NCBI GenBank assembly: GCA_017448975.1
Contig: JAFSKN010000017.1
Coordinates: 1-64,000 of the forward strand
Source: Clostridia bacterium
Lineage (GTDB): Bacteria; Bacillota; Clostridia; Christensenellales; Aristaeellaceae
Direction: 5' to 3'
DNA length: 64,000 nt
The translations under genes were made by a program, and so were the position numbers. This document shows positions 1 through 64,000 of this stretch, one piece after another; positions within the stretch are counted from its first letter, which is position 1, and every line of letters begins with the position of its first letter. The notes beneath the pieces are model-generated. The model saw only the letters and a list, made by a program, of their open reading frames with translations. It had not been told where the DNA came from and did not search any database.

Positions 1-240
1 AGCTCGCTTTTTCCCAAGGGATTATTCCCTGGCTTTCCCCGGATGCAAAGCATCCGGGTTGGCCGCCAATGGCGGCCGGGCCAGAAGCACAAGGCCGTCA
101 AGTTTTGCTATCCTTTCCAATGCGACAGCGGGAACCAAGTCATCTCAACGCATCGAGTAATTTCCGCAGGCGAGGGTCCAGGGAGATCATCTCCCTGGTG
201 GGGTGCGGGGCAAAGCCCCGCTGGATCCCTCCTCCACAAA
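1..240. repeat. GC-rich multi-hairpin intergenic repeat, copy A
   Basis: The stretch 3' of thrS is a run of hairpins: CCGGATG/CATCCGG near 40-58, GGCCGCC/GGCGGCC near 60-77, CCAGGGAGAT/ATCTCCCTGG near 178-198, and GGGGC/GCCCC near 207-219. The same modules in opposite orientation occur at about 18,705-19,100. Some stems there have different sequences that still pair, for example GGCGGC/GCCGCC and CCAGGGGAA/TTCCCCTGG. No gene is supported here. Confidence 0.7.
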
Positions 241-289
241 TCCCAATTTGTCCGCTTTGAAACGCAGAAAAACAAACACTTATCGGTTC

Positions 290-316
290 AAAAAAGCCCC
301 CGCGAAGTGCGGAGGC
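290..316 (-). terminator. Rho-independent terminator of thrS
   Basis: Read on the minus strand just after the thrS stop, GCCTCCGC and GCGGGGGC form an 8-bp GC-rich stem (one G-U pair) followed by six T residues. Confidence 0.85.
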
Positions 317-337
317 CGTTTTGCAAAGAGAAAACCC

Positions 338-2122
338 TTATTTCCGTTCCCTGATTTCCTTTTCCAGCTTGGCGGCGAAATCCTCCAGGCTGTACACGGC
401 GGTCTGGTCGGTCTCCCGGTCGCGGACGGAAATGTTGTTTTCGGCGATTTCCTTTTCGCCGATGATGATCATGTAGGGCACCTTGTCTTCCTGACGGGCG
501 TAGCGGATCTTGTAGCCGATCTTTTCATTGCGGTCGTCCAGCTCCGCCCGGAAGCCATGGTCGCGGTAGTAGGCGTAAACCTTTTCGGCGTAGTCCATGC
601 TCTTGTCGCTGACGGGCAGCACCTTCACCTGGACGGGGGCCAGCCACACGGGGAAAATGCCCTTGGTTTCTTCGATCAGGTACGCCATGAAGCGGTCCAG
701 GGAGCCGAGGATGGCCCGGTGCAGCACCACGGGGGTCTTTTCGACGCCGTCCTTATCGATGTATTTCAGATCGAACTTGGCGGGCAGGCAGAAGTCCAGC
801 TGGCAGGTGGACAGGGTGTATTCCGCGCCCACGGCGGGCTTCACGTTCACGTCCAGCTTGGGGCCGTAGAAGGCCGCTTCGCCGATTTCCTCGGTGAAGT
901 TGATGCCCAGCTCGGTCAGCACTTCACGCAGGGCGCTTTCCGCCTTTTCCCACATTTCGTCGTCCTGGTGGTACTTCACCTTGTCCTCCGGGTCGCGCAG
1001 GGACAGGACGCAGCGGTAGTCCGTGATGCCGAAATCCTTGTAGGTGCTGAAAATCAGGTCGCACACGGCGCTGACCTCGTCCTTGATCTGGTCGGGGGTG
1101 ACGAACAGGTGGGCGTCGTTCTGGCAGAAGTGACGGCCGCGTTCGATGCCCTTCAAGGTGCCGCTGGCCTCAAAGCGGAAATCGTGGGCGATTTCGCCGA
1201 TGCGGATGGGCAGATCGCGGTAGGAATGGGGCCGGTTGGCGTAAATGCGCATATGATGGGGGCAGTTCATGGGCCGCAGCACAAAAGCTTCGCCCTCCAC
1301 CTCCATGGCGGGGAACATGTTGTCCTTGTAATGATCCCAGTGGCCGCTGGTCTTGTACAGGTCCACCGTGCCCACGCAGGGGGTCAGCACGTGCTGATAG
1401 CCCAGCAGCCGTTCCTTGTCGCGGATGTAGTTTTCCAGCTGCTGCCACAGGGTATAGCCTTTGGGCAGGAACATGGGCAGACCCTTGCCCACCAGATCGT
1501 CGGTCATGAACAATTGCATGTCCTTGCCGATGCGGCGGTGATCCCGGGCCTTGGCTTCTTCCACTTCTTTCAGGTAAGCGGCCAGCTCGTCCTGGTTGCG
1601 GAAAGCCACGCCGTTCAGGCGGGTGAGCATCTTGTTCTTCTGGTCGTTCTTCCAGTACGCGCCGGACAGGGACATGAGCTTGAACGCTTTCAGGGCCTTG
1701 GTGTAGGTCAGATGCGGGCCCACGCACATGTCGATGTATTCGCCCTGCTGATAGAAGGTGATCTGGGCGTCGGGGGCCAAATCGGCGATGTGCTCCACCT
1801 TGTAGATTTCGCCGCGCTCCTGCATGAGCTTCACCGCTTCGTCCCGGGGCAGGGGATAGACCTTGAAGGGCAGGTTTTCCTTCACGATCTTCTGCATTTC
1901 CTTTTCGATGGCGGGCAGGTCCTCGTCGGAGAGCTTCACGTCGCCCAAGTCGATGTCGTAGTGGAAGCCCTTTTCGGTGGCGGGGCCGTAGGCGAAGTGC
2001 GCGTTCGGATACAGCCGTTTCACGGCCTGGGCCATGATGTGGGCCGCGCTGTGGCGCAGCACCTCCAGCTCCAGTTCCTCGGGACATTCGGCCGCGTGGC
2101 CGTCGTTGTAGATGATCTTCAT
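338..2122 (-). CDS. thrS: Threonine--tRNA ligase lacking the TGS domain
   Basis: Charges tRNA-Thr in the cytoplasm. The 594-residue protein has the N2 editing domain near the N-terminus (HSAAH at about residues 24-28, CVGPH further on), the class II core with MNCPHH, and the C-terminal anticodon domain with the HRAILGS motif before it. ThrRS is usually about 640 residues; here the ~60-residue N-terminal TGS domain is missing, because the chain begins only about 20 residues before the editing histidines. The start was chosen because AAAGGAGG lies 8 nt upstream; longer readings run back into the T-box leader. Expression is expected to follow tRNA-Thr charging through the leader upstream. Confidence 0.95.
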   Translation of the reverse strand: MKIIYNDGHAAECPEELELEVLRHSAAHIMAQAVKRLYPNAHFAYGPATEKGFHYDIDLGDVKLSDEDLPAIEKEMQKIVKENLPFKVYPLPRDEAVKLMQERGEIYKVEHIADLAPDAQITFYQQGEYIDMCVGPHLTYTKALKAFKLMSLSGAYWKNDQKNKMLTRLNGVAFRNQDELAAYLKEVEEAKARDHRRIGKDMQLFMTDDLVGKGLPMFLPKGYTLWQQLENYIRDKERLLGYQHVLTPCVGTVDLYKTSGHWDHYKDNMFPAMEVEGEAFVLRPMNCPHHMRIYANRPHSYRDLPIRIGEIAHDFRFEASGTLKGIERGRHFCQNDAHLFVTPDQIKDEVSAVCDLIFSTYKDFGITDYRCVLSLRDPEDKVKYHQDDEMWEKAESALREVLTELGINFTEEIGEAAFYGPKLDVNVKPAVGAEYTLSTCQLDFCLPAKFDLKYIDKDGVEKTPVVLHRAILGSLDRFMAYLIEETKGIFPVWLAPVQVKVLPVSDKSMDYAEKVYAYYRDHGFRAELDDRNEKIGYKIRYARQEDKVPYMIIIGEKEIAENNISVRDRETDQTAVYSLEDFAAKLEKEIRERK

Positions 2123-2252
2123 GATGGCGTCCTCCTTTTGTTGCATCGCATACCCTCGCCTGCGGCGGCGTATGCTCTCTTCTCGCATGCTTGTTGTACC
2201 AAGCCGCGTCGCAAACCCGCAAGGGGTTTGCTCCTGGTTGGGAGGGCATATG

Positions 2253-2488
2253 AAAACGCCCGTCCCGTCATGTGAAATGAAGGGACGAGCGTGAAAATGT
2301 CTTTCTTCGCCCGCGGTTCCACCCTTGTTGCCTGCGCTTGGCAGACCCCTTGATGAACGCGCGATATCGGGCGCTGGCCGCCGCCGGTCGGGAGGCGGTA
2401 TCTCCTTTGCGTCCTTACGCGCTTGCACCGTCCGCGCGCTCTCTGAAAGGCCGGGAAAAGGAAACGTGTTCTCCGTCATTCCGGGGAT
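2253..2488 (-). promoter_or_regulatory. T-box leader of thrS
   Basis: On the minus strand the conserved T-box sequence AGGGTGGAACCGCGGG occupies 2309-2325. It is followed by a terminator hairpin (CGTCCC 2282-2287 with GGGACG 2261-2266) and a short U-run at 2253-2256. This is the antiterminator/terminator arrangement of tRNA-sensing leaders. I could not place the Thr specifier codon with certainty. Confidence 0.9.
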
Positions 2489-2494
2489 GGCGCT

Positions 2495-2523
2495 ATTATA
2501 CCCCCGAACAAATGGGAAGTCAA
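2495..2523 (-). promoter_or_regulatory. Promoter of thrS
   Basis: Minus-strand TTGACT (2518-2523), a 17-nt spacer, and TATAAT (2495-2500) make a near-consensus sigma-A promoter, with a transcript start near 2488 at the head of the T-box leader. The stretch 2524-2770 beyond it holds no gene; I saw only a 10-bp inverted repeat (CGCTTGATTT / AAATCAAGCG) near 2650 and 2703. Confidence 0.85.
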
Positions 2524-2770
2524 GCGCAAAATGAAATTCAACGGTCATTATCAGCAGCGATTTTTTGTTGGGGTTTGAAGTGCTTTTTTCACAGTCCCTT
2601 TCAAGTGGCCAAACAAGGTGCCGTTCCGTATCTCCTTGTTACACTCCGACGCTTGATTTTCCTTGGCTTTCTTTACCATGGGCACTGCGGTATGTCGGCT
2701 GTAAATCAAGCGGTTCGGCATGGTTCCTTATCACTTCTTACTCCTGCAAAGAGAGGTTCCCCCAGAAGAA

Positions 2771-4156
2771 TCACTTATTGTCTTCCATCATCCGCACGGC
2801 TTCCGCCATAATGGCGCATTCCATGCGCTTGCGGAACAGGTCGCAGCCGTAGGCATACACGCCGCGCACCGAGCCGGTGGCGTGGTAGGCATTGGCGGCG
2901 CAGCCGCCGGAGCAGTAGAGCTTGGCCCAGCAGTCCTTACATTCGGGCCGGGCGTACACGTTGCAGGCGGCGAATTCGTCCCGCACAGCGGTGTTGGAAA
3001 CGCCGTCCCACACGTTGCCCAGCTTGAATTTTTCCTCGCCAACGAACTGGTGGCAGGGGTACAGGTCGCCCCAAGGGGTGACGGCCATGTATTCGGTGCC
3101 GGATCCGCAGCCGGAAATGCGCTTGTAAATGCAGGGCCCGCCTTTCAGGTCGATCATGTAATGATAGAAGGTGAAGGGTCTGCCCTCCCGGCGGCGCCGG
3201 ATCATGAGCTCCGCCAGCTTTTCATATTGCTCCATGACGACGGCCTTGTCTGCTTCCGTGAGCGCGCTGGGGTCGTCCGATGCGCAGACCACCGGTTCCA
3301 TGCTCAGTTCGTTAAAACCAAGATCGAGCATCACCTGGATATCTTTCAGGAAATCGGGGTTCGCATGGGTGAAGGTGCCCCGCATATAATAATTCTTTCC
3401 GCCCCGGGCCTTCACCAGCTTTTGAAACTTGGGCACGATCTTTTCCCAACTGCCGTTTCCGGCGTAGTCCACACGGAACCGGTCGTGGATTTCCTTGCGC
3501 CCGTCCAGGGAAAGCACCACGTTGCTGCATTCCCGGTTGGCAAAGTCGATCACGTCGTCGTCGATGAGCACGCCGTTGGTGGTCAGGGTAAAGCGGAAAT
3601 GCTTGTTATGTTCTTTTTCGATACTCCGGGCGTAAGCCACCAGACGCTTCACCACGTCAAAATTCATCAGCGGCTCGCCGCCGAAAAAGTCCACCTCCAA
3701 ATGATGGCGGGATCCGGAATGGGCAACGAGAAAATCAAGGGCTTGCTTGCCCACTTCATAGCTCATAAGGGCCCGATCCCCGTGATATTTTCCCTGGCTG
3801 GCGAAGCAGTAGGCGCAGTTCAGGTTGCAGGTGTGGGCCACATGGAGGCACAGGGCCTTCACCACCCCGGCGGTTTTCCGCTTGAGTTTCCCCGCCATGG
3901 GGGCGAAGGTGTCGGGGGTGAACAGCTTTCCGGCGGTTTTCAGCTCGGTGATCTGATCGTAGCAATCGGCCAGTTCTTCCGTATTTACGTCTTCCCTGCC
4001 GCCGTACTTTTCCAGCATGGCCCCAACGATTTCTTCCCTGCTTTTTTCCCCATACAGGGCGATCATATCATAGGCGATATCATCCACCACGTGCACGCTG
4101 CCGGAGCAGGTGTCCAGCACGATGGGCAGCCCGCCCAACTTGTATTGATGTATCAT
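2771..4156 (-). CDS. scfB: SCIFF peptide maturase, radical SAM/SPASM
   Basis: Radical SAM enzyme expected to form thioether cross-links in the adjacent Cys-rich SCIFF peptide. The 461-residue protein has an N-terminal peptide-binding region. The radical SAM cluster motif follows at about residues 110-117 (CNLNCAYC) with the downstream FFGGEP motif. A C-terminal SPASM-type Cys-rich region contains CGSGTEYMAVTPWGDLYPCH and later CKDCWAKLYCSGGC, typical of proteins carrying auxiliary Fe-S clusters. The length matches the family (~450). It lies 61 nt downstream of the peptide gene on the same strand, with a terminator-like hairpin between them, so the maturase is likely made at a lower level than the peptide. 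Confidence 0.95.
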   Translation of the reverse strand: MIHQYKLGGLPIVLDTCSGSVHVVDDIAYDMIALYGEKSREEIVGAMLEKYGGREDVNTEELADCYDQITELKTAGKLFTPDTFAPMAGKLKRKTAGVVKALCLHVAHTCNLNCAYCFASQGKYHGDRALMSYEVGKQALDFLVAHSGSRHHLEVDFFGGEPLMNFDVVKRLVAYARSIEKEHNKHFRFTLTTNGVLIDDDVIDFANRECSNVVLSLDGRKEIHDRFRVDYAGNGSWEKIVPKFQKLVKARGGKNYYMRGTFTHANPDFLKDIQVMLDLGFNELSMEPVVCASDDPSALTEADKAVVMEQYEKLAELMIRRRREGRPFTFYHYMIDLKGGPCIYKRISGCGSGTEYMAVTPWGDLYPCHQFVGEEKFKLGNVWDGVSNTAVRDEFAACNVYARPECKDCWAKLYCSGGCAANAYHATGSVRGVYAYGCDLFRKRMECAIMAEAVRMMEDNK

Positions 4157-4175
4157 CTTTCGTTTCCCCTGTCAT

Positions 4176-4200
4176 AAAAAATGCCGCCCGCTGGGCGGCA
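4176..4200 (-). terminator. Attenuating terminator between scfA and scfB
   Basis: Minus-strand TGCCGCCC AGC GGGCGGCA with a run of six T (4176-4181) is a compact intrinsic terminator in the gap between the peptide and maturase genes. Partial read-through would give excess peptide over enzyme. Confidence 0.85.
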
Positions 4201-4217
4201 CTGGGCACAGATTGGAA

Positions 4218-4370
4218 TTATTCCTCCTGGGCCTTGTTTTCGCACTGCTGATTGGCAATGCCGCAGCTGGTCTTGCAAGCGGACTGGCAAGAGGTCTGGC
4301 ATTCGCCGCAGCCGCCGTTCTTGGCGCTTTCGCACAGATCGCGGGTGTTCAGGGTCTGAATGTGCTTCAT
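4218..4370 (-). CDS. scfA: SCIFF ribosomal peptide precursor (six-cysteines-in-forty-five)
   Basis: A 50-residue peptide starting MKHIQTLNT and carrying the strongly conserved SCIFF core GGCGECQTSCQSACKTSC, with a last Cys near residue 43. The core motif and its position beside the radical SAM/SPASM maturase identify it. It has seven cysteines rather than six: the extra one is Cys13, ahead of the GGCGE core. GGGAGG precedes two consecutive ATG codons (4373 and 4370); the second is chosen because MKHI is the family N-terminus. The mature function of SCIFF peptides is not established. Confidence 0.95.
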   Translation of the reverse strand: MKHIQTLNTRDLCESAKNGGCGECQTSCQSACKTSCGIANQQCENKAQEE

Positions 4371-4401
4371 CATAATATCCTCCCATTACGAAGTTCGGTT
4401 T

Positions 4402-4430
4402 ATTTTATCACAGCGGGCAGGGTAAGTCAA
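4402..4430 (-). promoter_or_regulatory. Promoter of scfA-scfB
   Basis: Minus-strand TTGACT (4425-4430), 17-nt spacer, TAAAAT (4402-4407). Confidence 0.8.
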
Positions 4431-4484
4431 TCCGTCTAAGGAAGAATTCGTTCTTCTTTTTGCCTTCTTTTTGCCGGCCTTTTG

Positions 4485-4493
4485 TGATATAAT
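4485..4493 (+). promoter_or_regulatory. Extended -10 promoter for the GH3/serine hydrolase genes
   Basis: TGATATAAT (TG at 4485-4486, TATAAT at 4488-4493) is an extended -10 element. The -35 region is weak. It sits about 40 nt before the GH3 start codon and is divergent from the scfA promoter. Confidence 0.65.
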
Positions 4494-4533
4494 CTCTTTG
4501 AAAACCGATTGATTCCAAAGGAGGCATATAAGA

Positions 4534-5682
4534 ATGAAAAAACGCATACCCGCGGCGCTTCTGTCCATGGGGCTGCTGGTGGCGCCCATTGCCCATGCGG
4601 AGGGCGACCCCGTGGCCCAGCAAATGCAAAGCATGACCCTGCGGGAAAAGGTGGGGCAATTGTTCATGATCCGGCCGGACGTACTGGAAGGCCGCTTTGG
4701 CCCGGCGGAGCTGGAGGATAATTCCATCATCGGCACCACACAGGTGAGCGAAGAAATGAAAGAAACTTACGCGAACTATCCCAGCGGCGGCTTTGCCCTG
4801 TTCCGCAAAAACATCCTTTCCCCCAGCCAGCTCAAATCCTTTACCGAAGCCCTGCACGCCCTGAGCGGTGCGCCCATGCTGGCCATTGACGAGGAAGGGG
4901 GCCGCGTGGCCCGCATCGCCAATCATCCGGAAAATTTCAACGTAACCAAGTTCCCCGCCATGGGGATCATCGCCAAAAGCGGGGATGAAAGCAGGGCCTA
5001 CGACGCCGGAAAGACCATCGGTGAATATCTGACCGCTTACGGCCTGGACATCGATTTCGCGCCGGTGGCCGACGTGAACACCAACCCCAAAAACCCCGTC
5101 ATCGGCGACCGGGCTTTCGGAAACGATCCCGCTGTGGCGGCGGGCATGGTGCGGCAGGTGGTTTTGGGGCTGCATGAAAGCGGCGTAGCCTCCTGCCTCA
5201 AGCATTTCCCCGGCCACGGAGATACCGCCACCGATACCCATACCGACTACGCCGAAACGCTGAAAACCTGGGCCGAAATCAGCGCCTGCGAAATGATCCC
5301 CTTCCGGGCGGGCATTGAAGCGGGCTCGGACCTGGTCATGACCGCCCACATTGCCGCCCCCAACGTCACCGGCTGCGACGAGCCCGCCACCATGTCGTAT
5401 ATCCTTTTGACGGAAAAGCTGCGGGGAGAATTGGGCTTTGAGGGCATCATCATCACCGACGCCCTGTCCATGGGCGCGATCCGGGAAAAATACAGTTCCT
5501 CCGAAGCCTGCATCCGGTGCATTCAGGCGGGGGTGGATATCCTGCTGATGCCCTACGATTATTACGAGGCCTTCGACGGCGTGGTGCAGGCCGTCGAAAC
5601 CGGCGTGATCCCGGAAAGCCGCATCGACGAAAGCGTGTATCGCATTCTTTCCTTTAAATGCGCCAGACAGGGGACGAAATAA
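4534..5682 (+). CDS. Secreted glycoside hydrolase family 3, beta-N-acetylhexosaminidase-like
   Basis: Predicted to cleave terminal beta-linked N-acetylglucosamine, as NagZ does on peptidoglycan fragments. The 382-residue protein has a signal peptide (MKKR, then a hydrophobic stretch, ending near AHA-EG) and a single GH3 N-terminal TIM barrel. It carries IDEEGGRVAR and the NagZ-type KHFPGHGDT motif (about residues 230), whose His/Asp pair acts as the general acid/base dyad in NagZ. AAAGGAGG lies upstream of the chosen ATG. The stop overlaps the next start (TAATG), so the two genes are translationally coupled. Unlike Gram-negative NagZ it is exported, which fits processing of wall fragments or glycans outside the cell. 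Confidence 0.9.
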   Translation: MKKRIPAALLSMGLLVAPIAHAEGDPVAQQMQSMTLREKVGQLFMIRPDVLEGRFGPAELEDNSIIGTTQVSEEMKETYANYPSGGFALFRKNILSPSQLKSFTEALHALSGAPMLAIDEEGGRVARIANHPENFNVTKFPAMGIIAKSGDESRAYDAGKTIGEYLTAYGLDIDFAPVADVNTNPKNPVIGDRAFGNDPAVAAGMVRQVVLGLHESGVASCLKHFPGHGDTATDTHTDYAETLKTWAEISACEMIPFRAGIEAGSDLVMTAHIAAPNVTGCDEPATMSYILLTEKLRGELGFEGIIITDALSMGAIREKYSSSEACIRCIQAGVDILLMPYDYYEAFDGVVQAVETGVIPESRIDESVYRILSFKCARQGTK

Positions 5683-6749
5683 TGACGTCCGCTGATACGA
5701 TCCGCCTCCGGCGGGAAATTGAGGACGTGACGGAGCGCTACCGGGCGGCGGGCTATTTTCCCTCCGCCTGCGTGCGGGTTTTCAGCCGGAGCGAAACGCT
5801 GGCCGCAGTCTGTGTGGGCGAAGCCAAAGAGGATTCGCTTTTCGACGCCGCCAGCCTGACCAAAATTGCCACCGGCCTGCAAATCCTGCGCTTGGTCAGC
5901 AACGGCGCTTTGGCATTGGATGAAGAAATCTGCGACGCGCTGCCGCCCCTCCAGGACGATGGTTTCCTGCGGGCGCGCCTAAAAGGCGTCACCCTGCGCC
6001 GCCTGCTCACCCACACTTCTTCCCTCCCCGCCTGGTATCCCTTCTACACGCTGCAAAGCCGGGACTTTATCGCCGGTCTTTCCTTCGTTTTAGCGCACGC
6101 GGAGGAAACCCAGGGCACGGTGTATTCCGATCTGAATTTCATGCTGCTGGGCAAGGTGCTGGAATGGATTCAGAAAAAGCCCCTGGCCCGCTGTCTCCGG
6201 GAAGACTTGGCGCAGCCCCTTCATTTAGGAAATATGACCTATCTGCCGGATCGAAGGCTGCCCATCGTGCCTTCCAGCTACGGGAATCCCATCGAAGAAA
6301 GCATGTGCCGGGAACGAAATCTGACTTTTTCTTCCTTCCGGCCTGCTGACAAACCGGTACGCGGCGAAGTAAACGACGGCAACGCCCATTATTATTTCGG
6401 CGGCGTATCGGGCCACGCGGGGATTTTTGCCGATGCCGCCGCCTGGGAGCGCCTGTGCCAGTTCTGCATGAACAACGACGATCCCCTGGTGCTGGAAGCC
6501 CAGCGGGAACAGCCGGGCGCGGAAGAACGGGGCCTTGGTTTCCAGACGGGGCTAAGCTATCCCCACGGCTGCGGCCATACCGGCTTCACCGGCACAGGCA
6601 TTTATTTCTCAACAGAATATAATATAGGCGTGATTTCGCTCACCAACCGGCTGTTCTATCCGAAGGACAACTCCAACGCCACCTGGGAATTCCGTCGGGT
6701 TTTGCATGAAGCCGCCTTCGCCCTGGCTGGAGAGCGCCCGAAAAACTGA
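5682..6749 (+). CDS. Serine hydrolase, beta-lactamase/class C family
   Basis: A 355-residue serine hydrolase of the penicillin-binding/class C beta-lactamase fold. Visible motifs are SLTK (SxxK nucleophile) in DAASLTKIATG, YSDLN (YxN-like) near the middle, and HTG in GCGHTGFTG near the C-terminus. No signal peptide is seen, so it is likely cytoplasmic; family members are esterases, D-aminopeptidases or PBP-like enzymes. The start at 5682 overlaps the upstream stop as TAATG; an ATG 24 nt earlier would lie inside the preceding gene. Coupling to a NagZ-like gene suggests a substrate derived from cell wall or amino sugars, but this is inference. Confidence 0.85.
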   Translation: MTSADTIRLRREIEDVTERYRAAGYFPSACVRVFSRSETLAAVCVGEAKEDSLFDAASLTKIATGLQILRLVSNGALALDEEICDALPPLQDDGFLRARLKGVTLRRLLTHTSSLPAWYPFYTLQSRDFIAGLSFVLAHAEETQGTVYSDLNFMLLGKVLEWIQKKPLARCLREDLAQPLHLGNMTYLPDRRLPIVPSSYGNPIEESMCRERNLTFSSFRPADKPVRGEVNDGNAHYYFGGVSGHAGIFADAAAWERLCQFCMNNDDPLVLEAQREQPGAEERGLGFQTGLSYPHGCGHTGFTGTGIYFSTEYNIGVISLTNRLFYPKDNSNATWEFRRVLHEAAFALAGERPKN

Positions 6750-6758
6750 CGAATCCGG

Positions 6759-6787
6759 TTGACGGAAAAAGAGAAAAGCGATATAAT
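6759..6787 (+). promoter_or_regulatory. Promoter of the 6.8-kb importer operon
   Basis: TTGACG (6759-6764), 17-nt spacer, TATAAT (6782-6787), about 55 nt ahead of the solute-binding protein gene. Confidence 0.85.
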
Positions 6788-6842
6788 GTATAAAAATAGA
6801 TGCGGACGCATCAACATATAAAAAGAAAGGAAGTCCTATCCA

Positions 6843-8081
6843 ATGAAACGCATCCTGGCAACGCTTCTTGCCTGCGCGCTGCTCCTGTCCTGCATGAGCT
6901 TCGCCGCGGCGGAAGACAAAAAGACCCTGACCGTGTGGATTCCCCAGTACCAGTTCGGCGACGGCATTTCCGACCAGGATTTCTGGGACGGCGTGTTTGA
7001 CCCCTTCGAGGAGGAGAACAACTGCGAAGTCAAGGTGGAGATCCTCTCCTGGACCGACTACAACACCACCATCTACACCGGCCTGCTGAACAACGACGGC
7101 CCCGATGTGGTGTACGTCACCGATAACTATGACCTGGTGAAGGCCGGCCTGCTGCTGGGCCTGGACAGCTACCTGACCCAGGAGCAAATGGACAATTATC
7201 TGCTGTGGGCTCTGGGCCCCGTAAACGCCAATGGCGAGCACGTGATCGTGCCCATGGACGACGGCGTGGCTATGGGCTTCTACAACAAGGACATCCTGGC
7301 CGCGGCGGGCATTGACACCTTCCCCGAGGATTGGGACGCCTTCATCGAAGCCTGCAAGACCATCCAGGAAAAGACCGGCAAACAGAGCTTCCTGCAGAAC
7401 TGGGGCGCCACCAGCGGCACCAGCGCCCTGATGCTGGCCTTCTGGCCCTATTACTTCCAGGCGGGCGGCGTGATGCTGGATGCTGACGGCAACATTGCCA
7501 TCAACAACGAAGCGGGCCTCAAGACCCTGGAATTCCTCAAGAAATTCGCTGACGAGGGCATCTTCGATGAAACCATCGTGTCCGAGGGCGAATCCATCGA
7601 TAAGTTCGCGGCGGGCGAGCTGGCTTTCGTGGTCGCCGACCTGAACAAGGGCAAAACCTTCACCAAGAACGAGATCAATTGGGAATACTTCTTCTCCCTC
7701 AAGGGCCCCGTGGGCTACGGCGCCCGCACCGCCACCGACTCCTTCGGCGTTTCCGCCAAGGCCAAGGAACGCGGCAACGACGAACTGGCCGTGAAGGCCC
7801 TGGTGCTGATCACCAGCGGCGCGGTGATGGACCGCTTCCACAGCGAAGTGTTCTATCTGCCGCCCTTCACCAAGGACGCCGCCTACACCCAGAACGAAGC
7901 CTACACCGCCCTGACCGGCGCGCACACCGCGGATATCTACGTGGTCAGCGAGTTCGAGGGCAAGGCTTCCTTTGAAAAGGAACTGCAGGCCAATATCCAG
8001 ATGATGTTCATGGGCGACCTGACGCCCCAGGAAGTGCTGGATAACACCATGCAGTACTACGCGGAACAGATCAAGCAGTAA
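6843..8081 (+). CDS. Extracellular solute-binding protein, CUT1 sugar ABC importer
   Basis: Substrate-binding protein (412 aa) of a carbohydrate ABC importer. The N-terminal signal sequence ends near SFAAAE; it has a Cys (LLSCMSF) in the hydrophobic stretch but no clear lipobox. The mature part begins with the family pattern (KKTLTVWIPQYQ) and has aromatic residues and the MDDGVAMGFYNKDIL region typical of family 1 sugar-binding proteins. It is followed by two permeases after an attenuator and a heptad repeat element. The neighbours AnmK, NagZ-like GH3 and a sialidase-like protein suggest an amino-sugar or glycan-derived ligand. The ligand cannot be read from sequence. Confidence 0.92.
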   Translation: MKRILATLLACALLLSCMSFAAAEDKKTLTVWIPQYQFGDGISDQDFWDGVFDPFEEENNCEVKVEILSWTDYNTTIYTGLLNNDGPDVVYVTDNYDLVKAGLLLGLDSYLTQEQMDNYLLWALGPVNANGEHVIVPMDDGVAMGFYNKDILAAAGIDTFPEDWDAFIEACKTIQEKTGKQSFLQNWGATSGTSALMLAFWPYYFQAGGVMLDADGNIAINNEAGLKTLEFLKKFADEGIFDETIVSEGESIDKFAAGELAFVVADLNKGKTFTKNEINWEYFFSLKGPVGYGARTATDSFGVSAKAKERGNDELAVKALVLITSGAVMDRFHSEVFYLPPFTKDAAYTQNEAYTALTGAHTADIYVVSEFEGKASFEKELQANIQMMFMGDLTPQEVLDNTMQYYAEQIKQ

Positions 8082-8092
8082 TCCCTGATTCC

Positions 8093-8128
8093 GGGGCTCC
8101 GGCGGCGCTGCCTCCGGGGCCCCCTTTT
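8093..8128 (+). terminator. Terminator/attenuator after the solute-binding protein gene
   Basis: GGGGCTCCGG (8093-8102) pairs with CCGGGGCCCC (8114-8123), one G-U pair, followed by TTTT. It lies between the binding protein and permease genes and would give the usual excess of binding protein. Confidence 0.75.
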
Positions 8129-8139
8129 CTTTCATAATG

Positions 8140-8267
8140 AAGAGTTGAGAGTTGGGAGTTGAGATTTATACAGTGTTCTGTTTATATTAGGTTCTGGATC
8201 GCGCAGTAAATCAATCTCAACTCTCAACTCTAAACTCTAAACATCTCCACATTCCACACTCCACACA
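8140..8267. repeat. Heptad inverted-repeat element 1
   Basis: The left arm is three GAGTTGA-like heptamers (8142-8164). The right arm (8215-8242) is CTCAACT / CTAAACT heptamers that pair with it. A core of about 50 nt lies between, and an extra block of CTCCACA-like units extends to 8267. No gene fits in 8082-8301. Confidence 0.8.
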
Positions 8268-8301
8268 AAAGCCTCAACTTTTCCCCGGAGGTATTTTTAC
8301 A

Positions 8302-9207
8302 ATGTCCACCGTTCCTTCCGTCAAACGAAAAATGAGTCCCCGCACGCGCAGACAGGCGCTGATCGGGGCCGGGTACATCGCGCCCAGCTTCATCCTGATG
8401 ATGATTTTCAACGTGACGCCCATCTTTTTGTCCGCGTATTTTTCCTTCACCAAGTACAACATGGCTTCCCCGCCCGTGTGGATCGGCCTGGACAACTACG
8501 CCAGGCTGTTCACCAACCGGGTGCTCACCGAGGCCCTGAACAACACGGTGTGGTACGTGCTGATCACCGTGCCCGCCCAGACCGTGCTTTCCCTGCTCAT
8601 CGCCGTGTTCATCGCCGAGCATATGAAGAACCGCTACGGTTCCTTCATGCGCAGCGTGATTTTCATTCCCGTCATCGTTTCCCTGATCGCTTCCGCCACG
8701 GTCTGGAACATCATGTACCAGCCCAAGGGCGGCATCATCAATCAATTTCTGAATTTCTTAGGCTTTGAATCCGTGAATTTCCTGGGCAAGAAAGCCAACG
8801 CCCTGCCCAGCGTGGCGGCGGTAGCCATCTGGAAGGGCACGGGGTATTATATGGTGATTTATTACGCCGGGGTGATGAACGTGCCCTCCGACGTGCGGGA
8901 GGCAGCCATCGTGGACGGCGCTTCCTCCATACAGCGGTTCTGGTATATCACCCTGCCGATTTTGAAGCCCATTACCTATATGATCGTTACCCTGGGCATC
9001 ATCGGCTCCTTCCAGGTGTTCGACTTGGTGTACAAAATGACCGGCGGCGGGCCGGGACGCTCCACCTACACCGTGGCCTATGTGATCTATACCTTCGCGT
9101 TCCAGGATAAAAACTATGGCTACGCCAGCGCTGTGGCGATCTGCCTGCTGATCGTGATCCTGCTGATCCATACGGTGCAATCGCTGTTTTTCAAGGAGAA
9201 GGACTGA
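8302..9207 (+). CDS. CUT1 sugar ABC transporter permease (LacF/UgpA type)
   Basis: Membrane subunit (301 aa) with about six transmembrane segments. The cytoplasmic EAA loop is recognisable (VREAAIVDGASSIQRFWYITLPILKP, about residues 195-222) and is the ATPase contact. CGGAGG precedes the ATG. Its stop overlaps the next permease's ATG (TGATG), so the two are coupled and form the heterodimer with the downstream gene. No ATPase gene is in this operon. Confidence 0.93.
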   Translation: MSTVPSVKRKMSPRTRRQALIGAGYIAPSFILMMIFNVTPIFLSAYFSFTKYNMASPPVWIGLDNYARLFTNRVLTEALNNTVWYVLITVPAQTVLSLLIAVFIAEHMKNRYGSFMRSVIFIPVIVSLIASATVWNIMYQPKGGIINQFLNFLGFESVNFLGKKANALPSVAAVAIWKGTGYYMVIYYAGVMNVPSDVREAAIVDGASSIQRFWYITLPILKPITYMIVTLGIIGSFQVFDLVYKMTGGGPGRSTYTVAYVIYTFAFQDKNYGYASAVAICLLIVILLIHTVQSLFFKEKD

Positions 9208-10025
9208 TGAAAAAGAAAGCGTTTTCTCCCTGGGTGATTCTGGGGATCGTGCTGGTCACGCTGTTTGCGGTGCTGTGCGTGCTGCCCCTGATTTATATGG
9301 TGGCCGTGTCCTTCACCGATTCCGAAACCCTGTATATCAAGCTCAAGGATCTGCGGCCCAGCCTGTACAATTACTGGTACGCCATCGTGAAGCGCGATTT
9401 CGGCACCGCGCTGAAAAACAGCATCATCACCGTGGTGGGCTCCTGCCTGCTGGTGGACGCGGCCTCCGCCATGGCGGCCTACGGCTTTGAAAAGAAGCCG
9501 GTGCCCGGCAAGGAGGCGCTTTTTCAGGGGTATCTTGCCACCATGATGATCCCCGGCCAGGTGGTGCTGATTCCCATGTTCGTGATGATCAACCGAGCGG
9601 GGCTTACCAACACCTACGCCGCCCTGATCCTGCCCATGGTGGGGGCCTTCGGCATTTTCCTCATGCGCCAGTTCATGGTGGCCGTGCCCAACGAACTGCT
9701 GGAAGCGGCGGAAATCGACGGCTGCGGCGAGCTGCGCCGGTTCGTCACCATCGTGATCCCCCTGGTGCAGCCCGCCCTGATCACCCTGACCATCTTCACC
9801 TTCAACGCCGCCTGGAACAATTTCCTTTGGCCCCTGATCATCAACACAAGGTCGGAAATGCGGGTGCTTCCCGTCACCATGTCCACCCTGGCCAGCAATT
9901 CCACCACCAATTACGGCATGGTGATGGCGGGCGCGACGCTCACCTTCCTCTTCCCCTTCATCCTCTACATCTTCCTGCAAAAGCAGTTTGTGGAGGGCAT
10001 CGCCTTGGGCGGCGTCAAAGGCTAA
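9207..10025 (+). CDS. CUT1 sugar ABC transporter permease (LacG/UgpE type)
   Basis: Second membrane subunit (272 aa), six predicted transmembrane segments, with the EAA loop ELLEAAEIDGCGELRRFVTIVIPLVQP at about residues 165-190. It partners with the permease immediately upstream and precedes anmK by 13 nt, so anmK is co-transcribed. This ties transport to intracellular sugar phosphorylation. Confidence 0.93.
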   Translation: MKKKAFSPWVILGIVLVTLFAVLCVLPLIYMVAVSFTDSETLYIKLKDLRPSLYNYWYAIVKRDFGTALKNSIITVVGSCLLVDAASAMAAYGFEKKPVPGKEALFQGYLATMMIPGQVVLIPMFVMINRAGLTNTYAALILPMVGAFGIFLMRQFMVAVPNELLEAAEIDGCGELRRFVTIVIPLVQPALITLTIFTFNAAWNNFLWPLIINTRSEMRVLPVTMSTLASNSTTNYGMVMAGATLTFLFPFILYIFLQKQFVEGIALGGVKG

Positions 10026-10038
10026 AAAAGGAGGCCAT

Positions 10039-11220
10039 ATGCAATCGCTTTCTGATCTGATGAAAAAGGATTCCCTGCGTGTGATCGGTCTCATGAGCGG
10101 CACGTCGGCGGACGGCATGGACGCGGCGCTTACGGAAATCAGCGGCTTTGGCCTTGCCACAAAAGTGAAAATGCTGGGCTTTGTTTCCGTGCCCTATTCA
10201 GAGGAAGTCCGGAAAGAGATCCTGCGGCTTGCCTCCGGCATATCAGGCGGCAGCCGGGATTTATGCCTGTTCAGCTTCCTGCTGGGCCAGCTTTCGTTGG
10301 ACGCCTGCCGGGCCGTGTGCGAAAAGGCGCACGTTGACCCCGCCTCCGTCGATTTGGTTGGCAGCCACGGGCAAACCCTGTATCATGTTCCCGCGGCGGA
10401 AACCTATTTGGGCCGTCCCATGCGGGGCACGCTGCAATTGGGCGAAGCCTCCGTTATCGCGGAGGGCTTAGGCTGTCCCGTGGTCAGCGATTTTCGGGTG
10501 CGTGACCTGGCCGCCGGCGGCCAGGGCGCGCCCCTGGTGCCTTATACGGAATACCTGCTGTACCGCCGGGAGGACGCCACCGTGGGCCTGCAAAACTTCG
10601 GCGGCATCGGCAACATCACCGTGCTGCCCCGAAGCGGGCGCATGGAGGATACCTTCGCTTTTGATACCGGTCCCGGCAACATGGTGATGGATCAGCTCGT
10701 ATCCCGGATGACCGGCGGCGCAATGCGCTATGACGAAAACGGGGCCCTGGCAGCCTCCGGCACGTGCAGCGAAGCGCTGCTTTCCTGGATGCTGCAAGAC
10801 CCCTACCTGCGCAAAGCGCCTCCCAAAACCACGGGCCGGGAAGCCTACGGCGCGCCCTACGTGGACCGGCTCATGGAGCAGGGCCGCGCTTTAGCCCTTT
10901 CGGACCGGGATATCTTAGCCACCGCCTGCCGCTTCACCGCCGCCTGCGTGGGCGTGGCGATCGAGCGGCATTGCCCTGTGAAGCCGGACCGGCTCATCGT
11001 GGGCGGCGGCGGCAGCCGCAATCCCACCCTGATGGCCATGCTCCGCCGGGAGCTTTCCATCCCCGTATTGGTCAACGAGGATTTGGGCCTGGACAGCGAC
11101 GCCAAGGAGGCCGTGGCCTTCGCCATCTTAGCAAATGAGTGCGTCCACGGCAGCGCCAACAATATGCCCTCCGTCACCGGCGCTGCTCATCCGGTAGTCA
11201 TGGGCAAGATCAGCCTGTAA
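10039..11220 (+). CDS. anmK: Anhydro-N-acetylmuramic acid kinase
   Basis: Converts 1,6-anhydro-MurNAc plus ATP to MurNAc-6-phosphate in peptidoglycan recycling. The 393-residue protein shows the ASKHA-type phosphate-binding start IGLMSGTSADGMD, the GSHGQTLYH and GEASVIAEGLGCPVVSDFR motifs, NFGGIGNIT, DTGPGNMVMD, and a C-terminal VGGGGSRNPTLM. All are AnmK signatures, and the length is in the usual range (370-390). The ATG at 10039 follows AAAAGGAGG by 5 nt. Since Gram-positive walls usually yield no anhydro sugars by themselves, the presence next to an importer suggests scavenging from other bacteria (inference). Confidence 0.95.
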   Translation: MQSLSDLMKKDSLRVIGLMSGTSADGMDAALTEISGFGLATKVKMLGFVSVPYSEEVRKEILRLASGISGGSRDLCLFSFLLGQLSLDACRAVCEKAHVDPASVDLVGSHGQTLYHVPAAETYLGRPMRGTLQLGEASVIAEGLGCPVVSDFRVRDLAAGGQGAPLVPYTEYLLYRREDATVGLQNFGGIGNITVLPRSGRMEDTFAFDTGPGNMVMDQLVSRMTGGAMRYDENGALAASGTCSEALLSWMLQDPYLRKAPPKTTGREAYGAPYVDRLMEQGRALALSDRDILATACRFTAACVGVAIERHCPVKPDRLIVGGGGSRNPTLMAMLRRELSIPVLVNEDLGLDSDAKEAVAFAILANECVHGSANNMPSVTGAAHPVVMGKISL

Positions 11221-11235
11221 AAAGGAGGGAAACGC

Positions 11236-12291
11236 ATGCTTGAGCTGAAAGCGCACCGCCTGATCATCGGCCAGAAGTGCACGCTCTCCCATCACGCTTC
11301 CACGGTACTGCCGCTGGAAAACGGTCATGTGCTGACCGCATGGTTCGGCGGCAGCCAGGAGCACCAGCCCGACGTGAGTATTTATCTGGCGGAAAAGGAC
11401 GAAACCGGCTTCCGCGCTCCCCGCCTGATGGCGTCTTCCATGGAACCGCACTGGAACCCCGTGCTGTTTCAGTACCCGGACGGCCGCATCCACCTGTTTT
11501 ATAAGGCGGGGCAGGAAATCCCGGACTGGCGCACCTGGGTGCGGGAATCCCGGGACGAAGGCAAAACCTGGTCAGATCCCCGTGAGCTGGTCCCCGGCGA
11601 CAGGAGCGGCGGACGCGGCCCGGTGCGCTGTAAGCCTCTGTTACTGAAAAGCGGGCGCGTGATCGCTCCCGCTTCAGTGGAAAGAGGCCTGTGGGTATGC
11701 TTTATGGATCTTTCGGACGATGGGGGCCGCACCTGGACGCGCACCGCGCCCATCGAAGCCCAGGGCACCCATCATCTGCATGAGGGCCTGCTTTTCTGGC
11801 AGGCGCGGGCCTTTGAGGCGTACAAGGAGGGCCGCCCCTTCGATACCAGCCAGGTGCCCCAGGAATACCAGCATGGCCGGGGCGTGATCCAGCCCACCCT
11901 GTGGGAGGATGAAACCGGCGTTCACGCCCTGCTGCGCAGCGGGGAAGGGTATATTTACCGCACCGATTCCTTCGATCAGGGCAGTACATGGTGCGAGGCT
12001 TACCCTACTTCCTTGCCTAACAACAACAGCGGTATCGACCTGACCCGCCTGAACGACGGCACGCTGCTGCTGGTCTATAACCCGGTAGGCGGCAATTTCG
12101 GCGCGCGCTCTCCCCTCTCCGTCGCCGCTTCACGGGATGGCGGCGCTTCCTGGCAGCGCCTGTGCGATTTGCAGACTGAGCCCGGGGAATTTTCCTATCC
12201 CGCCATCGTGAGCCGGGGCAGCCGGGTCTATATCACCTATACCTGGAAACGGGAAAACATCGCGTATTGGGAGTTTGAATGGCACGGATGA
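11236..12291 (+). CDS. Sialidase-like BNR-repeat protein (cytoplasmic)
   Basis: A 351-residue beta-propeller protein with four Asp-box (BNR) motifs: SRDEGKTW, SDDGGRTW, SFDQGSTW and SRDGGASW. It starts without a signal peptide, so it should act on an imported compound. Family members include exo-alpha-sialidases and other propeller glycosidases. The usual sialidase arginine triad and Tyr/Glu pair could not be confirmed by eye, so the sialidase label is by fold only. An AAAGGAGGG ribosome site precedes it, 15 nt after anmK, hence same operon. Confidence 0.75.
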   Translation: MLELKAHRLIIGQKCTLSHHASTVLPLENGHVLTAWFGGSQEHQPDVSIYLAEKDETGFRAPRLMASSMEPHWNPVLFQYPDGRIHLFYKAGQEIPDWRTWVRESRDEGKTWSDPRELVPGDRSGGRGPVRCKPLLLKSGRVIAPASVERGLWVCFMDLSDDGGRTWTRTAPIEAQGTHHLHEGLLFWQARAFEAYKEGRPFDTSQVPQEYQHGRGVIQPTLWEDETGVHALLRSGEGYIYRTDSFDQGSTWCEAYPTSLPNNNSGIDLTRLNDGTLLLVYNPVGGNFGARSPLSVAASRDGGASWQRLCDLQTEPGEFSYPAIVSRGSRVYITYTWKRENIAYWEFEWHG

Positions 12292-12298
12292 CGTTAAA

Positions 12299-12406
12299 GA
12301 GAGTGGAGTGTGGAGTTATACTTTGTGCATGCTGTACTCCCACTTATTCGAGAAACACACGCGCAAATCGGAATAAAACTCCACGCCCCACACTCCACGC
12401 TGAATA
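12299..12406. repeat. Heptad inverted-repeat element 2
   Basis: The left arm GAGTGGA-GTGTGGA (12299-12320) pairs with the right arm of CTCCACG/CCCCACA/CTCCACG units (12373-12404), which ends at CTGAAT. The core is about 50 nt. It lies between the convergent 3' ends of the sialidase-like gene and the DUF3842 gene. Confidence 0.8.
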
Positions 12407-12434
12407 AACACTTGCTAAAAGCGTGCTTTCTTCT

Positions 12435-12860
12435 TTACCCTTCCTCCCTCGCCCATTCCCCCAGCACGCGCACAGCTTCCGCCGTGAGGGCGCGGACGGA
12501 CAGGTCGGAAACGCCCACGATCACGTTCCGGCAATGGTTCACGGGCAGGAGCAGCCGCCGGGCGCGGCTTTGGCCCACGGCCAGGGCCATAGCGGGGGTG
12601 ATTTCGCCAAGCAGGGAATCGGCAATGGCGATGCCTACCGGCCCCATGATCACGTCCGCATCCCGGCAGCACACCTTGACGGCGTTTTCTCCCGTGGCCC
12701 CCTGTTCCGCCCCCGCTTTGAGCATCGCGGCGGTGGCGGCGGTATTGGTTCCCACGGCTGTGACAGAGCAGGTAAGACCGCTGTTTTTGATTTCTTCCAC
12801 CAGCTGGCGGCCAATGCCGCCGCCCTGTCCGTCCACGATCAGCACACGCAGCGTTTTCAT
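12435..12860 (-). CDS. DUF3842 family protein
   Basis: A 141-residue cytoplasmic protein starting MKTLRVLIVDGQGGGIGRQL, a Rossmann-like glycine-rich turn that recalls a nucleotide-binding fold. The whole sequence matches the DUF3842 pattern (VTAVGTNTAATAAMLKAG, DVIMGPVGIAIADSLLGEIT, LLLPVNHC) seen across Clostridia. The function is unknown. GGAGGAAGGAG precedes the start. Confidence 0.8.
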   Translation of the reverse strand: MKTLRVLIVDGQGGGIGRQLVEEIKNSGLTCSVTAVGTNTAATAAMLKAGAEQGATGENAVKVCCRDADVIMGPVGIAIADSLLGEITPAMALAVGQSRARRLLLPVNHCRNVIVGVSDLSVRALTAEAVRVLGEWAREEG

Positions 12861-12886
12861 GATATACTCCTTCCTCCGGTTAGAAG

Positions 12887-12918
12887 AATCCCGCCAGCTT
12901 TTTCAAACTGACGGGATT
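12887..12918 (-). terminator. Probable terminator of the surface protein gene
   Basis: AATCCCGCCAG (12887-12897) and CTGACGGGATT (12908-12918) form an 11-bp stem with one mismatch. The U-tract on the minus strand is poor (TTCTTCT). Confidence 0.5.
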
Positions 12919-12935
12919 TTGATTTTCAAAAGCGA

Positions 12936-14924
12936 TTACTCGTCATCCTCCCGGCGGGCGGAACGGCGATGGCGTCTGGGCTGGGTGGGTTCGGCGGCGC
13001 TTTCCTTCGGTTCAGCAGCGCTTTCCTTCAGTTCCGGGGCGCTGTCCTTCGGTTCAGCAGCCTTTTCGGGTTCTTGCACAACAGGCTTCTTTTCCTCCTG
13101 AACGCTGGAGCGGGAAACACGGAATCCGCCCTCATCTTCCGCTTCGGGGAAATCCTGCGCTTCCGCCGCGGCTTTCTTTGCTTCTTCCTCGGCCTGGTTC
13201 AGCACCCGTTCATGGGGCAGCTCCGGCCGTGCGGGACGGGCCGGGAAATCATCCTCTTTCCGTTCGGGTTCTTCTTCGCCGTCCTCATCGTAATCTTCAT
13301 CCTCGGGGGCTTCCGTATAATCCCGGCGTTCCGCCAGCTCCAAATGGTCAAAAGCCGCATTGGACTTGCCCTTCTTGTACAGCCGTACGGCAGTGCTCAC
13401 GATAAACAGCACCAGCACCAGCGCGAACAGCGCGCCCAGCACCATGACCGCGGTCATCAGCGCGCTGCGGCCCTGGCCCAGCAGGGCATCGGAGGGCACG
13501 GCGGTGACAAGAACGGGCGGCGCGACCGTGACCACCGGAACGACGGTGGGCTGCGCCGTGGCGCGGCTCAGGCCGATGCGGAGGGTGTTGGATTCAAAGG
13601 TGACGGTATTGCTCATGGAATCCTTAAGGGTGGCGGTGAAGCGGAACTGGCCCGTCTGGGAAATACGCACGTCGCGGTCCAGCACCACACTGCCGCCCGG
13701 CTCCAGGGAAGCGATGGTATAAATGGCGGTGCTGCCATGGGTGATGGCGATCTTTTCCGCCTTGATGTTGCTGTTGTTGGTCACCGTCAGGTGGAACCTC
13801 ACATCAGCGGGCACGGCGGAAACCGATTCCTGATCGCTGGTCAGGTTCAGGGTGAGCAGCAGCTGCTTTTCCGGATCGAATACGCCGATGCTCAGCTCCT
13901 TGGAGGTCATGGTTTTGGTTTCGCCGGTATTATCCGGCAGCGTGGCCGTCACCTTGAAGGTGGTGGGCTCCATGAGGATAAAGTCCTTCGTTTCCGTCAC
14001 GGTGGCCCCGGCGGGAATGGACAGGTTGGTGATGATCTCTCCCTTGGTGGCTTCCTTCACCGTCACGTTGGAATAGGTCACGTTGCCGGAGTTGGTAAAG
14101 GTGATCACCAGGGTGGCGGCTTCGCCCACGTTCACGCCCGTGGTGGGGCTGGACAGCTCCAGCTTCAGGTCCGGCTTGGCCAGAGGAATGGCGGCGTCCT
14201 CCACGGTGATTTTTTCCGTTTTGGTGGAACCCGACGCTTTATACGTAATGGTGGCGTTGCTGACGAGGTCGGCGTTGCCGATGCGGCTGGTAAATTCCAC
14301 GGTGGCGCGCTCGCCCGCGCCCAGGGATTTTACCGTTTTGGCCGTTTTGCTGATATGCTCCTGCACCCGGATATCGGTCAGGGCCACATTGCCGCTGTTG
14401 TACAGCTCATACTTTACGGTGGCGGTGCCGCTGGAGCGCACCACCTCGGGGGTGATGGATCGGTTCACCGAAAGCGCCATCCGCTCGCCGGTGAAGGAAA
14501 TCCGGGCCGAAGCCTGCTTGCTCAGGGCGACCAGGGAACCGTCCGTATCTTCCACATAATAGCTCAGGGTATAAACCACCGCGCCGGCGTCCAGCTGGGC
14601 CTGGGTCACGTTCCATTTGCCTTCCCAGGAACGGGAATCGCCGGATTTGAGGATATAGGAGCCGCCGTCCCCAAAGGAGGCGACCACGTTGCCGTTCGGG
14701 TCCAGCAGGGTGACGGGAGAAATCATATCCTCCCCCGTGGGGTTGGACACCCGCAGAGACACATTCACTTCACCGGGACCCGTCAGGCTGTCGGGCGTCA
14801 CCTGAATGGTGACGTTCACCGGATCGGCGTCCTCCGCAAGGCAGACGCATTGGAACATAAAAGCCAATACCAAAATCAGGAGCACAGCTCCTGTGGGCCG
14901 CATCATTCTGCGGGCAAAGCTCAT
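12936..14924 (-). CDS. Large surface protein with CARDB/DUF11-like beta repeats and cytoplasmic charged tail
   Basis: A 662-residue type I membrane protein. It has a signal peptide (ends near CLAED), then about five Ig-like beta domains with the 'NSGNVALTDIRV', 'NSGNVTYSNVTV', 'NNSNIKAEKIAI' pattern of CARDB/DUF11 adhesin modules. A Pro/Val linker and one transmembrane helix (about residues 525-550: MTAVMVLGALFALVLVLFIV) follow. The cytoplasmic tail is long, very acidic then Ala/Glu/Pro-rich, with near-perfect 'KESAAEP' repeats, ending in a basic RRHRRSARR. The start was chosen by GGAGGGAAG ahead of ATG 14924. No known enzymatic domain; possibly a wall- or envelope-spanning scaffold. Confidence 0.75.
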   Translation of the reverse strand: MSFARRMMRPTGAVLLILVLAFMFQCVCLAEDADPVNVTIQVTPDSLTGPGEVNVSLRVSNPTGEDMISPVTLLDPNGNVVASFGDGGSYILKSGDSRSWEGKWNVTQAQLDAGAVVYTLSYYVEDTDGSLVALSKQASARISFTGERMALSVNRSITPEVVRSSGTATVKYELYNSGNVALTDIRVQEHISKTAKTVKSLGAGERATVEFTSRIGNADLVSNATITYKASGSTKTEKITVEDAAIPLAKPDLKLELSSPTTGVNVGEAATLVITFTNSGNVTYSNVTVKEATKGEIITNLSIPAGATVTETKDFILMEPTTFKVTATLPDNTGETKTMTSKELSIGVFDPEKQLLLTLNLTSDQESVSAVPADVRFHLTVTNNSNIKAEKIAITHGSTAIYTIASLEPGGSVVLDRDVRISQTGQFRFTATLKDSMSNTVTFESNTLRIGLSRATAQPTVVPVVTVAPPVLVTAVPSDALLGQGRSALMTAVMVLGALFALVLVLFIVSTAVRLYKKGKSNAAFDHLELAERRDYTEAPEDEDYDEDGEEEPERKEDDFPARPARPELPHERVLNQAEEEAKKAAAEAQDFPEAEDEGGFRVSRSSVQEEKKPVVQEPEKAAEPKDSAPELKESAAEPKESAAEPTQPRRHRRSARREDDE

Positions 14925-15070
14925 TGCCCTTCCCTCCTTCCGCACGCGCAAAAACGCGCCGGGATAGATGAAATCCATACTAATGTATATTGTAGTGCAG
15001 AAACGCCCGCCTGTCAAGCAATGGGGATGTTTTCCTATAAAAATATTCAGAATTTTACAACCGTTCTGGT

Positions 15071-15201
15071 GAAAAGTGAAAAATGGAAAGCGAAATGTGA
15101 AGATTGATTGTAACTGGTCAGTCGTATCGGTTGAAAGACGCTGAAACCATGTGTTCTTTCAACGGTATGCACATGATAAATTTTCACTTTCCACTTTTTT
15201 C
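15071..15201. repeat. Heptad inverted-repeat element 3
   Basis: The left arm of AAAGTGA / AAATGGA-like units (15071-15102) pairs imperfectly with the right arm TTTCACTTTCCACTTTTTTCC (15179-15201). The right arm abuts the yunB stop codon at 15202. The core is about 75 nt. Confidence 0.7.
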
Positions 15202-15876
15202 CTACTCCGGTATGGCGAAGTTCAGCGCGTCCCCCATATCCGGCACCTGCACATAGGATTGGGGCACGTCGCCCACGATGATGGATTCCGCGATGAGCAC
15301 CTGGCTGCCCAGGGACACCTGCCTGCCCCCGCTTGGGATCACCAGGCGCACGGTGGTGCGCAGGGACAGATAGATTTTGTGCCTCGTCTGGTTGATGCCC
15401 GCCGATTCAAACTCCGTGGAAAAGGCGGCGGACACGGCGCTCACCGGCACGATGCGCACCCTGATCTTGGGCCCCAAAGCCGAGAAGAACGGGATGCCAA
15501 GGGCCGCGCCCAAGGGAATGGCCACGCTCTGGGCGTCGGCGCTCTCCAAGCTGGCCTGGGCCTGCAGGGCGGTAAAGGACGCCAGCTCGTTCATGCGCAC
15601 GGCGTTTGCCTGCAGCATGGTCACCCGTCCGTTTTCGTCGGTGCGCACGGTGATCATATCCTGATAGGAGATTTCGTCGCCCATCACGTCCCGCACAGCC
15701 TCGTGCATGTATTCCACCGCCATGGCTTCCGCCCGGGCATAGGCCATATCCAGGATCACCGATTCCAAGTTTTTTTCCATCCAGAAGCCCGCCGCGGCAA
15801 GAAGCAGCAAAATCAGAACGGCCCATCGCAGCGCGTGCCGCCTGCCGCAGCCCCCTTTTCCGGTGGTTCCTTTCAT
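15202..15876 (-). CDS. yunB: Sporulation protein YunB
   Basis: A 224-residue protein with one N-terminal transmembrane helix (ALRWAVLILLLLAAAGFWM, residues ~15-33) followed by the YunB domain. The domain shows ARAEAMAVEYMHEAVRDVM, ISYQDMITVRTDENGRVTMLQANAVRMNEL, IPLGAALGIPFFSALGPKIRVRIVPV and GINQTRHKIYL. In Bacillus yunB is a mother-cell sporulation gene. Its presence indicates a spore former or a lineage that keeps sporulation genes. The 3' end touches heptad element 3. Confidence 0.92.
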   Translation of the reverse strand: MKGTTGKGGCGRRHALRWAVLILLLLAAAGFWMEKNLESVILDMAYARAEAMAVEYMHEAVRDVMGDEISYQDMITVRTDENGRVTMLQANAVRMNELASFTALQAQASLESADAQSVAIPLGAALGIPFFSALGPKIRVRIVPVSAVSAAFSTEFESAGINQTRHKIYLSLRTTVRLVIPSGGRQVSLGSQVLIAESIIVGDVPQSYVQVPDMGDALNFAIPE

Positions 15877-16276
15877 TCTTCATTTTTCCCCCCTCGTCTT
15901 CAAGGTATATGCGCGGGCAGTCGAAAAAAAACACACTCTTGCAATAATTCAGATACAATTCGCGGAAAAACGATTACCCCTCCCTGCTTTGTAACACTTT
16001 TTTAATAATTTGATTACTATTTTTTAACAATTTTACTGCTATTGCTTAACAATTTAACACCAGAATTGTGATATAGTTGTGCTGAAGAATCAGGCGTATT
16101 TTCCGAGGGTTTGCGCTTCTTTTTCGTCGTATCCGGACAAGCGCCGGACTGGCAGAAAAAGGAAGCGGGGCCTTGCTTGGTGCGGACAGGGAAATGGCTG
16201 CTCGGGTTCTTCGGGAAAAGGAACTCGTCGGCCAAATGCCTGAGTATGCCGACTCTCTTAAAGGAGGAAATACAGG
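15877..16276. other. Intergenic region and untranslated leader of the Cys-rich protein
   Basis: About 400 nt without a gene. A likely extended -10 promoter (TGATATAGT, 16069-16077) reads rightward; the roughly 190-nt leader from there to the next ATG has several possible stems. I compared it from memory with c-di-GMP and SAM riboswitch cores and saw no match. AAAGGAGG just precedes the ATG at 16277. Confidence 0.4.
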
Positions 16277-17749
16277 ATGAAAAAAGGACGCTTCATTTGT
16301 AAGTCGGTTGTCTTTGTTGCCGTCCTCGCACTGCTGTTGGGTTTGGCGGCTTTCGCGGCAGCGGAGGAAAACCCCTGCGCTGTTGTCCACCAGGGCGGCT
16401 GGCGTTATGTCGTCACATTGGAGCCCACATGCACTGAAACCGGCAGCCGCGATAAGTACTGCATGACTTGCGGTCAAAAGATCGGCACGGAAACGATCAG
16501 CGCTATCGGCCATAAGCCTCAGGAAAGGCTGGAAGTAAATCAGGCTGCCAAATGTACCAGTGCCGGGTCAGGACAGAAGATTACACAATGTACTGTGTGC
16601 AGAGCCATTATTTCTGTTGTTGACGTGACAATACCCGCGCTGGGCCACGATTATCCCAGCGACTGGACAGTGACCAAGCAGCCCACCTGTGAAGGCACCG
16701 GCACAAAGCAGCGCGTTTGCCGCCGGGACAGCTCCCATGTGGAAACGGAGACGATAAATGCCCTGGGTCACCTGTGGGGCGACTGGACGGTGACCAAGCA
16801 GCCCACCTGCGAAGGCACCGGCACCGAAACGAGAGTGTGCGCCCGGGACAGCTCCCATAAGGAAACAAGAGATAAGGAGCCCCTGGGCCATCTGTGGGGG
16901 GCCCCTGTGACGAAGCCCGCCACCTGCATCGCCCCCGCCACCACGACAAAAATCTGCCAGCGCGATTCCAGCCACAAAGATACCTCCACCTCCGGCAGCG
17001 TCGATCTCGTGAACGGCCATGTTTGGGGCGACTGGAAAGTGACGAAAAAGCCCAACTGCACCGAAGAGGGTGTGGAAACCCGCATCTGCAAATTGGATTC
17101 TTCCCACATTCAGACCCGGCCCCTCGCTGTGGTTCCCAGCGCCCACGTGTGGGATAACGGCACCGTGATCAAGGAACCCACCTATACCGAGGAAGGCGAA
17201 AAGCTGTTTGTTTGCACCCTTAATCCCGATCATACCAAGACGGTGAAGCTGGACACGAGGCCCTGGAACAACAACACCGTGTGCGCCTTTGGTCCCCGCC
17301 TGAGCGAGACCAACCTGTACCCCTACAACACCGACGCCTGGTACATGTTCACCCCCTTCGACGCTTCCAATAATGGCACCCAAACCTTTGAACTGGTGGC
17401 TTCCAACACCTACATCGTAGGCAAAGTGACCCTGACCATCCGGGACGGCAGCCTGAAGATCGACTACACCCTTGCCGATAATTCCAAGTTCGATATCACT
17501 CTGGAATTCTTCACCGTGCTGAACCGGATCAACGATCTGACCCAGTATGAGCCGGAACAGCTGATGGATCTGCGCATCGGCAAAGGCGAAACCATCAATC
17601 TGGAAGAGAAATTCGGCGATGACACCAGTCTGGTGCTGTATTTCTGCAGCCGCTGCAATTACCGCTTCAGCAAGAAGTACACGCTTTTAGCCTATAATTC
17701 CGCCGTTCACCAGCGCATGCTTGATGACATGCGGAAACTGATGGACTAA
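16277..17749 (+). CDS. Secreted Cys-rich tandem-repeat protein
   Basis: A 490-residue exported protein: signal peptide (ending near AAAEE), then about seven repeats of roughly 35-40 residues with the pattern G-H-x-W-G-x-W-x-V-T-K-x-P-T-C-x-x-x-G-T-x-x-R-x-C-x-x-D-S-S-H. Each repeat holds two Cys and a GH and SSH histidine, so each could form a disulfide or bind metal. The unique C-terminal ~160 residues have no recognised domain and no sortase or lipoprotein anchor. Similar repeats are common in surface proteins of gut Firmicutes. The repeat copies at about 16,660-16,890 are nearly identical at DNA level, which suggests recent duplication. Confidence 0.8.
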   Translation: MKKGRFICKSVVFVAVLALLLGLAAFAAAEENPCAVVHQGGWRYVVTLEPTCTETGSRDKYCMTCGQKIGTETISAIGHKPQERLEVNQAAKCTSAGSGQKITQCTVCRAIISVVDVTIPALGHDYPSDWTVTKQPTCEGTGTKQRVCRRDSSHVETETINALGHLWGDWTVTKQPTCEGTGTETRVCARDSSHKETRDKEPLGHLWGAPVTKPATCIAPATTTKICQRDSSHKDTSTSGSVDLVNGHVWGDWKVTKKPNCTEEGVETRICKLDSSHIQTRPLAVVPSAHVWDNGTVIKEPTYTEEGEKLFVCTLNPDHTKTVKLDTRPWNNNTVCAFGPRLSETNLYPYNTDAWYMFTPFDASNNGTQTFELVASNTYIVGKVTLTIRDGSLKIDYTLADNSKFDITLEFFTVLNRINDLTQYEPEQLMDLRIGKGETINLEEKFGDDTSLVLYFCSRCNYRFSKKYTLLAYNSAVHQRMLDDMRKLMD

Positions 17750-17770
17750 AACCGGTTATTCAATCTCCAT

Positions 17771-17800
17771 GGCCCCCGCCAGATACGGCGGGGGCCCGTT
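17771..17800 (+). terminator. Terminator after the Cys-rich protein gene
   Basis: GGCCCCCGCC pairs with GGCGGGGGCC around a 6-nt loop, followed by a short T-run (CGTTTT). Confidence 0.85.
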
Positions 17801-17844
17801 TTATGTATGCTGTTGCGGACGGCTGGAAGGGTTAGGAAATTGCG

Positions 17845-18657
17845 TCACAGGCGGCATATCACGAAACACAGCGCAGCAGAAATGATACCGTGGACCATCC
17901 GAAGCAGCAGCAGCTTACCCACCCCCACGCCGCTTTCCTGCCAGAACGCGGCGTTTTGCAGCAGAATGGACAGGCCGCCGAAGGAGCAGGCCCCGCATAC
18001 CAGCGCCGAAGTATGGGGCAGCCCCAGCCCGATCAGCGCTTTCACGCCGCCCGTTACCTCCAAGCCGCATTGCAGCCCCGCCGCCGCCCAGCCGGGCAGC
18101 CGGGGAAACGCGCACGCCGCCATCCGTGCGGCGGCGCACCCAAGCATCATGCACAGCGCCACCGTCAGCAATGCCAAAGCGCTGTCCCGCAGGGCCTGGG
18201 ACAAAGCCACCGGCGCGGCGGGAACGGGCGCGGCCTTTTCCCCTTTTGGCATGCACAGTCCCAGCAGCGCCGCCCCCGCGATATGACACAGCAGAATCAG
18301 CCGCCCCGCCCGCGCATCGCCCAGCCACCCGCTCACCGTGCCTAAGAAAAACATGGGGCTCATGGTGCCCGTCATGGCCGCCGCCCGCAGAGCGCTTCTC
18401 CCTGTCAAGCCGCTTCCCTGCATCAGCCGCGCCCCGCCCGGCGAACCGCACAGCCAGCCCAGCACGGTTTTAAGACCTATTCCCCCGCCCGCCCGGCTGC
18501 TCACCATCAGCATGCATACTAAAAACGGCCCCAGCACCGGCGCGACCGCCCGCGCCCACAGCGAAAGCCCCTCCCCCGCCGCTGCCGCCGCCTCCCCCGG
18601 AAACGCCATCATCACCCCCGCCAGTATTCCGAATGCCAGCGCGCAGACCATATGCAC
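17845..18657 (-). CDS. YlbJ-like sporulation integral membrane protein (nucleoside-recognition/Gate domain)
   Basis: A 270-residue polytopic membrane protein with about eight hydrophobic segments. Features shared with YlbJ are GSPGGARLM near residue 72, the TGTMSPMFFLGTVSGWLGD segment, and a second-half Gate-like repeat with LEVTGGVKALIGLGLP and SFGGLSIL. YlbJ proteins are usually near 400 residues, so this copy is short. YlbJ is needed for spore cortex or heat resistance in Bacillus; the transported molecule is uncertain. Confidence 0.75.
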   Translation of the reverse strand: MHMVCALAFGILAGVMMAFPGEAAAAAGEGLSLWARAVAPVLGPFLVCMLMVSSRAGGGIGLKTVLGWLCGSPGGARLMQGSGLTGRSALRAAAMTGTMSPMFFLGTVSGWLGDARAGRLILLCHIAGAALLGLCMPKGEKAAPVPAAPVALSQALRDSALALLTVALCMMLGCAAARMAACAFPRLPGWAAAGLQCGLEVTGGVKALIGLGLPHTSALVCGACSFGGLSILLQNAAFWQESGVGVGKLLLLRMVHGIISAALCFVICRL

Positions 18658-18704
18658 CCCCTCCGGGTCATGGTATGCGGTTTATAAGGAATGAAGAACA
18701 GACC

Positions 18705-19100
18705 CCTGGGGCTGTCCGCCCCAGACCCCGACCAGGGGAATGATTCCCCTGGACCCTCTCTCGCGGCTAATTCTTAACGCAACAAAAAAAAGCAGCTTCC
18801 CGCTGCTGCTTGAATAAAACGGCCAAGCTTGACGCCGTTATGCTTCTGGCCCGGCGGCTGAAAGCCGCCAACCCGGATGCAAAGCATCCGGGGAAAGCCC
18901 GGAAATAAGCCCCAGGGGAAAGCGAGCTTTTCCCTGGGGCTTATCCCGGCTTTCTTGGGCCAGAAGCCTTCAAACGATCGTATCCCCACGCGACAAGCGG
19001 AAGTTGTTCGTTCTCTCCTGCAAAACACATTCGCTTATTGGAGTCCAGGGGCCGAAGGCCCTTGGTTCAGGGGTTCAGGGGGCCGAAGAGGCCCCCTGCT
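18705..19100. repeat. GC-rich multi-hairpin intergenic repeat, copy B
   Basis: About 400 nt of stacked hairpins, no gene: CCAGGGGAA/TTCCCCTGG (18732-18752), GGCGGCT/AGCCGCC near 18,852, CCGGATG/CATCCGG near 18,874-18,892, a long stem ATAAGCCCCAGGGGAAA/TTTCCCTGGGGCTTAT (18,905-18,944), and GGGGCC/GGCCCC near 19,080. It contains the same modules as 1-240, inverted. Confidence 0.75.
18784..18812 (-). terminator. Terminator downstream of rhaD
   Basis: On the minus strand AGCAGC and GCTGCT form a stem followed by eight T residues. It is about 290 nt beyond the rhaD stop, inside the repeat copy B. Confidence 0.75.
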
Positions 19101-19105
19101 TCGCA

Positions 19106-19918
19106 TCAGTCCAAATACCCTTCCCGCGCGGTCACGTTGAAGCGTTTTTCCAGCAGGTGCATTTGTTCGTCGGTGATGGTGTTGAGGCGGGGCAGGTGGG
19201 CGATCTTCATATAGATTTCCGCGCCCTTTTCGGCGGTTTCGATGAGGCCGAAGGTTTCGTCCAAATCCTTGCCCGCGCCGTAAATGCCATGCTGGGCCCA
19301 GACCACCAGGCGGGCGGTGCGCATCTTTTCGGCGGTGGCGATGCCGATCTCATTGGTGCCGCACAGCATCCAGGGCAGCACGTTCACGCCGTCGGGGAAA
19401 ACGACGATGCATTCGGTGCACATCTGCCACAGGGTGCGGGTAAAGGCCTTTTCGTTCAAATCGTGGACGTAGGTCATGGCCAGCAGATTGGCGGGATGGC
19501 AGTGCATGATCACCCGGTTTTCGGGGTTCACTTTCAGGCGGGCCACGTGGCTCATCATGTGGGCGGGGAATTCGCTGGTGAAGCTGCCGCCGTCCTCAAA
19601 GCCCCAGAGCAATTCCGCCTGACGGCCCTGATCCCGCAGCCGCACGACGCCCAGGTTGATTGCGGGGGCGTACTGCACATTCTTGAAATACTTGCCGGTG
19701 CCGGTCACCAGGAAATACCTGCCTTCCAGCTCGGGGGCGGCAAAGCCGGTGGGGATTTGCCGCTTGGCCGCGTTCAAGTCCAGGTAATCCTTCACGTCGC
19801 TTTCATCCAGCATCAGGGATACGTTGCCGCCGTTGCGCTCGTCCCAGCCGTGGGCGTACATATTGGTCAGGGTGCGGATCATTTCCACCATGAAGGGGGC
19901 GGTCAGGATGTCCTTCAT
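19106..19918 (-). CDS. rhaD: Rhamnulose-1-phosphate aldolase
   Basis: Cleaves L-rhamnulose 1-phosphate to dihydroxyacetone phosphate and L-lactaldehyde. The 270-residue class II aldolase shows GWDERNGGNVS near the N-terminus, the Zn-binding HCHP motif (VIMHCHPANLL) and a late AQHG histidine, all RhaD signatures. The length matches RhaD (274). It starts within the rhaA stop (ATGA, 4-nt overlap) and is last in rhaBAD. Confidence 0.96.
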   Translation of the reverse strand: MKDILTAPFMVEMIRTLTNMYAHGWDERNGGNVSLMLDESDVKDYLDLNAAKRQIPTGFAAPELEGRYFLVTGTGKYFKNVQYAPAINLGVVRLRDQGRQAELLWGFEDGGSFTSEFPAHMMSHVARLKVNPENRVIMHCHPANLLAMTYVHDLNEKAFTRTLWQMCTECIVVFPDGVNVLPWMLCGTNEIGIATAEKMRTARLVVWAQHGIYGAGKDLDETFGLIETAEKGAEIYMKIAHLPRLNTITDEQMHLLEKRFNVTAREGYLD

Positions 19919-21171
19919 TTTCTGTTCACCAGCACTTTCTTTTCGTATTCCATGATTTGGGCAAACCATTCGCCGTCGGCGGGCTTTCCGCAGCGGCGGC
20001 AGTATTCATCCCAAATGTCCCCGAAGGGCAGAGTTTTCAGTTCCTCCTGGCGCACCATGAGCTCGGTGAAGCGGCTCTCGTCCTGCAATTTTTTCAGGTC
20101 CGCCGCCGGGGTCAGCAGGGCGGAAAGCAGGGCCTTTTGCAGATTGCGGTAGCCCGTCACCCAGGCGGAAACGCGGTTGATGGAAGCGTCGAAGTAGTCC
20201 AGGGCGATGTGCACCCGGCCCTCCAAGCCGCCGCAGCGCACGATCTCTTTGGCAATTTCCTTGGTTTCATCGTCAAAGAGCACCACATGGTCGCTGTCCC
20301 AGCGGATGGGGCGGGTCACGTGCAGGGCGATTTCCGGGAAGAAGGAAAGCAGGGCGGGGATTTTGTCGGAAACCACCTCGGTGGGGTGATAGTGGCCGTT
20401 GTCCATGAGGGGGATGCACTTTTCCCGGTTCATGGCGGCGTAGGCCAGGGAAAATTCCGCGCTGCCCACGGTGTAGGCTTCCACGCCGATGCCAAAGACC
20501 TTGCTTTCCACGCAGGGCTTCACCTTGGCAAAGTCATAGGGCTCGGACAGGATTTCGTCGATGCTCTCCCGGTAGCGCATGCGGGGGCCCATGCGGTCGG
20601 CGGGCACGTCCTTGAAGCCGTCGCCGGTCCAGATGTTCATGGTGCAGATATCGTTCAGTTCTTCCGCTAAATAATTGGAAATGCGGATGCAGGCCCTGCC
20701 GTGCTCGATCCAGAATTTCCGGGTTTCTTCATTGGGGCTGGACAGGGTGAGCGGATCGCACTTGGGATGGGAGAAAAAGGTGGGGTTGAAATCGCAGCCC
20801 AGGCCCCGTTCCTTGCAGAATTCCACCCACTTTTTGAAGTGCCTGGGCTCCAGCTTGTCCCGATCCGCCCATTCGCCTTTCTCAAAAATGGCGTAGCTGG
20901 CGTGCAGGTTCATCTTGGGCTTGCCGGGGATCAGGCTCAGCACTTTGTCGATGTCCGCCATCAATTCCTCCGGCGTGCGCGCCCGGCCTAAGTAGTTGCC
21001 GGTGGTCTGAATGCCGCCGGTCAGGGGCTTGCTGGGATCGGTGTCAAAGCCGCGCACGTCGTCCCCCTGCCAGCAGTGCAGGGATACGGGCACGGTTTTC
21101 AGCGTTTCCATGGCCGCTTCCACGTTTACATTCAAGGCCTCGTAGCGTTTTTTTGCTTCTTCGTAACTCAT
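19915..21171 (-). CDS. rhaA: L-rhamnose isomerase
   Basis: Isomerises L-rhamnose to L-rhamnulose, metal-dependent. The 418-residue protein starts with the RhaA pattern (EAKKRYEALNVNVEAAM ... VPVSLHCWQGDDVRGF) and has NLHASYAI, GCDFNPTFFSHPK, MDNGHYHPTEVVSDKIPALL and FDASINRV, which contain the metal ligands. It overlaps rhaB by 4 nt (ATGA) and rhaD by 4 nt, so translation is coupled. Confidence 0.97.
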   Translation of the reverse strand: MSYEEAKKRYEALNVNVEAAMETLKTVPVSLHCWQGDDVRGFDTDPSKPLTGGIQTTGNYLGRARTPEELMADIDKVLSLIPGKPKMNLHASYAIFEKGEWADRDKLEPRHFKKWVEFCKERGLGCDFNPTFFSHPKCDPLTLSSPNEETRKFWIEHGRACIRISNYLAEELNDICTMNIWTGDGFKDVPADRMGPRMRYRESIDEILSEPYDFAKVKPCVESKVFGIGVEAYTVGSAEFSLAYAAMNREKCIPLMDNGHYHPTEVVSDKIPALLSFFPEIALHVTRPIRWDSDHVVLFDDETKEIAKEIVRCGGLEGRVHIALDYFDASINRVSAWVTGYRNLQKALLSALLTPAADLKKLQDESRFTELMVRQEELKTLPFGDIWDEYCRRCGKPADGEWFAQIMEYEKKVLVNRK

Positions 21172-22445
21172 GCGTCCGCCTCCATCTGAATTTTTAAATT
21201 GCCAAGCGCCGTCGCCTCAATGGGCAGGGCGATCACCTGCTTGCCGGTTGCTTCCTCCGTGAGGCGGTTGAGGTACTTGTTTTTGGCCCCGCCGCCCACG
21301 ATGTAGATTTTGCCGTAGGTTTTTTTCGTAATGCGTTCCAGTTCCGAAATGTTTTTCTGATAGGTCAGGGCCAAGCTGCGGTAGGCGCAGCGGAAATAGC
21401 CCATGGGGCATTTGGGCGGATGGGGCAGGGCCGCGTCAAAGGCCGCTTTCATGCTCTCCGGTGCCATAAAGGCGGGATCATTGGCGTCCACGGTGTGGTC
21501 AAAGTGCTTTTCCTCCGCTTCGGCGGTGATTTCATTCCAGGGCTTGCCGGGGCACAGCTCGTCACGCAGGCGGTTCACCAGCCACATGCCCATGATGTTT
21601 TTGAGATACCGGATGTAGCCCACGCCGCCCTCGTTGGAATAATTGGCCTGCTGACTCTCCGGGGTGGTGATGGGCACGGGGGATTTCACGCCCAGCAGAC
21701 TCCAGGTGCCGGAGGAAATGTAGATTTCGCCGTCCTCCATGGGAATGCCCTCCACCGCGCTGGCCGTATCGTGGGTGGCGCACAGCACGCAGCGGATGCC
21801 CTTGTAATCCCCTAAGTATTTCCCCGGCTGGGAAAGGGGCTGGAACAAATGCCGGGGCAGGCCCAGGGCGTCGATGATTTCGAAGTCATATGCTTTCGCC
21901 GCCGCGTTCACCATGCCGCCGGTGGTGGCGTTGGTGTATTCGTGGCCCTTGACGCCGCAGAGCTTGTACAGCAGGTATTCCGGCATGAGCAGGAAATCCG
22001 TGGCGCGCTCCAGCCGCCCGGCCAGCTTGTCGGCGTACAGCTGATAAACGGTGTTGAAGGGCTGAAACTGGATGCCCGCGCGGCGGTAGAGCGCGGAAAA
22101 GGGCAGGCTTTCATGCACCTTTTTGATCGGTTCCTCCGTACGGCTGTCCCGATAGGCGTAGCAGGGCATGATTTCCTTATCCCCGTCCAGCAGCACATAA
22201 TCCACGCCCCAGGTGTCCACGGACAGGCTTTCGATCTGCGGAAACGCCTTTAAAGCCTCGTCAATGCCCGCTTTCACGTGGGCAGTCAGGCTTTCGATGT
22301 TCCAGATCAGGTGTCCGTCCGCCTTTTCCACGCCGTTGGGAAAGCGGTACACCTCCTGTGTTTTGATCTCATTACCTTCCTTCCAGCCCACGATGTGGCG
22401 TCCCGAGGAAGCGCCGATATCGATCGCCAAATACTTCTTTGTCAA
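21168..22445 (-). CDS. rhaB: Rhamnulokinase
   Basis: Phosphorylates L-rhamnulose at O1. About 425 residues, FGGY-type sugar kinase: AIDIGASSGRH phosphate loop, LSVDTWGVDYVLLD, QPFNTVYQLYA, CATHDTASAVEGIP, YISSGTWSLLGV and IVGGGAKNKYLN. The TTG at 22445 is chosen because GGGAGG lies about 7 nt upstream; an in-frame ATG at 22460 would place that site inside the gene. First gene of rhaBAD, with a good promoter just upstream. No rhaR-type regulator is in the window. Confidence 0.95.
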   Translation of the reverse strand: MTKKYLAIDIGASSGRHIVGWKEGNEIKTQEVYRFPNGVEKADGHLIWNIESLTAHVKAGIDEALKAFPQIESLSVDTWGVDYVLLDGDKEIMPCYAYRDSRTEEPIKKVHESLPFSALYRRAGIQFQPFNTVYQLYADKLAGRLERATDFLLMPEYLLYKLCGVKGHEYTNATTGGMVNAAAKAYDFEIIDALGLPRHLFQPLSQPGKYLGDYKGIRCVLCATHDTASAVEGIPMEDGEIYISSGTWSLLGVKSPVPITTPESQQANYSNEGGVGYIRYLKNIMGMWLVNRLRDELCPGKPWNEITAEAEEKHFDHTVDANDPAFMAPESMKAAFDAALPHPPKCPMGYFRCAYRSLALTYQKNISELERITKKTYGKIYIVGGGAKNKYLNRLTEEATGKQVIALPIEATALGNLKIQMEADA

Positions 22446-22484
22446 CGCGCACCCTCCCATTCCCTTTGCGTTCTGTTCCTTTCC

Positions 22485-22513
22485 AGTATACCATCCTTTC
22501 CCGGCTTTGGCAA
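22485..22513 (-). promoter_or_regulatory. Promoter of rhaBAD
   Basis: Minus-strand TTGCCA (22508-22513), 17-nt spacer, TATACT (22485-22490). Confidence 0.8.
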
Positions 22514-22592
22514 TTCGCATTTTCGACCAAAAACCACTGAAAAAACGCCGGAACAGAGGCGCTGTCCGGCGGCGATAGGTTTGAAGTTTTGT

Positions 22593-22633
22593 GGGGGAAA
22601 CCACTCTTTGGATGCCAAAGAGTGGTTTCCCCC
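22593..22633. repeat. Compensated hairpin family, copy 1
   Basis: A perfect 19-bp inverted repeat (GGGGGAAACCACTCTTTGG, 3-nt loop, complement) at 22593-22633, followed by a conserved flank (CCCTTCCGAGAAAGC). Copies at 34475 and 48682 differ inside the stem, but both arms change together. Confidence 0.85.
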
Positions 22634-22709
22634 GCTCCCCCTTCCGAGAAAGCAATAAAGGAATCGACAAAAGAAATCTTCCTTTATTTTTCTCTGCATA
22701 TATAGATGA

Positions 22710-23945
22710 TTAAAGCAAAGTAGCGAAGTAATCCTCCGGCGTTTCCGCGCGGCGGATCATGCGGAAATCGCCGTCCTTTGTGTACAGGATCTCGGCGCTG
22801 CGCAGGCGGCCGTTGTACTGGTAGCCCATGGCGAAGCCGTGGGCACCGGTATCGTGGATCACCATGAGATCGCCGATTTCTGTTTTCGGCAGAAGGCGGT
22901 CAATGGCGAATTTATCGTTGTTTTCGCAGAGGCACCCGGTCACGTCGTACAGGTGATCGGCCGGTTCATTTCGCTTTCCGCAGATGTGAATGTGATGATA
23001 GGCCCCGTACATGGCTGGGCGCATGAGATTGGAGGCGCAGGCGTCTACGCCCAAATAATCCTTGTAGATTTTCTTTTCGTGGGTGACGCGGGTCACCAGC
23101 CAGCCGTGGGGGCCGGTCATGAAGCGGCCCAGCTCCGTTTTGATGCGCACCCTGCCCTGGGCGGGATCGCCGAACACGCGGATATATTCCCGCTTCACGC
23201 CCTGGCCGATGGCCTGAACATCGGCCGGCTTCTCCTCCGGGCGGTAGGGAATGCCCACCCCGCCGGAAAGGTTGACAAAGCGCAGGGGCATGCCGCACTC
23301 CTTTTCCATTTCCGCGCCCAGGTCAAACAGGATGCCCGCCAGCTTGGGATAATAGGAATTATCGGTGGTATTGCTGGCGAGGAACGCGTGCAGGCCGAAG
23401 CCCGAGGCCCCCATGTCCTTTATGCGCTTCAAGCCCACGGACAGCTGCTGCTTCGTCCAGCCGTACTTGGAATCGCCGGGTGAACCCATGATGGCGTTGC
23501 CCAAATGGAATTCCCCGCCGGGGTTATAGCGCACGCATACCGTGTCCGGAATGCCGCCGTGGGCCGCTAAAATATCCATATCGCTGAAATCGTCCAAATT
23601 GATAATGGCCCCCAGGGCGCTGGCGTGGTCGTACTCGCAGGGCGGCATGGCGTTGGCGCTGAACATGATTTCGTCCCCGGAAAAGCCCGATTTTTCCGCC
23701 AGCAGCAGCTCACATTCGCTGGAGCAGTCCACGCCGCAGCCCTCTTCCTTGAAAATATCCAGAATGCGGGGATTGGGCAGGGCTTTCACCGCGAAGTATT
23801 CCTTGAAGCCCGGGGCCCAGGAAAAGGCTTTGTTCAGGGCGCGGGCCGTTTCGCGGATGCCCGCTTCGTCGTACAAATGAAAGGGCGTTTGGAACTGTTC
23901 CGCCGCCCGGATAAACACATCATCCGGCAAAGAAAAATTGGGCAT
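22710..23945 (-). CDS. lysA: Diaminopimelate decarboxylase-like PLP enzyme
   Basis: PLP-dependent decarboxylase of the alanine racemase/ornithine decarboxylase fold III; closest in pattern to LysA, the last step of lysine synthesis. The Schiff-base lysine sits in EYFAVKALPNP; other family marks are GVDCSSECELLLAE, FSANAMP, LSGGVGIPYRPEE, ELGRFMTGPHG and GAYHHIHICG. The length is 411 residues. ATG 23945 has GGGAGG 9 nt upstream; an ATG three codons earlier is too close to it. Carboxynorspermidine decarboxylases look similar, so the exact substrate is not certain. Confidence 0.8.
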   Translation of the reverse strand: MPNFSLPDDVFIRAAEQFQTPFHLYDEAGIRETARALNKAFSWAPGFKEYFAVKALPNPRILDIFKEEGCGVDCSSECELLLAEKSGFSGDEIMFSANAMPPCEYDHASALGAIINLDDFSDMDILAAHGGIPDTVCVRYNPGGEFHLGNAIMGSPGDSKYGWTKQQLSVGLKRIKDMGASGFGLHAFLASNTTDNSYYPKLAGILFDLGAEMEKECGMPLRFVNLSGGVGIPYRPEEKPADVQAIGQGVKREYIRVFGDPAQGRVRIKTELGRFMTGPHGWLVTRVTHEKKIYKDYLGVDACASNLMRPAMYGAYHHIHICGKRNEPADHLYDVTGCLCENNDKFAIDRLLPKTEIGDLMVIHDTGAHGFAMGYQYNGRLRSAEILYTKDGDFRMIRRAETPEDYFATLL

Positions 23946-24000
23946 TTGCTTCATCCTCCCGTACAGGCACATTTTTGCATCCAATGCTGTGTCATTATAT

Positions 24001-24038
24001 GTCACAAAAAAAGCCCAGCGCAAGCGCTTTGGGCTGAA
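24001..24038 (-). terminator. Terminator of the LCP-PfkB operon, upstream of lysA
   Basis: Minus-strand AGCCCA-AAGCGC / GCGC-TGGGCT stem followed by seven T. It sits just before the likely lysA -10 (TATAAT, 23994-23999). Confidence 0.75.
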
Positions 24039-24067
24039 AGGACAAATTAAGAACAGGATTTGCGGGA

Positions 24068-24209
24068 AGTGTGGAGGGTGGAGAGTGGAGTGCAGAGAGT
24101 GGAGTTGAGAGTTGAGATATTATAGTGACATAAAGGAAGACGGGACACACGGCACAGTATCAGTCAGACAAATTATATCTCAACTCTAAACGCTCAACTC
24201 TCCACTCTG
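24068..24209. repeat. Heptad inverted-repeat element 4
   Basis: The longest arm: seven successive heptamers in 24069-24118 (GTGTGGA, GGGTGGA, GAGTGGA, GTGCAGA, GAGTGGA, GTTGAGA, GTTGAGA). The right arm CTCAACT-CTAAACG-CTCAACT-CTCCACT-CTGAAT ends at 24211. The core is about 60 nt. Confidence 0.85.
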
Positions 24210-24211
24210 AA

Positions 24212-25141
24212 TCATCCTTCGAGCTTCTCCGGCTTCAATTCCGCCAACAGCTTTTTCGCGTCCTCCCTGCGGCACAGCAGGGTGCCGGGGCGCATGACGG
24301 ACGCGCCGGCAGCGGCGGCGGCATAGCGCAGGGTTTCCCCCGCTGTCAGCCCGCGTTCAATGGCGAGGGCCAGGGCGGCCAGCATAGTATCCCCCGCCCC
24401 GGCGGTGCCCATGACCGGCACAGCCGCGGCAGGACAGGCCCATACTTCTTCCCCATGCGCCAGCAGCGCGCCCTTGGCTCCCCGGGACAGGCACACCCAT
24501 TCCACCCCATCCGAAAGCAGCGTCCGGCAGGCGGCGGCAGCGGCGGCGGTGTCCCCCGCGTCCACCCCCGTGAGGGCGGTAAACTCCTGGGCGTTAGGCT
24601 TCATCAAGAAGGGGCGTTCCTCCAGGGCGGCGATCAGGGCCGGGCCGTCGCAGTCCACCGCCGTGCGGCAGCCCTTTTCCTTCAGGGCGTGCAGGATTTT
24701 GGCGTAGGTTTCCGGCAGCGCGCCCGGCGGCAAACTGCCCGCCAGCGCCACCCAGTCCCCCGGCTGTACGCAGTCCAGCAGGCGGGCGATGATGCGATGG
24801 ATGTCTTCCCGGCTGGTTTCCAATCCCCGTTCGCTGATTTCCAGGGTGCGGCCCGTTTCCTCCTCCCTGAGCTTCATGTTCACGCGCAGCTCCCCGGACA
24901 GGGGGATCAGGGTGCAGGGCACCTTTTCCTTCGCCATGGCGGTAGCTACCGGCTGACCCCGGTAGTCAAAGCCCAGCAGCTTCACGTCGCCGCCCAAGGC
25001 GTTGGCCGCCCGGGCCACGTTCACGCCCTTGCCGCCCACGTCCAACCGCTCCACCCGCACCCGGTTGGGCGCGTCCGGGTCGAACCGGGGAATGGACGCC
25101 GTTTTATCCAAGCAGGGATTCAGCGAAAGCGTATACAGCAT
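24212..25141 (-). CDS. 1-phosphofructokinase family hexose kinase (PfkB)
   Basis: A 309-residue ribokinase-type kinase. Visible features: N-terminal TLSLNPCLDKTASI, the first PfkB signature GGKGVNVARAANALGG (residues ~38-53), and the second signature with the catalytic Asp in GTAGAGDTMLAAL (~residue 250). The pattern fits FruK/LacC (1-phosphofructokinase or tagatose-6-phosphate kinase). No PTS genes are near, so the substrate is open. GGGGAGGAA precedes the ATG; it starts 5 nt after the LCP gene, so the two share an operon. Confidence 0.88.
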   Translation of the reverse strand: MLYTLSLNPCLDKTASIPRFDPDAPNRVRVERLDVGGKGVNVARAANALGGDVKLLGFDYRGQPVATAMAKEKVPCTLIPLSGELRVNMKLREEETGRTLEISERGLETSREDIHRIIARLLDCVQPGDWVALAGSLPPGALPETYAKILHALKEKGCRTAVDCDGPALIAALEERPFLMKPNAQEFTALTGVDAGDTAAAAAACRTLLSDGVEWVCLSRGAKGALLAHGEEVWACPAAAVPVMGTAGAGDTMLAALALAIERGLTAGETLRYAAAAAGASVMRPGTLLCRREDAKKLLAELKPEKLEG

Positions 25142-25146
25142 CGTTT

Positions 25147-26028
25147 TTATTCCTCCCCATACAGAAACTTCCGGCTTTGGGCCGCCAAGCCGTCGTTCAG
25201 GCTGCCGTCCTCCGCCTTAAGGCCCATGGTGTCAAAAGAAACGGATTGATTCTGACCAAACAGCGCGAAGATCAAATTCATGATATCATCGGTAGTCAAA
25301 TTGGTGTCCACGCTGGGCAGCAGCAGATCGGCCAGGCTGAATACCTGCTTCATGGAGCCGCCCTCCGCGGTCTCGCGCAGCACCGCAGACAGCAGCTCCC
25401 GCACGCGGGTTGATCCGTCCCCGGCCCGGCGCAGCTTCGCGTACCTGAGGGCCTGTTCGCCGGTGAGCCGGCGCGCGCCCTGCTCAAGCTCCAGCGCCTG
25501 GGCTTCCCCCTCCGTCAGCTCCATGGTCACGCCGCCCAAAGCGTCCACGATCTCAATGAAAGCATCCATATTCACCGCGCAGAAATGGCTGATCCCCAAA
25601 TTCAGCGCGTCGTTGACGCACCGGGCGGTGAGCCCCGCGCCGCCAAAGCAGTTCACATACCTGAGGGCTATGGGCTCCGGCGCTTCCGGCAGGCTCACCA
25701 AAGCGTCCTCCGGCAGGGAAAGCAGGCGCGTTTCTCCCGTCCGCAGGTTCATCCGGCAGACCAGGATGGCGTCCGCCCGGCCAAAATTCCGGTCGATGTC
25801 CGGGGCGTCGGAGCTGATGAGCAGCACGTTGATAAAACCCTTATCCGCCGCTGGCAGCCAGCCGGAACGGTAGTTCACCCGGCGGCTTTCCGGCACCGGT
25901 TCCGCTTCATCTGACGCCAGGGACATGACGACGTTCTCCCATTCCTCCTGGGTCCAGTCTTTCTTCTCCGCCATGGCGCGGCCTGTCAGACAGCAAAGAA
26001 CGCATACCAGCGCCAGCAACCGTTTCAT
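25147..26028 (-). CDS. Small LytR-CpsA-Psr (LCP) family protein
   Basis: A 293-residue exported protein: signal sequence (MKRLLALVCVLCCLTGRAMA) then one LCP domain (VLLISSDAPDIDRNFGRADAILV through ALRYAKLRRAGDGSTRVRELL). LCP enzymes transfer wall polymers from lipid carriers to peptidoglycan. The usual PRD catalytic-loop motif reads PED here (SLPEDALVSLP), so one key arginine is replaced; activity is doubtful. No transmembrane anchor other than the signal peptide. It is followed at 5 nt by the PfkB gene, an unusual pairing. Confidence 0.82.
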   Translation of the reverse strand: MKRLLALVCVLCCLTGRAMAEKKDWTQEEWENVVMSLASDEAEPVPESRRVNYRSGWLPAADKGFINVLLISSDAPDIDRNFGRADAILVCRMNLRTGETRLLSLPEDALVSLPEAPEPIALRYVNCFGGAGLTARCVNDALNLGISHFCAVNMDAFIEIVDALGGVTMELTEGEAQALELEQGARRLTGEQALRYAKLRRAGDGSTRVRELLSAVLRETAEGGSMKQVFSLADLLLPSVDTNLTTDDIMNLIFALFGQNQSVSFDTMGLKAEDGSLNDGLAAQSRKFLYGEE

Positions 26029-26080
26029 GCGCTTCCTCCCATTCGCAGAAAATGAAGAAAATGATATACTTCTATAACGA

Positions 26081-26086
26081 ATTATA
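26081..26086 (-). promoter_or_regulatory. -10 element for the LCP-PfkB operon
   Basis: TATAAT on the minus strand about 55 nt upstream of the LCP start; the -35 (TTGCGT) is weak. Confidence 0.5.
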
Positions 26087-26115
26087 GCATATCCTGCTTC
26101 TAAACGCAATTTCGT

Positions 26116-26144
26116 TTTACTTCCAACCCGCGCTGTGGTATAAT
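26116..26144 (+). promoter_or_regulatory. Promoter of the amidohydrolase gene
   Basis: TTTACT (26116-26121), 17-nt spacer, TATAAT (26139-26144) preceded by TGG (extended -10). Confidence 0.75.
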
Positions 26145-26177
26145 CAAGAGCATCTTACTGAGGAGGAGAGACATACC

Positions 26178-27317
26178 ATGCTGATTCAAAACGGACGCAT
26201 CCATGACGCGATTCATGAAGAAGCCTTCGCGGCGGACATCCTGATCCGGGACGGCAAAATCGCCGCCATCGGACAAAACCTGCCCGCTGAAAACGAAGAA
26301 ACCGTGGACGCCGCGGGCCTGGACATTTATCCCGGTTTTGTGGACGCCCACAGCCACTTAGGCCTGGACAGCGACGGCGTAGGCTACGAGGGCTGGGACT
26401 ACAACGAAATGAACGACCCCATTTCTCCCCAGATGCGGGGCATCGACGGCTTCAAGCCCATGCAGCCCTGCATGCGTACCGCCGCCCTGGGCGGGGTGAC
26501 CTGCGTATGCACCGGTCCCGGCAGCGCCAACGTGCTGGGCGGCACGTTCTGCGCGGTGAAAACCGTGGGCAAACGGGTGGAAAACATGCTTGTGAAGGAA
26601 GCCATCGCCATGAAGTGCGCTTTCGGCGAGAACCCCAAGCGCTGCTACCGGGAAAAGGGCTTATCCACCCGCATGACCACCGCCGCCAAGCTGCGGGAAA
26701 CCCTGTATAAAGCCAAGGAATACATGGAAAAAAAGGAAGCGGCGGGAGACGATATCAGCAAGCGCCCCGCCTTTGACCTGAAAATGGAAGCCCTGATCCC
26801 GGTGCTCAAGCGGGAAATCCCCCTGAAGGCCCACGCCCACGCCGCCGAGGATATTTTCACCGCCCTGCGCATCGCCAAAGAGCTGAACGTGAAAATCACC
26901 TTAGAGCACGTGACCGAAGGCCACCTGATCGCCGACGAGCTGGCGAAAGAAAACGTGCCCTGCGCCGTGGGCCCCTCCCTCACCAACGCCAGCAAATTCG
27001 AGCTGCGGAACAAGACCTTTGATACCCCCGGCATTTTAGCGAAAGCGGGCCTGCAGGTGTCCATCATCACCGACGCGCCGGTGATCCCCCAGGAATACCT
27101 GCCCCTGTGCGCGGGCCTGGCCATCAAGCACGGCATGGAGCCCTTCGCCGCCCTCCAGGCCATCACCATCAACCCCGCCAGGCACGCGGGCATTGAAGAC
27201 CGGGTGGGCTCCATCGAGGTGGGCAAGGACGCGGACCTGGTGCTGTGCGCCGGTTCTCCCTTCGATACCGACCCGGCCATCAAAGCGGTCTATATTAACG
27301 GCGTTAAGGTGGAATAG
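26178..27317 (+). CDS. Metal-dependent amidohydrolase
   Basis: A 379-residue cytoplasmic amidohydrolase-superfamily enzyme. The metal-binding HxH is in GFVDAHSHLG (residues ~54-63), with later histidines in KAHAHAAEDI and LEHVTEGH and the catalytic Asp in IITDAPV. The C-terminus has the usual NPARHAGIEDRVGSIEVGKDADLVL beta-sandwich tail. It is closest in pattern to imidazolonepropionase-like amidohydrolases, but no histidine-degradation genes are adjacent, so the substrate is unknown. Single-gene unit with its own promoter, ended by heptad element 5. Confidence 0.85.
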   Translation: MLIQNGRIHDAIHEEAFAADILIRDGKIAAIGQNLPAENEETVDAAGLDIYPGFVDAHSHLGLDSDGVGYEGWDYNEMNDPISPQMRGIDGFKPMQPCMRTAALGGVTCVCTGPGSANVLGGTFCAVKTVGKRVENMLVKEAIAMKCAFGENPKRCYREKGLSTRMTTAAKLRETLYKAKEYMEKKEAAGDDISKRPAFDLKMEALIPVLKREIPLKAHAHAAEDIFTALRIAKELNVKITLEHVTEGHLIADELAKENVPCAVGPSLTNASKFELRNKTFDTPGILAKAGLQVSIITDAPVIPQEYLPLCAGLAIKHGMEPFAALQAITINPARHAGIEDRVGSIEVGKDADLVLCAGSPFDTDPAIKAVYINGVKVE

Positions 27318-27323
27318 AAAAGG

Positions 27324-27424
27324 GAGAACAGCGTACAGAGTGCAGCGTACAGATGATATCGTCCGCTCATTCTGATTCCGAATACATCAGCCATATAAAT
27401 CTGAACTCTGTACGCTGAACTCTC
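27324..27424. repeat. Heptad inverted-repeat element 5
   Basis: Left arm GCGTACA-GAGTGCA-GCGTACA (27330-27352); right arm CTGAACTCTGTACGCTGAAC (27401-27420). The core is about 48 nt. It lies between convergent gene ends. Confidence 0.8.
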
Positions 27425-27433
27425 TAAATACGC

Positions 27434-27467
27434 AAAAAGGCGCTGCCGATAATTCGCGGCAGCGTCC
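27434..27467 (-). terminator. Terminator of the ABCG-like exporter operon
   Basis: Minus-strand CGCTGCCG (27457-27464) and CGGCAGCG (27441-27448) around an 8-nt loop, flanked by GG/CC, then TTTTT. Confidence 0.88.
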
Positions 27468-27478
27468 TTTGTTTTGTC

Positions 27479-28951
27479 TCAGCGCTTGTCCTTGTCGATG
27501 AATTCCAGGGTAATGGTGGAGAGCATCGCGAAGGCCATCACGAACAGGAACAGCATAATCCAATTTACGGCCACGTTTTCCACCGACCGTTCATAATCGG
27601 CGTTGTAGCTGGCGGAGGCGGTTTTTTCCTGAATGAGCTGCTTCACGTTCTCCTCGCCGAACAGCTCCAGCAAATCGCCGATGGAGGTCTTGAAGGTGAA
27701 TTCCCGATCCCGCTGGTTTTGCAGGATGGCGTTATTTTTCAGGAAATCCACGATCTGGCCCAGGGTTACGGGCTCGTTGAGCTGCTGATCCTGGAATTTT
27801 TCCGCCAGTTCCCCGGCGTGCAGGGCGTCCAGCACCTGGCCCAGGGTGATGGTGGTGCCGATTTCCTTTTCCAGGAGCGTCTGGGTGCTTTCATGGGTCT
27901 TCACCATATTCAGCACGTCGCCCACCGTCACGGCGGCGTTTTCCTGCGTGGCGGGAATCATTGTCAGCTCCCGCACCTCCTGGAAGGCGTCCTCCGTTAG
28001 GACCAGATCGATCAGCTGACCGAACGAAACGGGATGGGTCAGTTCTTTCTCCCGCAGGTGGAGGGTCTCATCGGCTTTGCTGAGGATTTCCGCAATTTCT
28101 CCCACCGTGAAGGACTTCATCACTTCCGTGTCCCGGCGCTTTTCCACCGCCTGGCTGTCCAGCAGATCCATAATCTGGCCCAGGGTGACGGTGCCGCCGA
28201 GCTCGTTGTTCCGCATTTTGTCCAGGGTTTTCCAGGCCGTTACCATAGGCGCTTCGTTGTAGCCGCTCTGGGAGGCGATGGCCTTGATGCCGTAATTGGA
28301 GATGGTGAAGTTGGACAGGGGTTTGGTCCAGTCGGGCAGAGGCAGCAGGCCGCCGGAAAATACCAGCTGGAAGATGAGCACGAAGGGCATCACCGTCATG
28401 GCGCCGGTGGTGGTGTGGCTGACGCTGGAAATAAACAGGCTCATCATATCGGCCGCGTAGGAGATCAGCAGCATGGTAATGCCCAGGTCCACGATCATCC
28501 AGGACGTAATGAAGCCGGTTTCCGGGAACTTGATGCCCATCATTTTCAGCACGTACAGGCTCAGGCCCGTCTGTGCGGCGCACAGGGCGAACTGATAAAT
28601 CATGTGGGCCACAACGTAGGAGGAAATATGCATGCCGGAACGGTGCTCCCGCTTGATAATGGGGCGTTCACGGCAGATGGACTGGATGGAATTGAAGCAG
28701 CCGTTCCAAATGCCCACGCAGGTCAGGGCGAACGCGCCTTTCAGGTTGCCTTCCATGGTCAGGAAGAAGTCCTTGCGGATCACCATGCTCACCAGCGCGG
28801 CGATGATGGCCGCCATGGGCAGCACCTTCCAGTCGCTCTGGTTCACGAAGAAGCGGAGCTGCTTGCCCAAGTAAATGGGCACCTGGCTGCCCCGGCCCCT
28901 GTGACGGATTTTTCTCGCGCGCCTGGTTTCCTTTACATTCAGCTCAGCCAT
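27479..28951 (-). CDS. ABC-2 type transporter permease with tandem 'TLGQI' repeats
   Basis: Membrane subunit (490 aa) paired with the ATPase gene upstream (8-nt overlap). Six or so transmembrane segments lie in the first ~215 residues and the last ~35. Between them, about residues 235-440, is a large insertion with roughly seven repeats of the form (V/I)T(L/V)GQ(I/L)xDLL: VTLGQIMDLL, FTVGEIAEIL, VSFGQLIDLV, VTVGDVLNMV, ITLGQVLDAL, VTLGQIVDFL, TSIGDLLELF. By topology this region should be outside the cytoplasm. I do not recognise this repeat in other ABC-2 permeases. The exported substrate is unknown. Confidence 0.85.
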   Translation of the reverse strand: MAELNVKETRRARKIRHRGRGSQVPIYLGKQLRFFVNQSDWKVLPMAAIIAALVSMVIRKDFFLTMEGNLKGAFALTCVGIWNGCFNSIQSICRERPIIKREHRSGMHISSYVVAHMIYQFALCAAQTGLSLYVLKMMGIKFPETGFITSWMIVDLGITMLLISYAADMMSLFISSVSHTTTGAMTVMPFVLIFQLVFSGGLLPLPDWTKPLSNFTISNYGIKAIASQSGYNEAPMVTAWKTLDKMRNNELGGTVTLGQIMDLLDSQAVEKRRDTEVMKSFTVGEIAEILSKADETLHLREKELTHPVSFGQLIDLVLTEDAFQEVRELTMIPATQENAAVTVGDVLNMVKTHESTQTLLEKEIGTTITLGQVLDALHAGELAEKFQDQQLNEPVTLGQIVDFLKNNAILQNQRDREFTFKTSIGDLLELFGEENVKQLIQEKTASASYNADYERSVENVAVNWIMLFLFVMAFAMLSTITLEFIDKDKR

Positions 28952-30281
28952 GCTGCACCTCCGCGAATTTCAGAATGAATTCGTCCGCCCGGCCTTCGCC
29001 GCCTTCTTCCTGGCGGTTGACGGACTTGACGATTTCTTCCATTTTCTCTTTGCCGAAGAATTCCCGGGCTTCCGCGATGGTGCCGAAGAAAGCCAGACGG
29101 CCCGTGCGCTTGGCGTCCTTGGCCAGCACGATCACATCGTCGAACAGATCGATCACGCGGTCGGGGGTATGGGTGATCACGATGATGATCTTGCCCTGAT
29201 CCGCGATCTGGCGCAGCTGCTGGAACAGCTCCCGGGCCATCACGCCGTCCAGGCCGCTGTCCGGCTCGTCCAGAATGAACAGGGAGGGATTGGAGATGAA
29301 TTCCATAGCGATGGACAGGCGCTTGCGCTGTCCGCCGGAGAGCTTGGACACCAGATTGTCCTTGACCGGCGTGAGGCCGAAGATCTTCATCACTTCCTCC
29401 ACCCGCGCGCTGCGGTCGGCGGCGGAAAAGTCCTTGGGCAGGCGCAGGGAAGCGGCGTCGATCAGGGTGCGGTACACGCTGTCCGAGCCGCGCATCAGAT
29501 CCAGCTGGGGCACAAAGCCGATATCGTACTGCATTTCTTTATAATGCTTGTACATATTCGTGCCGTTGAGCACCACCTCCGCCTTGGCCTTTTCGTAGCC
29601 GTTCACGGCGTTCAGATAGGTGGTTTTGCCCGCGCCGGAGCCGCCCAGCAGCAGCACCATGCGGCCGGGCTGAATGTACATGTGGATATCCCGCAGCAAG
29701 TACTTTTTCTTGAAGAATTCCGTGGCGGTGCGTTCCTCTAAGTTCACCGTCAGGCCCTGATCCAGCACCTGAGCCTTGGAGCCGGAGAAGAAATTGGACG
29801 CCTCGCTCTGGATGTCCTCCACAGTCCACAGAGGCTGGAACTTCTTATGGAAGCCCCAGAGGGGAGCCACGATGTTATCCAGCAGCGCCCAGGGAATGAT
29901 CCACCACTTTTTCTGACCGAACACCTCGATCAGGCCCAGCTCAATGCGGATCATATAGATGAACTGGATCACCAGCAGCATAAACGCGATGGCCCCGATA
30001 AACAGGTAGAGGGAGCTTTCCTCATTCAGAAACACCGTGACGATGCTGGCCGCTTCTATCAGGCCGGTCACCACCGCCAGCACGCGCCCTTCCGACTCGC
30101 GTCCGGCGCACGTGCCCAGCTTGTATTCCCGGGCGAAGGGAACCAGCGCCCACCAGCCTTTTACGCCGCACTTGTGGAAAACTCCCCACAAGCCCACGAA
30201 GGTCAGGGCGTTCCAGCCGACGGAGACCACGTCCGGGTTCGCGTTCAGGAACACCGAGCACAGAATTTTCAGGATTTGCAT
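28944..30281 (-). CDS. ABCG-like ATPase with N-terminal membrane domain
   Basis: A 445-residue fusion. Residues ~1-140 hold about four transmembrane segments, similar in layout to DUF5684-type domains; the remainder is an ABC ATPase. Motifs: Walker A GGSGAGKTTYLN, signature LSGGQRKRLSIAMEF, Walker B LFILDEPDSGLDG, H-loop ITHTPDR. The LSGGQRKR and GLDG patterns are of ABCG/White type, usually exporters. A start at ATG 30281 fits AGGGTG upstream; a GTG at 30290 is possible. It is in one operon with the DUF4230 and 55-aa proteins upstream and the repeat permease downstream. Confidence 0.88.
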   Translation of the reverse strand: MQILKILCSVFLNANPDVVSVGWNALTFVGLWGVFHKCGVKGWWALVPFAREYKLGTCAGRESEGRVLAVVTGLIEAASIVTVFLNEESSLYLFIGAIAFMLLVIQFIYMIRIELGLIEVFGQKKWWIIPWALLDNIVAPLWGFHKKFQPLWTVEDIQSEASNFFSGSKAQVLDQGLTVNLEERTATEFFKKKYLLRDIHMYIQPGRMVLLLGGSGAGKTTYLNAVNGYEKAKAEVVLNGTNMYKHYKEMQYDIGFVPQLDLMRGSDSVYRTLIDAASLRLPKDFSAADRSARVEEVMKIFGLTPVKDNLVSKLSGGQRKRLSIAMEFISNPSLFILDEPDSGLDGVMARELFQQLRQIADQGKIIIVITHTPDRVIDLFDDVIVLAKDAKRTGRLAFFGTIAEAREFFGKEKMEEIVKSVNRQEEGGEGRADEFILKFAEVQHG

Positions 30282-30302
30282 TGCATCCACCCTTTCATTT
30301 GT

Positions 30303-30935
30303 TTATTCCCCTTCCCGCAGGAAGCGAAGCTTCAAGTTTTCCCCCGTCCATTGGCGGAACAGGGTTTCCAGCTGTTCGCAGGCGGCTTCCCAGGCCTGCT
30401 CCATGCATTGGGGATCGTCCAAATAGCTTTGGCGGCAGGCGGCCTGCCGATCATCCAGCATCTGCTGGTAGCGCTTCTGGGAGGCGAGACCCCAGAAATC
30501 ATCGTTCTGAATGTCCCCCGTCACCTGAAAATGATCGTAAAGCACCTGGGGCTTTGGCACGGTTACGGTTAGCTCCGTGTCCCCCGGGGTGAGCGCCACG
30601 TCCTCCAGCTTGATCCCCAACCCGATTTCATACAGATACGGGGCCGATACTCTGCTCACCGTGCCCAGAAACAAGGCGTCAATGGTTCCGGTCATGACAC
30701 CGGTGTCCGTATGGCGCACGGCGATCAGTTCTCCGGCTTTTACCATTTCGTGGGTCAGCCTCTCCACGGCGCTGCTGTAATCCACCCGGGGCAGGAAGTG
30801 GGAAAACCAGTTTTTCAGATACGGTGAAAATACGTTCGCCAGGGTGAGCGCGATCGCCAGCGTCAGGATCGCGCCCAGCCGCCGCACCAGCCGGGGAGCG
30901 CGCCGTTTTTTCCTTCTTTCTTCTCTTTCTCTCAT
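30303..30935 (-). CDS. DUF4230 membrane-anchored protein
   Basis: A 210-residue protein: basic N-terminus (RERRKKRRAPR), one transmembrane helix (LGAILTLAIALTLANVF), then the DUF4230 domain outside (VERLTHEMVKAGELIAVRHTDTGVM ... IGLGIKLEDVALTPGDTELTVTVPKPQVL). Function unknown. The start at 30935 is just past the stop of the small upstream gene, implying coupling; no strong ribosome site of its own is seen. Co-located with the ABCG-like exporter. Confidence 0.8.
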   Translation of the reverse strand: MREREERRKKRRAPRLVRRLGAILTLAIALTLANVFSPYLKNWFSHFLPRVDYSSAVERLTHEMVKAGELIAVRHTDTGVMTGTIDALFLGTVSRVSAPYLYEIGLGIKLEDVALTPGDTELTVTVPKPQVLYDHFQVTGDIQNDDFWGLASQKRYQQMLDDRQAACRQSYLDDPQCMEQAWEAACEQLETLFRQWTGENLKLRFLREGE

Positions 30936-30940
30936 ATGCG

Positions 30941-31108
30941 TCACAGCCAATCTTTCGCCAGCACCAGCAAATAGATCACGCCCCGCACCAGACCGTAAGC
31001 CAAAGCAAGGTAGCCCACCGCCATTACAAAGCGGTTCCAAATCCGAAAGCGGGAATACCAGCGCCGTTCCCGCCGTCCATGGGGTGAATAGGGGTTGGGC
31101 ATGGACAC
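30941..31108 (-). CDS. 55-residue membrane protein
   Basis: A short gene with GTG start preceded by AAAGGAGG at 9 nt. The product begins VSMPNPYSPHGRRERRWYSR and has one transmembrane helix (FVMAVGYLALAYGLVRGVIYLLVL). It ends in TGA 5 nt before the DUF4230 start. The strong ribosome site, promoter upstream and helix support it as real; I do not recognise a family. Confidence 0.7.
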   Translation of the reverse strand: MSMPNPYSPHGRRERRWYSRFRIWNRFVMAVGYLALAYGLVRGVIYLLVLAKDWL

Positions 31109-31137
31109 GGCGTTTCGCCTCCTTTCCGTCTTTCGTC

Positions 31138-31165
31138 ATTATACAGTATTTTCTTCATTATTTCT
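31138..31165 (-). promoter_or_regulatory. Promoter of the small protein/DUF4230/exporter operon
   Basis: Minus-strand TATAAT (31138-31143) with a moderate -35 (TAGAAA) 17 nt upstream. Confidence 0.6.
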
Positions 31166-31230
31166 ACATTTTTTTGAAATGTTTACGTAAACCTTTCCAG
31201 AGAATTCCAGAGAATTCCTTTTTTCTGGTA

Positions 31231-31259
31231 TTGACAGGCGCGGCGGTCCGGCATATAAT
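31231..31259 (+). promoter_or_regulatory. Consensus promoter of the FMN-riboswitch operon
   Basis: TTGACA (31231-31236), 17-nt spacer, TATAAT (31254-31259): a perfect sigma-A consensus, with a start near 31266, 15 nt before the riboswitch. Confidence 0.95.
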
Positions 31260-31280
31260 GTATCCGAATTGAACAGCAAG

Positions 31281-31390
31281 AGTTCTTCAGGGCAGGGTGC
31301 GATTCCCTACCGGCGGTAAAGCCCGCGAGCCGAAAGGCCGATCCGGTGAGACTCCGGAGCCGACAGTATAGTCTGGATGGAAGAAGAGCC
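31281..31390 (+). promoter_or_regulatory. FMN riboswitch (RFN element)
   Basis: All hallmark RFN blocks are present in order: AGGGCAGGGTG..., CCCTACCGGCGGTAA, AGCCCGCGAGC, GATCCGGTGAGACTCCGGAGCCGACAGTATAGTCTGGATGG split over 31331-31380, then GAAGAAG. P1 is TTCTTC (31283-31288) with GAAGAA (31380-31385). The match to the classical ribD/ribU leader consensus is close to complete. It binds FMN and is expected to switch off the downstream genes. Confidence 0.97.
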
Positions 31391-31411
31391 ATGCGTTTTG
31401 CGTGTGTTTTC

Positions 31412-31441
31412 CCTCCTGAAGGCTCTTTCAGGAGGTTTTTT
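31412..31441 (+). terminator. Riboswitch-controlled terminator and Shine-Dalgarno sequester
   Basis: CCTCCTGAA (31412-31420) and TTCAGGAGG (31427-31435) form a perfect 9-bp stem followed by six T. The 3' arm contains AGGAGG, the only ribosome site for the TTG start at 31443. The rival antiterminator pairs GAAGAGCC (31383-31390, partly P1) with GGCTCTTT (31421-31428). FMN binding fixes P1 and so favours the terminator. Confidence 0.92.
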
Positions 31442-31442
31442 C

Positions 31443-32324
31443 TTGTCTCGATCAATCGCTTCCCCTAAGCGCGGGTTTTCCCTGAAGCCCTACCTGTTTT
31501 TGCTGCCCATGCTGGCGTTCGCGGTGGGTTTCGTTTATTATCCTTTTTTGAAAACCTGCCTGCAAAGCGTGAGCACGGTGAATTTCCGGGGAGAGATCAC
31601 GGGCTTTTCGGGGCTGGACAACTTTCAGTATCTTTTTTCCCGGCGGGAATTCTCCATTGCCCTGGAAAATACGGTAAAGCTCATGGTCATCAATGTGCCG
31701 GTGACCGTGGTGGTCACCTTGGCCCTGGCCTGGCTGTGCAGCAATCCCCATCCCCTGCACAGCGTGTATGAAACCATGCTGTCCCTGCCCATGGTGGTGT
31801 CCATGGCCTCCATCTCCCTGATTTTCAAGGTGCTTTTGAACCCCTCCGTGGGCTGGCTGAATTACGCCTTCGGCCTGAATATCGGCTGGTACGAGGACCG
31901 GCACACCGCCATGAGCGGCATCCTGCTTTTGACGGTCTGGATGGGCATCGGGTTCAATTTCCTTTTGTTCCTGTCGGCTTTCCGGGCGCTGCCAAAGGAT
32001 ATGCTGGGCAGCGCGGCCCTGGACGGGGCGGGAAAATTCCGCACGCTTTTGCAGATTCAGCTGCCCCTGATCTCCCCCACCGTGCTGTACGTGGTATGCA
32101 CCAACATGATCCAGGCCATGATGACCAACGGCCCCATCCTGATCCTCACCCAAGGCGGCCCCTCCCGCTCCACCACGACGCTGATCTACCTCATGTACAC
32201 CTCCGGTTACGCTTCCTCCAATTACAGCCTCGCCGCGGCGGTGAGCATGGCGGCCTTCGGCCTGACGCTGCTGTTCTCCATTCTGCTGTTCATGGCGGAA
32301 AAAAGGAAGGTGCATTACCAGTGA
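31443..32324 (+). CDS. CUT1-type ABC permease (UgpA-like) under FMN riboswitch
   Basis: A 293-residue membrane subunit with six predicted transmembrane segments and the EAA-type loop (PKDMLGSAALDGAGKFRTLLQIQLPLISPT, residues ~185-214). The sequence class is UgpA/sugar permease. The TTG start is chosen because AGGAGG is 7 nt upstream and because the only earlier in-frame ATG lies inside the riboswitch. It overlaps the next permease gene by 4 nt (GTGA). The regulator in front implies a flavin-linked ligand; known flavin importers (RibU, RibXY, RfuABCD, RibM) are of other families. Confidence 0.92.
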   Translation: MSRSIASPKRGFSLKPYLFLLPMLAFAVGFVYYPFLKTCLQSVSTVNFRGEITGFSGLDNFQYLFSRREFSIALENTVKLMVINVPVTVVVTLALAWLCSNPHPLHSVYETMLSLPMVVSMASISLIFKVLLNPSVGWLNYAFGLNIGWYEDRHTAMSGILLLTVWMGIGFNFLLFLSAFRALPKDMLGSAALDGAGKFRTLLQIQLPLISPTVLYVVCTNMIQAMMTNGPILILTQGGPSRSTTTLIYLMYTSGYASSNYSLAAAVSMAAFGLTLLFSILLFMAEKRKVHYQ

Positions 32325-33145
32325 AAATCAAAGCCCGGGAAGGGTTTTTGGGGGCGCTGGCCGTGCTGCTCGGCTGCCTTGTGCTGTTTCCCCTGTTCTA
32401 CGGCGTCATGGGGGCTTTCAAAAGCCCCGCGGAGTTCGTGGCCTGGCCGCCCACGGTATTCCCCCGCAGCTTTGGGTATCTGAAAAACTTTGAAACGGTG
32501 TTTACCCAATTGCCCATGCTGCGGTATTTCTGGAACACCCTGGTGGTTTCCGTGTTCAGTACGGTAATCAAGCTGGTCATCGCTCTGCTGGCCGCTTACG
32601 CCTTTGTATTCTTTGATTTCGCCGGGAAAAAAGCATTGTTTTTCCTGCTGCTGGGCACCATGATGCTGCCGCCGGACACCCTGACCATCACCAATTACCA
32701 GACGGTTTCCCATTTGGGCCTGCTGGACACGTACTTAGGCATCGGCATCGTGTCCTTCGTGGGCGCAAGCCAAATGTTCATGCTCCGGCAGCATTTCCTC
32801 TCCTCCCCCAAGCCCATCCGGGAGGCGGCGCAGATGGACGGCTGCGGTGATTTGCGTTTTATCGCCTTCATCCTCACGCCCATGAGCCTGCCCCTGCTGC
32901 TGACCCTGTTTTTGCAGGCCTTCGTGATCCAGTGGAACGCCTACCTGTGGCCGCTGCTGGTGACCAACACCAACGAAATGCGCACTGTGCAGATCGGCAT
33001 CACCATGCTCACCACCGTGGAGGGCACCAATTACGAAACGGTGCTGGCCGGGGCCGCCGTGGCCCTGATCCCCGCCGTGCTGCTGTTCCTGTTCCTGCGA
33101 AAGAGCATCACCCGCACCATGAGCGGGGGAGCCATCGTTGGATAA
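32321..33145 (+). CDS. CUT1-type ABC permease (UgpE-like) under FMN riboswitch
   Basis: Second membrane subunit, 274 residues, GTG start with GGAAGG upstream, overlapping the first permease stop. Six transmembrane segments; EAA loop PIREAAQMDGCGDLRFIAFILTPMSLP at about residues 165-190. With the next gene it makes an importer that lacks an ATPase gene of its own. Confidence 0.92.
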   Translation: MKIKAREGFLGALAVLLGCLVLFPLFYGVMGAFKSPAEFVAWPPTVFPRSFGYLKNFETVFTQLPMLRYFWNTLVVSVFSTVIKLVIALLAAYAFVFFDFAGKKALFFLLLGTMMLPPDTLTITNYQTVSHLGLLDTYLGIGIVSFVGASQMFMLRQHFLSSPKPIREAAQMDGCGDLRFIAFILTPMSLPLLLTLFLQAFVIQWNAYLWPLLVTNTNEMRTVQIGITMLTTVEGTNYETVLAGAAVALIPAVLLFLFLRKSITRTMSGGAIVG

Positions 33146-33166
33146 AAATATAAGGAGGAACCCATC

Positions 33167-34462
33167 ATGAAGAAACTGACTGCTCTGTTCCTGATCCTGT
33201 CCCTGCTGCTGGGCCTTTCCGGCTGCGCCTTTGCGGAAGAACCGGTAAAAATCGTGTTCTGGCATTCCGCGTCCGAAGCGGCGGGGGCGCTGGTGGACAA
33301 GTACGTGAAGGATTTCAATGAAACCGTGGGCAAAGAAAAAGGCATCCAGGTGGAAGCCGTTTTCCAGGGCGCTTACGCCGATTCCGTGAAAAAAATGAAC
33401 GGCGTTCTTTCCGCCAAGCAGTTCGATACCCTGCCCGACGTGATGCAGTTGGACGCCACCGGCAAGGTGAGCTTTTCCTCCGCTGAAACGGCCTATACCG
33501 TTGATTTGGCCTTAAAGGACCATCCGGAAGCCGACCTGTCCTCCATGCTGGCCCCGGCCATGGCCAACTGGCAGCTCAAGGGCGTGCAGCTGGGCCTGCC
33601 CTTCGCCACCTCCACCACCGTGACCTTCTACAACAAAACCGCCCTGGAAGCGGCGGGCTTTTCCGCGCCCAAGACATTGACCGACGTGGGGAATTTAGCT
33701 TCCCTCAACGGGGACAATGTGGCCGTGTACGCCGCCATCCCCAACACCCCCACCTTAGCCAACTGGCTGGGCCAATTGGGCAGCGATTTGGTGAACAACC
33801 ATAACGGCACCGAGGGCAGCGCCACCGAACTGGCCTGCATCGAAAACGGCGCGCTGGCGGAATTCCTCACCGCCTGGAAAGCGCTGTACTTATCCGGCGC
33901 GCTGGCCAACAAAAACGGCTCCGGGGATGAATTCGTGGCCGGGCGGCAGCTGATCATGACCGATTCTTCTTCCAAAGTCGCCAACATGCTGAACAAGATC
34001 GGCGGCCGTTTCGAGCTGGGCGTCGCGCCCTATTTGAAGGTGAGCGATTCTTCCGCTTCCGGGGCCACCGTATCCGGCAGCTGCCTGGTAATGTTCGATC
34101 ACGGCGACGCCCGGAAGGAAGCGGCCTGGGCCTTCGTGCAGTATCTGACCGGCGCGGAAGTGCAGGCGGATTTTGCCAAGGGCACCGGCTATCTGCCCTC
34201 CAACAAGGAAGCCCAGGAAAGCGAAACCTGGCAGGCCCTGATCGCGGAATATCCCCAGTACCAGGTGGGCCTGGACCAGCTTCTGGAAACCCCGGACACC
34301 ATGCGCAGCGTCACCGTGGGCCCCTCCGCCGATTTCTACTACGGCATCATCAACGATATTTCCGATATGCTGGAAAGCGACCTGTCCGTGGAGGAAACCG
34401 TCGATCTCATGGCGAATGATTTAGGCGGCATGCTGACACAGTACGCCAAGGCGAATCCGTAA
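33167..34462 (+). CDS. Solute-binding lipoprotein, UgpB-like, under FMN riboswitch
   Basis: A 431-residue binding protein. The N-terminus has a lipobox-like LGLSGC-AFAEE, so it is probably lipid-anchored. The mature part begins VKIVFWHSASEAAGALVDKYVKDFNE, the UgpB-type (glycerol-3-phosphate/glycerophosphodiester binder) start rather than a maltose-type start. It has FATSTTVTFYNKTALEAAGF in the usual place. UgpB members bind phosphorylated polyol ligands, which would be compatible with a ribityl phosphate such as FMN, but this is inference only. Confidence 0.9.
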   Translation: MKKLTALFLILSLLLGLSGCAFAEEPVKIVFWHSASEAAGALVDKYVKDFNETVGKEKGIQVEAVFQGAYADSVKKMNGVLSAKQFDTLPDVMQLDATGKVSFSSAETAYTVDLALKDHPEADLSSMLAPAMANWQLKGVQLGLPFATSTTVTFYNKTALEAAGFSAPKTLTDVGNLASLNGDNVAVYAAIPNTPTLANWLGQLGSDLVNNHNGTEGSATELACIENGALAEFLTAWKALYLSGALANKNGSGDEFVAGRQLIMTDSSSKVANMLNKIGGRFELGVAPYLKVSDSSASGATVSGSCLVMFDHGDARKEAAWAFVQYLTGAEVQADFAKGTGYLPSNKEAQESETWQALIAEYPQYQVGLDQLLETPDTMRSVTVGPSADFYYGIINDISDMLESDLSVEETVDLMANDLGGMLTQYAKANP

Positions 34463-34474
34463 GAAAAAATTTCT

Positions 34475-34515
34475 GGTGGAAACCATTCTTTGGAGGCCAA
34501 AGAATGGTTTCCCCC
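34475..34515. repeat. Compensated hairpin family, copy 2
   Basis: Inverted repeat of 19-nt arms (34475-34493, 34497-34515) with ...ACCATTCTTTGG / CCAAAGAATGGT...; one mismatch near the outer end. It is followed by the same flank as copy 1 (CCCCTTCCAAGAAAGCC). It separates the importer from the fucosidase gene. Confidence 0.85.
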
Positions 34516-34586
34516 AGACCCCCTTCCAAGAAAGCCAAAAAGGGGTCTCCTTAAAAAAACAAATGTGTGTGAAAGGATGCGTGACT

Positions 34587-35939
34587 ATGGCAGACGCGAT
34601 CATCAACGGCATGCACGGATGCAGCCGGGAAGACGAGTATGTGCGTCCCAGCGATCCGCTGGTGCAGGAAAAGCTGGAATGGTTCCAGGATCAGAAGTTA
34701 GGCCTGATGATGCACTTCGGCATCTATTCCGAACTGGGCATCTGCGAATCCTGGCCCCTGTCCGACGGCGACGCGGACTGGAGCCGGGGCGGCATTGATT
34801 GGGAAACGGACGGCAAAGCCTTCCGTGCCCAGTATGAAGGGCTGAAAAAAAGCTTCAATCCCGTGCGTCTCCAGCCCGAAAAATGGGCGGACGTGGCCGC
34901 GCGGAACGGCTTTAAATACCTGATCTTCACCACCAAGCACCACGACGGCTTCTGCATGTACGATACCAAGTACACTGATTATAAAGTCACCGACGGGGAC
35001 TGCCCCTTCCACACCCACAAGTACGCCAATATCGCCAAAGCGGTATTCGACGCCTTCCGTGCCCGGGGCATCGCCATTGCCCCGTATTTTTCCAAGCCGG
35101 ACTGGCACTGCCCCTGGTACTGGGCGGAGGGCATGGAAAAGCCCGTGGCCTTTAACCGCAACCCCACCTACGACCCCAAAGCCCACCCCGAAATCTGGGA
35201 GCAATTCGTACAGTACACCCACAATCAGCTCATGGAGCTGGTGCGGGATTTAGGCCCCATTGAAGTCCTGTGGCTGGACGGGGGCCAGGTGGGGCCCCAG
35301 AACGGCCAGGACATCCGCCTGTCCGAATTCATGGCGGAAGCCCGGAAGCTCCGGCCCGGCCTGCTCAGCGCCGACCGTACCATCGGCGGCCCCAACGAAA
35401 ACTACATCACCCCCGAGCAGAGCGTGCCCACCGGCCCCATCCGCGTGCCGTGGGAAAGCTGCGTCACCGTGGGCACGGCCTTCTCCTACCGGTTCGACGA
35501 AACGTACAAAACGCCCCGCCAGCTTACGCATCTGCTGATCGACGTGGTGTGCCGGGGCGGGAATTTGGCCCTGAACATTGCCCCCCAGCCTGACGGCAGG
35601 CTGCCCGAACCCGCCGTCAAAGCGGTGGACGGCTTGGGTGCGTGGCTGAAAGACAACGGAGAAGCCATTTACGGCACCCGGCTGGCCGACCCCAACGAAC
35701 AGGGGCCCGTGGCCTTTACCCGCAAGGGTGAAACCCATTATGCCCTTCTGCGCCTGCCCGAAGGAGAAAAACTGCCCGCCGGCCTGCTGATTCCCTGGCC
35801 CCATGCAGCGCGCAAGCTTACTCTGCTGGGCCTGGAAGCGTCCCTGCCCTTTGAGCGCACGGACAGCGGATTGCTTGTACACCTGCCGGAAATCCTGGTG
35901 GGACAGAACCCCATTGCCCCGGCGTTCAGGATAGAATAA
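34587..35939 (+). CDS. Alpha-L-fucosidase, GH29 (cytoplasmic)
   Basis: Hydrolyses terminal alpha-L-fucose. The 450-residue protein has the GH29 barrel: FQDQKLGLMMHFGIYSE, YLIFTTKHHDGFCMYDTKYTDYKV, and the nucleophile region EVLWLDGGQVG, with Asp in WLDG as the likely nucleophile. No signal peptide, so the substrate must be imported. ATG 34587 is supported by AAAGGA at 9 nt; earlier in-frame ATGs lie in the hairpin repeat. The gene has no visible promoter of its own and may be reached by read-through from the FMN-riboswitch operon. Confidence 0.93.
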   Translation: MADAIINGMHGCSREDEYVRPSDPLVQEKLEWFQDQKLGLMMHFGIYSELGICESWPLSDGDADWSRGGIDWETDGKAFRAQYEGLKKSFNPVRLQPEKWADVAARNGFKYLIFTTKHHDGFCMYDTKYTDYKVTDGDCPFHTHKYANIAKAVFDAFRARGIAIAPYFSKPDWHCPWYWAEGMEKPVAFNRNPTYDPKAHPEIWEQFVQYTHNQLMELVRDLGPIEVLWLDGGQVGPQNGQDIRLSEFMAEARKLRPGLLSADRTIGGPNENYITPEQSVPTGPIRVPWESCVTVGTAFSYRFDETYKTPRQLTHLLIDVVCRGGNLALNIAPQPDGRLPEPAVKAVDGLGAWLKDNGEAIYGTRLADPNEQGPVAFTRKGETHYALLRLPEGEKLPAGLLIPWPHAARKLTLLGLEASLPFERTDSGLLVHLPEILVGQNPIAPAFRIE

Positions 35940-36016
35940 AAAACGATGAGGCAACCGCGTGAAACGCGGTTCGCCGTCCAGCCGGGCCGCGTATGCGTGC
36001 ACGGCTGGCATCGAAA

Positions 36017-36127
36017 GAAAAGTGGAAAGTGAAAAGTGAAAATATGAATGGTGTTCTCTTTGCGGAGCAGCTAACCATATTTTCAGCTATCCAACTTTCC
36101 ACTTTTCACTTTTCAATTTCCACTTTT
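36017..36127. repeat. Heptad inverted-repeat element 6
   Basis: Left arm AAAGTGG-AAAGTGA-AAAGTGA (36018-36043); right arm of TTTCCAC-TTTTCAC-TTTTCAA-TTTCCAC units (36092-36127). The core is about 48 nt. The last unit runs into the CDF stop codon (36126-36128). Confidence 0.85.
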
Positions 36128-37001
36128 ACTTCGCGGGATTCTCGTGAATCATGATATGCTTGACCTTGGGGAACCGCTTTTCGATGTCGTCGTGCACCTG
36201 TTCGGCGATGGCGTGGGCTTCGTTCAGGGGCAGGCTCCCGTCCACCGATACTTCCATTTCCACATAGATCCGATTGCCGAACTGCCGGGTCATGAGCCGG
36301 TCCACGGCCTGAATGCCGGGATGGCTCAGGGCACAGTCCCGCAGGGCCTTTTCCGTTTCCGCGCCGCAGCTCCGGTCCACCATTTTGTCGATGGCGTCCC
36401 GGAAAATATCGTAGGCCGCCTTGCCGATGAACAGGCAGATGCCCACGCTGGCGACGGGGTCCAGCACCGGCAGGCCCATCCGCGCCCCGGCGATGCCGAT
36501 GAGCGCGCCGATGGAGCTTAAGGCGTCGGACCGGTGATGCCACGCGTCGGCTTTCAGGGCGTTGGAATCGATGGCCTTGGCGGCTTTCACGGTGTAGCGG
36601 TACATGCCCTCCTTCACCGCGATGGACACCACGGCGGCGATCAGCGCCAGCATGCCGGGGGCTTCCAGCGCGGCGGTCTCGGAAGACATAATTTTCATGA
36701 CGCCTTCATAGCCGATCATGAGCCCCGTGATCAGCAGCACCACGGCCAGCACGATGGCCGCCACGCACTCCATCCGCTCGTGGCCGAAAGGGTGTTCCTT
36801 GTCGGAATCCTTTTCCGCCGCCCGCACCCCAAACATCACGATCACCGTGCTGAACACGTCCGACATGGAATGCACGGCGTCGGACACCATGGCCCCGGAA
36901 TGGGCCAGCAGCCCCGCCAGCAGCTTCACGGCGGACAGGGCCGTATTCCATAAGATGGTCATTTTGGAAACGCGCATGGCCACCTTTGCGGCGTTTTCCA
37001 T
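36126..37001 (-). CDS. Cation diffusion facilitator family transporter
   Basis: Proton-coupled efflux of divalent metals. The 291-residue protein has six transmembrane segments; the metal site motifs are HSMSD (VSDAVHSMSDVFST, TM2) and HHRSD (DAWHHRSDALSS, TM5), with the C-terminal cytoplasmic ferredoxin-like domain ending in KHIMIHENPAK. HSxxD/HHxxD in this form is of the Fe/Zn or Mn CDF type; the exact metal is not settled. GGAAGGAG precedes the start. A separate promoter, leader and terminator-like hairpin lie upstream, suggesting metal-responsive attenuation. Confidence 0.92.
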   Translation of the reverse strand: MENAAKVAMRVSKMTILWNTALSAVKLLAGLLAHSGAMVSDAVHSMSDVFSTVIVMFGVRAAEKDSDKEHPFGHERMECVAAIVLAVVLLITGLMIGYEGVMKIMSSETAALEAPGMLALIAAVVSIAVKEGMYRYTVKAAKAIDSNALKADAWHHRSDALSSIGALIGIAGARMGLPVLDPVASVGICLFIGKAAYDIFRDAIDKMVDRSCGAETEKALRDCALSHPGIQAVDRLMTRQFGNRIYVEMEVSVDGSLPLNEAHAIAEQVHDDIEKRFPKVKHIMIHENPAK

Positions 37002-37032
37002 ATTTCCAACTCCTTCCAGTGGATTTCTACGC

Positions 37033-37075
37033 AAAAAACGCGGGAACAAAACAGTCTATGTCTGTCCCGCGGAAT
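37033..37075 (-). terminator. Terminator-like hairpin in the CDF leader
   Basis: Minus-strand CGCGGGA and TCCCGCG arms (with CA/TG extension) followed by six T (37033-37038), about 30 nt before the CDF start codon. Confidence 0.75.
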
Positions 37076-37142
37076 TCATGCTTTTTCCCGCTGCCGCCTT
37101 GCGCGGCCCGGCTCCCAAGGGCCTGATCATCGAATGATTTTT

Positions 37143-37171
37143 ATTATAACGAAACAACAGCAAAAAGGCAA
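37143..37171 (-). promoter_or_regulatory. Promoter of the CDF leader
   Basis: Minus-strand TTGCCT, 17-nt spacer, TATAAT (37143-37148). The resulting leader up to the hairpin is about 100 nt and contains GGCCC/GGGCC and other stems. Confidence 0.7.
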
Positions 37172-37196
37172 GACTAACCGTTCGGAGGCTTTGCGG

Positions 37197-37814
37197 ATGC
37201 AAAAAAACGATTTAGCCTTGAAAAAAAAGCGCTTGCGGCAGGAAGCAGCGGAAATAATCGGCGGGTTTCCGCCCGGCGCATTAAAAGAAGCAAGCCAGAA
37301 AATCACAGCCAATATATTGTCCTCTCCCCTGTACCGGCAGGCCGCGTCCCTTTTCGTTTACGTGAACATGGCAAAGGAACCGGACACCCGCGTTCTCATT
37401 GAAAACGCCTGGATGGCGGGCAAAAAAGTGTATGTGCCCAAATGTTACGGACAGGGCCGCATGGACGCCGTGCGCGTTTTGGGCTGGCATGATCTTGCCC
37501 CCGGCGCGTACGGCATCTCGGAGCCAACGGCTGCCCCGGCAGGTTCTTCCTTTCCCGCCATCGATCTGGCCATCGTGCCCTGCGTGCGCGCCGCGGCCGA
37601 CGGGCGGCGGCTGGGCCATGGCGCGGGATATTACGACCGGTTCCTGCGCGCCCATCCCATGCCCTGCCTGTGCCTGTGTTTTCACGCTTTGCTGCTGGAC
37701 GATCTGCCCACGGATCAGCTGGACGTTCCCATGGACGCGGTGATCACCGAAGAAGGCTTCTTTTCAAAAACAATTCCTTTCTTTTCTGGACAGAACAGTC
37801 CGCAAGGTTTATAA
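37197..37814 (+). CDS. 5-formyltetrahydrofolate cyclo-ligase
   Basis: ATP-dependent conversion of 5-formyl-THF to 5,10-methenyl-THF (YgfA/MTHFS family). The 205-residue protein shows an N-terminal basic helix, VYVNMAKEPDTRVLIENAW, VYVPKCYGQGRMDAVRV, and the family signature GRRLGHGAGYYDRFL near residue 140. GGAGG is 8 nt before the ATG. Confidence 0.93.
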   Translation: MQKNDLALKKKRLRQEAAEIIGGFPPGALKEASQKITANILSSPLYRQAASLFVYVNMAKEPDTRVLIENAWMAGKKVYVPKCYGQGRMDAVRVLGWHDLAPGAYGISEPTAAPAGSSFPAIDLAIVPCVRAAADGRRLGHGAGYYDRFLRAHPMPCLCLCFHALLLDDLPTDQLDVPMDAVITEEGFFSKTIPFFSGQNSPQGL

Positions 37815-37815
37815 T
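37787..37815 (+). promoter_or_regulatory. Promoter of the M32 carboxypeptidase gene
   Basis: TGGACA (37787-37792), 17-nt spacer, TATAAT (37810-37815), overlapping the end of the cyclo-ligase gene. Confidence 0.8.
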
Positions 37816-37857
37816 GGAAACAGAAAAGAACTGAGAAAAGAAAGGCGGCGACGCGAA

Positions 37858-39366
37858 ATGACCCTGGAAACCGCGCGAAAAGAATTGATCACCCTCCAAG
37901 AAAAATTGAGCGCTTACGATCACGCCATGGGCTTGATCTCCTACGACGGGGAAACCACCGCTCCCAAGGGAACGGCCCCCAACCGCGCCCACGCCATGGG
38001 GATTTTGAGCGAGATCCTGTATCAGCTGTCCACCGGCAAAGAAACGGTTGATTTACTGGAGTTTTTGGACGCCCACAGGGAAGAACTGACCCCCCGGGAA
38101 CAGCGGATGGTGTATCTGCTTTTGAAAGACATCCGCTTCATGCAGAAAATCCCCCAGGAAGAATACGTGGAATACGAAAAATTCGTGGTGGAATCCCAGG
38201 ACGTATGGTACAACGCGAAAAACAGCAGTGATTTTTCGTCCTTTGAACCGTACCTGACCAAAATGTTTGATTACGCCGTTCGCTTTGCCCGGTACGCCGC
38301 GCCGGAAAAAGACCCCTACGATTTTTGGCTGAACGAATATGAACCGGGCTTGAACAAGGCGGTTTGCGACCAGTTCTTTGATACCCTGCGTCAGCGTCTG
38401 GTGCCTCTGATCCACGCCGTCAGCGGTCAGCCCCAGGTCAGCGACGCCTGTATCAAGGGCGATTTCCCGGAGGACAAGCAGGAAAAGCTGGCCCTGTGGC
38501 TCATGGAAACCATGGGACTGGATATGCAGAAGGTGGGGCTCTCCACCACCGAGCACCCCTTCACCACCAGCTTGGGTTCCCATTTGGACGAGCGCATCAC
38601 CACCCATTATTACCGCGAAGACGTGTCCTACTCCATGTTCAGCGTCATTCATGAGGGCGGCCACGCCCTCTACGATACCGGGTCGGACGAGGATTTAGCC
38701 TATACGGTGCTGGACGGCGGCGTGTCCATGGGCATCCACGAGAGCCAGAGCCGCTTCTATGAAAACATCTTGGGCCGCAGCGAAGCCTTTGCGAAATTTG
38801 TTTTCCCGAAAATGGCGGAGCTGTTCCCCGAGCAGATGAAAGACTATACCTGGAAGGACTTCTATTTGGCCGTCAACAAGGTGCAGCCCTCCCTGATCCG
38901 CACGGAGGCGGACGAGGTGACCTACTGCCTGCACGTCATGATTCGGTACGAGCTGGAAAAGAAGCTCATGGCCGGAGAATTGAAGGTGCGCGATCTGCCC
39001 GGCGAATGGAACAGGCTGTACAAGGAATATTTGGGCGTCGACGTGCCCGACGACAAGCACGGCGTTTTGCAGGACAGCCACTGGTCCTTCGGGGCCATCG
39101 GCTATTTCCCCTCCTACGCTTTGGGCAGCGCTTACGGGGCCCAGTTCCTGGCAAAAATGAAGGAAACCGTGGATGTGGACGCCGCGCTTGCCAAGGGTGA
39201 TTTCTCCCCCATGAACGCTTGGAATAAAGAACACATCTGGCGTTTCGGCAGTTTGCTCACACCCAAGGAGATTTTGGACAGCGCCTTGGGCGTGCCCTTC
39301 GATCCCGCCTATTACCTGAATTATTTAGAAGAAAAGTGCAAGGCCATTTATCATATCAACAACTGA
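37858..39366 (+). CDS. Carboxypeptidase Taq, M32 metallopeptidase
   Basis: Zn-dependent carboxypeptidase removing C-terminal residues from peptides in the cytoplasm. The 502-residue protein has the active-site HEGGH (SVIHEGGHALYDTG) near residue 265, then MGIHESQSRFYEN carrying the third ligand, and IRTEADEVTYCLHVMIRYELEKKL. Length and order fit M32 (~500). It is followed at 43 nt by the ABC ATPase gene. Confidence 0.95.
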   Translation: MTLETARKELITLQEKLSAYDHAMGLISYDGETTAPKGTAPNRAHAMGILSEILYQLSTGKETVDLLEFLDAHREELTPREQRMVYLLLKDIRFMQKIPQEEYVEYEKFVVESQDVWYNAKNSSDFSSFEPYLTKMFDYAVRFARYAAPEKDPYDFWLNEYEPGLNKAVCDQFFDTLRQRLVPLIHAVSGQPQVSDACIKGDFPEDKQEKLALWLMETMGLDMQKVGLSTTEHPFTTSLGSHLDERITTHYYREDVSYSMFSVIHEGGHALYDTGSDEDLAYTVLDGGVSMGIHESQSRFYENILGRSEAFAKFVFPKMAELFPEQMKDYTWKDFYLAVNKVQPSLIRTEADEVTYCLHVMIRYELEKKLMAGELKVRDLPGEWNRLYKEYLGVDVPDDKHGVLQDSHWSFGAIGYFPSYALGSAYGAQFLAKMKETVDVDAALAKGDFSPMNAWNKEHIWRFGSLLTPKEILDSALGVPFDPAYYLNYLEEKCKAIYHINN

Positions 39367-39409
39367 AGCGTCCCGTGTGACCAAATATGGAAAGGAAAGG
39401 GAAGAACAT

Positions 39410-40510
<1,101 letters not shown>

Positions 40511-40528
40511 GGGAAAGGTCGGACGGCA

Positions 40529-41419
40529 ATGAAAAAGAGAAGTATGAAGGGCTGGCTGTACCTGCTGCCGGCCATGCTGTTCCTGGGCGCGTTCATGGTG
40601 TATCCCCTCATCGACGTGCTGATCTATTCCTTTGAGGAGGGCTATAATTCCGCCAGCCAGACCTATTTCGGCGTAGGGCTGTATAATTATTCCCGGGTGC
40701 TTCATGACCATTATTTCCTCCAGGCGGTGCAGAACACCTTCCTGCTGGTGATCATCACGGTGCCCCTGTCCACGCTGATCGCCCTTGGCATTTCCTTGGG
40801 CCTCAACGCCATCAAGCCCCTTCGCAACCTGTTCCAGACCGTGTATTTCCTGCCCTACGTCACCAACACCCTGGCGGTAGGTCTGGTATTCATGATCCTG
40901 TTTAAGAAGACCGCCTACACCGACGGCCTGATCAACCTGATGATCCAATGGTTCGGCGGCCAGAGCGTGGACTTTATCGACGGGCCGTACTGGGCCAAAA
41001 TGTTCGTGCTGTGCTTCTACACCATCTGGGTGGTCATGCCCTTTAAAATCCTGATCCTGACCAGCGCTTTGGCTTCCGTGAACCCGGAATATTACAGCGC
41101 GGCCAAGATGGACGGCACCAAGTCCTTCCGCATCTTCTATAAGATCACCCTGCCCATGATCTCCCCCATGATCTTCTATTTGGTGATCACGGGCTTCATC
41201 GGGGCCTTCAAGGCGTACAGCGACGCCATCGCCCTCTTTGGCACCGATCTGAACGCCGCGGGCATGAACACCATCGTGGGCTATGTGTACGATATGCTGT
41301 ACGGCAGCAGCGGCGGCTATCCCTCCTACGCTTCCGCCGCCGCGCTGATCCTGTTCGCCATCGTGCTGACCATCACCTGCATCAACCTGATGATCAGCAA
41401 GAAGAGCGTGCATTACTGA
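40529..41419 (+). CDS. CUT1 ABC permease (UgpA type)
   Basis: A 296-residue membrane subunit with six transmembrane segments and the EAA loop (VNPEYYSAAKMDGTKSFRIFYKITLPMISP, ~residues 188-217). It lies 18 nt after the ATPase gene and 16 nt before the partner permease, so it is in the same operon as a complete importer set. Confidence 0.94.
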   Translation: MKKRSMKGWLYLLPAMLFLGAFMVYPLIDVLIYSFEEGYNSASQTYFGVGLYNYSRVLHDHYFLQAVQNTFLLVIITVPLSTLIALGISLGLNAIKPLRNLFQTVYFLPYVTNTLAVGLVFMILFKKTAYTDGLINLMIQWFGGQSVDFIDGPYWAKMFVLCFYTIWVVMPFKILILTSALASVNPEYYSAAKMDGTKSFRIFYKITLPMISPMIFYLVITGFIGAFKAYSDAIALFGTDLNAAGMNTIVGYVYDMLYGSSGGYPSYASAAALILFAIVLTITCINLMISKKSVHY

Positions 41420-41435
41420 GGGGAGGCGGGCGCAT

Positions 41436-42311
41436 ATGGAAAAGAAAATGGATTTTGACAAGATCGAACGCCGCGCCGCTTCCCGTAAGCGGGCCTTTAC
41501 GGCGGCGGACTACGTGCTTTTGACGGTATGGGCCCTGATGGTGCTGTTCCCCTTCTACTGGATGGTGCTCACCTCCGTCAAAAGCTACGGCTCCTATAAC
41601 GGCGAGTACATTCCCCGGTTCTTTACCCTGGCCCCCACCCTGCAAAACTATCAGGACGCCTTCACCACCGTATCCTTGGGCCGGTATTTCCTGAACACCA
41701 TCATCTACACCGTGGTAACGACGGGCCTCATGATGGCGGTGATCATCCCGGCGGCCTTCGCCTTTGCCCGGCTGGATTTTCCGGGAAAGGGCATCGCCTT
41801 TACCCTGTTCCTGTCCCTGATGATGATCCCCAACGAGCTGGTGGTGATCACCAATTTCGTCACCATCACCAATCTGAAGCTGCGCAACACCTTCACGGGC
41901 CTGATCCTGCCCTCGGTGACCAGCGTGTTCTACATCTACCTGCTGAAAGAAAACTTTGAGCAGATCCCCGACGAACTGTACAAGGCCGCCCGGGTGGACG
42001 GCACCTCGGATTTCAAGTACCTGACCCGGGTGATGATCCCCATCAGCAAGCCCACGCTTGTGACCATCGTGATCCTCAAGGTGATCGAGTGCTGGAATTC
42101 CTACGTGTGGCCCCGCCTGATCACCGATAACCCCAATTATTACCTGGTTTCCAACGGCATTCAGGAGATTCGGGAAAACGGCTTCGGCCGGGAAAACATT
42201 CCCGCCATGATGGCGGCGGTGGTGGTCATTTCCGTGCCGCTGATCGTGCTGTTCCTGATTTTCCGCAAAAAAGTCATGGCGGGTGTCTCCCGGGGAGGTA
42301 CAAAGGGATGA
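41436..42311 (+). CDS. CUT1 ABC permease (UgpE type)
   Basis: A 291-residue partner permease: six transmembrane segments, EAA loop PDELYKAARVDGTSDFKYLTRVMIPISKP at ~residues 180-208. GGGGAGG is upstream. Its stop overlaps the start of the binding-protein gene by 4 nt (ATGA). Confidence 0.94.
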   Translation: MEKKMDFDKIERRAASRKRAFTAADYVLLTVWALMVLFPFYWMVLTSVKSYGSYNGEYIPRFFTLAPTLQNYQDAFTTVSLGRYFLNTIIYTVVTTGLMMAVIIPAAFAFARLDFPGKGIAFTLFLSLMMIPNELVVITNFVTITNLKLRNTFTGLILPSVTSVFYIYLLKENFEQIPDELYKAARVDGTSDFKYLTRVMIPISKPTLVTIVILKVIECWNSYVWPRLITDNPNYYLVSNGIQEIRENGFGRENIPAMMAAVVVISVPLIVLFLIFRKKVMAGVSRGGTKG

Positions 42312-43936
42312 AAAAGATCAAAAATTGTTTGGTATTTCTCCTGCTCGCTTCCCTGTGCCTGGGCCTATCGGGCTGCCACGGCTCCCAGGATTCCAGCGCT
42401 TTCGCCGTGCCCGAAACATTCGATACCGGCCGGGAATACGAAATCACCTTCTGGGCCAAAAACGACACCAACCGGTCCCAGACCGCCGTGTATGAAAAGG
42501 CGATCGAAAGCTTCCAGGCTCTGTATCCCAACATCCATGTGAACATGCGCCTGTACACCGATTACGGCCGTATCTACAACGACGTGGTCACCAACATCGC
42601 CACCAATACCACGCCCAACGTGTGCATCACCTATCCCGATCACATCGCCACCTACCTGACCGGCAGCAACGTGATCGCGCCCCTGGACGAGCTGTTTACC
42701 GACGCCAAGTACGGCTTAGGCGGCAGCGAGGTGCGGTTCGACGGTCCCACCTTAGCCGAAATGGTGCCCCAGTTCTTAGAGGAATGCAAAATCGGCGGTC
42801 AGAGCGTAGCCATTCCCTATATGCGCTCCACGGAAGCGATGTACATCAACAAAACCTTCGTGGAAAAGTTAGGCTACACGGTGCCGGATGTGCTCACCTG
42901 GGATTTCGTGTGGGAGGTGTCCGATGCCGCCGCGTTAAAGGGCGAGGACGGCAATTACCTGCTGAACGGCCAGAAGACCATGATCCCCTTCATCTATAAG
43001 TCCACGGACAACATGATGATCCAGATGCTCAAGCAGAAAAACGCTCCCTATTCCACCGATGCGGGCGAAATCCTGATCTTCAACGATATCACGAAGGACC
43101 TGCTTTACACCGTGCGGGATCACGCGCAGGCCGGCGCTTTCTCCACCTTCAAAATCTCCAGCTATCCCGGCAACTTCCTGAACGCGGGCCAGTGCGTGTT
43201 CGCAGTGGACTCCACCGCCGGGGCCACCTGGATGGGGCCCCACGCTCCCAACATGGATATCGCCGCCGATCAGGTGGTGGATTTTGAAATCGTGGTGCGG
43301 CCCATTCCCCAGTTCGACCCCGAGCATCCCGTCATGATCAGCCAAGGCCCCTCCGTGTGCGTTTTCAACAAGGAAGACCCCCAGGAGGTGCTGGCCAGCT
43401 GGCTGTTCGCCCAATACCTGCTCACCAACGACGTGCAGGTAGGCTACGCCCTCACCGAGGGCTATGTGCCCGTGACCCTGAAAGCCCAGCAGACCGCCGA
43501 ATATCAGGATTACCTGAGCCGCAAGGGGGAGGACAACGAAAAGTACTACGCCGTCAAGCTGGACGCGGCGGAGCTGCTCATGGCCAACACGGCCAACACC
43601 TTCGTCACCCCGGTATTCAACGGCTCCGCCTCCCTGCGGGACGCCGCCGGTCAGCTGATCGAGGAAGTGGCCAAAACGGTCCGCAAGAAAAAGACGGTGG
43701 ACGACGCCTACATTCAAACCCTCTATGGCCAGATCAATTCGCTGTATCACCTGGACGAAATCGGCAATCAGGCAGGCGGCGCAGGAAGCGGCAAGACCCA
43801 ATTGGGCGAATTGCCCGGCACTGCCGTGGCTTTGCTTGCCGCGCTTGCCGCCGCCTGGGTGCTGATCGCGGCATACTGGCTCCGCCAAACCGTCAAACAG
43901 CGCCGCGCGAGGCAAAAAAAGGAAAACAATGGATGA
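42308..43936 (+). CDS. Solute-binding lipoprotein with C-terminal transmembrane anchor
   Basis: A 542-residue binding protein, about 100 residues longer than usual. The N-terminus has a lipobox LGLSGC (residues ~20-25). The binding domain starts YEITFWAKNDTNRSQTAVYEKAIESFQALYP. Unusually, the C-terminus adds a Gly-rich linker (GGAGSGKTQ), a transmembrane helix (TAVALLAALAAAWVLIAAYWL, ~residues 503-523) and a basic cytoplasmic tail (KQRRARQKKE). The protein therefore seems anchored at both ends. Same operon as its permeases and ATPase. Confidence 0.9.
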   Translation: MKKIKNCLVFLLLASLCLGLSGCHGSQDSSAFAVPETFDTGREYEITFWAKNDTNRSQTAVYEKAIESFQALYPNIHVNMRLYTDYGRIYNDVVTNIATNTTPNVCITYPDHIATYLTGSNVIAPLDELFTDAKYGLGGSEVRFDGPTLAEMVPQFLEECKIGGQSVAIPYMRSTEAMYINKTFVEKLGYTVPDVLTWDFVWEVSDAAALKGEDGNYLLNGQKTMIPFIYKSTDNMMIQMLKQKNAPYSTDAGEILIFNDITKDLLYTVRDHAQAGAFSTFKISSYPGNFLNAGQCVFAVDSTAGATWMGPHAPNMDIAADQVVDFEIVVRPIPQFDPEHPVMISQGPSVCVFNKEDPQEVLASWLFAQYLLTNDVQVGYALTEGYVPVTLKAQQTAEYQDYLSRKGEDNEKYYAVKLDAAELLMANTANTFVTPVFNGSASLRDAAGQLIEEVAKTVRKKKTVDDAYIQTLYGQINSLYHLDEIGNQAGGAGSGKTQLGELPGTAVALLAALAAAWVLIAAYWLRQTVKQRRARQKKENNG

Positions 43937-43961
43937 CAAACGCCGCTGTTTGTGATAGAAT
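43933..43961 (+). promoter_or_regulatory. Promoter of degV
   Basis: ATGACA (43933-43938), 17-nt spacer, TAGAAT (43956-43961) with TG extension. It overlaps the end of the binding-protein gene. Confidence 0.7.
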
Positions 43962-43962
43962 G

Positions 43963-43990
43963 AAAGGGTCCCTTAAAAGGGGCCCTTTTC
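43963..43990 (+). terminator. Terminator of the 39-44 kb importer operon
   Basis: GGGTCCCTT pairs with AAGGGGCCC (one G-U), followed by TTTT. It overlaps the start of the degV transcript. Confidence 0.75.
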
Positions 43991-44022
43991 ACAATCACGC
44001 CAGACCTTCAAAGGAGACGCTT

Positions 44023-44865
44023 ATGAACATCAAAGTCACCGCGGACAGCACCTGCGATTTGTCGCCCGAACTGCTTGCCCAATACGATATCACCCTCACT
44101 CCTCTGACCGTGATCAAGGATGGCCAGCCCTTTCAGGACGGCGTGGACATCAACCCCGAAATCATTTTCCGCCATGTAGATAACGGCGGCGCCCTGTGCA
44201 GCACCTCCGCCGTGAACGTGGACAGCTACCGCGCTTTATTCGGAGAATTGTCCCCCAAGTATGACGCGGTGATCCACATCACCATCGGTTCCCTGTTTTC
44301 CGCCTGCTACCAGAACGCCACCATCGCCGCGTCCAATTACCCCAACGTGCACGTGGTGGACAGCATGAACCTGTCCACCGGCCAGGGGCATCTGGTCATT
44401 GAGGCGGCCCAGCTGGCCGCCCAAGGGCTGAGCGCCATGGAAATCTGTTCCCAGCTGAACGCCATGCGGGGCCGGGTCAGCGCCAGCTTCATCATGGACC
44501 GGCTGGACTACATGCAGAAGGGCGGCCGCTGCTCCGCCGTGACCCTGCTGGGGAGCAAGCTGCTGAAAATCAAGCCCTGCATCGCCGTCCGCGACGGCGC
44601 TATGGGCGTGGTGGAAAAATACCGGGGCAACTTTGATAAGTGCGTGGAAAAGTATGTGAAGGACATGCTGAAGGACCGCAAGGACCTGCGGCTGGACCGC
44701 GTTTTCATCACGCATACCCCGGTGCCGGACGGCGCGGTGGAAATCGCCCGGGAAACGATCCGCAAATACGCGGAATTCCAGAACATTTACGAAACCAACG
44801 CGGGCTGCACCGTGTCCTGCCACTGCGGGCCGGGCACACTGGGCATCCTGTTCATCACCAAATAA
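44023..44865 (+). CDS. DegV family fatty-acid-binding protein
   Basis: A 280-residue EDD-fold protein; relatives (FakB) bind fatty acids for phosphorylation by FakA. Signatures: VTADSTCDLSPELLAQYDI at the N-terminus, TSAVNVDSYRALF, ITIGSLFSACYQNA, VVDSMNLSTGQGHLV, and FIMDRLDYMQKGGRCS. A complete length with AAAGGAG upstream. No fakA is in the window. Confidence 0.92.
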   Translation: MNIKVTADSTCDLSPELLAQYDITLTPLTVIKDGQPFQDGVDINPEIIFRHVDNGGALCSTSAVNVDSYRALFGELSPKYDAVIHITIGSLFSACYQNATIAASNYPNVHVVDSMNLSTGQGHLVIEAAQLAAQGLSAMEICSQLNAMRGRVSASFIMDRLDYMQKGGRCSAVTLLGSKLLKIKPCIAVRDGAMGVVEKYRGNFDKCVEKYVKDMLKDRKDLRLDRVFITHTPVPDGAVEIARETIRKYAEFQNIYETNAGCTVSCHCGPGTLGILFITK

Positions 44866-44885
44866 GGCTGAAAAAAGAAAACTTG

Positions 44886-44914
44886 TTGACAGCGTGCCCT
44901 TTCCCTTTTATAAT
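44886..44914 (+). promoter_or_regulatory. Promoter of the hisS T-box operon
   Basis: TTGACA (44886-44891), 17-nt spacer, TATAAT (44909-44914): full consensus. Confidence 0.93.
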
Positions 44915-44924
44915 ACTTTCTGGG

Positions 44925-45142
44925 CTATGACGGGACCAGCTTTGCCGTCGGCTGGACAAAGAGAGCGCGTCCGCAGGCTGAAAGACGCGCGCCGCCTGAG
45001 CAAAGGAGACACCCCCGAGCCTTCCCGGTTTTCCGGGCGCATCCCCGCGTTATCGGGCAAAAGCGGCGCGCGAAAACGCGCAAGCAGGGTGGCACCGCGA
45101 AGGTTTTCTTCGTCCCATGCGTTTGCATGGGCGTATTTTTTT
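44925..45142 (+). promoter_or_regulatory. T-box leader upstream of hisS-aspS
   Basis: The T-box core AGGGTGGCACCGCG is at 45086-45099, then a terminator CGTCCCATGC/GCATGGGCG with a T-run (45111-45142). The upstream part (GACAAAGAGAGC ...) is the expected Stem I start. I did not assign the specifier; His or Asp/Asn codons should be looked for. Unusually, a heptad repeat element separates the terminator from hisS. Confidence 0.9.
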
Positions 45143-45247
45143 GGAGTGTGGAGCGTGTAGTTTAGCTTGTCTGCGTTATTCTGCTGTTATGGCTATAACG
45201 AAAACATGATAAAACTCCACACTCCACCCTTCACACTCCACACTGAA
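45143..45247. repeat. Heptad inverted-repeat element 7
   Basis: Left arm GGAGTGTGGAGCGTGTAG (45143-45160); right arm of CTCCACA-CTCCACC-CTTCACA-CTCCACA units ending in CTGAAT (45213-45247). The core is about 52 nt. It lies inside the hisS 5' untranslated region. Confidence 0.85.
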
Positions 45248-45283
45248 TGAACCGCCAAATAGCAGCAAGGAGGAATTGATACA

Positions 45284-46549
45284 ATGTTGACGCAAGCGCC
45301 CAAGGGCACCCGGGACATGCTTCCCCAGGACGCCTACCTGTGGCAGTGGATCGAGCAGAAGGAACGGGAGGCGGCCAGGCTGGCGGGCTACCGGGAAATC
45401 CGCACTCCCGTTTTCGAGCATACGGAATTGTTCCTGCGCGGCGTGGGCGACACCACGGACATCGTGCAGAAGGAAATGTACACCTTCAAGGATAAGGGCG
45501 ACCGTTCCATCACCTTAAAGCCCGAGGGCACCGCCGGGGCCGTGCGCGCTTTCATCGAAAACCACCTGTTCCAGGAAGCGCTGCCCTGCAAGGTGTATTA
45601 TCTGAACGCCCCCATTTTCCGCTATGAGAACCCCCAGAGCGGGCGCTTGCGGGAGCATCACCAGTTCGGCATGGAGTGCTTCGGCGGCAAGGAACCCACG
45701 GTGGAAGCGGAGCTGATTTCCACCCTGTACGGCTTCCTCACGGGCCTCGGCCTCAAAAACCTGTGTGTCCACATCAATTCCATCGGCTGTCCGGAATGCC
45801 GTCCCAAGTATCACCAGACCCTGAAAAATTATTTGGGCGAGCGCATCCACGAAATGTGCGAAACCTGCCAGGGCCGGTTTGCGAAAAACCCCCTGCGCAT
45901 CCTGGACTGCAAGGAAGAAAAGTGCAAGGCCATCGTCAAGGACGCGCCCCTGATCCTGGACTGCCTGTGCGACGAGTGCAAAGATCACTTTGAACAGCTT
46001 CAGGCGCTTCTGACCGCCCAGGGCATCCCCTTCCAGATCGATCCCCACATCGTGCGCGGCCTGGACTACTATACCAAGACGGTGTTCGAGATCATCATGC
46101 AGGCGGGCCGTGAAGGCCTGGCCCTGTGCGGCGGCGGCCGGTACGACGGCCTGGTGGAGCAGCTTGGCGGCCCCGCCACCCCGGCGGCGGGCTTCGGCAT
46201 CGGCGCGGAGCGCATTTTGATGGAACTGCGCAACCAGAATCTGCTGCCCGAAATGCCCTCCGTTACCGACGTGTATGTGGCGAACCTTGGCGCGGACATG
46301 AAGATTCCCGCCTTCACCTTCGCCCAGGCTCTGCGGCAAAAGGGCGTAAAGGCCGATTCCGATCTGGCGGGCCGCAGCCTGAAAGCGCAGTTCAAGTTCG
46401 CCGATAAGATCGGGGCCAAGTACATCGTCATCGTAGGCGGCGACGAATACGCCCGGGGGACGGTGAAGCTGCGCGATATGACGGCCAAGGAAGAACAGGA
46501 ACTGCCGCTGGAAAGCGCGGCGGAAACAATCAAAAACATTATCGCATGA
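45284..46549 (+). CDS. hisS: Histidine--tRNA ligase
   Basis: Class II synthetase for tRNA-His, 421 residues. Motifs: QAPKGTRDMLPQDA at the start, motif 2 FRYENPQSGRLREHHQFGMECFG, HisA motif RGLDYYTKTVFEI, GGGRYDGLVEQLGG and motif 3 GFGIGAERILMEL. GGAGG precedes the ATG. It is regulated by the T-box leader upstream. Confidence 0.97.
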   Translation: MLTQAPKGTRDMLPQDAYLWQWIEQKEREAARLAGYREIRTPVFEHTELFLRGVGDTTDIVQKEMYTFKDKGDRSITLKPEGTAGAVRAFIENHLFQEALPCKVYYLNAPIFRYENPQSGRLREHHQFGMECFGGKEPTVEAELISTLYGFLTGLGLKNLCVHINSIGCPECRPKYHQTLKNYLGERIHEMCETCQGRFAKNPLRILDCKEEKCKAIVKDAPLILDCLCDECKDHFEQLQALLTAQGIPFQIDPHIVRGLDYYTKTVFEIIMQAGREGLALCGGGRYDGLVEQLGGPATPAAGFGIGAERILMELRNQNLLPEMPSVTDVYVANLGADMKIPAFTFAQALRQKGVKADSDLAGRSLKAQFKFADKIGAKYIVIVGGDEYARGTVKLRDMTAKEEQELPLESAAETIKNIIA

Positions 46550-46621
46550 CCGTGCAGGAGACGCAATCCTTCACACGTTTGAAGCAATTGCGTCACGCTG
46601 CCTGAATGTCTACATGTACCC

Positions 46622-46765
46622 CTGTCATCCTGAGCATCCCGCAGCGAGAGCGAATGGATAGGCGAAGGATCTCAAGGCGTGAATTATGCCAAATTATCTG
46701 TTATCCAGCAAAGAGAGCCTTCACGACGCGGCTCGCTCTGCTTGCGCCGCTGTTCAGGATGACAG
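46622..46765. repeat. Inverted repeat of the widespread 'GTCATCCTGAGC' family
   Basis: CTGTCATCCTGAG (46622-46634) and TCAGGATGACAG (46754-46765) form 12-nt inverted ends around GCAGCGAGAGCG...CGAAGGATCT. This motif is scattered in many bacterial genomes. The region 46550-46849 holds no gene. Confidence 0.75.
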
Positions 46766-46849
46766 CGTTAGTTGATACCTCTTCCGTTTGTTGCCGCCCC
46801 CCAACTCGCACCGCCACTCCACCCCGAAAATGAAAAGGAGGAAACAATC

Positions 46850-47311
46850 ATGAAAAGGCAATTCGTTTCCGTCCTGCTGCTGTGTCTGGTGGTTCTTGTC
46901 CCAGTTGCCGGTGCGGTCACGGATTATTTATCATCCTATTCCTCCTGGGTATCCGCGGAAGCTGCTCAGTCAGCCAGGGAATATACACCGCCAGTCGCCT
47001 TGTCCGATAGAGAGCTTTCCATCTTCCGCTTGGGCTACGCCTGCGGCTATGATTCGGCAAAGAGCGTGGAAGAGCTGTGGTCTTTCCTGCCGGATGGACT
47101 GGGCGTTCTCCAAACCCGCGCCGCCCTGGAGCCGGAGGAGGGCCAGGAAGTGTTCATCATCAATACCGAAACGAACAAGTTTCATCGCGTGGGCTGTTCC
47201 GCGGAAAAGAAAATCCTGCCGGAACACCGAAAAGAGATCGTCGCCACCTTTGAGTCTGTCTGCGGCCTCGGTTATTCCCCGTGCGGCATCTGCCTGAAAA
47301 ACAATCAATGA
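46850..47311 (+). CDS. Small secreted protein with Ada-like Cys/His metal-binding C-terminus
   Basis: A 153-residue exported protein: signal peptide (MKRQFVSVLLLCLVVLVPVAGA), a middle segment without known domain, and a C-terminal module VFIINTETNKFHRVGCSAEKKI ... GYSPCGICLKNN. The spacing F-H-x3-C ... G-Y-x-P-C-x-x-C matches the Ada-type zinc motif seen at the ends of many Firmicutes secreted proteins. AAAGGAGG precedes the start. It is inserted between hisS and aspS on the same strand. Confidence 0.78.
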   Translation: MKRQFVSVLLLCLVVLVPVAGAVTDYLSSYSSWVSAEAAQSAREYTPPVALSDRELSIFRLGYACGYDSAKSVEELWSFLPDGLGVLQTRAALEPEEGQEVFIINTETNKFHRVGCSAEKKILPEHRKEIVATFESVCGLGYSPCGICLKNNQ

Positions 47312-47375
47312 AACCTCTCACGGTATCACATTTTTGCAGTCTATTGAATCAAAACAAGATAGGAGATCGAAGAAA

Positions 47376-48665
47376 ATGGAACGAAATCTGATTGCCAACG
47401 TCGTCTGCGGCGAAACCAACAAAATCCAGGGCTTTGTGGAGAACCTGCGCAACAAGCGCACCATGGCCTTCCTGGTCATCCGAGACCACTCCGGCCGGCT
47501 GCAAGTGACCATCGAAAAAGAAAAGCACACCGATCTGGCCGCCATCGTGGATCAGCTCACCGTGGAAAGCGTGGTCACCTGCATCGGCCCCGTGGTGGAA
47601 AACGAATACGTCAAGATGGGCGGCAAGGAAATGCTGCCGGAGGAAATGGAAATCCTGTCCATTGCCGAACCCCTGCCCCTCACCAAGGACGCCGCCATCG
47701 ACAGCCGCATGGACTACCGCTGGGTGGATCTGCGCAGCGACAAGAACACCCTGATCTTCAAGGCCCAGACCGAACTGGTGGGCTCCATGCGCGATTTCTG
47801 CCGGAACAAGGGCTTCATGGAAATCCACACCCCCAAGCTCATCGGCGCGGCCAGCGAAAGCGGCAGCGACGTGTTTGAACTGAAATACTTCGACCGGAAA
47901 GCGTATCTCAGCCAGAGCCCCCAGTTCTACAAGCAGATGGCCATGGCCGCGGGCTTCGACCGCATCTTTGAAGTGGGCCCCGTGTTCCGCGCCGAGAAAT
48001 CCTTCACCAACAAGCACGCCACCGAATTCACCGGCTTCGACGTGGAAATGAGCTATATCACCTCCTTCCGGGACGTGATGGCCTTTGAAGCGGAGCTTTT
48101 GCAGTACGCCTTAAAGAACGTGCAGGAAAAGTACGGCGACCAGATCAAGGCCCTCTACGGCCTGGACACCATTGTGCCCACCCTGCCCTTCCCGGAAATG
48201 AAGCTTGCGGACGTTTACAAGGAGCTGGAAGAGCGCTACGGCTACAAGGTGGACGACAGCGAGAAGAACGACCTGACCACCGACGCCGAGCACCTGTGCG
48301 CCAAGCTAAGCATGGACAAGTTTGGCCATGAATTCCTCTTCGTCACGGATTACGGCCCCGAAAAACGCGCATTCTATCACATGCGGGATGAGCATGGTAT
48401 GCCCCTGGGCTACGACCTCATCTGGCGCGGCACCGAAATCACCACCGGCGCCCAGCGCGAGCACCGCTACGAGCAGCTCCGCAAACAGGCCGACGAAAAA
48501 GGCTTAGGCGAAGACGTGAAATTCTACATGGATTTCTTCCGCTACGGCTGCCCGCCCCACGGCGGCTTCGGCCTGGGCGTGGACCGCTTGACTATGCTGC
48601 TGCTGGGCCTGAGCATCAAGGAAGTCATGTTCCTGTTCCGCGGCCCCAACCGCATCACGCCGTAA
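47376..48665 (+). CDS. aspS: Aspartate--tRNA(Asp/Asn) ligase, archaeal-type (non-discriminating)
   Basis: Class II synthetase of 429 residues, the short archaeal/eukaryal AspRS type rather than the ~590-residue bacterial type with a GAD insertion. Visible: N-terminal OB fold (IQGFVENLRNKRTMAFLVIRD), motif 2 FEVGPVFRAEKSFTNKHATEFTGFDVEM, and motif 3 GGFGLGVDRLTMLLLGL. This type often also aspartylates tRNA-Asn, needing GatCAB; that is inference here. Start 47376 is set by AGGAGA 9 nt upstream; an earlier in-frame TTG lacks a ribosome site. Confidence 0.9.
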   Translation: MERNLIANVVCGETNKIQGFVENLRNKRTMAFLVIRDHSGRLQVTIEKEKHTDLAAIVDQLTVESVVTCIGPVVENEYVKMGGKEMLPEEMEILSIAEPLPLTKDAAIDSRMDYRWVDLRSDKNTLIFKAQTELVGSMRDFCRNKGFMEIHTPKLIGAASESGSDVFELKYFDRKAYLSQSPQFYKQMAMAAGFDRIFEVGPVFRAEKSFTNKHATEFTGFDVEMSYITSFRDVMAFEAELLQYALKNVQEKYGDQIKALYGLDTIVPTLPFPEMKLADVYKELEERYGYKVDDSEKNDLTTDAEHLCAKLSMDKFGHEFLFVTDYGPEKRAFYHMRDEHGMPLGYDLIWRGTEITTGAQREHRYEQLRKQADEKGLGEDVKFYMDFFRYGCPPHGGFGLGVDRLTMLLLGLSIKEVMFLFRGPNRITP

Positions 48666-48681
48666 AACCGAAAAATATACT

Positions 48682-48721
48682 GGGGGAAACCGCTCTTTGG
48701 TGCCCAAAGAGCGGTTCCCCC
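48682..48721. repeat. Compensated hairpin family, copy 3
   Basis: Arms 48682-48700 and 48704-48721 (...ACCGCTCTTTGG / CCAAAGAGCGGT...), one base shorter on the right. It sits 17 nt after the aspS stop and may serve as its terminator, though the following T-run is poor. Confidence 0.85.
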
Positions 48722-48745
48722 ATGTCCTTTTACGATAAAACTGTG

Positions 48746-48904
48746 TCAGTCGATTTTACCAACAAAGCGGTAAAAGATTTCGATTTCCTGTTCATTGAGC
48801 CCTTTCGTCACTTTGACAGGCTCATGGATCAGGATTTTTTCTATCAGCGTATTCAGCAGATCAGCGGTCAGTTCAGTTGGCGCAGCATAATATAGGGTTA
48901 CATG
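48746..48904 (-). pseudogene. C-terminal remnant of a serine site-specific recombinase
   Basis: An open reading frame without a start codon encodes about 50 residues ending ...LTADLLNTLIEKILIHEP, then QEIEIFYRFVGKID and a stop. This is the usual C-terminal end of large serine recombinases of conjugative and mobilisable elements. The catalytic and Cys-rich regions are absent, so it is a fragment. Confidence 0.75.
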
Positions 48905-49242
48905 ATAACAGATTTCTTTGCTTCAACGGTCTTTGCTTCCGCTTCAACAGCCTTTGCCACGGGCGGCTTCTTCGGAGCAATCAGCTTGTCCAACTGCTGC
49001 TGTGAAAAACTGCTGCGGAACATCAGCTCCAGCAAACCGTCGATCTCTTCATTCGTCAGCAGCAAAGGTTCCCGCAGATACTTTTCCAGAATCTCACCCC
49101 GGGAACGCTGACGCTCAATGATCTCCTGAGCCTCCAGTTCCTTTTTCAGCAGCTCCATCGCTTTCTTTTCCTCGGCAGCCTTCTTCCGTTTCTCCTCTGC
49201 CCAGGCAATTTTCTTCTGAATCTCAAGATACGTTTTCGCCAT
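48898..49242 (-). CDS. Small charged mobile-element protein (DUF3847-like)
   Basis: A 114-residue, highly charged, helix-rich protein: coiled-coil-like N-half (AWAEEKRKKAAEEKKAMELLKKE) and a segment RSRGEILEKYLREPLLLTNEEIDGLLELMF that resembles DUF3847 proteins found with relaxases. GGAGG precedes ATG 49242. It overlaps the recombinase remnant slightly and probably belongs to the same decayed element. The C-terminal Lys/Ala/Glu tail may be altered. Confidence 0.6.
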   Translation of the reverse strand: MAKTYLEIQKKIAWAEEKRKKAAEEKKAMELLKKELEAQEIIERQRSRGEILEKYLREPLLLTNEEIDGLLELMFRSSFSQQQLDKLIAPKKPPVAKAVEAEAKTVEAKKSVIM

Positions 49243-49933
49243 ATTCTCACCTCCCTTCGTACAGTCATGCGGCGTATTTTGTTTTTCCAACTCTTGAAAT
49301 ATTCACCAAAATGACAATTAAACTCTTGATAAAACAGTTTTATATAGAAAAACCACGAACTCTTGCAGATTGCAAAAAGATCGGGTTGCTTCTTTTGCTT
49401 CTTTCGCTCCAATTAACAATTCAAATCCGTTGCGGTTCTTCTGATTCTGTGCTATAATGTATTTGTGAAACACGTCCATCTCATCTGCCACTATTCCATG
49501 GTAGAGAGTGACTGGATCCTTCACACCGATATTCGGAAGCCATGCGTAACAAGAATCAGACCTATTATGACACGGGGTGTACGGGATATTTACGCATAAA
49601 GGCTCCCTGCCTGACGCTTCCGATATGGATGGATTCAGATCGAGGGCACTATGGCGATTATTCACAATATATTTGCAGAAAAAGGGTTGACATCCATGCG
49701 GAATCATGCTGCCCTCGCACAGCACAGCACAGGCTAACTGTACCCTTTTTTGTTACATAAGTGTTTTCAGGCGTTAGGCAAAAGAGTTCACGCGCTCTTT
49801 CGCCTGATGGCTTTTTCGCGTCCGGAAGGAAAAGACACGAAGCGTTGAATGAGCGTGTGTTTTTGCCCGATGCATCATCAATCAAAAAGAATGATTGCGT
49901 TCTTTGAGAAAAACGAGTTGAATGAGGTGTCAA
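49243..49933. other. Region upstream of the EPS locus, no clear gene
   Basis: About 690 nt, AT-richer than the left part. A 135-codon frame on the minus strand (49318-49725) has no recognisable domain or ribosome site and I do not call it. A two-part hairpin (CAGGCG 49768-49773 with CGCCTG 49800-49805; AAAGAG with CTCTTT inside) followed by TTTTT (49812-49816) looks like an attenuator or terminator in the EPS leader. Confidence 0.45.
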
Positions 49934-50746
49934 ATGCAAAACGAACCAAGTACACAAACAATTGGAACTGAAACGCCCTCTTCGGGCAAATCAAATGTCA
50001 ATGTGAACCAAATCGATCTGGTGGCTCTTTTCGCACACATGATAAAAAAAGCCCATTGGATCGCTTTGGGCGCATTGGCAGGTGCTGCCATCGCCGCTAT
50101 CCTTGTTTCTTTCGTCATTTCACCTGTTTATTCCACCACGGCGAAGCTTTACATCGTCAATTCCGAGACCTCTATTTCCCTGGCTGATCTTCAAATCGGT
50201 TCCAATCTGGCCGGCGATTACCAGGAAGTGTTTAAAAATTGGCATATTCATGAACTGGTCATTCAAAGGCTGGGAATGGATTTAAGCTATAAAAAGCTCT
50301 CTAAAATGGTATCTGTTTCCAACCCGTCCAACACGCATGTTCTGTATATAACCGTGAAGTCTGGAGACCCGTCGGAAGCGAGACTGATCGCGAATACTTA
50401 TGCGGAGGTGGCGAGTGAATTCATTGCTGTCAAGATGGACATGCGACAGCCGATTATTTTTGAGGAAGCCAAAGAGCCCGACGAACCCGTTTCCCCCAAT
50501 AAAACACTTGCCGTAATCATTGGTTTTGCAGACGGCGCGCTTACCGTCATGATTGTTTTCACCATCATGTTTTTATTCGATGATCGGATCCTGTCCAGTC
50601 AGGATATTGCAAAAGTCGATGGATTGACCACATTGGGCATCATTCCCAATTTAGACACAGTGAATGGCGCTAACAACAAGAACGCTCAAGCAAAAGGAAG
50701 GAGGAACCGAAAGTATGAAAAAAGCTATGATAAGCGCCCTTCCTGA
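49934..50746 (+). CDS. Wzz/CpsC-type polysaccharide chain-length protein
   Basis: A 270-residue polysaccharide co-polymerase subunit and activator of the adjacent tyrosine kinase. Two transmembrane helices (about residues 36-60 and 188-212) flank an extracellular domain; the Wzz pattern PVYSTTAKLYIVN follows TM1 and EPDEPVSPNKTLAVIIG precedes TM2. Start 49934 has GAGGTG just upstream. The end overlaps the kinase gene by 32 nt. Confidence 0.9.
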   Translation: MQNEPSTQTIGTETPSSGKSNVNVNQIDLVALFAHMIKKAHWIALGALAGAAIAAILVSFVISPVYSTTAKLYIVNSETSISLADLQIGSNLAGDYQEVFKNWHIHELVIQRLGMDLSYKKLSKMVSVSNPSNTHVLYITVKSGDPSEARLIANTYAEVASEFIAVKMDMRQPIIFEEAKEPDEPVSPNKTLAVIIGFADGALTVMIVFTIMFLFDDRILSSQDIAKVDGLTTLGIIPNLDTVNGANNKNAQAKGRRNRKYEKSYDKRPS

Positions 50747-51428
50747 TTTGGGCTATGCCGGTTCGGAAGCCGTCAATACGGTTTGCTCCAACCTGATGTT
50801 TTCAGGAAAAAACATCAAAACGATCGTTGTCACCAGCTGCGAACCCAATGACGGGAAAACCTTTACTTCTATGCAGATGGCGTTCAACATGGCAAAGCGC
50901 GGAAAAAAAGTGCTGCTGGTGGACGCGGATCTTCGCCTTTCCCAAATGAACGCCAGATATGGCATTGAGCTGATCGGATCCGGCACGGGCATGACGCATT
51001 TTCTCAGCGGCCAGTGTGCGTTGGAAGAAGCCTTGTATGAAACCAATATCCCCAACACATTTTTGCTTCCCATCGGCAGGGCGGTTCAGTCGCCGCTGTC
51101 CTTGATCGCCACAACGGACTTTAGCGACATGATTCAGACCGTCCGCCAATCATTTGATTTTGTAGTCGTTGACGCACCGCCCGTGGGCTTGGTGATCGAC
51201 GCGGCAGAAATCGCCAAATGCTGTGACGGCAGCATACTGGTGGTAACATATTCAGATACCCATGTGCGGGCATTGCGGGAAGCAAAGCAGCAAATGGAAC
51301 GCACGGGAACGCCAATTCTTGGATGCATCCTCAATAAGGTGCCGCTTGAGCGCATCACTTCCAAAAAATATAAGTATGGAAAGTACGGATATTATGCGTA
51401 TTCACAGCAGCATGAGAAGCATGAATGA
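50715..51428 (+). CDS. CpsD/YwqD-type tyrosine kinase (BY-kinase)
   Basis: A 237-residue autophosphorylating kinase controlling polysaccharide export. P-loop EPNDGKTFTSMQMA (a variant of the usual PGEGKS), Walker A' VLLVDADLR, Walker B FVVVDAPPVG, and a Tyr-rich C-terminus with seven tyrosines (KKYKYGKYGYYAYSQ). GGAAGGAGG precedes the start. Confidence 0.93.
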   Translation: MKKAMISALPDLGYAGSEAVNTVCSNLMFSGKNIKTIVVTSCEPNDGKTFTSMQMAFNMAKRGKKVLLVDADLRLSQMNARYGIELIGSGTGMTHFLSGQCALEEALYETNIPNTFLLPIGRAVQSPLSLIATTDFSDMIQTVRQSFDFVVVDAPPVGLVIDAAEIAKCCDGSILVVTYSDTHVRALREAKQQMERTGTPILGCILNKVPLERITSKKYKYGKYGYYAYSQQHEKHE

Positions 51429-51495
51429 TTTTCCTGATACTGTTCATTCGCAAAACCATTTTCAATAAGCGTTGCGAATTATTGGGGAGTTGACC

Positions 51496-52503
51496 ATGCG
51501 TAAAACGTATGTAGTGCGGGCAATCTTTTCCTTCTGCGGCGCAGTGGTGATTCTGGCGTGCCTGATTATGTTTCTCCAGCAGATGAACGAGAACCTTTAT
51601 CAGGAAAAACAGACCGAAATGACGGATGGATTCGGTGAGCTGCGAAAGGTGGAATGGAACGGGGTAACATACAAGGAAAAACCGGCTGTCACGATTTGGC
51701 TGATCGCCGGTATCGATAAGGCTGACAACGCTTCTAACACCGCGGCCAATACATACAGGAACGGTGGACAGGCGGATTTCCTGCTGATTGTAGCCATCGA
51801 TCACACAAGCAAGCAGATCCATCAGCTGCAAATCGACCGTGATACCATGACAGGTGTTGTCACCCTCGGTATTTTCGGCAATGAAACAGGCACGCGGACG
51901 ATGCAGATCTGTTTGGCCCACAGCTTTGGCAAGACCCCACAGGACAATGCAAGGTACACCGTCCGCGCGGTGGAGAACTTACTGGAGGGCATCGCGATCG
52001 ACGGATATTATATTATCAGTTATTCCGCAATACCAGAATTCAACGACGCCTTGGGCGGCGTCACCGTGCATTTGGAGGATGATATGACGGATGTAAATCC
52101 CGCGTGGACGATGGGCAGCACCGTCACGCTGCACGGAAAAGAAGCGGAGGCGTTTGTCCGCGCCCGTCGAAATGTCGGATCTGGAACAAATCAGGAGCGG
52201 ATGATCCGCCATAAAGAGTATATGCAGAACGCCATTGCGCAGATGAACAGGCAAATCAGGGAAAGCCCATCCTTCTGCAATAAACTTCTTCAATCTCTGC
52301 AAAGCTGCGCCGCCACCAATATGAGTATCACGTATCTGGAGACGGAATTAATGAAGGCGTATTCTTACGAGATTCTTCCCGTGGATTACCTGGAGGGGGA
52401 ATACGCTATTGGGGAAGACGGATTCACGGAATTCCATATACAGTCCGATTCCGCGGTTGAATGGGTAATTCAGCATCTGTATACCAGAATGGACGCAAAA
52501 TAA
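51496..52503 (+). CDS. LCP (LytR-CpsA-Psr) family protein of the EPS locus
   Basis: A 335-residue protein with an N-terminal transmembrane helix (AIFSFCGAVVILACLIMFL) and an extracellular LCP domain: GGQADFLLIVAIDHTSKQIHQLQIDRDTMTG, DGYYIISYSAIPEFNDALGGV and AEAFVRARRNVGSGTNQERMIRHKEYM. Predicted to attach the polysaccharide to peptidoglycan. The DRDT motif is intact, unlike the LCP protein at 25 kb. Confidence 0.9.
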   Translation: MRKTYVVRAIFSFCGAVVILACLIMFLQQMNENLYQEKQTEMTDGFGELRKVEWNGVTYKEKPAVTIWLIAGIDKADNASNTAANTYRNGGQADFLLIVAIDHTSKQIHQLQIDRDTMTGVVTLGIFGNETGTRTMQICLAHSFGKTPQDNARYTVRAVENLLEGIAIDGYYIISYSAIPEFNDALGGVTVHLEDDMTDVNPAWTMGSTVTLHGKEAEAFVRARRNVGSGTNQERMIRHKEYMQNAIAQMNRQIRESPSFCNKLLQSLQSCAATNMSITYLETELMKAYSYEILPVDYLEGEYAIGEDGFTEFHIQSDSAVEWVIQHLYTRMDAK

Positions 52504-52528
52504 ACAAACCGCAGTACGGGAGAAAGCA

Positions 52529-53275
52529 ATGTACACGGATATTCACAGCCATGTAATCTGGGGTGTTGACGATGGCGCGGAAACAAAAGAAGAAACCTTT
52601 CGTATGCTGCGGGAGGCTGTGGCGGACGGGATCGGAACGATTGTCTGCACTCCGCATATAACCCCTGGTATATATGCGTTTCCAGAAGAAAAGTTTCAGG
52701 ATAATTATTCGGCAGCAAACGAATGGATCAAGGAAAATGATCTTCCGCTGAAGCTGTACCAAGGCGCTGAAATCCTGTTCACAGACGCCACGCCACAAAT
52801 GCTGCGGGACAAACGAATCCCTTCCATGGCAGGCAGCCGATACATTCTGGTGGAATTCAGCCCCGCGGAGAAAATGGCGGTCATAATGGACGCGCTGCAA
52901 CAAATCACGGCAACCGGTTATCTGCCCATCATCGCCCATTTGGAACGCTATTCAAATATCCGCACAACGGATCAGGTGCGGGAGATCAAAGAACGCTTTC
53001 AAGCCATGATCCAAATCAATGCCCGTTCCTTGTTTCGCAGACAGCCACTTCTGCGGCGAAGATTCTTTTCCGGCCTTTTTCAAGAGGGGCTTGTGGATTT
53101 TATCGCCACGGACACCCATGCAGCACCCGGACGGGAAAGCTGCATGAGCAAAGGCATGGAAGCGCTTCGGCGGCAGTTTGGCGCTGGCACGGCGGATGCC
53201 ATAGAAAGGAGGCCATACGGTGTTATATTGAAAAACTTGTCGGATAAGATGGTTGCCTCGTTTTCAAACGGATAA
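52529..53275 (+). CDS. CpsB/YwqE-type PHP tyrosine-protein phosphatase
   Basis: A 248-residue Mn-dependent phosphatase that reverses BY-kinase phosphorylation. PHP metal motifs: YTDIHSHVIWGVDDGA at the N-terminus, CTPHITPG, EILFTD, and IATDTHAAPGR near the C-terminus; IAHLERYSNI carries another His. Confidence 0.94.
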   Translation: MYTDIHSHVIWGVDDGAETKEETFRMLREAVADGIGTIVCTPHITPGIYAFPEEKFQDNYSAANEWIKENDLPLKLYQGAEILFTDATPQMLRDKRIPSMAGSRYILVEFSPAEKMAVIMDALQQITATGYLPIIAHLERYSNIRTTDQVREIKERFQAMIQINARSLFRRQPLLRRRFFSGLFQEGLVDFIATDTHAAPGRESCMSKGMEALRRQFGAGTADAIERRPYGVILKNLSDKMVASFSNG

Positions 53276-53332
53276 ATATCACGCTTTGCGGCGTGGTCTT
53301 TATAGAAACCTACAAAAATGGAGGGAAAACTC

Positions 53333-53875
53333 ATGAAAAAGATTCTTGCCCTGGTACTTGCGTCTCTGCTGGCGCTGACCGCCCTGAGCGTTCTGGCTGA
53401 GGGGACGCCATCCAAAACTGTCGATGATCTGCTGGTCGTCGAAGTGGTGAACACCGATGCCGTGGACGTAATCGTCGACGAAACGGAAAATGAGGTCGTG
53501 GACGACTTCCTGGAGGCACTGCAAGCGAAGGTAGAAGAAAACACCAGTATCGCGGAAGCGCTTCCCGAAGCCGCCATTGCCGCGCTGCCCGAAGACGCCG
53601 CCATTACTTCGGTTATTGAAGTGGTACCGCTGAAGGTCGAAAAATCCACCGAAGAGATTGAGGTAGAAACCGTCATTGTGAACATGAAGCTTGCGACAGA
53701 ATTTACTGGTAAGACGTTCTTCGTCCTGCTGGGTATCGTTGCGCCTGATGGGATCGATGATTGGAAGCTCGCCCCCGCTACAGCGCTGGAGGACGGAAGC
53801 GTCAACGTCGAATTGGATAAGGAAACTCTGAATTGGCTGGGCAACAACGAATTCCTCGCGATGTTCCTGGAATAA
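53333..53875 (+). CDS. Acidic secreted protein of unknown function
   Basis: A 180-residue exported protein: signal peptide (MKKILALVLASLLALTALSVLA), then an acidic, Val/Glu-rich, Cys-free mature part. No family recognised. GGAGGG is 7 nt upstream. Its place inside the EPS locus between the phosphatase and the priming transferase suggests a linked role, but this is inference. Confidence 0.65.
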   Translation: MKKILALVLASLLALTALSVLAEGTPSKTVDDLLVVEVVNTDAVDVIVDETENEVVDDFLEALQAKVEENTSIAEALPEAAIAALPEDAAITSVIEVVPLKVEKSTEEIEVETVIVNMKLATEFTGKTFFVLLGIVAPDGIDDWKLAPATALEDGSVNVELDKETLNWLGNNEFLAMFLE

Positions 53876-54277
53876 TGCCATCGGCCGCAAGCAACGCTCC
53901 CGCTTCGGCGACCGTCGTTCTTGCGGCCTGATTTGGCTTCCATTCCAAAATCCATACAAATCTTGGCGGAAACTCTTTCCGGTTATTGTCTGGCTTGAAA
54001 CGTTTCCCAGCGTTCTGGCTTTCAACTAACCTGAAACAGTTCTTTCCGCCTTGATTTGTATGGCAGTATGATGCTTTTGTGAATCGAAAAGAAACCACGG
54101 AATCATGATCGAGCGGAGTGCCGGCGTGAGGAAATGGCGGACACAGGAATACCAGATGACGGCCTGGATGATCAAAAACAGTCAAGGCCGGGTGAAAGGC
54201 CCGGATGGCGAAGCTATCCCTTTTTCATGTCAATAACATGGGCTTACAACGCAGATCGTTGGAAAGTAGGTTAAAAC
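53876..54277 (+). promoter_or_regulatory. Structured leader before the priming transferase
   Basis: About 400 nt without a gene. GGCCGCAAG (about 53,884) and CTTGCGGCC (about 53,923) form a 9-bp stem after the secreted protein gene. Further on, CCGGG/CCCGG and GGATGGC/GCTATCC (G-U allowed, GAA loop), followed by CTTTTTC near 54,224-54,229, form a terminator-like end. It looks like an attenuation leader; no known riboswitch recognised. Confidence 0.5.
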
Positions 54278-55669
54278 GTGCAAAAGAAATTCGTGTTTGA
54301 TGATATAAAGCATCTGTTGAGAATAACTGAAGCGATATTGGAAGTTGCTGTTTTCAGCGTACTGATATACCTTTTCTGGCGGCATGGATATAATGAGAGT
54401 TTGTTTCCAACATATAATGGACTTGGGAAATTCATTTTGATGGGGGTATATGCAGCACAAATCTTTGTGGTGTTTTATCTGTGCGACGCCTTTAAATATG
54501 GTTATCTGAAAATGACAGATGTAGTGATCTCTCAATGGATCGCAGTATTTATTGTTGATCTTATTACGTATTTTCAGCTTTGTTTGATATCAAACACAAT
54601 GGTATCCCCCTGGCCCATCGTGCTTCTTTTCCTGACAGATGCCATTGTGGCATTTATTTGTTCTTACCTGTTCACGTACCTTTATCATCGTTTTTTTGTT
54701 CCTCGAAACATGCTGTTGGTTTACGGGACAGAAGACGCATTGGATCTGAAATTTAAAATGGACAGCCGAAGTGATCAGTATTTTATATCTGAAATTATCT
54801 CAGCATCCGAACCTTTTGAAAACATTTGCAAGGCGATTTGCCAACACGATGCGGTAATAATAAATGATATTCCGTCAAATCTTCGTAACGATATACTAAA
54901 GTATTGCTATAGCAACGCAATACGAACTTATGCTGCTCCCAAAATCTCAGACATCATTTTAAGCGGCTCGAAACAAATCAGTTTATTTGATACCCCTCTC
55001 AGACTGATCAAAGGGCGTGGATTATCCTTACCGCAAAGATTTGTGAAGCGCGCTTTTGATATTTTGCTTTCCCTGATCGCCATGATTCTCGGTATTCCGA
55101 TCATGCTGATCCTTGCGCTTGCCATCAAGTTTGAAGATCACGGACCGGTTTTCTATAAGCAGAAGCGGGTCACTCGAAACGGAAAAGTATTTGAAATCCT
55201 GAAATTTCGCAGCATGATCGTGGACGCCGAAAAGGGAGATCAGGTTATCCCTGCCACGGGTCGCGATCCGCGCATCACAAAAGTAGGACGCGTTATTCGG
55301 GCTACGCGCCTGGACGAATTCCCTCAAATCCTGAATATCCTGAAGGGAGATATGAGCATTGTCGGTCCTCGCCCTGAACGTGTAGAACATGTGGAAAAGT
55401 ACAGTAAGGAAATCCCCGAATGGCATTTCAGGGAAAAGGTAAAGGGCGGTTTGACGGGCTATGCCCAAATCATTGGGAAATACAATACCAGCGCCTATGA
55501 TAAGCTGCGCCTGGACTTGATGTATATAGAGAATTATTCTTTGCGTTTAGATATCAAGCTGATTTTTATGACTGTTCGGATTTTGTTTTCACCGGAATCG
55601 ACGGAGGGGTTTGAGAAACAAATGGAAATAAAGGAAAAGAGCAAGAAACTGTTTGAGGAGAAAGCATAA
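54278..55669 (+). CDS. Undecaprenyl-phosphate sugar-1-phosphate transferase (priming, WcaJ-like)
   Basis: Starts repeat-unit synthesis by moving a sugar phosphate onto undecaprenyl phosphate. The 463-residue protein has about four N-terminal transmembrane helices, a central soluble domain, one more membrane segment (KRAFDILLSLIAMILGIPIMLIL, ~residue 255), and the catalytic domain with VFYKQKRV, ILKFRSM, RVIRATRLDEFPQILNILKGDMSIVGPRPER. Start codon GTG at 54278 (GTGCAAAAG) with AAGTAGG upstream. Confidence 0.93.
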   Translation: MQKKFVFDDIKHLLRITEAILEVAVFSVLIYLFWRHGYNESLFPTYNGLGKFILMGVYAAQIFVVFYLCDAFKYGYLKMTDVVISQWIAVFIVDLITYFQLCLISNTMVSPWPIVLLFLTDAIVAFICSYLFTYLYHRFFVPRNMLLVYGTEDALDLKFKMDSRSDQYFISEIISASEPFENICKAICQHDAVIINDIPSNLRNDILKYCYSNAIRTYAAPKISDIILSGSKQISLFDTPLRLIKGRGLSLPQRFVKRAFDILLSLIAMILGIPIMLILALAIKFEDHGPVFYKQKRVTRNGKVFEILKFRSMIVDAEKGDQVIPATGRDPRITKVGRVIRATRLDEFPQILNILKGDMSIVGPRPERVEHVEKYSKEIPEWHFREKVKGGLTGYAQIIGKYNTSAYDKLRLDLMYIENYSLRLDIKLIFMTVRILFSPESTEGFEKQMEIKEKSKKLFEEKA

Positions 55670-55711
55670 TACAGATTAACAGGATCAAAATGAAAGGCGC
55701 GTGAACCGTCT

Positions 55712-56653
55712 GTGAAGAGTAAAAGCACGGCTGTTTTGCTGGGGACCTATAATGGCGAACCCTATCTGCGCGAACAGTTGCAATCCCTTGCGGATCAGAG
55801 TTATCAGGATTATATCTGTTACATCCATGATGACGGATCGACGGATCGCACGCTCGATATTGCGGAAGCGTATGCCAGGCGGTATCCTGACAGGTTCAAA
55901 GTCCTGTCATATAAAGCAAACCATGGGGCGATCGGCAATTTCATGTCTCTTGCCAGGTATGTCCTGAAACATTCCACGGAATCATATTTCCTTTTCTGTG
56001 ATCAGGACGATTACTGGGATGCCCGTAAGATCGAAAAGCAGGTTTCCATGGTAAGACAGAATGAGATGATCGGGAAACCATATCTGTTATATTGTGATTG
56101 CACCGTCACGGACGAGCGTTTGCAGACGATTGCCGAGTCCGGCATGCTCTACACGAAATGCAGGGCGGGCGTAAACGACACTTATAAAAAACTGGTTTTC
56201 AGAAATACAGCGGCTGGATGCGCAATGTGTATGAACAGAGCGTGTCTGGAACTCGCAATCAATTATGTCAATGATGAGCATATTTTTATGCACGACTGGT
56301 GGTTCATGCTTATCGGGAGATATTTCGGGAAAGTCGGATTTCTGGATGAGCCGCTGATGAAATACCGCCAGCACGGATCAAACGCGCTCGGTGTGGCAGA
56401 CCCGTCATTGTCAGGCAGGATCAAAACCATAACAAAAGATCTTCCGGGATATATCAAAGCCAAGCGGATCAACACGCTGAAACTGAAGCAGCAGATTCTC
56501 GATATCGGCAGTATACCGGCAGATACGCCATACAGAAGTGAATTAACAGCACTGTGCAAACACCTGAATTCCGGTTGGCTGTCTCGCAGCGTATACCTGC
56601 TGTCAGAGGGCTATATCAGGCCTTCAGAATTCATGACACTGTTTTTTCTGTAA
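55712..56653 (+). CDS. Glycosyltransferase family 2
   Basis: A 313-residue inverting GT-A enzyme. The N-terminal VLLGTYNGEPYLREQLQSL, DDGSTDRT and FCDQDDYWDARKIEKQV motifs give the nucleotide-sugar and metal sites. The FCDQDDYW form is common among rhamnosyl- and related transferases of EPS loci. GTG start at 55712; the ribosome site is weak. The acceptor is unknown. Confidence 0.88.
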   Translation: MKSKSTAVLLGTYNGEPYLREQLQSLADQSYQDYICYIHDDGSTDRTLDIAEAYARRYPDRFKVLSYKANHGAIGNFMSLARYVLKHSTESYFLFCDQDDYWDARKIEKQVSMVRQNEMIGKPYLLYCDCTVTDERLQTIAESGMLYTKCRAGVNDTYKKLVFRNTAAGCAMCMNRACLELAINYVNDEHIFMHDWWFMLIGRYFGKVGFLDEPLMKYRQHGSNALGVADPSLSGRIKTITKDLPGYIKAKRINTLKLKQQILDIGSIPADTPYRSELTALCKHLNSGWLSRSVYLLSEGYIRPSEFMTLFFL

Positions 56654-56697
56654 CATGAAACCGTGCTTTATTTAGAAATGCTTAAGGTGATTCAGAT

Positions 56698-57552
56698 ATG
56701 GAAAAAATCGCGGTTGTCCTGGTGAATTATTACGGAATGAAAGACACGGATGAATGTATCAGAAGTATCACACAATCCGATATAAAGGCTGATATCGTCA
56801 TCGTGGATAATTCATGCGGAACCGGAGAAGCGGCCCTGCTTCAGAAAGCGTATCCCGATGTAACGGTGATCGCGAATCAGGAAAACGTCGGATTTGCGGC
56901 AGCCAATGATGCAGGAATCAGATGGGCTATGGAAAGCGGCTATGAGTATGTGATGCTGCTGAATAACGATACTGTGATTGAACCGGACATGATACGTTTG
57001 CTGATTGGGAAAGCGGATCAAAGGACCGTTACCGTGCCTGCGATGTACTATGCCTCGCAGCCTGATGTTTTATGGTACGGCGGCGGAAGTATCAGTAAGT
57101 GGCTGGGAAAAAACAGGCATCTGAAGCTCAGGACCGGGAGGGCAGTAGCTTTCGCGACAGGCTGCTGCATGATGCTCCACAAAGATGTTATCATGAATGT
57201 CGGGATGCTGGATGAACGCTATTTCATGTATTGCGAAGATTTAGATTATTCCCTTAAACTTGCTGAAAACCACGTATCGATCATCTACGTTCCTGAGGCA
57301 AAGCTGTTCCACAAAGTCGGAAAAAGCTCAGGCGGATCGCAGAGTTCTTTGAGTATTTACTATTTGACAAGAAACAGACTTCACTGCATCAGGGATCATC
57401 GGTCATACTTTAAGCCTACGGCCTATCTGTTTTCGATTTCTACGAGATATATCAGAATGTTCATGAGTATTTTTCATCATGACAGATTCCATGCGTTTCA
57501 AAGTGGGATCAGCGATTACAAACGAGGCGTCTGGGGCAAACGTAAAAGCTAA
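56698..57552 (+). CDS. Glycosyltransferase family 2, rhamnosyltransferase-like
   Basis: A 284-residue GT2 with VVLVNYYGMKDTDECI, IVDNSCGTGE, NVGFAAANDAG, LLNNDTVIEPDM and CCMMLHKDVIMNVGMLDERYFMYCEDLDYSLK. This order is typical of WbbL-type dTDP-rhamnosyltransferases, which fits rfbC/rfbD at the end of the locus. Confidence 0.88.
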   Translation: MEKIAVVLVNYYGMKDTDECIRSITQSDIKADIVIVDNSCGTGEAALLQKAYPDVTVIANQENVGFAAANDAGIRWAMESGYEYVMLLNNDTVIEPDMIRLLIGKADQRTVTVPAMYYASQPDVLWYGGGSISKWLGKNRHLKLRTGRAVAFATGCCMMLHKDVIMNVGMLDERYFMYCEDLDYSLKLAENHVSIIYVPEAKLFHKVGKSSGGSQSSLSIYYLTRNRLHCIRDHRSYFKPTAYLFSISTRYIRMFMSIFHHDRFHAFQSGISDYKRGVWGKRKS

Positions 57553-57600
57553 AACTGCATGCGGCAATCACAAGCTTCATCAGAAAAAAACGGAGGAAAA

Positions 57601-58776
57601 ATGAAACTCGTTCACCTGGTAAAATATCACTGGCCTGATAACGGCGGCGGAGTCTCACAATCCGTTGACATGGCCATCCATGCTTTTGAGCAATACCGGA
57701 AAAACAAGCCGGGATACACGCAGGAAGTGGTTTGCTGCTGGCAGCAAAACGGAAAACCGGGATCGAAGGGGCTTCTTGATAACGGAATACCTGTTTATCG
57801 CTGCAAAAGCCTGTTCACAAAACTGTCTACGCAGTTTTCGGCTGAGTTTTTGCGTACTGTAAAAAACAGGGTGCATGAAGACGATATCGTGATCTACAAT
57901 TTTCCGTATCCGCTTGTTGACCTGGCTGTACTGCTTGGCCTGATCCGCGGGACGCTGGTCGTATGGTGGCACTGTGACTTCGAGATCAAAGGAAAATTTG
58001 CAAACGCTATGTTCAGGCCGCTTGTAAATCACACATTGAAAAAAGCGAATAAGATCATTGTTTCTTCCGAAGGGAATATTACAGGCTCTGAAACGCTCAG
58101 GAAATATGCAGATAAGTGTGCGGTAATCCCTTTTGCGATCGATCAAACACTGATTGAAGAAGGTAAGAACTATTACAGGTCTGAGCGGCAGGCGCAGCCA
58201 TCAGCGCCGGTACATGTGCTGTTTATCGGCAGGTTCGTATGGTACAAGGGAATCGATGTGCTGCTGAAGGCATACAGCGAACTGGATCAATCGAAGTATG
58301 AATTGACGCTTGTCGGGGACGGTCCTCTGTTCGATGATATGAAGAAGCTTGCAGATTCGCTTCATCTTGCTCATGTGAACTTTACAGGTCATGTTTCGGA
58401 TGAAGAAAAAAAAGAATGGATCAAATGGTGCGATTATCTGGTCCTTCCTTCCATATCCAAAGCCGAGGCGTTCGCGATCGTGCAGATAGAAGCGATGACA
58501 TTCGGCAAACCCGTCATCAATACAAATATAAAAAGCGGAGTCCCTTATGTAAGTAAAGACGGCGTTACCGGTATAACTGTTCCGCTCCAGGACACAGAAG
58601 CTCTGAGAGACGCAATGAAACAGCTTGGTGAGAATACAGCGCTCAGAGAAAGGTATTCAAAAAATGCGATCGATCTGATTTCGGGAAAATATAGCATGGA
58701 TCTGCTTGATGAAAAATACGGAGATATATTTGCTGAACTGGAGAATCAAAAACAAATTTCAAAAGCAAAAGGATAA
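57601..58776 (+). CDS. Glycosyltransferase family 4
   Basis: A 391-residue GT-B retaining transferase: N-terminal HLVKYHWPDNGGGVSQSV, donor-domain start VLFIGRFVWYKGIDVLLKAY, and the EX7E motif EAFAIVQIEAMTFGKPVI. GGAGGAAAA lies directly before the ATG at 57601. The sugar is not deducible. Confidence 0.9.
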   Translation: MKLVHLVKYHWPDNGGGVSQSVDMAIHAFEQYRKNKPGYTQEVVCCWQQNGKPGSKGLLDNGIPVYRCKSLFTKLSTQFSAEFLRTVKNRVHEDDIVIYNFPYPLVDLAVLLGLIRGTLVVWWHCDFEIKGKFANAMFRPLVNHTLKKANKIIVSSEGNITGSETLRKYADKCAVIPFAIDQTLIEEGKNYYRSERQAQPSAPVHVLFIGRFVWYKGIDVLLKAYSELDQSKYELTLVGDGPLFDDMKKLADSLHLAHVNFTGHVSDEEKKEWIKWCDYLVLPSISKAEAFAIVQIEAMTFGKPVINTNIKSGVPYVSKDGVTGITVPLQDTEALRDAMKQLGENTALRERYSKNAIDLISGKYSMDLLDEKYGDIFAELENQKQISKAKG

Positions 58777-58785
58777 TGTTTTAAA

Positions 58786-59931
58786 ATGATGATTCATTTA
58801 ATCGTTACAATACTTATGTTTAGCGCCGAAATATATCTGCTTGAGAGAACGCTCGGGAAATCTAAGCATGGTTTATCGGCGATCGTTCTGATTATCTTGA
58901 TATTCTTATTGTTGGCTGGTAATTACGAAAACGCAGACACATATAATTACGAGGTAGAATACAATGAGAACCTTTCAGAGTATGGTATTGTATTCACTGG
59001 ATACTGGGGATATTATCTTTTAACTGTTCTGGGTAAAGCCCTAAGCATAAACTATTTTCATTTCAGATTTATTGTGTATGGGATAGGCTTATTCATATTA
59101 TTCATGGCATTTAACAGGCTGAACATAAACCAATATGCGTCTCTTCTTTTGTATATGTTGTTTCCAATGATTATTGACAGTACGCAAACCAAAAATTTTG
59201 TCGCAATGGCGCTGATTACATTAGCCATAACATTTTTAATAAGCGGTAAAATAAGAGACAAAATCGTTTTCCTGGCTTTAATCATCCTTGCGGGGGGCTT
59301 TCATCCTATTTGTTATGTATACTTTCCTTTGGTGGTATGTGACTCGAAAAAAGTTCAAGTACGATTCGTCTTGCCTATTGTTTTGTTTGCACTTGTATTC
59401 GCGAATAGGTTTTCGATTTCGATTTTGTCAAATTATATTTTGGCGCATTTAGATGGGTTTTTAGCATCGCGTGCCAGTGAGTTTTTCTCGAGCAGAGTAG
59501 GTGGTCAGTGGGTTAAATTCTCGGCCACTGCTGTCGTTGTTATCCTTGTTTACAGCATGAGAAAAGCCATTCTTAGTAGTTCTCATAGCACGAGTGAAGA
59601 AAAGCGTTTTTCAAATATCGTTATGTATTGCGCGTTGTTTTCATTATCATTTCTGCCGCTTTATTTTTTGCAATCTGAATTCGCCAGACTGCTTCGAGTT
59701 TTTTTTCCAGCATTTCATATGTTATTTATTATGTTTTTGGGCACAAGGAATAAAACATCAGTCAGGCAAGGAGAGAAAGCGTTTGCGGCAGTATTCACTC
59801 CATCGGAACTGCTTATTATAACGGTATATTTTTTGCTTATTGTATATATGTTTTATTGGGATATATATATTTACAAAGACACGGTAGTTATGCCCTTTTT
59901 TACGTATAATTCTGTTTTTTTCACTTCTTAA
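58786..59931 (+). CDS. EpsG/Wzy-like polysaccharide polymerase
   Basis: A 381-residue membrane protein with about ten transmembrane helices, and a motif ADTYNYEVEYNENL after TM2 as in the EpsG family (YxDxxNY type). Very AT-rich and hydrophobic, as usual for Wzy. Predicted to polymerise repeat units on the outer face of the membrane. Confidence 0.85.
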   Translation: MMIHLIVTILMFSAEIYLLERTLGKSKHGLSAIVLIILIFLLLAGNYENADTYNYEVEYNENLSEYGIVFTGYWGYYLLTVLGKALSINYFHFRFIVYGIGLFILFMAFNRLNINQYASLLLYMLFPMIIDSTQTKNFVAMALITLAITFLISGKIRDKIVFLALIILAGGFHPICYVYFPLVVCDSKKVQVRFVLPIVLFALVFANRFSISILSNYILAHLDGFLASRASEFFSSRVGGQWVKFSATAVVVILVYSMRKAILSSSHSTSEEKRFSNIVMYCALFSLSFLPLYFLQSEFARLLRVFFPAFHMLFIMFLGTRNKTSVRQGEKAFAAVFTPSELLIITVYFLLIVYMFYWDIYIYKDTVVMPFFTYNSVFFTS

Positions 59932-60056
59932 ATTTTTTGCTCAAGAAGGCATATATCACTACAGCGAGGGATTATGAATGATGAACAAAACAAAATGAAA
60001 ACATATCTGAACCGGAAAAACAAAGCAGACAGCAGAAAAAAGAAGAGGACTGTGAT

Positions 60057-61139
60057 ATGGATTTTTGCATAGACGGACGGTTTCTCGTGCAGAGCATCAC
60101 AGGTGTTCAAAGATATGCAATAGGAATCGTGACAGCGATGGACAGCTTGTTGGGTGAGAATGATCATGTGACGATTCTTTTGCCCCGTCAGCAGATCGTG
60201 ACGCAGCTTTCATTGAGGCGAATCAAAATGAAACAGATCGGAAGGCTGAGAGGACATCTTTGGACTCAGATAGAAGAAATGTCTTATATCCGGCAGCATC
60301 ATTTGCCTCTTGTGTCTTTTACGGGTCTTCCTCCAGTTTTCAGACCGGGTTTCATGACCGTTCATGACCTGAATTTTATCAATATCCCCGAAGCATATTC
60401 ATGGAAATACAGGGCGCTTTACAGTTTCGGATACCATATCGCGCTCAAAAGAGCAAATAAGATATTTACTGTGTCAGAATGCTCAAAGCAGCAGATATCC
60501 CATTGCTATCATATCAGCCCCGATAAGATTGCCGTGGCCTATGACGGCGCGAATGTGACAGCCAAAGCAGAACCTGGATTCGATCATGCTGTTCTGGACA
60601 AATTCGCCCTCAAATCGAGATCCTATTTCTTTACGGTTGGAAGCAGAAGCAGACATAAAAACCAGAGGTTTATTGAAGATCTTGCGCGTTTGCGTCCTGA
60701 CCTGACTTTTGTGATCTCCGGTGATGCCAACGGTTGTTTTAACAGTGAAAAGCATTCTCCTTCCGAAGGACAATCGAATGTGATCTTTACCGGTTATGTC
60801 AGTGAACCGGAACTGGCAGCGTTATACCGCAATACAAAAGGTCTGATCATGCCTTCCTTATATGAAGGGTTCGGCCTCCCGCCTCTTGAAGCGATCAGTC
60901 TCGGATGCAGAGCTGTTGCCGTATCTGATATTCCTGTTTTCCGCGAGATATACAGAAACATATATTTTTTCGATCCGGTTCAACCGGAATCATTTGATTT
61001 TGACCGATTCGAGGCGATATCTGTTCCTGATGCAGATTTTGAATACTATAAGAAAACATATTCGTTTGAGAGAAGCGCGGCGCTGATCCTTGACGAGATT
61101 GGCAGAGGCTGCGATTTGCTGTTGAAAAAGCAGGTTTGA
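60057..61139 (+). CDS. Glycosyltransferase family 4 (mannosyltransferase-like)
   Basis: A 360-residue GT-B enzyme: CIDGRFLVQSITGVQRYAIGI at the start, TVHDLNFINIPEAYSWKYRALYSFGY, FTVGSRSRHKNQRFIEDLA at the donor domain, and SLYEGFGLPPLEAISLGCRAVAVSD carrying the EX7E motif. Similar proteins are often annotated as mannosyltransferases. Confidence 0.9.
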   Translation: MDFCIDGRFLVQSITGVQRYAIGIVTAMDSLLGENDHVTILLPRQQIVTQLSLRRIKMKQIGRLRGHLWTQIEEMSYIRQHHLPLVSFTGLPPVFRPGFMTVHDLNFINIPEAYSWKYRALYSFGYHIALKRANKIFTVSECSKQQISHCYHISPDKIAVAYDGANVTAKAEPGFDHAVLDKFALKSRSYFFTVGSRSRHKNQRFIEDLARLRPDLTFVISGDANGCFNSEKHSPSEGQSNVIFTGYVSEPELAALYRNTKGLIMPSLYEGFGLPPLEAISLGCRAVAVSDIPVFREIYRNIYFFDPVQPESFDFDRFEAISVPDADFEYYKKTYSFERSAALILDEIGRGCDLLLKKQV

Positions 61140-61172
61140 GTACGGGAATAAGACAGGAGACATTCATACCGC

Positions 61173-62561
61173 ATGGAGCAGAAGAACGCAAGTAATATAA
61201 AAAAAGGAATGCTGCTGATTTTCGGGGCAAATATCATCAATCTGATCATCAGTGCGATAAACACTTTTGTTTTACCCAAATATCTTTCTGTAGAAACTTA
61301 TGCCGCCACCAGGACATACTATCTTTATGTCAGCTATACCGGCATTCTCGCGCTCGGGTATGCTGATGGCCTGTATCTGAAATACGGCGGTATGCTGATG
61401 GCGGATGTCCCGGAAAAAGACATCAATACCGCACGGACGAATAGCCTGCTCATGCAGAGCATCATGACACTGATATGTCTGCTTGTTGGATTCCTTACAG
61501 GCGACTGGGTCTTTATGATAGCGGCGGCAGCGATTATTCCTTCAAATATTGCAGATGTATTCAAAAACATATTCCAGGCTACGGGCGAGTTCGGCATCTA
61601 CAGCAAAGCCATCAACTACAGGCCGGTATTTATTCTGATCGCAACAATGCTGCTGTTAGTGCTCCGTGTGGAAAACAGCCTTCCGTATATCATTGTAATT
61701 GCAATGGTAAGCTTTATCGTATGGGGAATACTTGAATATAAGCTCTATCATCTCTATAAGCTTCGTATCAGATTCCATGCGGATGCGAATGATCTAAAAG
61801 AAAACATCGTTTCTGGATTGCCGCTGATGCTGGGCAATTTTTCGGATATCCTGGTCAGCAGTATCGATCGCTGGTTTGTAAAGATATTGATGTCCACAAT
61901 GAGCTTTGCCTTATATTCTTTTGCGTTCGGTGCTTCCAGTCTGCTCAGTGTGTTTATAAACCCTGTTGCTACAACAATGTATAATTATCTGTGCAATGAA
62001 ACAGATATAAAAAGGATTTCCGGCATAAAACGCAGGTGTATGATACTGGCACTGTTTCTGATTTCCGCGGCATATCCTGTCAAGCTAATACTGGAGGTCT
62101 ACCTTACAAAATACTATGAGGCAAACTGCGTCATATTTATCTTGTTTTCAACACAGGCTTTCTTTATGATCATTAAGGGCATTTATGCAAATATCTATAA
62201 GGCAGAAAAAAAGCAGAAACTGTATTTTAAACAACTGCTGATCGTGATCATCTTCAGCATCACGGCCAATGCTGTTTTTTACATGGCGTCCGGAACGATC
62301 GAAGCGATAGCATATGCAACGTTGCTGACCGCAGTATTCTGGTATATTCTGTGCAGTCTGTCTGTAAAGGAGCTGAAACCGTGCTGCCGGGAACTGACAG
62401 TACTGATCGCCGCGCTCCTGATATTCCTGTTTACGGGTTTGCAAATGCCATGTATAAGCGGATTCTGCATTTATATTTGTTCCGTGATCCTGTTATGTAT
62501 AACACTGATGAAAGAAGATTTTCTGCGCTTGTTAGACATGCTGAAACGAAACAGGAAGTAG
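61173..62561 (+). CDS. Wzx-type flippase (oligosaccharide/lipid-linked unit exporter)
   Basis: A 462-residue protein with 12-14 hydrophobic helices, of the MATE/Wzx fold; no soluble domain. It moves lipid-linked repeat units across the membrane to the Wzy-like polymerase. AGGAGA is upstream of the ATG. Confidence 0.88.
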   Translation: MEQKNASNIKKGMLLIFGANIINLIISAINTFVLPKYLSVETYAATRTYYLYVSYTGILALGYADGLYLKYGGMLMADVPEKDINTARTNSLLMQSIMTLICLLVGFLTGDWVFMIAAAAIIPSNIADVFKNIFQATGEFGIYSKAINYRPVFILIATMLLLVLRVENSLPYIIVIAMVSFIVWGILEYKLYHLYKLRIRFHADANDLKENIVSGLPLMLGNFSDILVSSIDRWFVKILMSTMSFALYSFAFGASSLLSVFINPVATTMYNYLCNETDIKRISGIKRRCMILALFLISAAYPVKLILEVYLTKYYEANCVIFILFSTQAFFMIIKGIYANIYKAEKKQKLYFKQLLIVIIFSITANAVFYMASGTIEAIAYATLLTAVFWYILCSLSVKELKPCCRELTVLIAALLIFLFTGLQMPCISGFCIYICSVILLCITLMKEDFLRLLDMLKRNRK

Positions 62562-62659
62562 AGAATCTATCGGCGCAGCGACAAAACCGGGAAAGGTAAC
62601 GGCTATGAATATCAAGCGTGGTCATACCACCATTGAGAGTGATAGTAAGGATTAGGGAT

Positions 62660-63574
62660 ATGAAAATTTTTGTAACAGGCGTTGGCGGGCAGCTCGGGCA
62701 CGATGTGGTCAATCATGCCGTGGGCAGAGGGCTTGAAGCGGTCGGATCTGACATTGCTCCGCGTTATTCTGGCATCCAGGATAACAGTGAAGCAGTCACA
62801 GCCCCTTATGTACAGCTTGATATAACAGATCAAAAGGCTGTGGCAGAGACAATAGAAAAGATAAAGCCAAACGCCATTATCCATTGTGCCGCATGGACCG
62901 CTGTGGATGCCGCGGAAGATGAGGAGAATAAGAAAAAGGTTCATGCCATCAATGTGGACGGCACAAAATATATAGCTGAAGCGGCAAAATCTGTCGATGC
63001 AAAAATGCTCTATCTTTCCACTGACTATGTGTTTGACGGAAAAGGCGAGCGCCCCTGGCAGCCAGACGATAAGAGCTACAGCCCGCTCAACTATTACGGC
63101 CAGACAAAACTTGAGGGTGAGCAGGCCGTGGCCGGTATCTTGGAAAAGTTCTTCATTGTCCGCATTGCTTGGGCCTTTGGTCTCAACGGTAAAAACTTCA
63201 TCAAGACAATGATCAGCGTTGGCAAAACGCATGATGCTGTCAGGGTTGTGAATGACCAGATCGGCACGCCTACTTATACGCTCGACCTCGCCCGTCTTCT
63301 CGCGGACATGATCGAGACGAATCAATACGGCTACTACCATGCTACCAATGATGGTGGGTACATCAGCTGGTATGATTTCTGTGTGGAATTCTACCAACAG
63401 TACGGTTTGAATACCAAGGTGATTCCGGTGACCACAGCGGAGTACGGTTTATCAAAAGCGGCGCGGCCCAAAAATAGCAGACTTGACAAGTCAAAGCTGA
63501 TCGAGTCAGGCTTCAAGCCTCTTCCGGACTGGAAGGACGCTGTGAGAAGATATTTAGGGGAGGCGGGACTGTAA
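62660..63574 (+). CDS. rfbD: dTDP-4-dehydrorhamnose reductase
   Basis: Final step of dTDP-L-rhamnose synthesis. The 304-residue SDR protein has FVTGVGGQLGHDVVNH (NADPH loop), IIHCAAWTAVDAAEDEE, LYLSTDYVFDGKGERPW, and the catalytic YYGQTKLEGEQAV (YxxxK). ATG 62660 follows AGGGAT. It overlaps rfbC by 1 nt (TAATG). Confidence 0.96.
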   Translation: MKIFVTGVGGQLGHDVVNHAVGRGLEAVGSDIAPRYSGIQDNSEAVTAPYVQLDITDQKAVAETIEKIKPNAIIHCAAWTAVDAAEDEENKKKVHAINVDGTKYIAEAAKSVDAKMLYLSTDYVFDGKGERPWQPDDKSYSPLNYYGQTKLEGEQAVAGILEKFFIVRIAWAFGLNGKNFIKTMISVGKTHDAVRVVNDQIGTPTYTLDLARLLADMIETNQYGYYHATNDGGYISWYDFCVEFYQQYGLNTKVIPVTTAEYGLSKAARPKNSRLDKSKLIESGFKPLPDWKDAVRRYLGEAGL

Positions 63575-64000
63575 TGGCATTTCAATTTGAAGAAACAAAA
63601 ATTCCGGGTGTTTTCATAATCCAGCCACAGGTGTTTGGCGATTCTCGCGGCTATTTTATGGAGACATACAAGAAAGAGCAATTCGCTGATTACGGGATTG
63701 ATGCCGAATTTGTCCAGGACAATGAAAGCTCAAGCACGAAGGGTGTGCTGAGAGGACTGCATTTCCAGAAAACGCACACTCAAGGAAAACTGGTTCGTGT
63801 TACCCGTGGTGAAGTGTTTGATGTCGCTGTGGATGTGCGGCCGGGGTCAGCGACCTACGGCCAGTGGGTTGGTGTGACATTGAGTGCTGAGAAAAAGAAC
63901 ATGTGCTACATTCCTGCCGGGTTTGCTCACGGATTCCTCGTACTCTCCAATACCGCCGAGTTTGTCTATAAATGCACCGATGTATATGACCCTGACGGAG
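63574..64000 (+). CDS. rfbC: dTDP-4-dehydrorhamnose 3,5-epimerase (partial, runs off the window)
   Basis: The first 142 residues are present: FQFEETKIPGVFIIQPQVFGD, SRGYFMETYKK, FVQDNESSSTKGVLRGLHFQ with the catalytic His, VRVTRGEVFDVAVDVRPGS, and IPAGFAHGFLVLS with the second His. About 40 C-terminal residues should follow beyond 64,000. With rfbD it supplies dTDP-rhamnose; rfbA and rfbB probably lie just outside. Confidence 0.96.
   Translation, partial: MAFQFEETKIPGVFIIQPQVFGDSRGYFMETYKKEQFADYGIDAEFVQDNESSSTKGVLRGLHFQKTHTQGKLVRVTRGEVFDVAVDVRPGSATYGQWVGVTLSAEKKNMCYIPAGFAHGFLVLSNTAEFVYKCTDVYDPDG

Follow-up and report, generated by a model that had tools for sequence, protein, structure and literature searches.

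Why should genes of a carbohydrate-type ABC importer stand under the control of an FMN riboswitch? The question is raised by a locus in a 64,000 nucleotide stretch (the window) of a Clostridia bacterium of the Aristaeellaceae (contig JAFSKN010000017.1). A preliminary description had placed a near-complete RFN element with a consensus promoter before two CUT1 permeases and a UgpB-like lipoprotein, and had proposed a new uptake route for riboflavin, FMN, FAD or a ribityl-phosphate precursor. From comparative sequence analysis we consider it likely that the locus encodes an FMN-repressed ABC importer of flavin, with the phosphorylated forms FMN and/or FAD as its most likely cargo, and that this importer stands in for RibU in riboflavin-auxotrophic gut Clostridia.

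Organization of the locus and its leader

Profile searches bear out the described arrangement. The locus comprises the following features, all on the forward (+) strand:

31231..31259, +, sigma-70-type promoter (TTGACA, 17 nt, TATAAT; consensus match 12/12)
31279..31392, +, FMN riboswitch aptamer or RFN element (RF00050, 119.3 bits, E 2.9e-27, full length)
31412..31441, +, intrinsic-terminator-like hairpin and T run (hairpin 31412-31435, 10 pairs, loop 4, six T directly behind the stem)
31443..32324, +, permease 1, UgpA-like (TTG start; Pfam BPD_transp_1; UgpA model 140 bits, under cut-off)
32321..33145, +, permease 2, UgpE-like (GTG start, overlaps the permease 1 stop; Pfam BPD_transp_1; UgpE model 134 bits, under cut-off)
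33167..34462, +, substrate-binding lipoprotein (SBP), UgpB-like (Pfam SBP_bac_8 E 5.6e-34, SBP_bac_8/SBP_bac_1; UgpB model 85 bits, under cut-off)
34587..35939, +, GH29 alpha-L-fucosidase, a variable neighbour (Pfam PF01120 E 1e-73; next gene, same strand as the SBP gene)

The aptamer covers positions 1-138 of the 138 positions of the RF00050 model, its score comparing with a gathering score of 66.2, and is the single FMN riboswitch found in the 85%-complete genome of the window. The TTGACA/TATAAT pair upstream of the riboswitch is also present in all eight leaders of relatives that were inspected. Behind the aptamer lies the terminator-like hairpin, in a region with 11 terminator-like matches versus 4.9 expected from shuffles. 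Its 3' arm is AGGAGG (31430-31435), 7 bases upstream of the TTG start at 31443, a start conserved in seven leaders of the same genus. This motif is likely the Shine-Dalgarno sequence of the permease 1 gene, and the hairpin could therefore also mask the ribosome-binding site. The hairpin is recovered on folding, and the 3' strand of P1 could pair with GGCUCUUUC in it, a pairing possible in the window and in L034 only. We infer a switch that renders the operon FMN-repressed. At high FMN the aptamer would keep its P1 helix and hairpin 31412-31435 would form, whereupon transcription would stop and/or the Shine-Dalgarno sequence would be hidden. At low FMN the 3' strand of P1 may pair with the hairpin and the operon would be expressed.

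The pair of BPD_transp_1 permeases together with an SBP_bac_1/8 binding protein assigns the importer to the CUT1 type. The best NCBIfam models are UgpA, UgpE and UgpB; all three proteins stay well under the equivalog cut-offs (335, 297 and 411 bits, respectively) and are thus regarded as UgpAEB-like, not as UgpAEB. Inside the operon there is no MalK/UgpC-type ATPase, so that a shared CUT1 ATPase presumably energizes the importer. One CUT1-type ATPase is encoded at 39377-40510 in the window, upstream of other permeases. In a Spirochaetales relative (L122) a CUT1-type ATPase adjoins the permeases.

Conservation of the linkage and replacement of RibU

A close SBP homologue is present in 40 of 308 genomes of the family, most genomes in this and the following comparisons being incomplete drafts; in the family searches for SBP, RibU and flavokinase, at most 5, 10 and 13 top-ranking candidates of each genome were scored. 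The order riboswitch, permease 1, permease 2, SBP recurs in 29 of these 40 genomes, at protein identities of 50-96%. FMN riboswitch control is thus kept across species, and the linkage reaches well beyond the single genome to which a chance rearrangement might have confined it. A homologue in 40 of 308 genomes, linked to the riboswitch in 29, argues against a rearrangement. In one genome (G014) the riboswitch-permease 1 piece and the SBP gene are split over two contigs, and nine SBP genomes carry the importer without a riboswitch upstream. Before the importer of the six riboswitch-less genomes of the window's genus, no hidden or degraded riboswitch was found at the gathering threshold, and a short-motif scan gave scattered matches only.

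RibU was found in 5 of the 40 SBP genomes (G284, G290, G293, G297 and G308) and not found in the other 35, versus 249 with and 18 without RibU among the other 267 enumerated genomes. This near-exclusion (p 2e-27 in Fisher's test, 1e-12 after stratification by genus) is visible inside seven genera. In the genus of the window, RibU occurs in none of 15 SBP genomes versus 13 of 14 others. An rpoB tree of 26 of the genus's 29 genomes, with rows chosen by blastp and a quick tree method, forces at least four changes on supported branches. Weak matches to RibU in SBP genomes (E about 1e-5 to 1e-9) might be taken for a divergent RibU; this candidate was rejected. Since such matches occur in genomes with a true RibU as well (G001, G002, G017, G027), we infer that they are other S components. 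Of the known flavin transporter families the search covered RibU.

For RibH, the sole rib gene searched, 59 of 60 genomes gave no match, among them that of the window; one genome has it. The preliminary description had asked whether genomes with the importer lack ribU and rib genes; for RibU (35 of 40) and RibH the answer is positive. Its variant of a ribityl-phosphate precursor becomes unlikely, since RibH is required to use such a precursor. On the sequence evidence, flavin uptake in place of RibU is a well-supported function of the importer. It seems that the importer took RibU's place repeatedly, in gut bacteria unable to make vitamin B2.

The probable ligand and its proposed fate in the cell

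Concerning the ligand, the binding protein is informative. Phosphate contacts reported for UgpB are Tyr64, Ser143, Ser266 and Tyr342 (PMC12718374). They correspond to Y70, S149, S267 and Y342 of the SBP, which are invariant in 26/26 rows of the subfamily. The contacts to glycerol are gone in the same 26 rows, Glu88 being replaced by Ala (A97) and Arg393 by Thr (T383). Gly303 is retained (G304). The Trp188/Trp191 clamp is not retained as a pair; in the multiple alignment W200 may match Trp191. Together, these residues suggest that the ligand is probably phosphorylated.

Flavin kinase genes are distributed in line with this. A flavokinase match is missing from 30 of the 40 SBP genomes, among them all 15 of the window's genus, compared with 66 of the 267 other genomes (p 1e-9, or 0.004 after stratification). 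Inside the window's genus this link comprises about four independent pairs (p 0.125-0.5). The FMN adenylyltransferase domain (FAD_syn) is retained in 14 of these 15 genomes and in 58 of 60 genomes overall. Probably a ready-made cofactor, FMN or FAD, is imported rather than plain riboflavin. The proposed new route for flavin uptake is thereby supported and narrowed toward phosphorylated flavin.

Directly 3' of the SBP gene, 21 of the 40 SBP genomes encode a PF01261-type TIM-barrel protein (Pfam was run on one). Its best NCBIfam model is CbiR, a cobamide phosphodiesterase (NF041277), which two such proteins match with 36 and 27 bits at a cut-off of 105; fructoselysine 3-epimerase and IolE are the next models. 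The best solved relative is the uncharacterised MJ1311 (E 4e-18), and D-tagatose 3-epimerases are weakly matched as well (E 4e-4). Endonuclease IV has nine metal-ligand positions; in 20/20 proteins the residues matching eight of them do not vary, and neither does a Glu at the remaining one. The structure-match alignment spans eight of the nine positions. A sugar isomerase is less likely, because the endonuclease-IV ligand positions are kept and CbiR is the best NCBIfam model. In the genome of the window, no endonuclease-IV-like gene adjoins the importer. Presence of the protein shows no link with kinase loss, a flavokinase match being absent in 15 of the 21 genomes that encode it there and in 15 of the 19 that do not. 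An NPP-type phosphodiesterase gene follows the SBP gene once.

For the ligand, the ATPase, and the reaction and cellular place of the TIM-barrel enzyme, the following route is proposed. The lipoprotein would bind the phosphate end of the flavin, which would then be passed inward by the permease pair. Imported FMN would be used directly or converted to FAD by the retained FMN adenylyltransferase, and riboflavin kinase would therefore be dispensable and often lost. The endonuclease-IV/CbiR-like protein, in about half of the genomes, or the NPP-type phosphodiesterase may cut an imported flavin diester, e.g. FAD to FMN. More tentatively, the whole may constitute a flavin-nucleotide salvage that bypasses riboflavin: FAD would be imported intact, with FMN, an intracellular phosphodiesterase, CbiR/endonuclease-IV-like or NPP-type, would cleave it to FMN, the adenylyltransferase, lacking the kinase that normally accompanies it, would rebuild FAD, and the cell, having lost the kinase, would depend on ready-made flavin nucleotides and not on vitamin B2.

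It is rather unlikely that the importer carries free riboflavin as RibU does, and that these genomes phosphorylate it with a kinase from a family not yet recognised. Replacement of RibU in riboflavin auxotrophs would fit such a ligand, and 10 of the 40 SBP genomes retain flavokinase. An unrecognised kinase is possible, because 66 of the 267 genomes without SBP also have no flavokinase match. Among them is G082 (97% complete), with RibU and a riboswitch; like G006, G008, G009 and G019, which also combine RibU with a missing flavokinase match, it hints at an unrecognised kinase or at FMN entry via RibU. However, free riboflavin would leave the invariant phosphate contacts, the enrichment of missing flavokinase among SBP genomes and the phosphodiesterase-like protein behind the SBP gene without a reason, and an archaeal-type riboflavin kinase was found in none of 60 genomes.

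A flavin ligand does not follow from the phosphate contacts by themselves, because the Spirochaetales relative (48% identity) keeps the same residues without a riboswitch, amid NPP phosphodiesterases and alcohol dehydrogenases. This neighbourhood, and the presence of glycerol-phosphate-binding proteins among the best solved-structure matches of the SBP, would suit a non-flavin phosphodiester or polyol phosphate (e.g. a teichoic-acid or phospholipid head-group fragment), FMN merely signalling the nutritional state. We regard this as very unlikely, since the near-exclusion of RibU in genomes without RibH, and the importer as the sole FMN-riboswitch target found in the genome, would go unexplained. 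An ordinary carbohydrate importer (e.g. for fucosides) with a riboswitch gained by chance rearrangement is hardly credible despite the CUT1-type permeases and the adjoining GH29 fucosidase: the conserved linkage rules out a stray riboswitch, and the fucosidase lies outside the conserved core unit, following the SBP gene only in G000, G005, G010, G016 and G025 among the 40 SBP genomes.

Significance and comparison with known systems

Our literature search found no earlier description of such an importer. If flavin is indeed the ligand, an ABC class hitherto associated with sugars and glycerol phosphates would gain a flavin importer, and a UgpB-type pocket re-used for a cofactor would offer a testable case. 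The importer would explain the flavin supply of gut Clostridia without RibH and RibU, and would suggest corrections where such genes are annotated as sugar or glycerol-3-phosphate transporters. Reconstructions of gut vitamin B2 exchange take riboflavin together with RibF as the pattern of an auxotroph (PMC6593275); with FMN or FAD as ligand, these would miss a nucleotide route.

CbiR resembles the SBP-following protein as a PF01261 TIM barrel and acts on a vitamin cofactor (PMC7733943). The protein described here, in contrast, scores far under the CbiR cut-off and adjoins importer genes with an FMN riboswitch. UgpBAEC, the CUT1 importer of glycerol-3-phosphate, shares the permease and SBP families and the phosphate contacts, but differs in its subunits, the NCBIfam cut-offs of which the present proteins do not reach, in Glu88 and Arg393, which are replaced here, and in the FMN riboswitch control of the present importer.

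RibXY and RfuABCD are likewise ABC importers of flavins, RfuA being of the BMP type, whereas the importer described here is CUT1/UgpB-like. RibXY is also found with an FMN riboswitch and without an ATPase component; it is ThiXY-like and annotated as sulfonate/nitrate/taurine type (PMC3766115, PMC4418817). RibU, an ECF S component, is closest in role: it serves FMN-riboswitch-controlled flavin uptake in auxotrophic Firmicutes, and that of Listeria imports riboflavin, FMN and FAD (PMC9973259). In sister species RibU fills the same regulatory slot, whereas the present importer belongs to an unrelated class, with two CUT1 permeases and a lipoprotein and no ECF module in the operon.

The riboswitch leader and the importer genes

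The preliminary description had placed an RFN element with a consensus promoter before two permeases and a UgpB-like lipoprotein, and this arrangement was confirmed. A domain search identified the genes as two BPD_transp_1 permeases and an SBP_bac_8 lipoprotein, here called the binding protein. Their nearest models are UgpA, UgpE and UgpB, with scores far under the respective cut-offs.

Features of the window
27479-28951 (-): permease-like protein, 490 aa, adjoining an ABC ATPase gene (28944-30290)
31231-31259 (+): promoter, 12/12 consensus match
31279-31392 (+): full-length FMN riboswitch (RF00050, 119.3 bits, E 2.9e-27)
31412-31435 (+): terminator-like hairpin followed by six T, from a hairpin search of the leader
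31443-32324, 32321-33145 (+): permeases
33167-34462 (+): binding protein
36126-37049 (-): cation-efflux gene directly after the NiCo riboswitch, the expected kind of target
37060-37140 (-): NiCo riboswitch, 44.5 bits

The 3' arm of the leader hairpin reads AGGAGG and lies 7 bases upstream of the TTG start (31443) of the first gene, so that the hairpin could also block the ribosome-binding site; it could act as terminator, as such a block, or as both. All seven same-genus leaders examined share the TTGACA/TATAAT promoter, the aptamer, the CCTCCTGA...TCAGGAGG hairpin and the TTG start. In one leader, L040, the T run after the hairpin is interrupted, which would fit translational control, and the hairpin of L031, from a different genus, is unlike the same-genus ones. 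The best predicted duplex of the P1 3' strand is formed with GGCUCUUUC within the hairpin in the window (-16.9 kcal/mol) and in leader L034 (-18.6 kcal/mol). This pairing is a plausible antiterminator in these two, weakly supported since the best predicted pairing lies elsewhere in the remaining seven leaders. The genome of the window, G000 (3.08 Mb, 80 contigs, 85% complete), yielded one FMN riboswitch genome-wide.

Between the binding-protein gene and the following fucosidase gene stands an inverted repeat, GAAACCATTCTTTGG plus complement (34479-34511). The window contains one more copy (22597-22629) and half of another (48686-48700); 5 matches were counted versus 0.24 expected, and the repeat looks like a dispersed palindromic element. 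The 490-aa protein contains, by eye, several imperfect repeats of about 45 residues of the TLGQIxDxL type in its middle part. The NiCo riboswitch was found in locus L078 too.

Riboswitch linkage and replacement of RibU

In G000 and 59 relatives, FMN riboswitches were found in 48 of the 60 genomes, at 53 listed places. Of these places 40 were fetched with their flanks in addition to the window's own. Eight of the 40 precede the same two permeases (seven from the genus of G000, one from g7), two are situated where a contig ends, and nearly all others stand upstream of ribU. The riboswitch of G056 is located upstream of a riboflavin-synthesis operon.

An alignment search with the binding protein through 308 family genomes retrieved 40 genomes of ten genera at E < 1e-170; two more with distant matches only (~1e-62) were left out. 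Most genomes behind these and the following counts are incomplete drafts, and the family searches for binding protein, RibU and flavokinase scored no more than the 5, 10 and 13 top candidates of each genome, respectively. The linkage, which might have been a rearrangement peculiar to this genome, recurs: in 29 of these 40 importer genomes a riboswitch is found upstream of the same genes (nine of this genus, G034 and nineteen others). None was found before the importer in six further genomes of this genus (G007, G011, G012, G015, G021, G024) and in G290, G293 and G297, and contig ends interrupt the upstream region in G277 and G278. A pattern-based scan of a named genome collection gave 27 loci with at least 48% identity, 25 of them in records labelled Clostridia, Clostridiales, Christensenellaceae or Christensenella, many ruminant-gut by title; the other two, from Spirochaetales and Oscillospiraceae, were without riboswitch, and the remaining 53 loci returned reached at most 29%. 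The Spirochaetales MAG homologue (L122; 48% identity, RFN-less) is accompanied by a CUT1-type ATPase, two NPP-type phosphodiesterases and two zinc and one iron alcohol dehydrogenases, a cluster (1668-12667) that perhaps reflects ancestral polyol-phosphodiester use. Upstream of the FMN riboswitch of G034 (L115, 807-2505) are genes for another binding protein and its neighbouring permease, which by eye resemble the NMT1/sulfonate type.

RibU was detected in 254 of 308 family genomes (alignment A1, E <= 1e-20). Whether importer genomes lack ribU had been raised in the preliminary description, and 35 of the 40 do, five retaining it, versus 18 without and 249 with RibU among the other genomes (307 enumerated). 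This exclusion gives a Fisher p of 2e-27 with genomes taken as independent and 1e-12 stratified by genus. Seven genera (g1, g7, g35, g60, g62, g70, g72) contain RibU-less importer genomes, one each in g35 and g72, alongside genomes with RibU. No such comparison can be made within g56 and g61, and g71 departs from the pattern, its three importer genomes, without riboswitch, retaining RibU. Within this genus RibU is present in 0/15 importer genomes versus 13/14 others. An rpoB tree (quick method) of 31 genomes, 26 of the 29 of this genus and five from other genera, needs 4 changes, the minimum forced by supported branches. RibH was absent from the search results in 59/60 genomes, which thus appear auxotrophic for flavins and would need an importer.

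In G013 (this genus; 83% complete, 6% contaminated) importer, RibU and flavokinase were all not found. The first open frame after the riboswitch of L060 (G031 C14) holds a RibU-like match inside a longer frame (376 aa), as do the frames of G140-G142 (390-395 aa); these RibU proteins may have an extra N-terminal part.

Indications of the ligand

The structure chain 9lff, which we take to be the UgpB of the contact-residue paper, was aligned with the binding protein; with an offset of 20 all eight covered residues were reproduced. The phosphate contacts Tyr64, Ser143, Ser266 and Tyr342 of UgpB, as listed in the accessible part of PMC12718374, correspond to Y70, S149, S267 and Y342, while the glycerol contacts Glu88 and Arg393 correspond to Ala97 and Thr383 (the latter by multiple alignment). 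Each of these six residues is invariant in 26/26 subfamily rows, riboswitch-less members from Spirochaetales, Oscillospiraceae and elsewhere included. Phosphate is present in FMN and FAD and absent from riboflavin. C224 and C306, likewise invariant in the 26 members and missing from eight UgpB-like rows, possibly form a disulfide or contact the ligand.

None of the 15 importer genomes of this genus gave a hit for flavokinase (PF01687). The family search (alignment A4) likewise gave none in 30/40 importer genomes, ten retaining the enzyme, versus 66/267 others (p 1e-9 with genomes as independent, 0.004 by genus). For importer versus kinase the rpoB tree provides only about four independent pairs, of which a mean of 3.4/4 run in the expected direction and none opposite (p 0.125-0.5). 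The FMN adenylyltransferase domain PF06574 was found in 58/60 genomes and 14/15 importer genomes of this genus, in G010 as fragments only and in G016 not at all; it occupies frames without kinase domain in G028 (182 residues) and G019 (210 residues) and the end of a longer open frame in G000. A CTP-dependent riboflavin kinase was found in 0/60 genomes.

Flavokinase is also missing in a quarter of the importer-less genomes, so either RibU imports FMN there or an unknown kinase exists; Listeria RibU also imports FMN, according to the accessible part of PMC9973259. RibU without detected flavokinase was seen in G006, G008, G009, G019 and G082. The first four have the adenylyltransferase domain; they would either take up FMN by way of RibU or possess a riboflavin kinase of an unrecognised kind. 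For G082 (97% complete, 2 contigs, riboswitch L206, without importer) the choice would likewise be between FMN entry also via RibU and a kinase of another kind.

A protein of about 298 residues is encoded after the binding protein in 21/40 importer genomes, its gene being split over two frames in G196. Pfam assigned one member to the PF01261 TIM barrel; the best NCBIfam model for two members was the cobamide phosphodiesterase CbiR (36 and 27 bits versus a cut-off of 105), followed by epimerase and dehydratase models. With the metal-ligand numbering that we assume for endonuclease IV, the residues aligned with eight of its ligands and a Glu at the place of the ninth are invariant in 20/20. In G322 this slot holds a protein 37-40% identical to the two Pfam-confirmed NPP-type phosphodiesterases near the Spirochaetales homologue. 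Together, these likenesses suggest that the substrates include a diester, for example FAD. Presence of the TIM barrel was not associated with kinase loss in the 40 genomes; in G000 a fucosidase stands beside the importer instead, a neighbour common to 5/40.

Comparison with known flavin transporters

In their accessible parts, an FMN-riboswitch gene survey (2015, PMC4418817), a regulon study (2013, PMC3766115) and a gut survey (2019, PMC6593275) between them name RibU, RibM/PnuX, ImpX, RibN, RfnT, RibXY, RibZ, RibV and RfuABCD, and no CUT1 system. Nor was an earlier description of a CUT1 flavin importer present among the matches listed from mainly open-access literature (titles and abstract openings). 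The proposal of a new uptake route is supported by the recurrent linkage and the replacement of RibU. That the importer carries a flavin of some kind is well supported by comparative sequence data and very probable; its ligand is probably a phosphorylated flavin rather than riboflavin. Its sequence places the importer on a divergent branch among CUT1 importers of the UgpB type; it would function like RibU, and it belongs to none of the flavin-transporter families named in the surveys.
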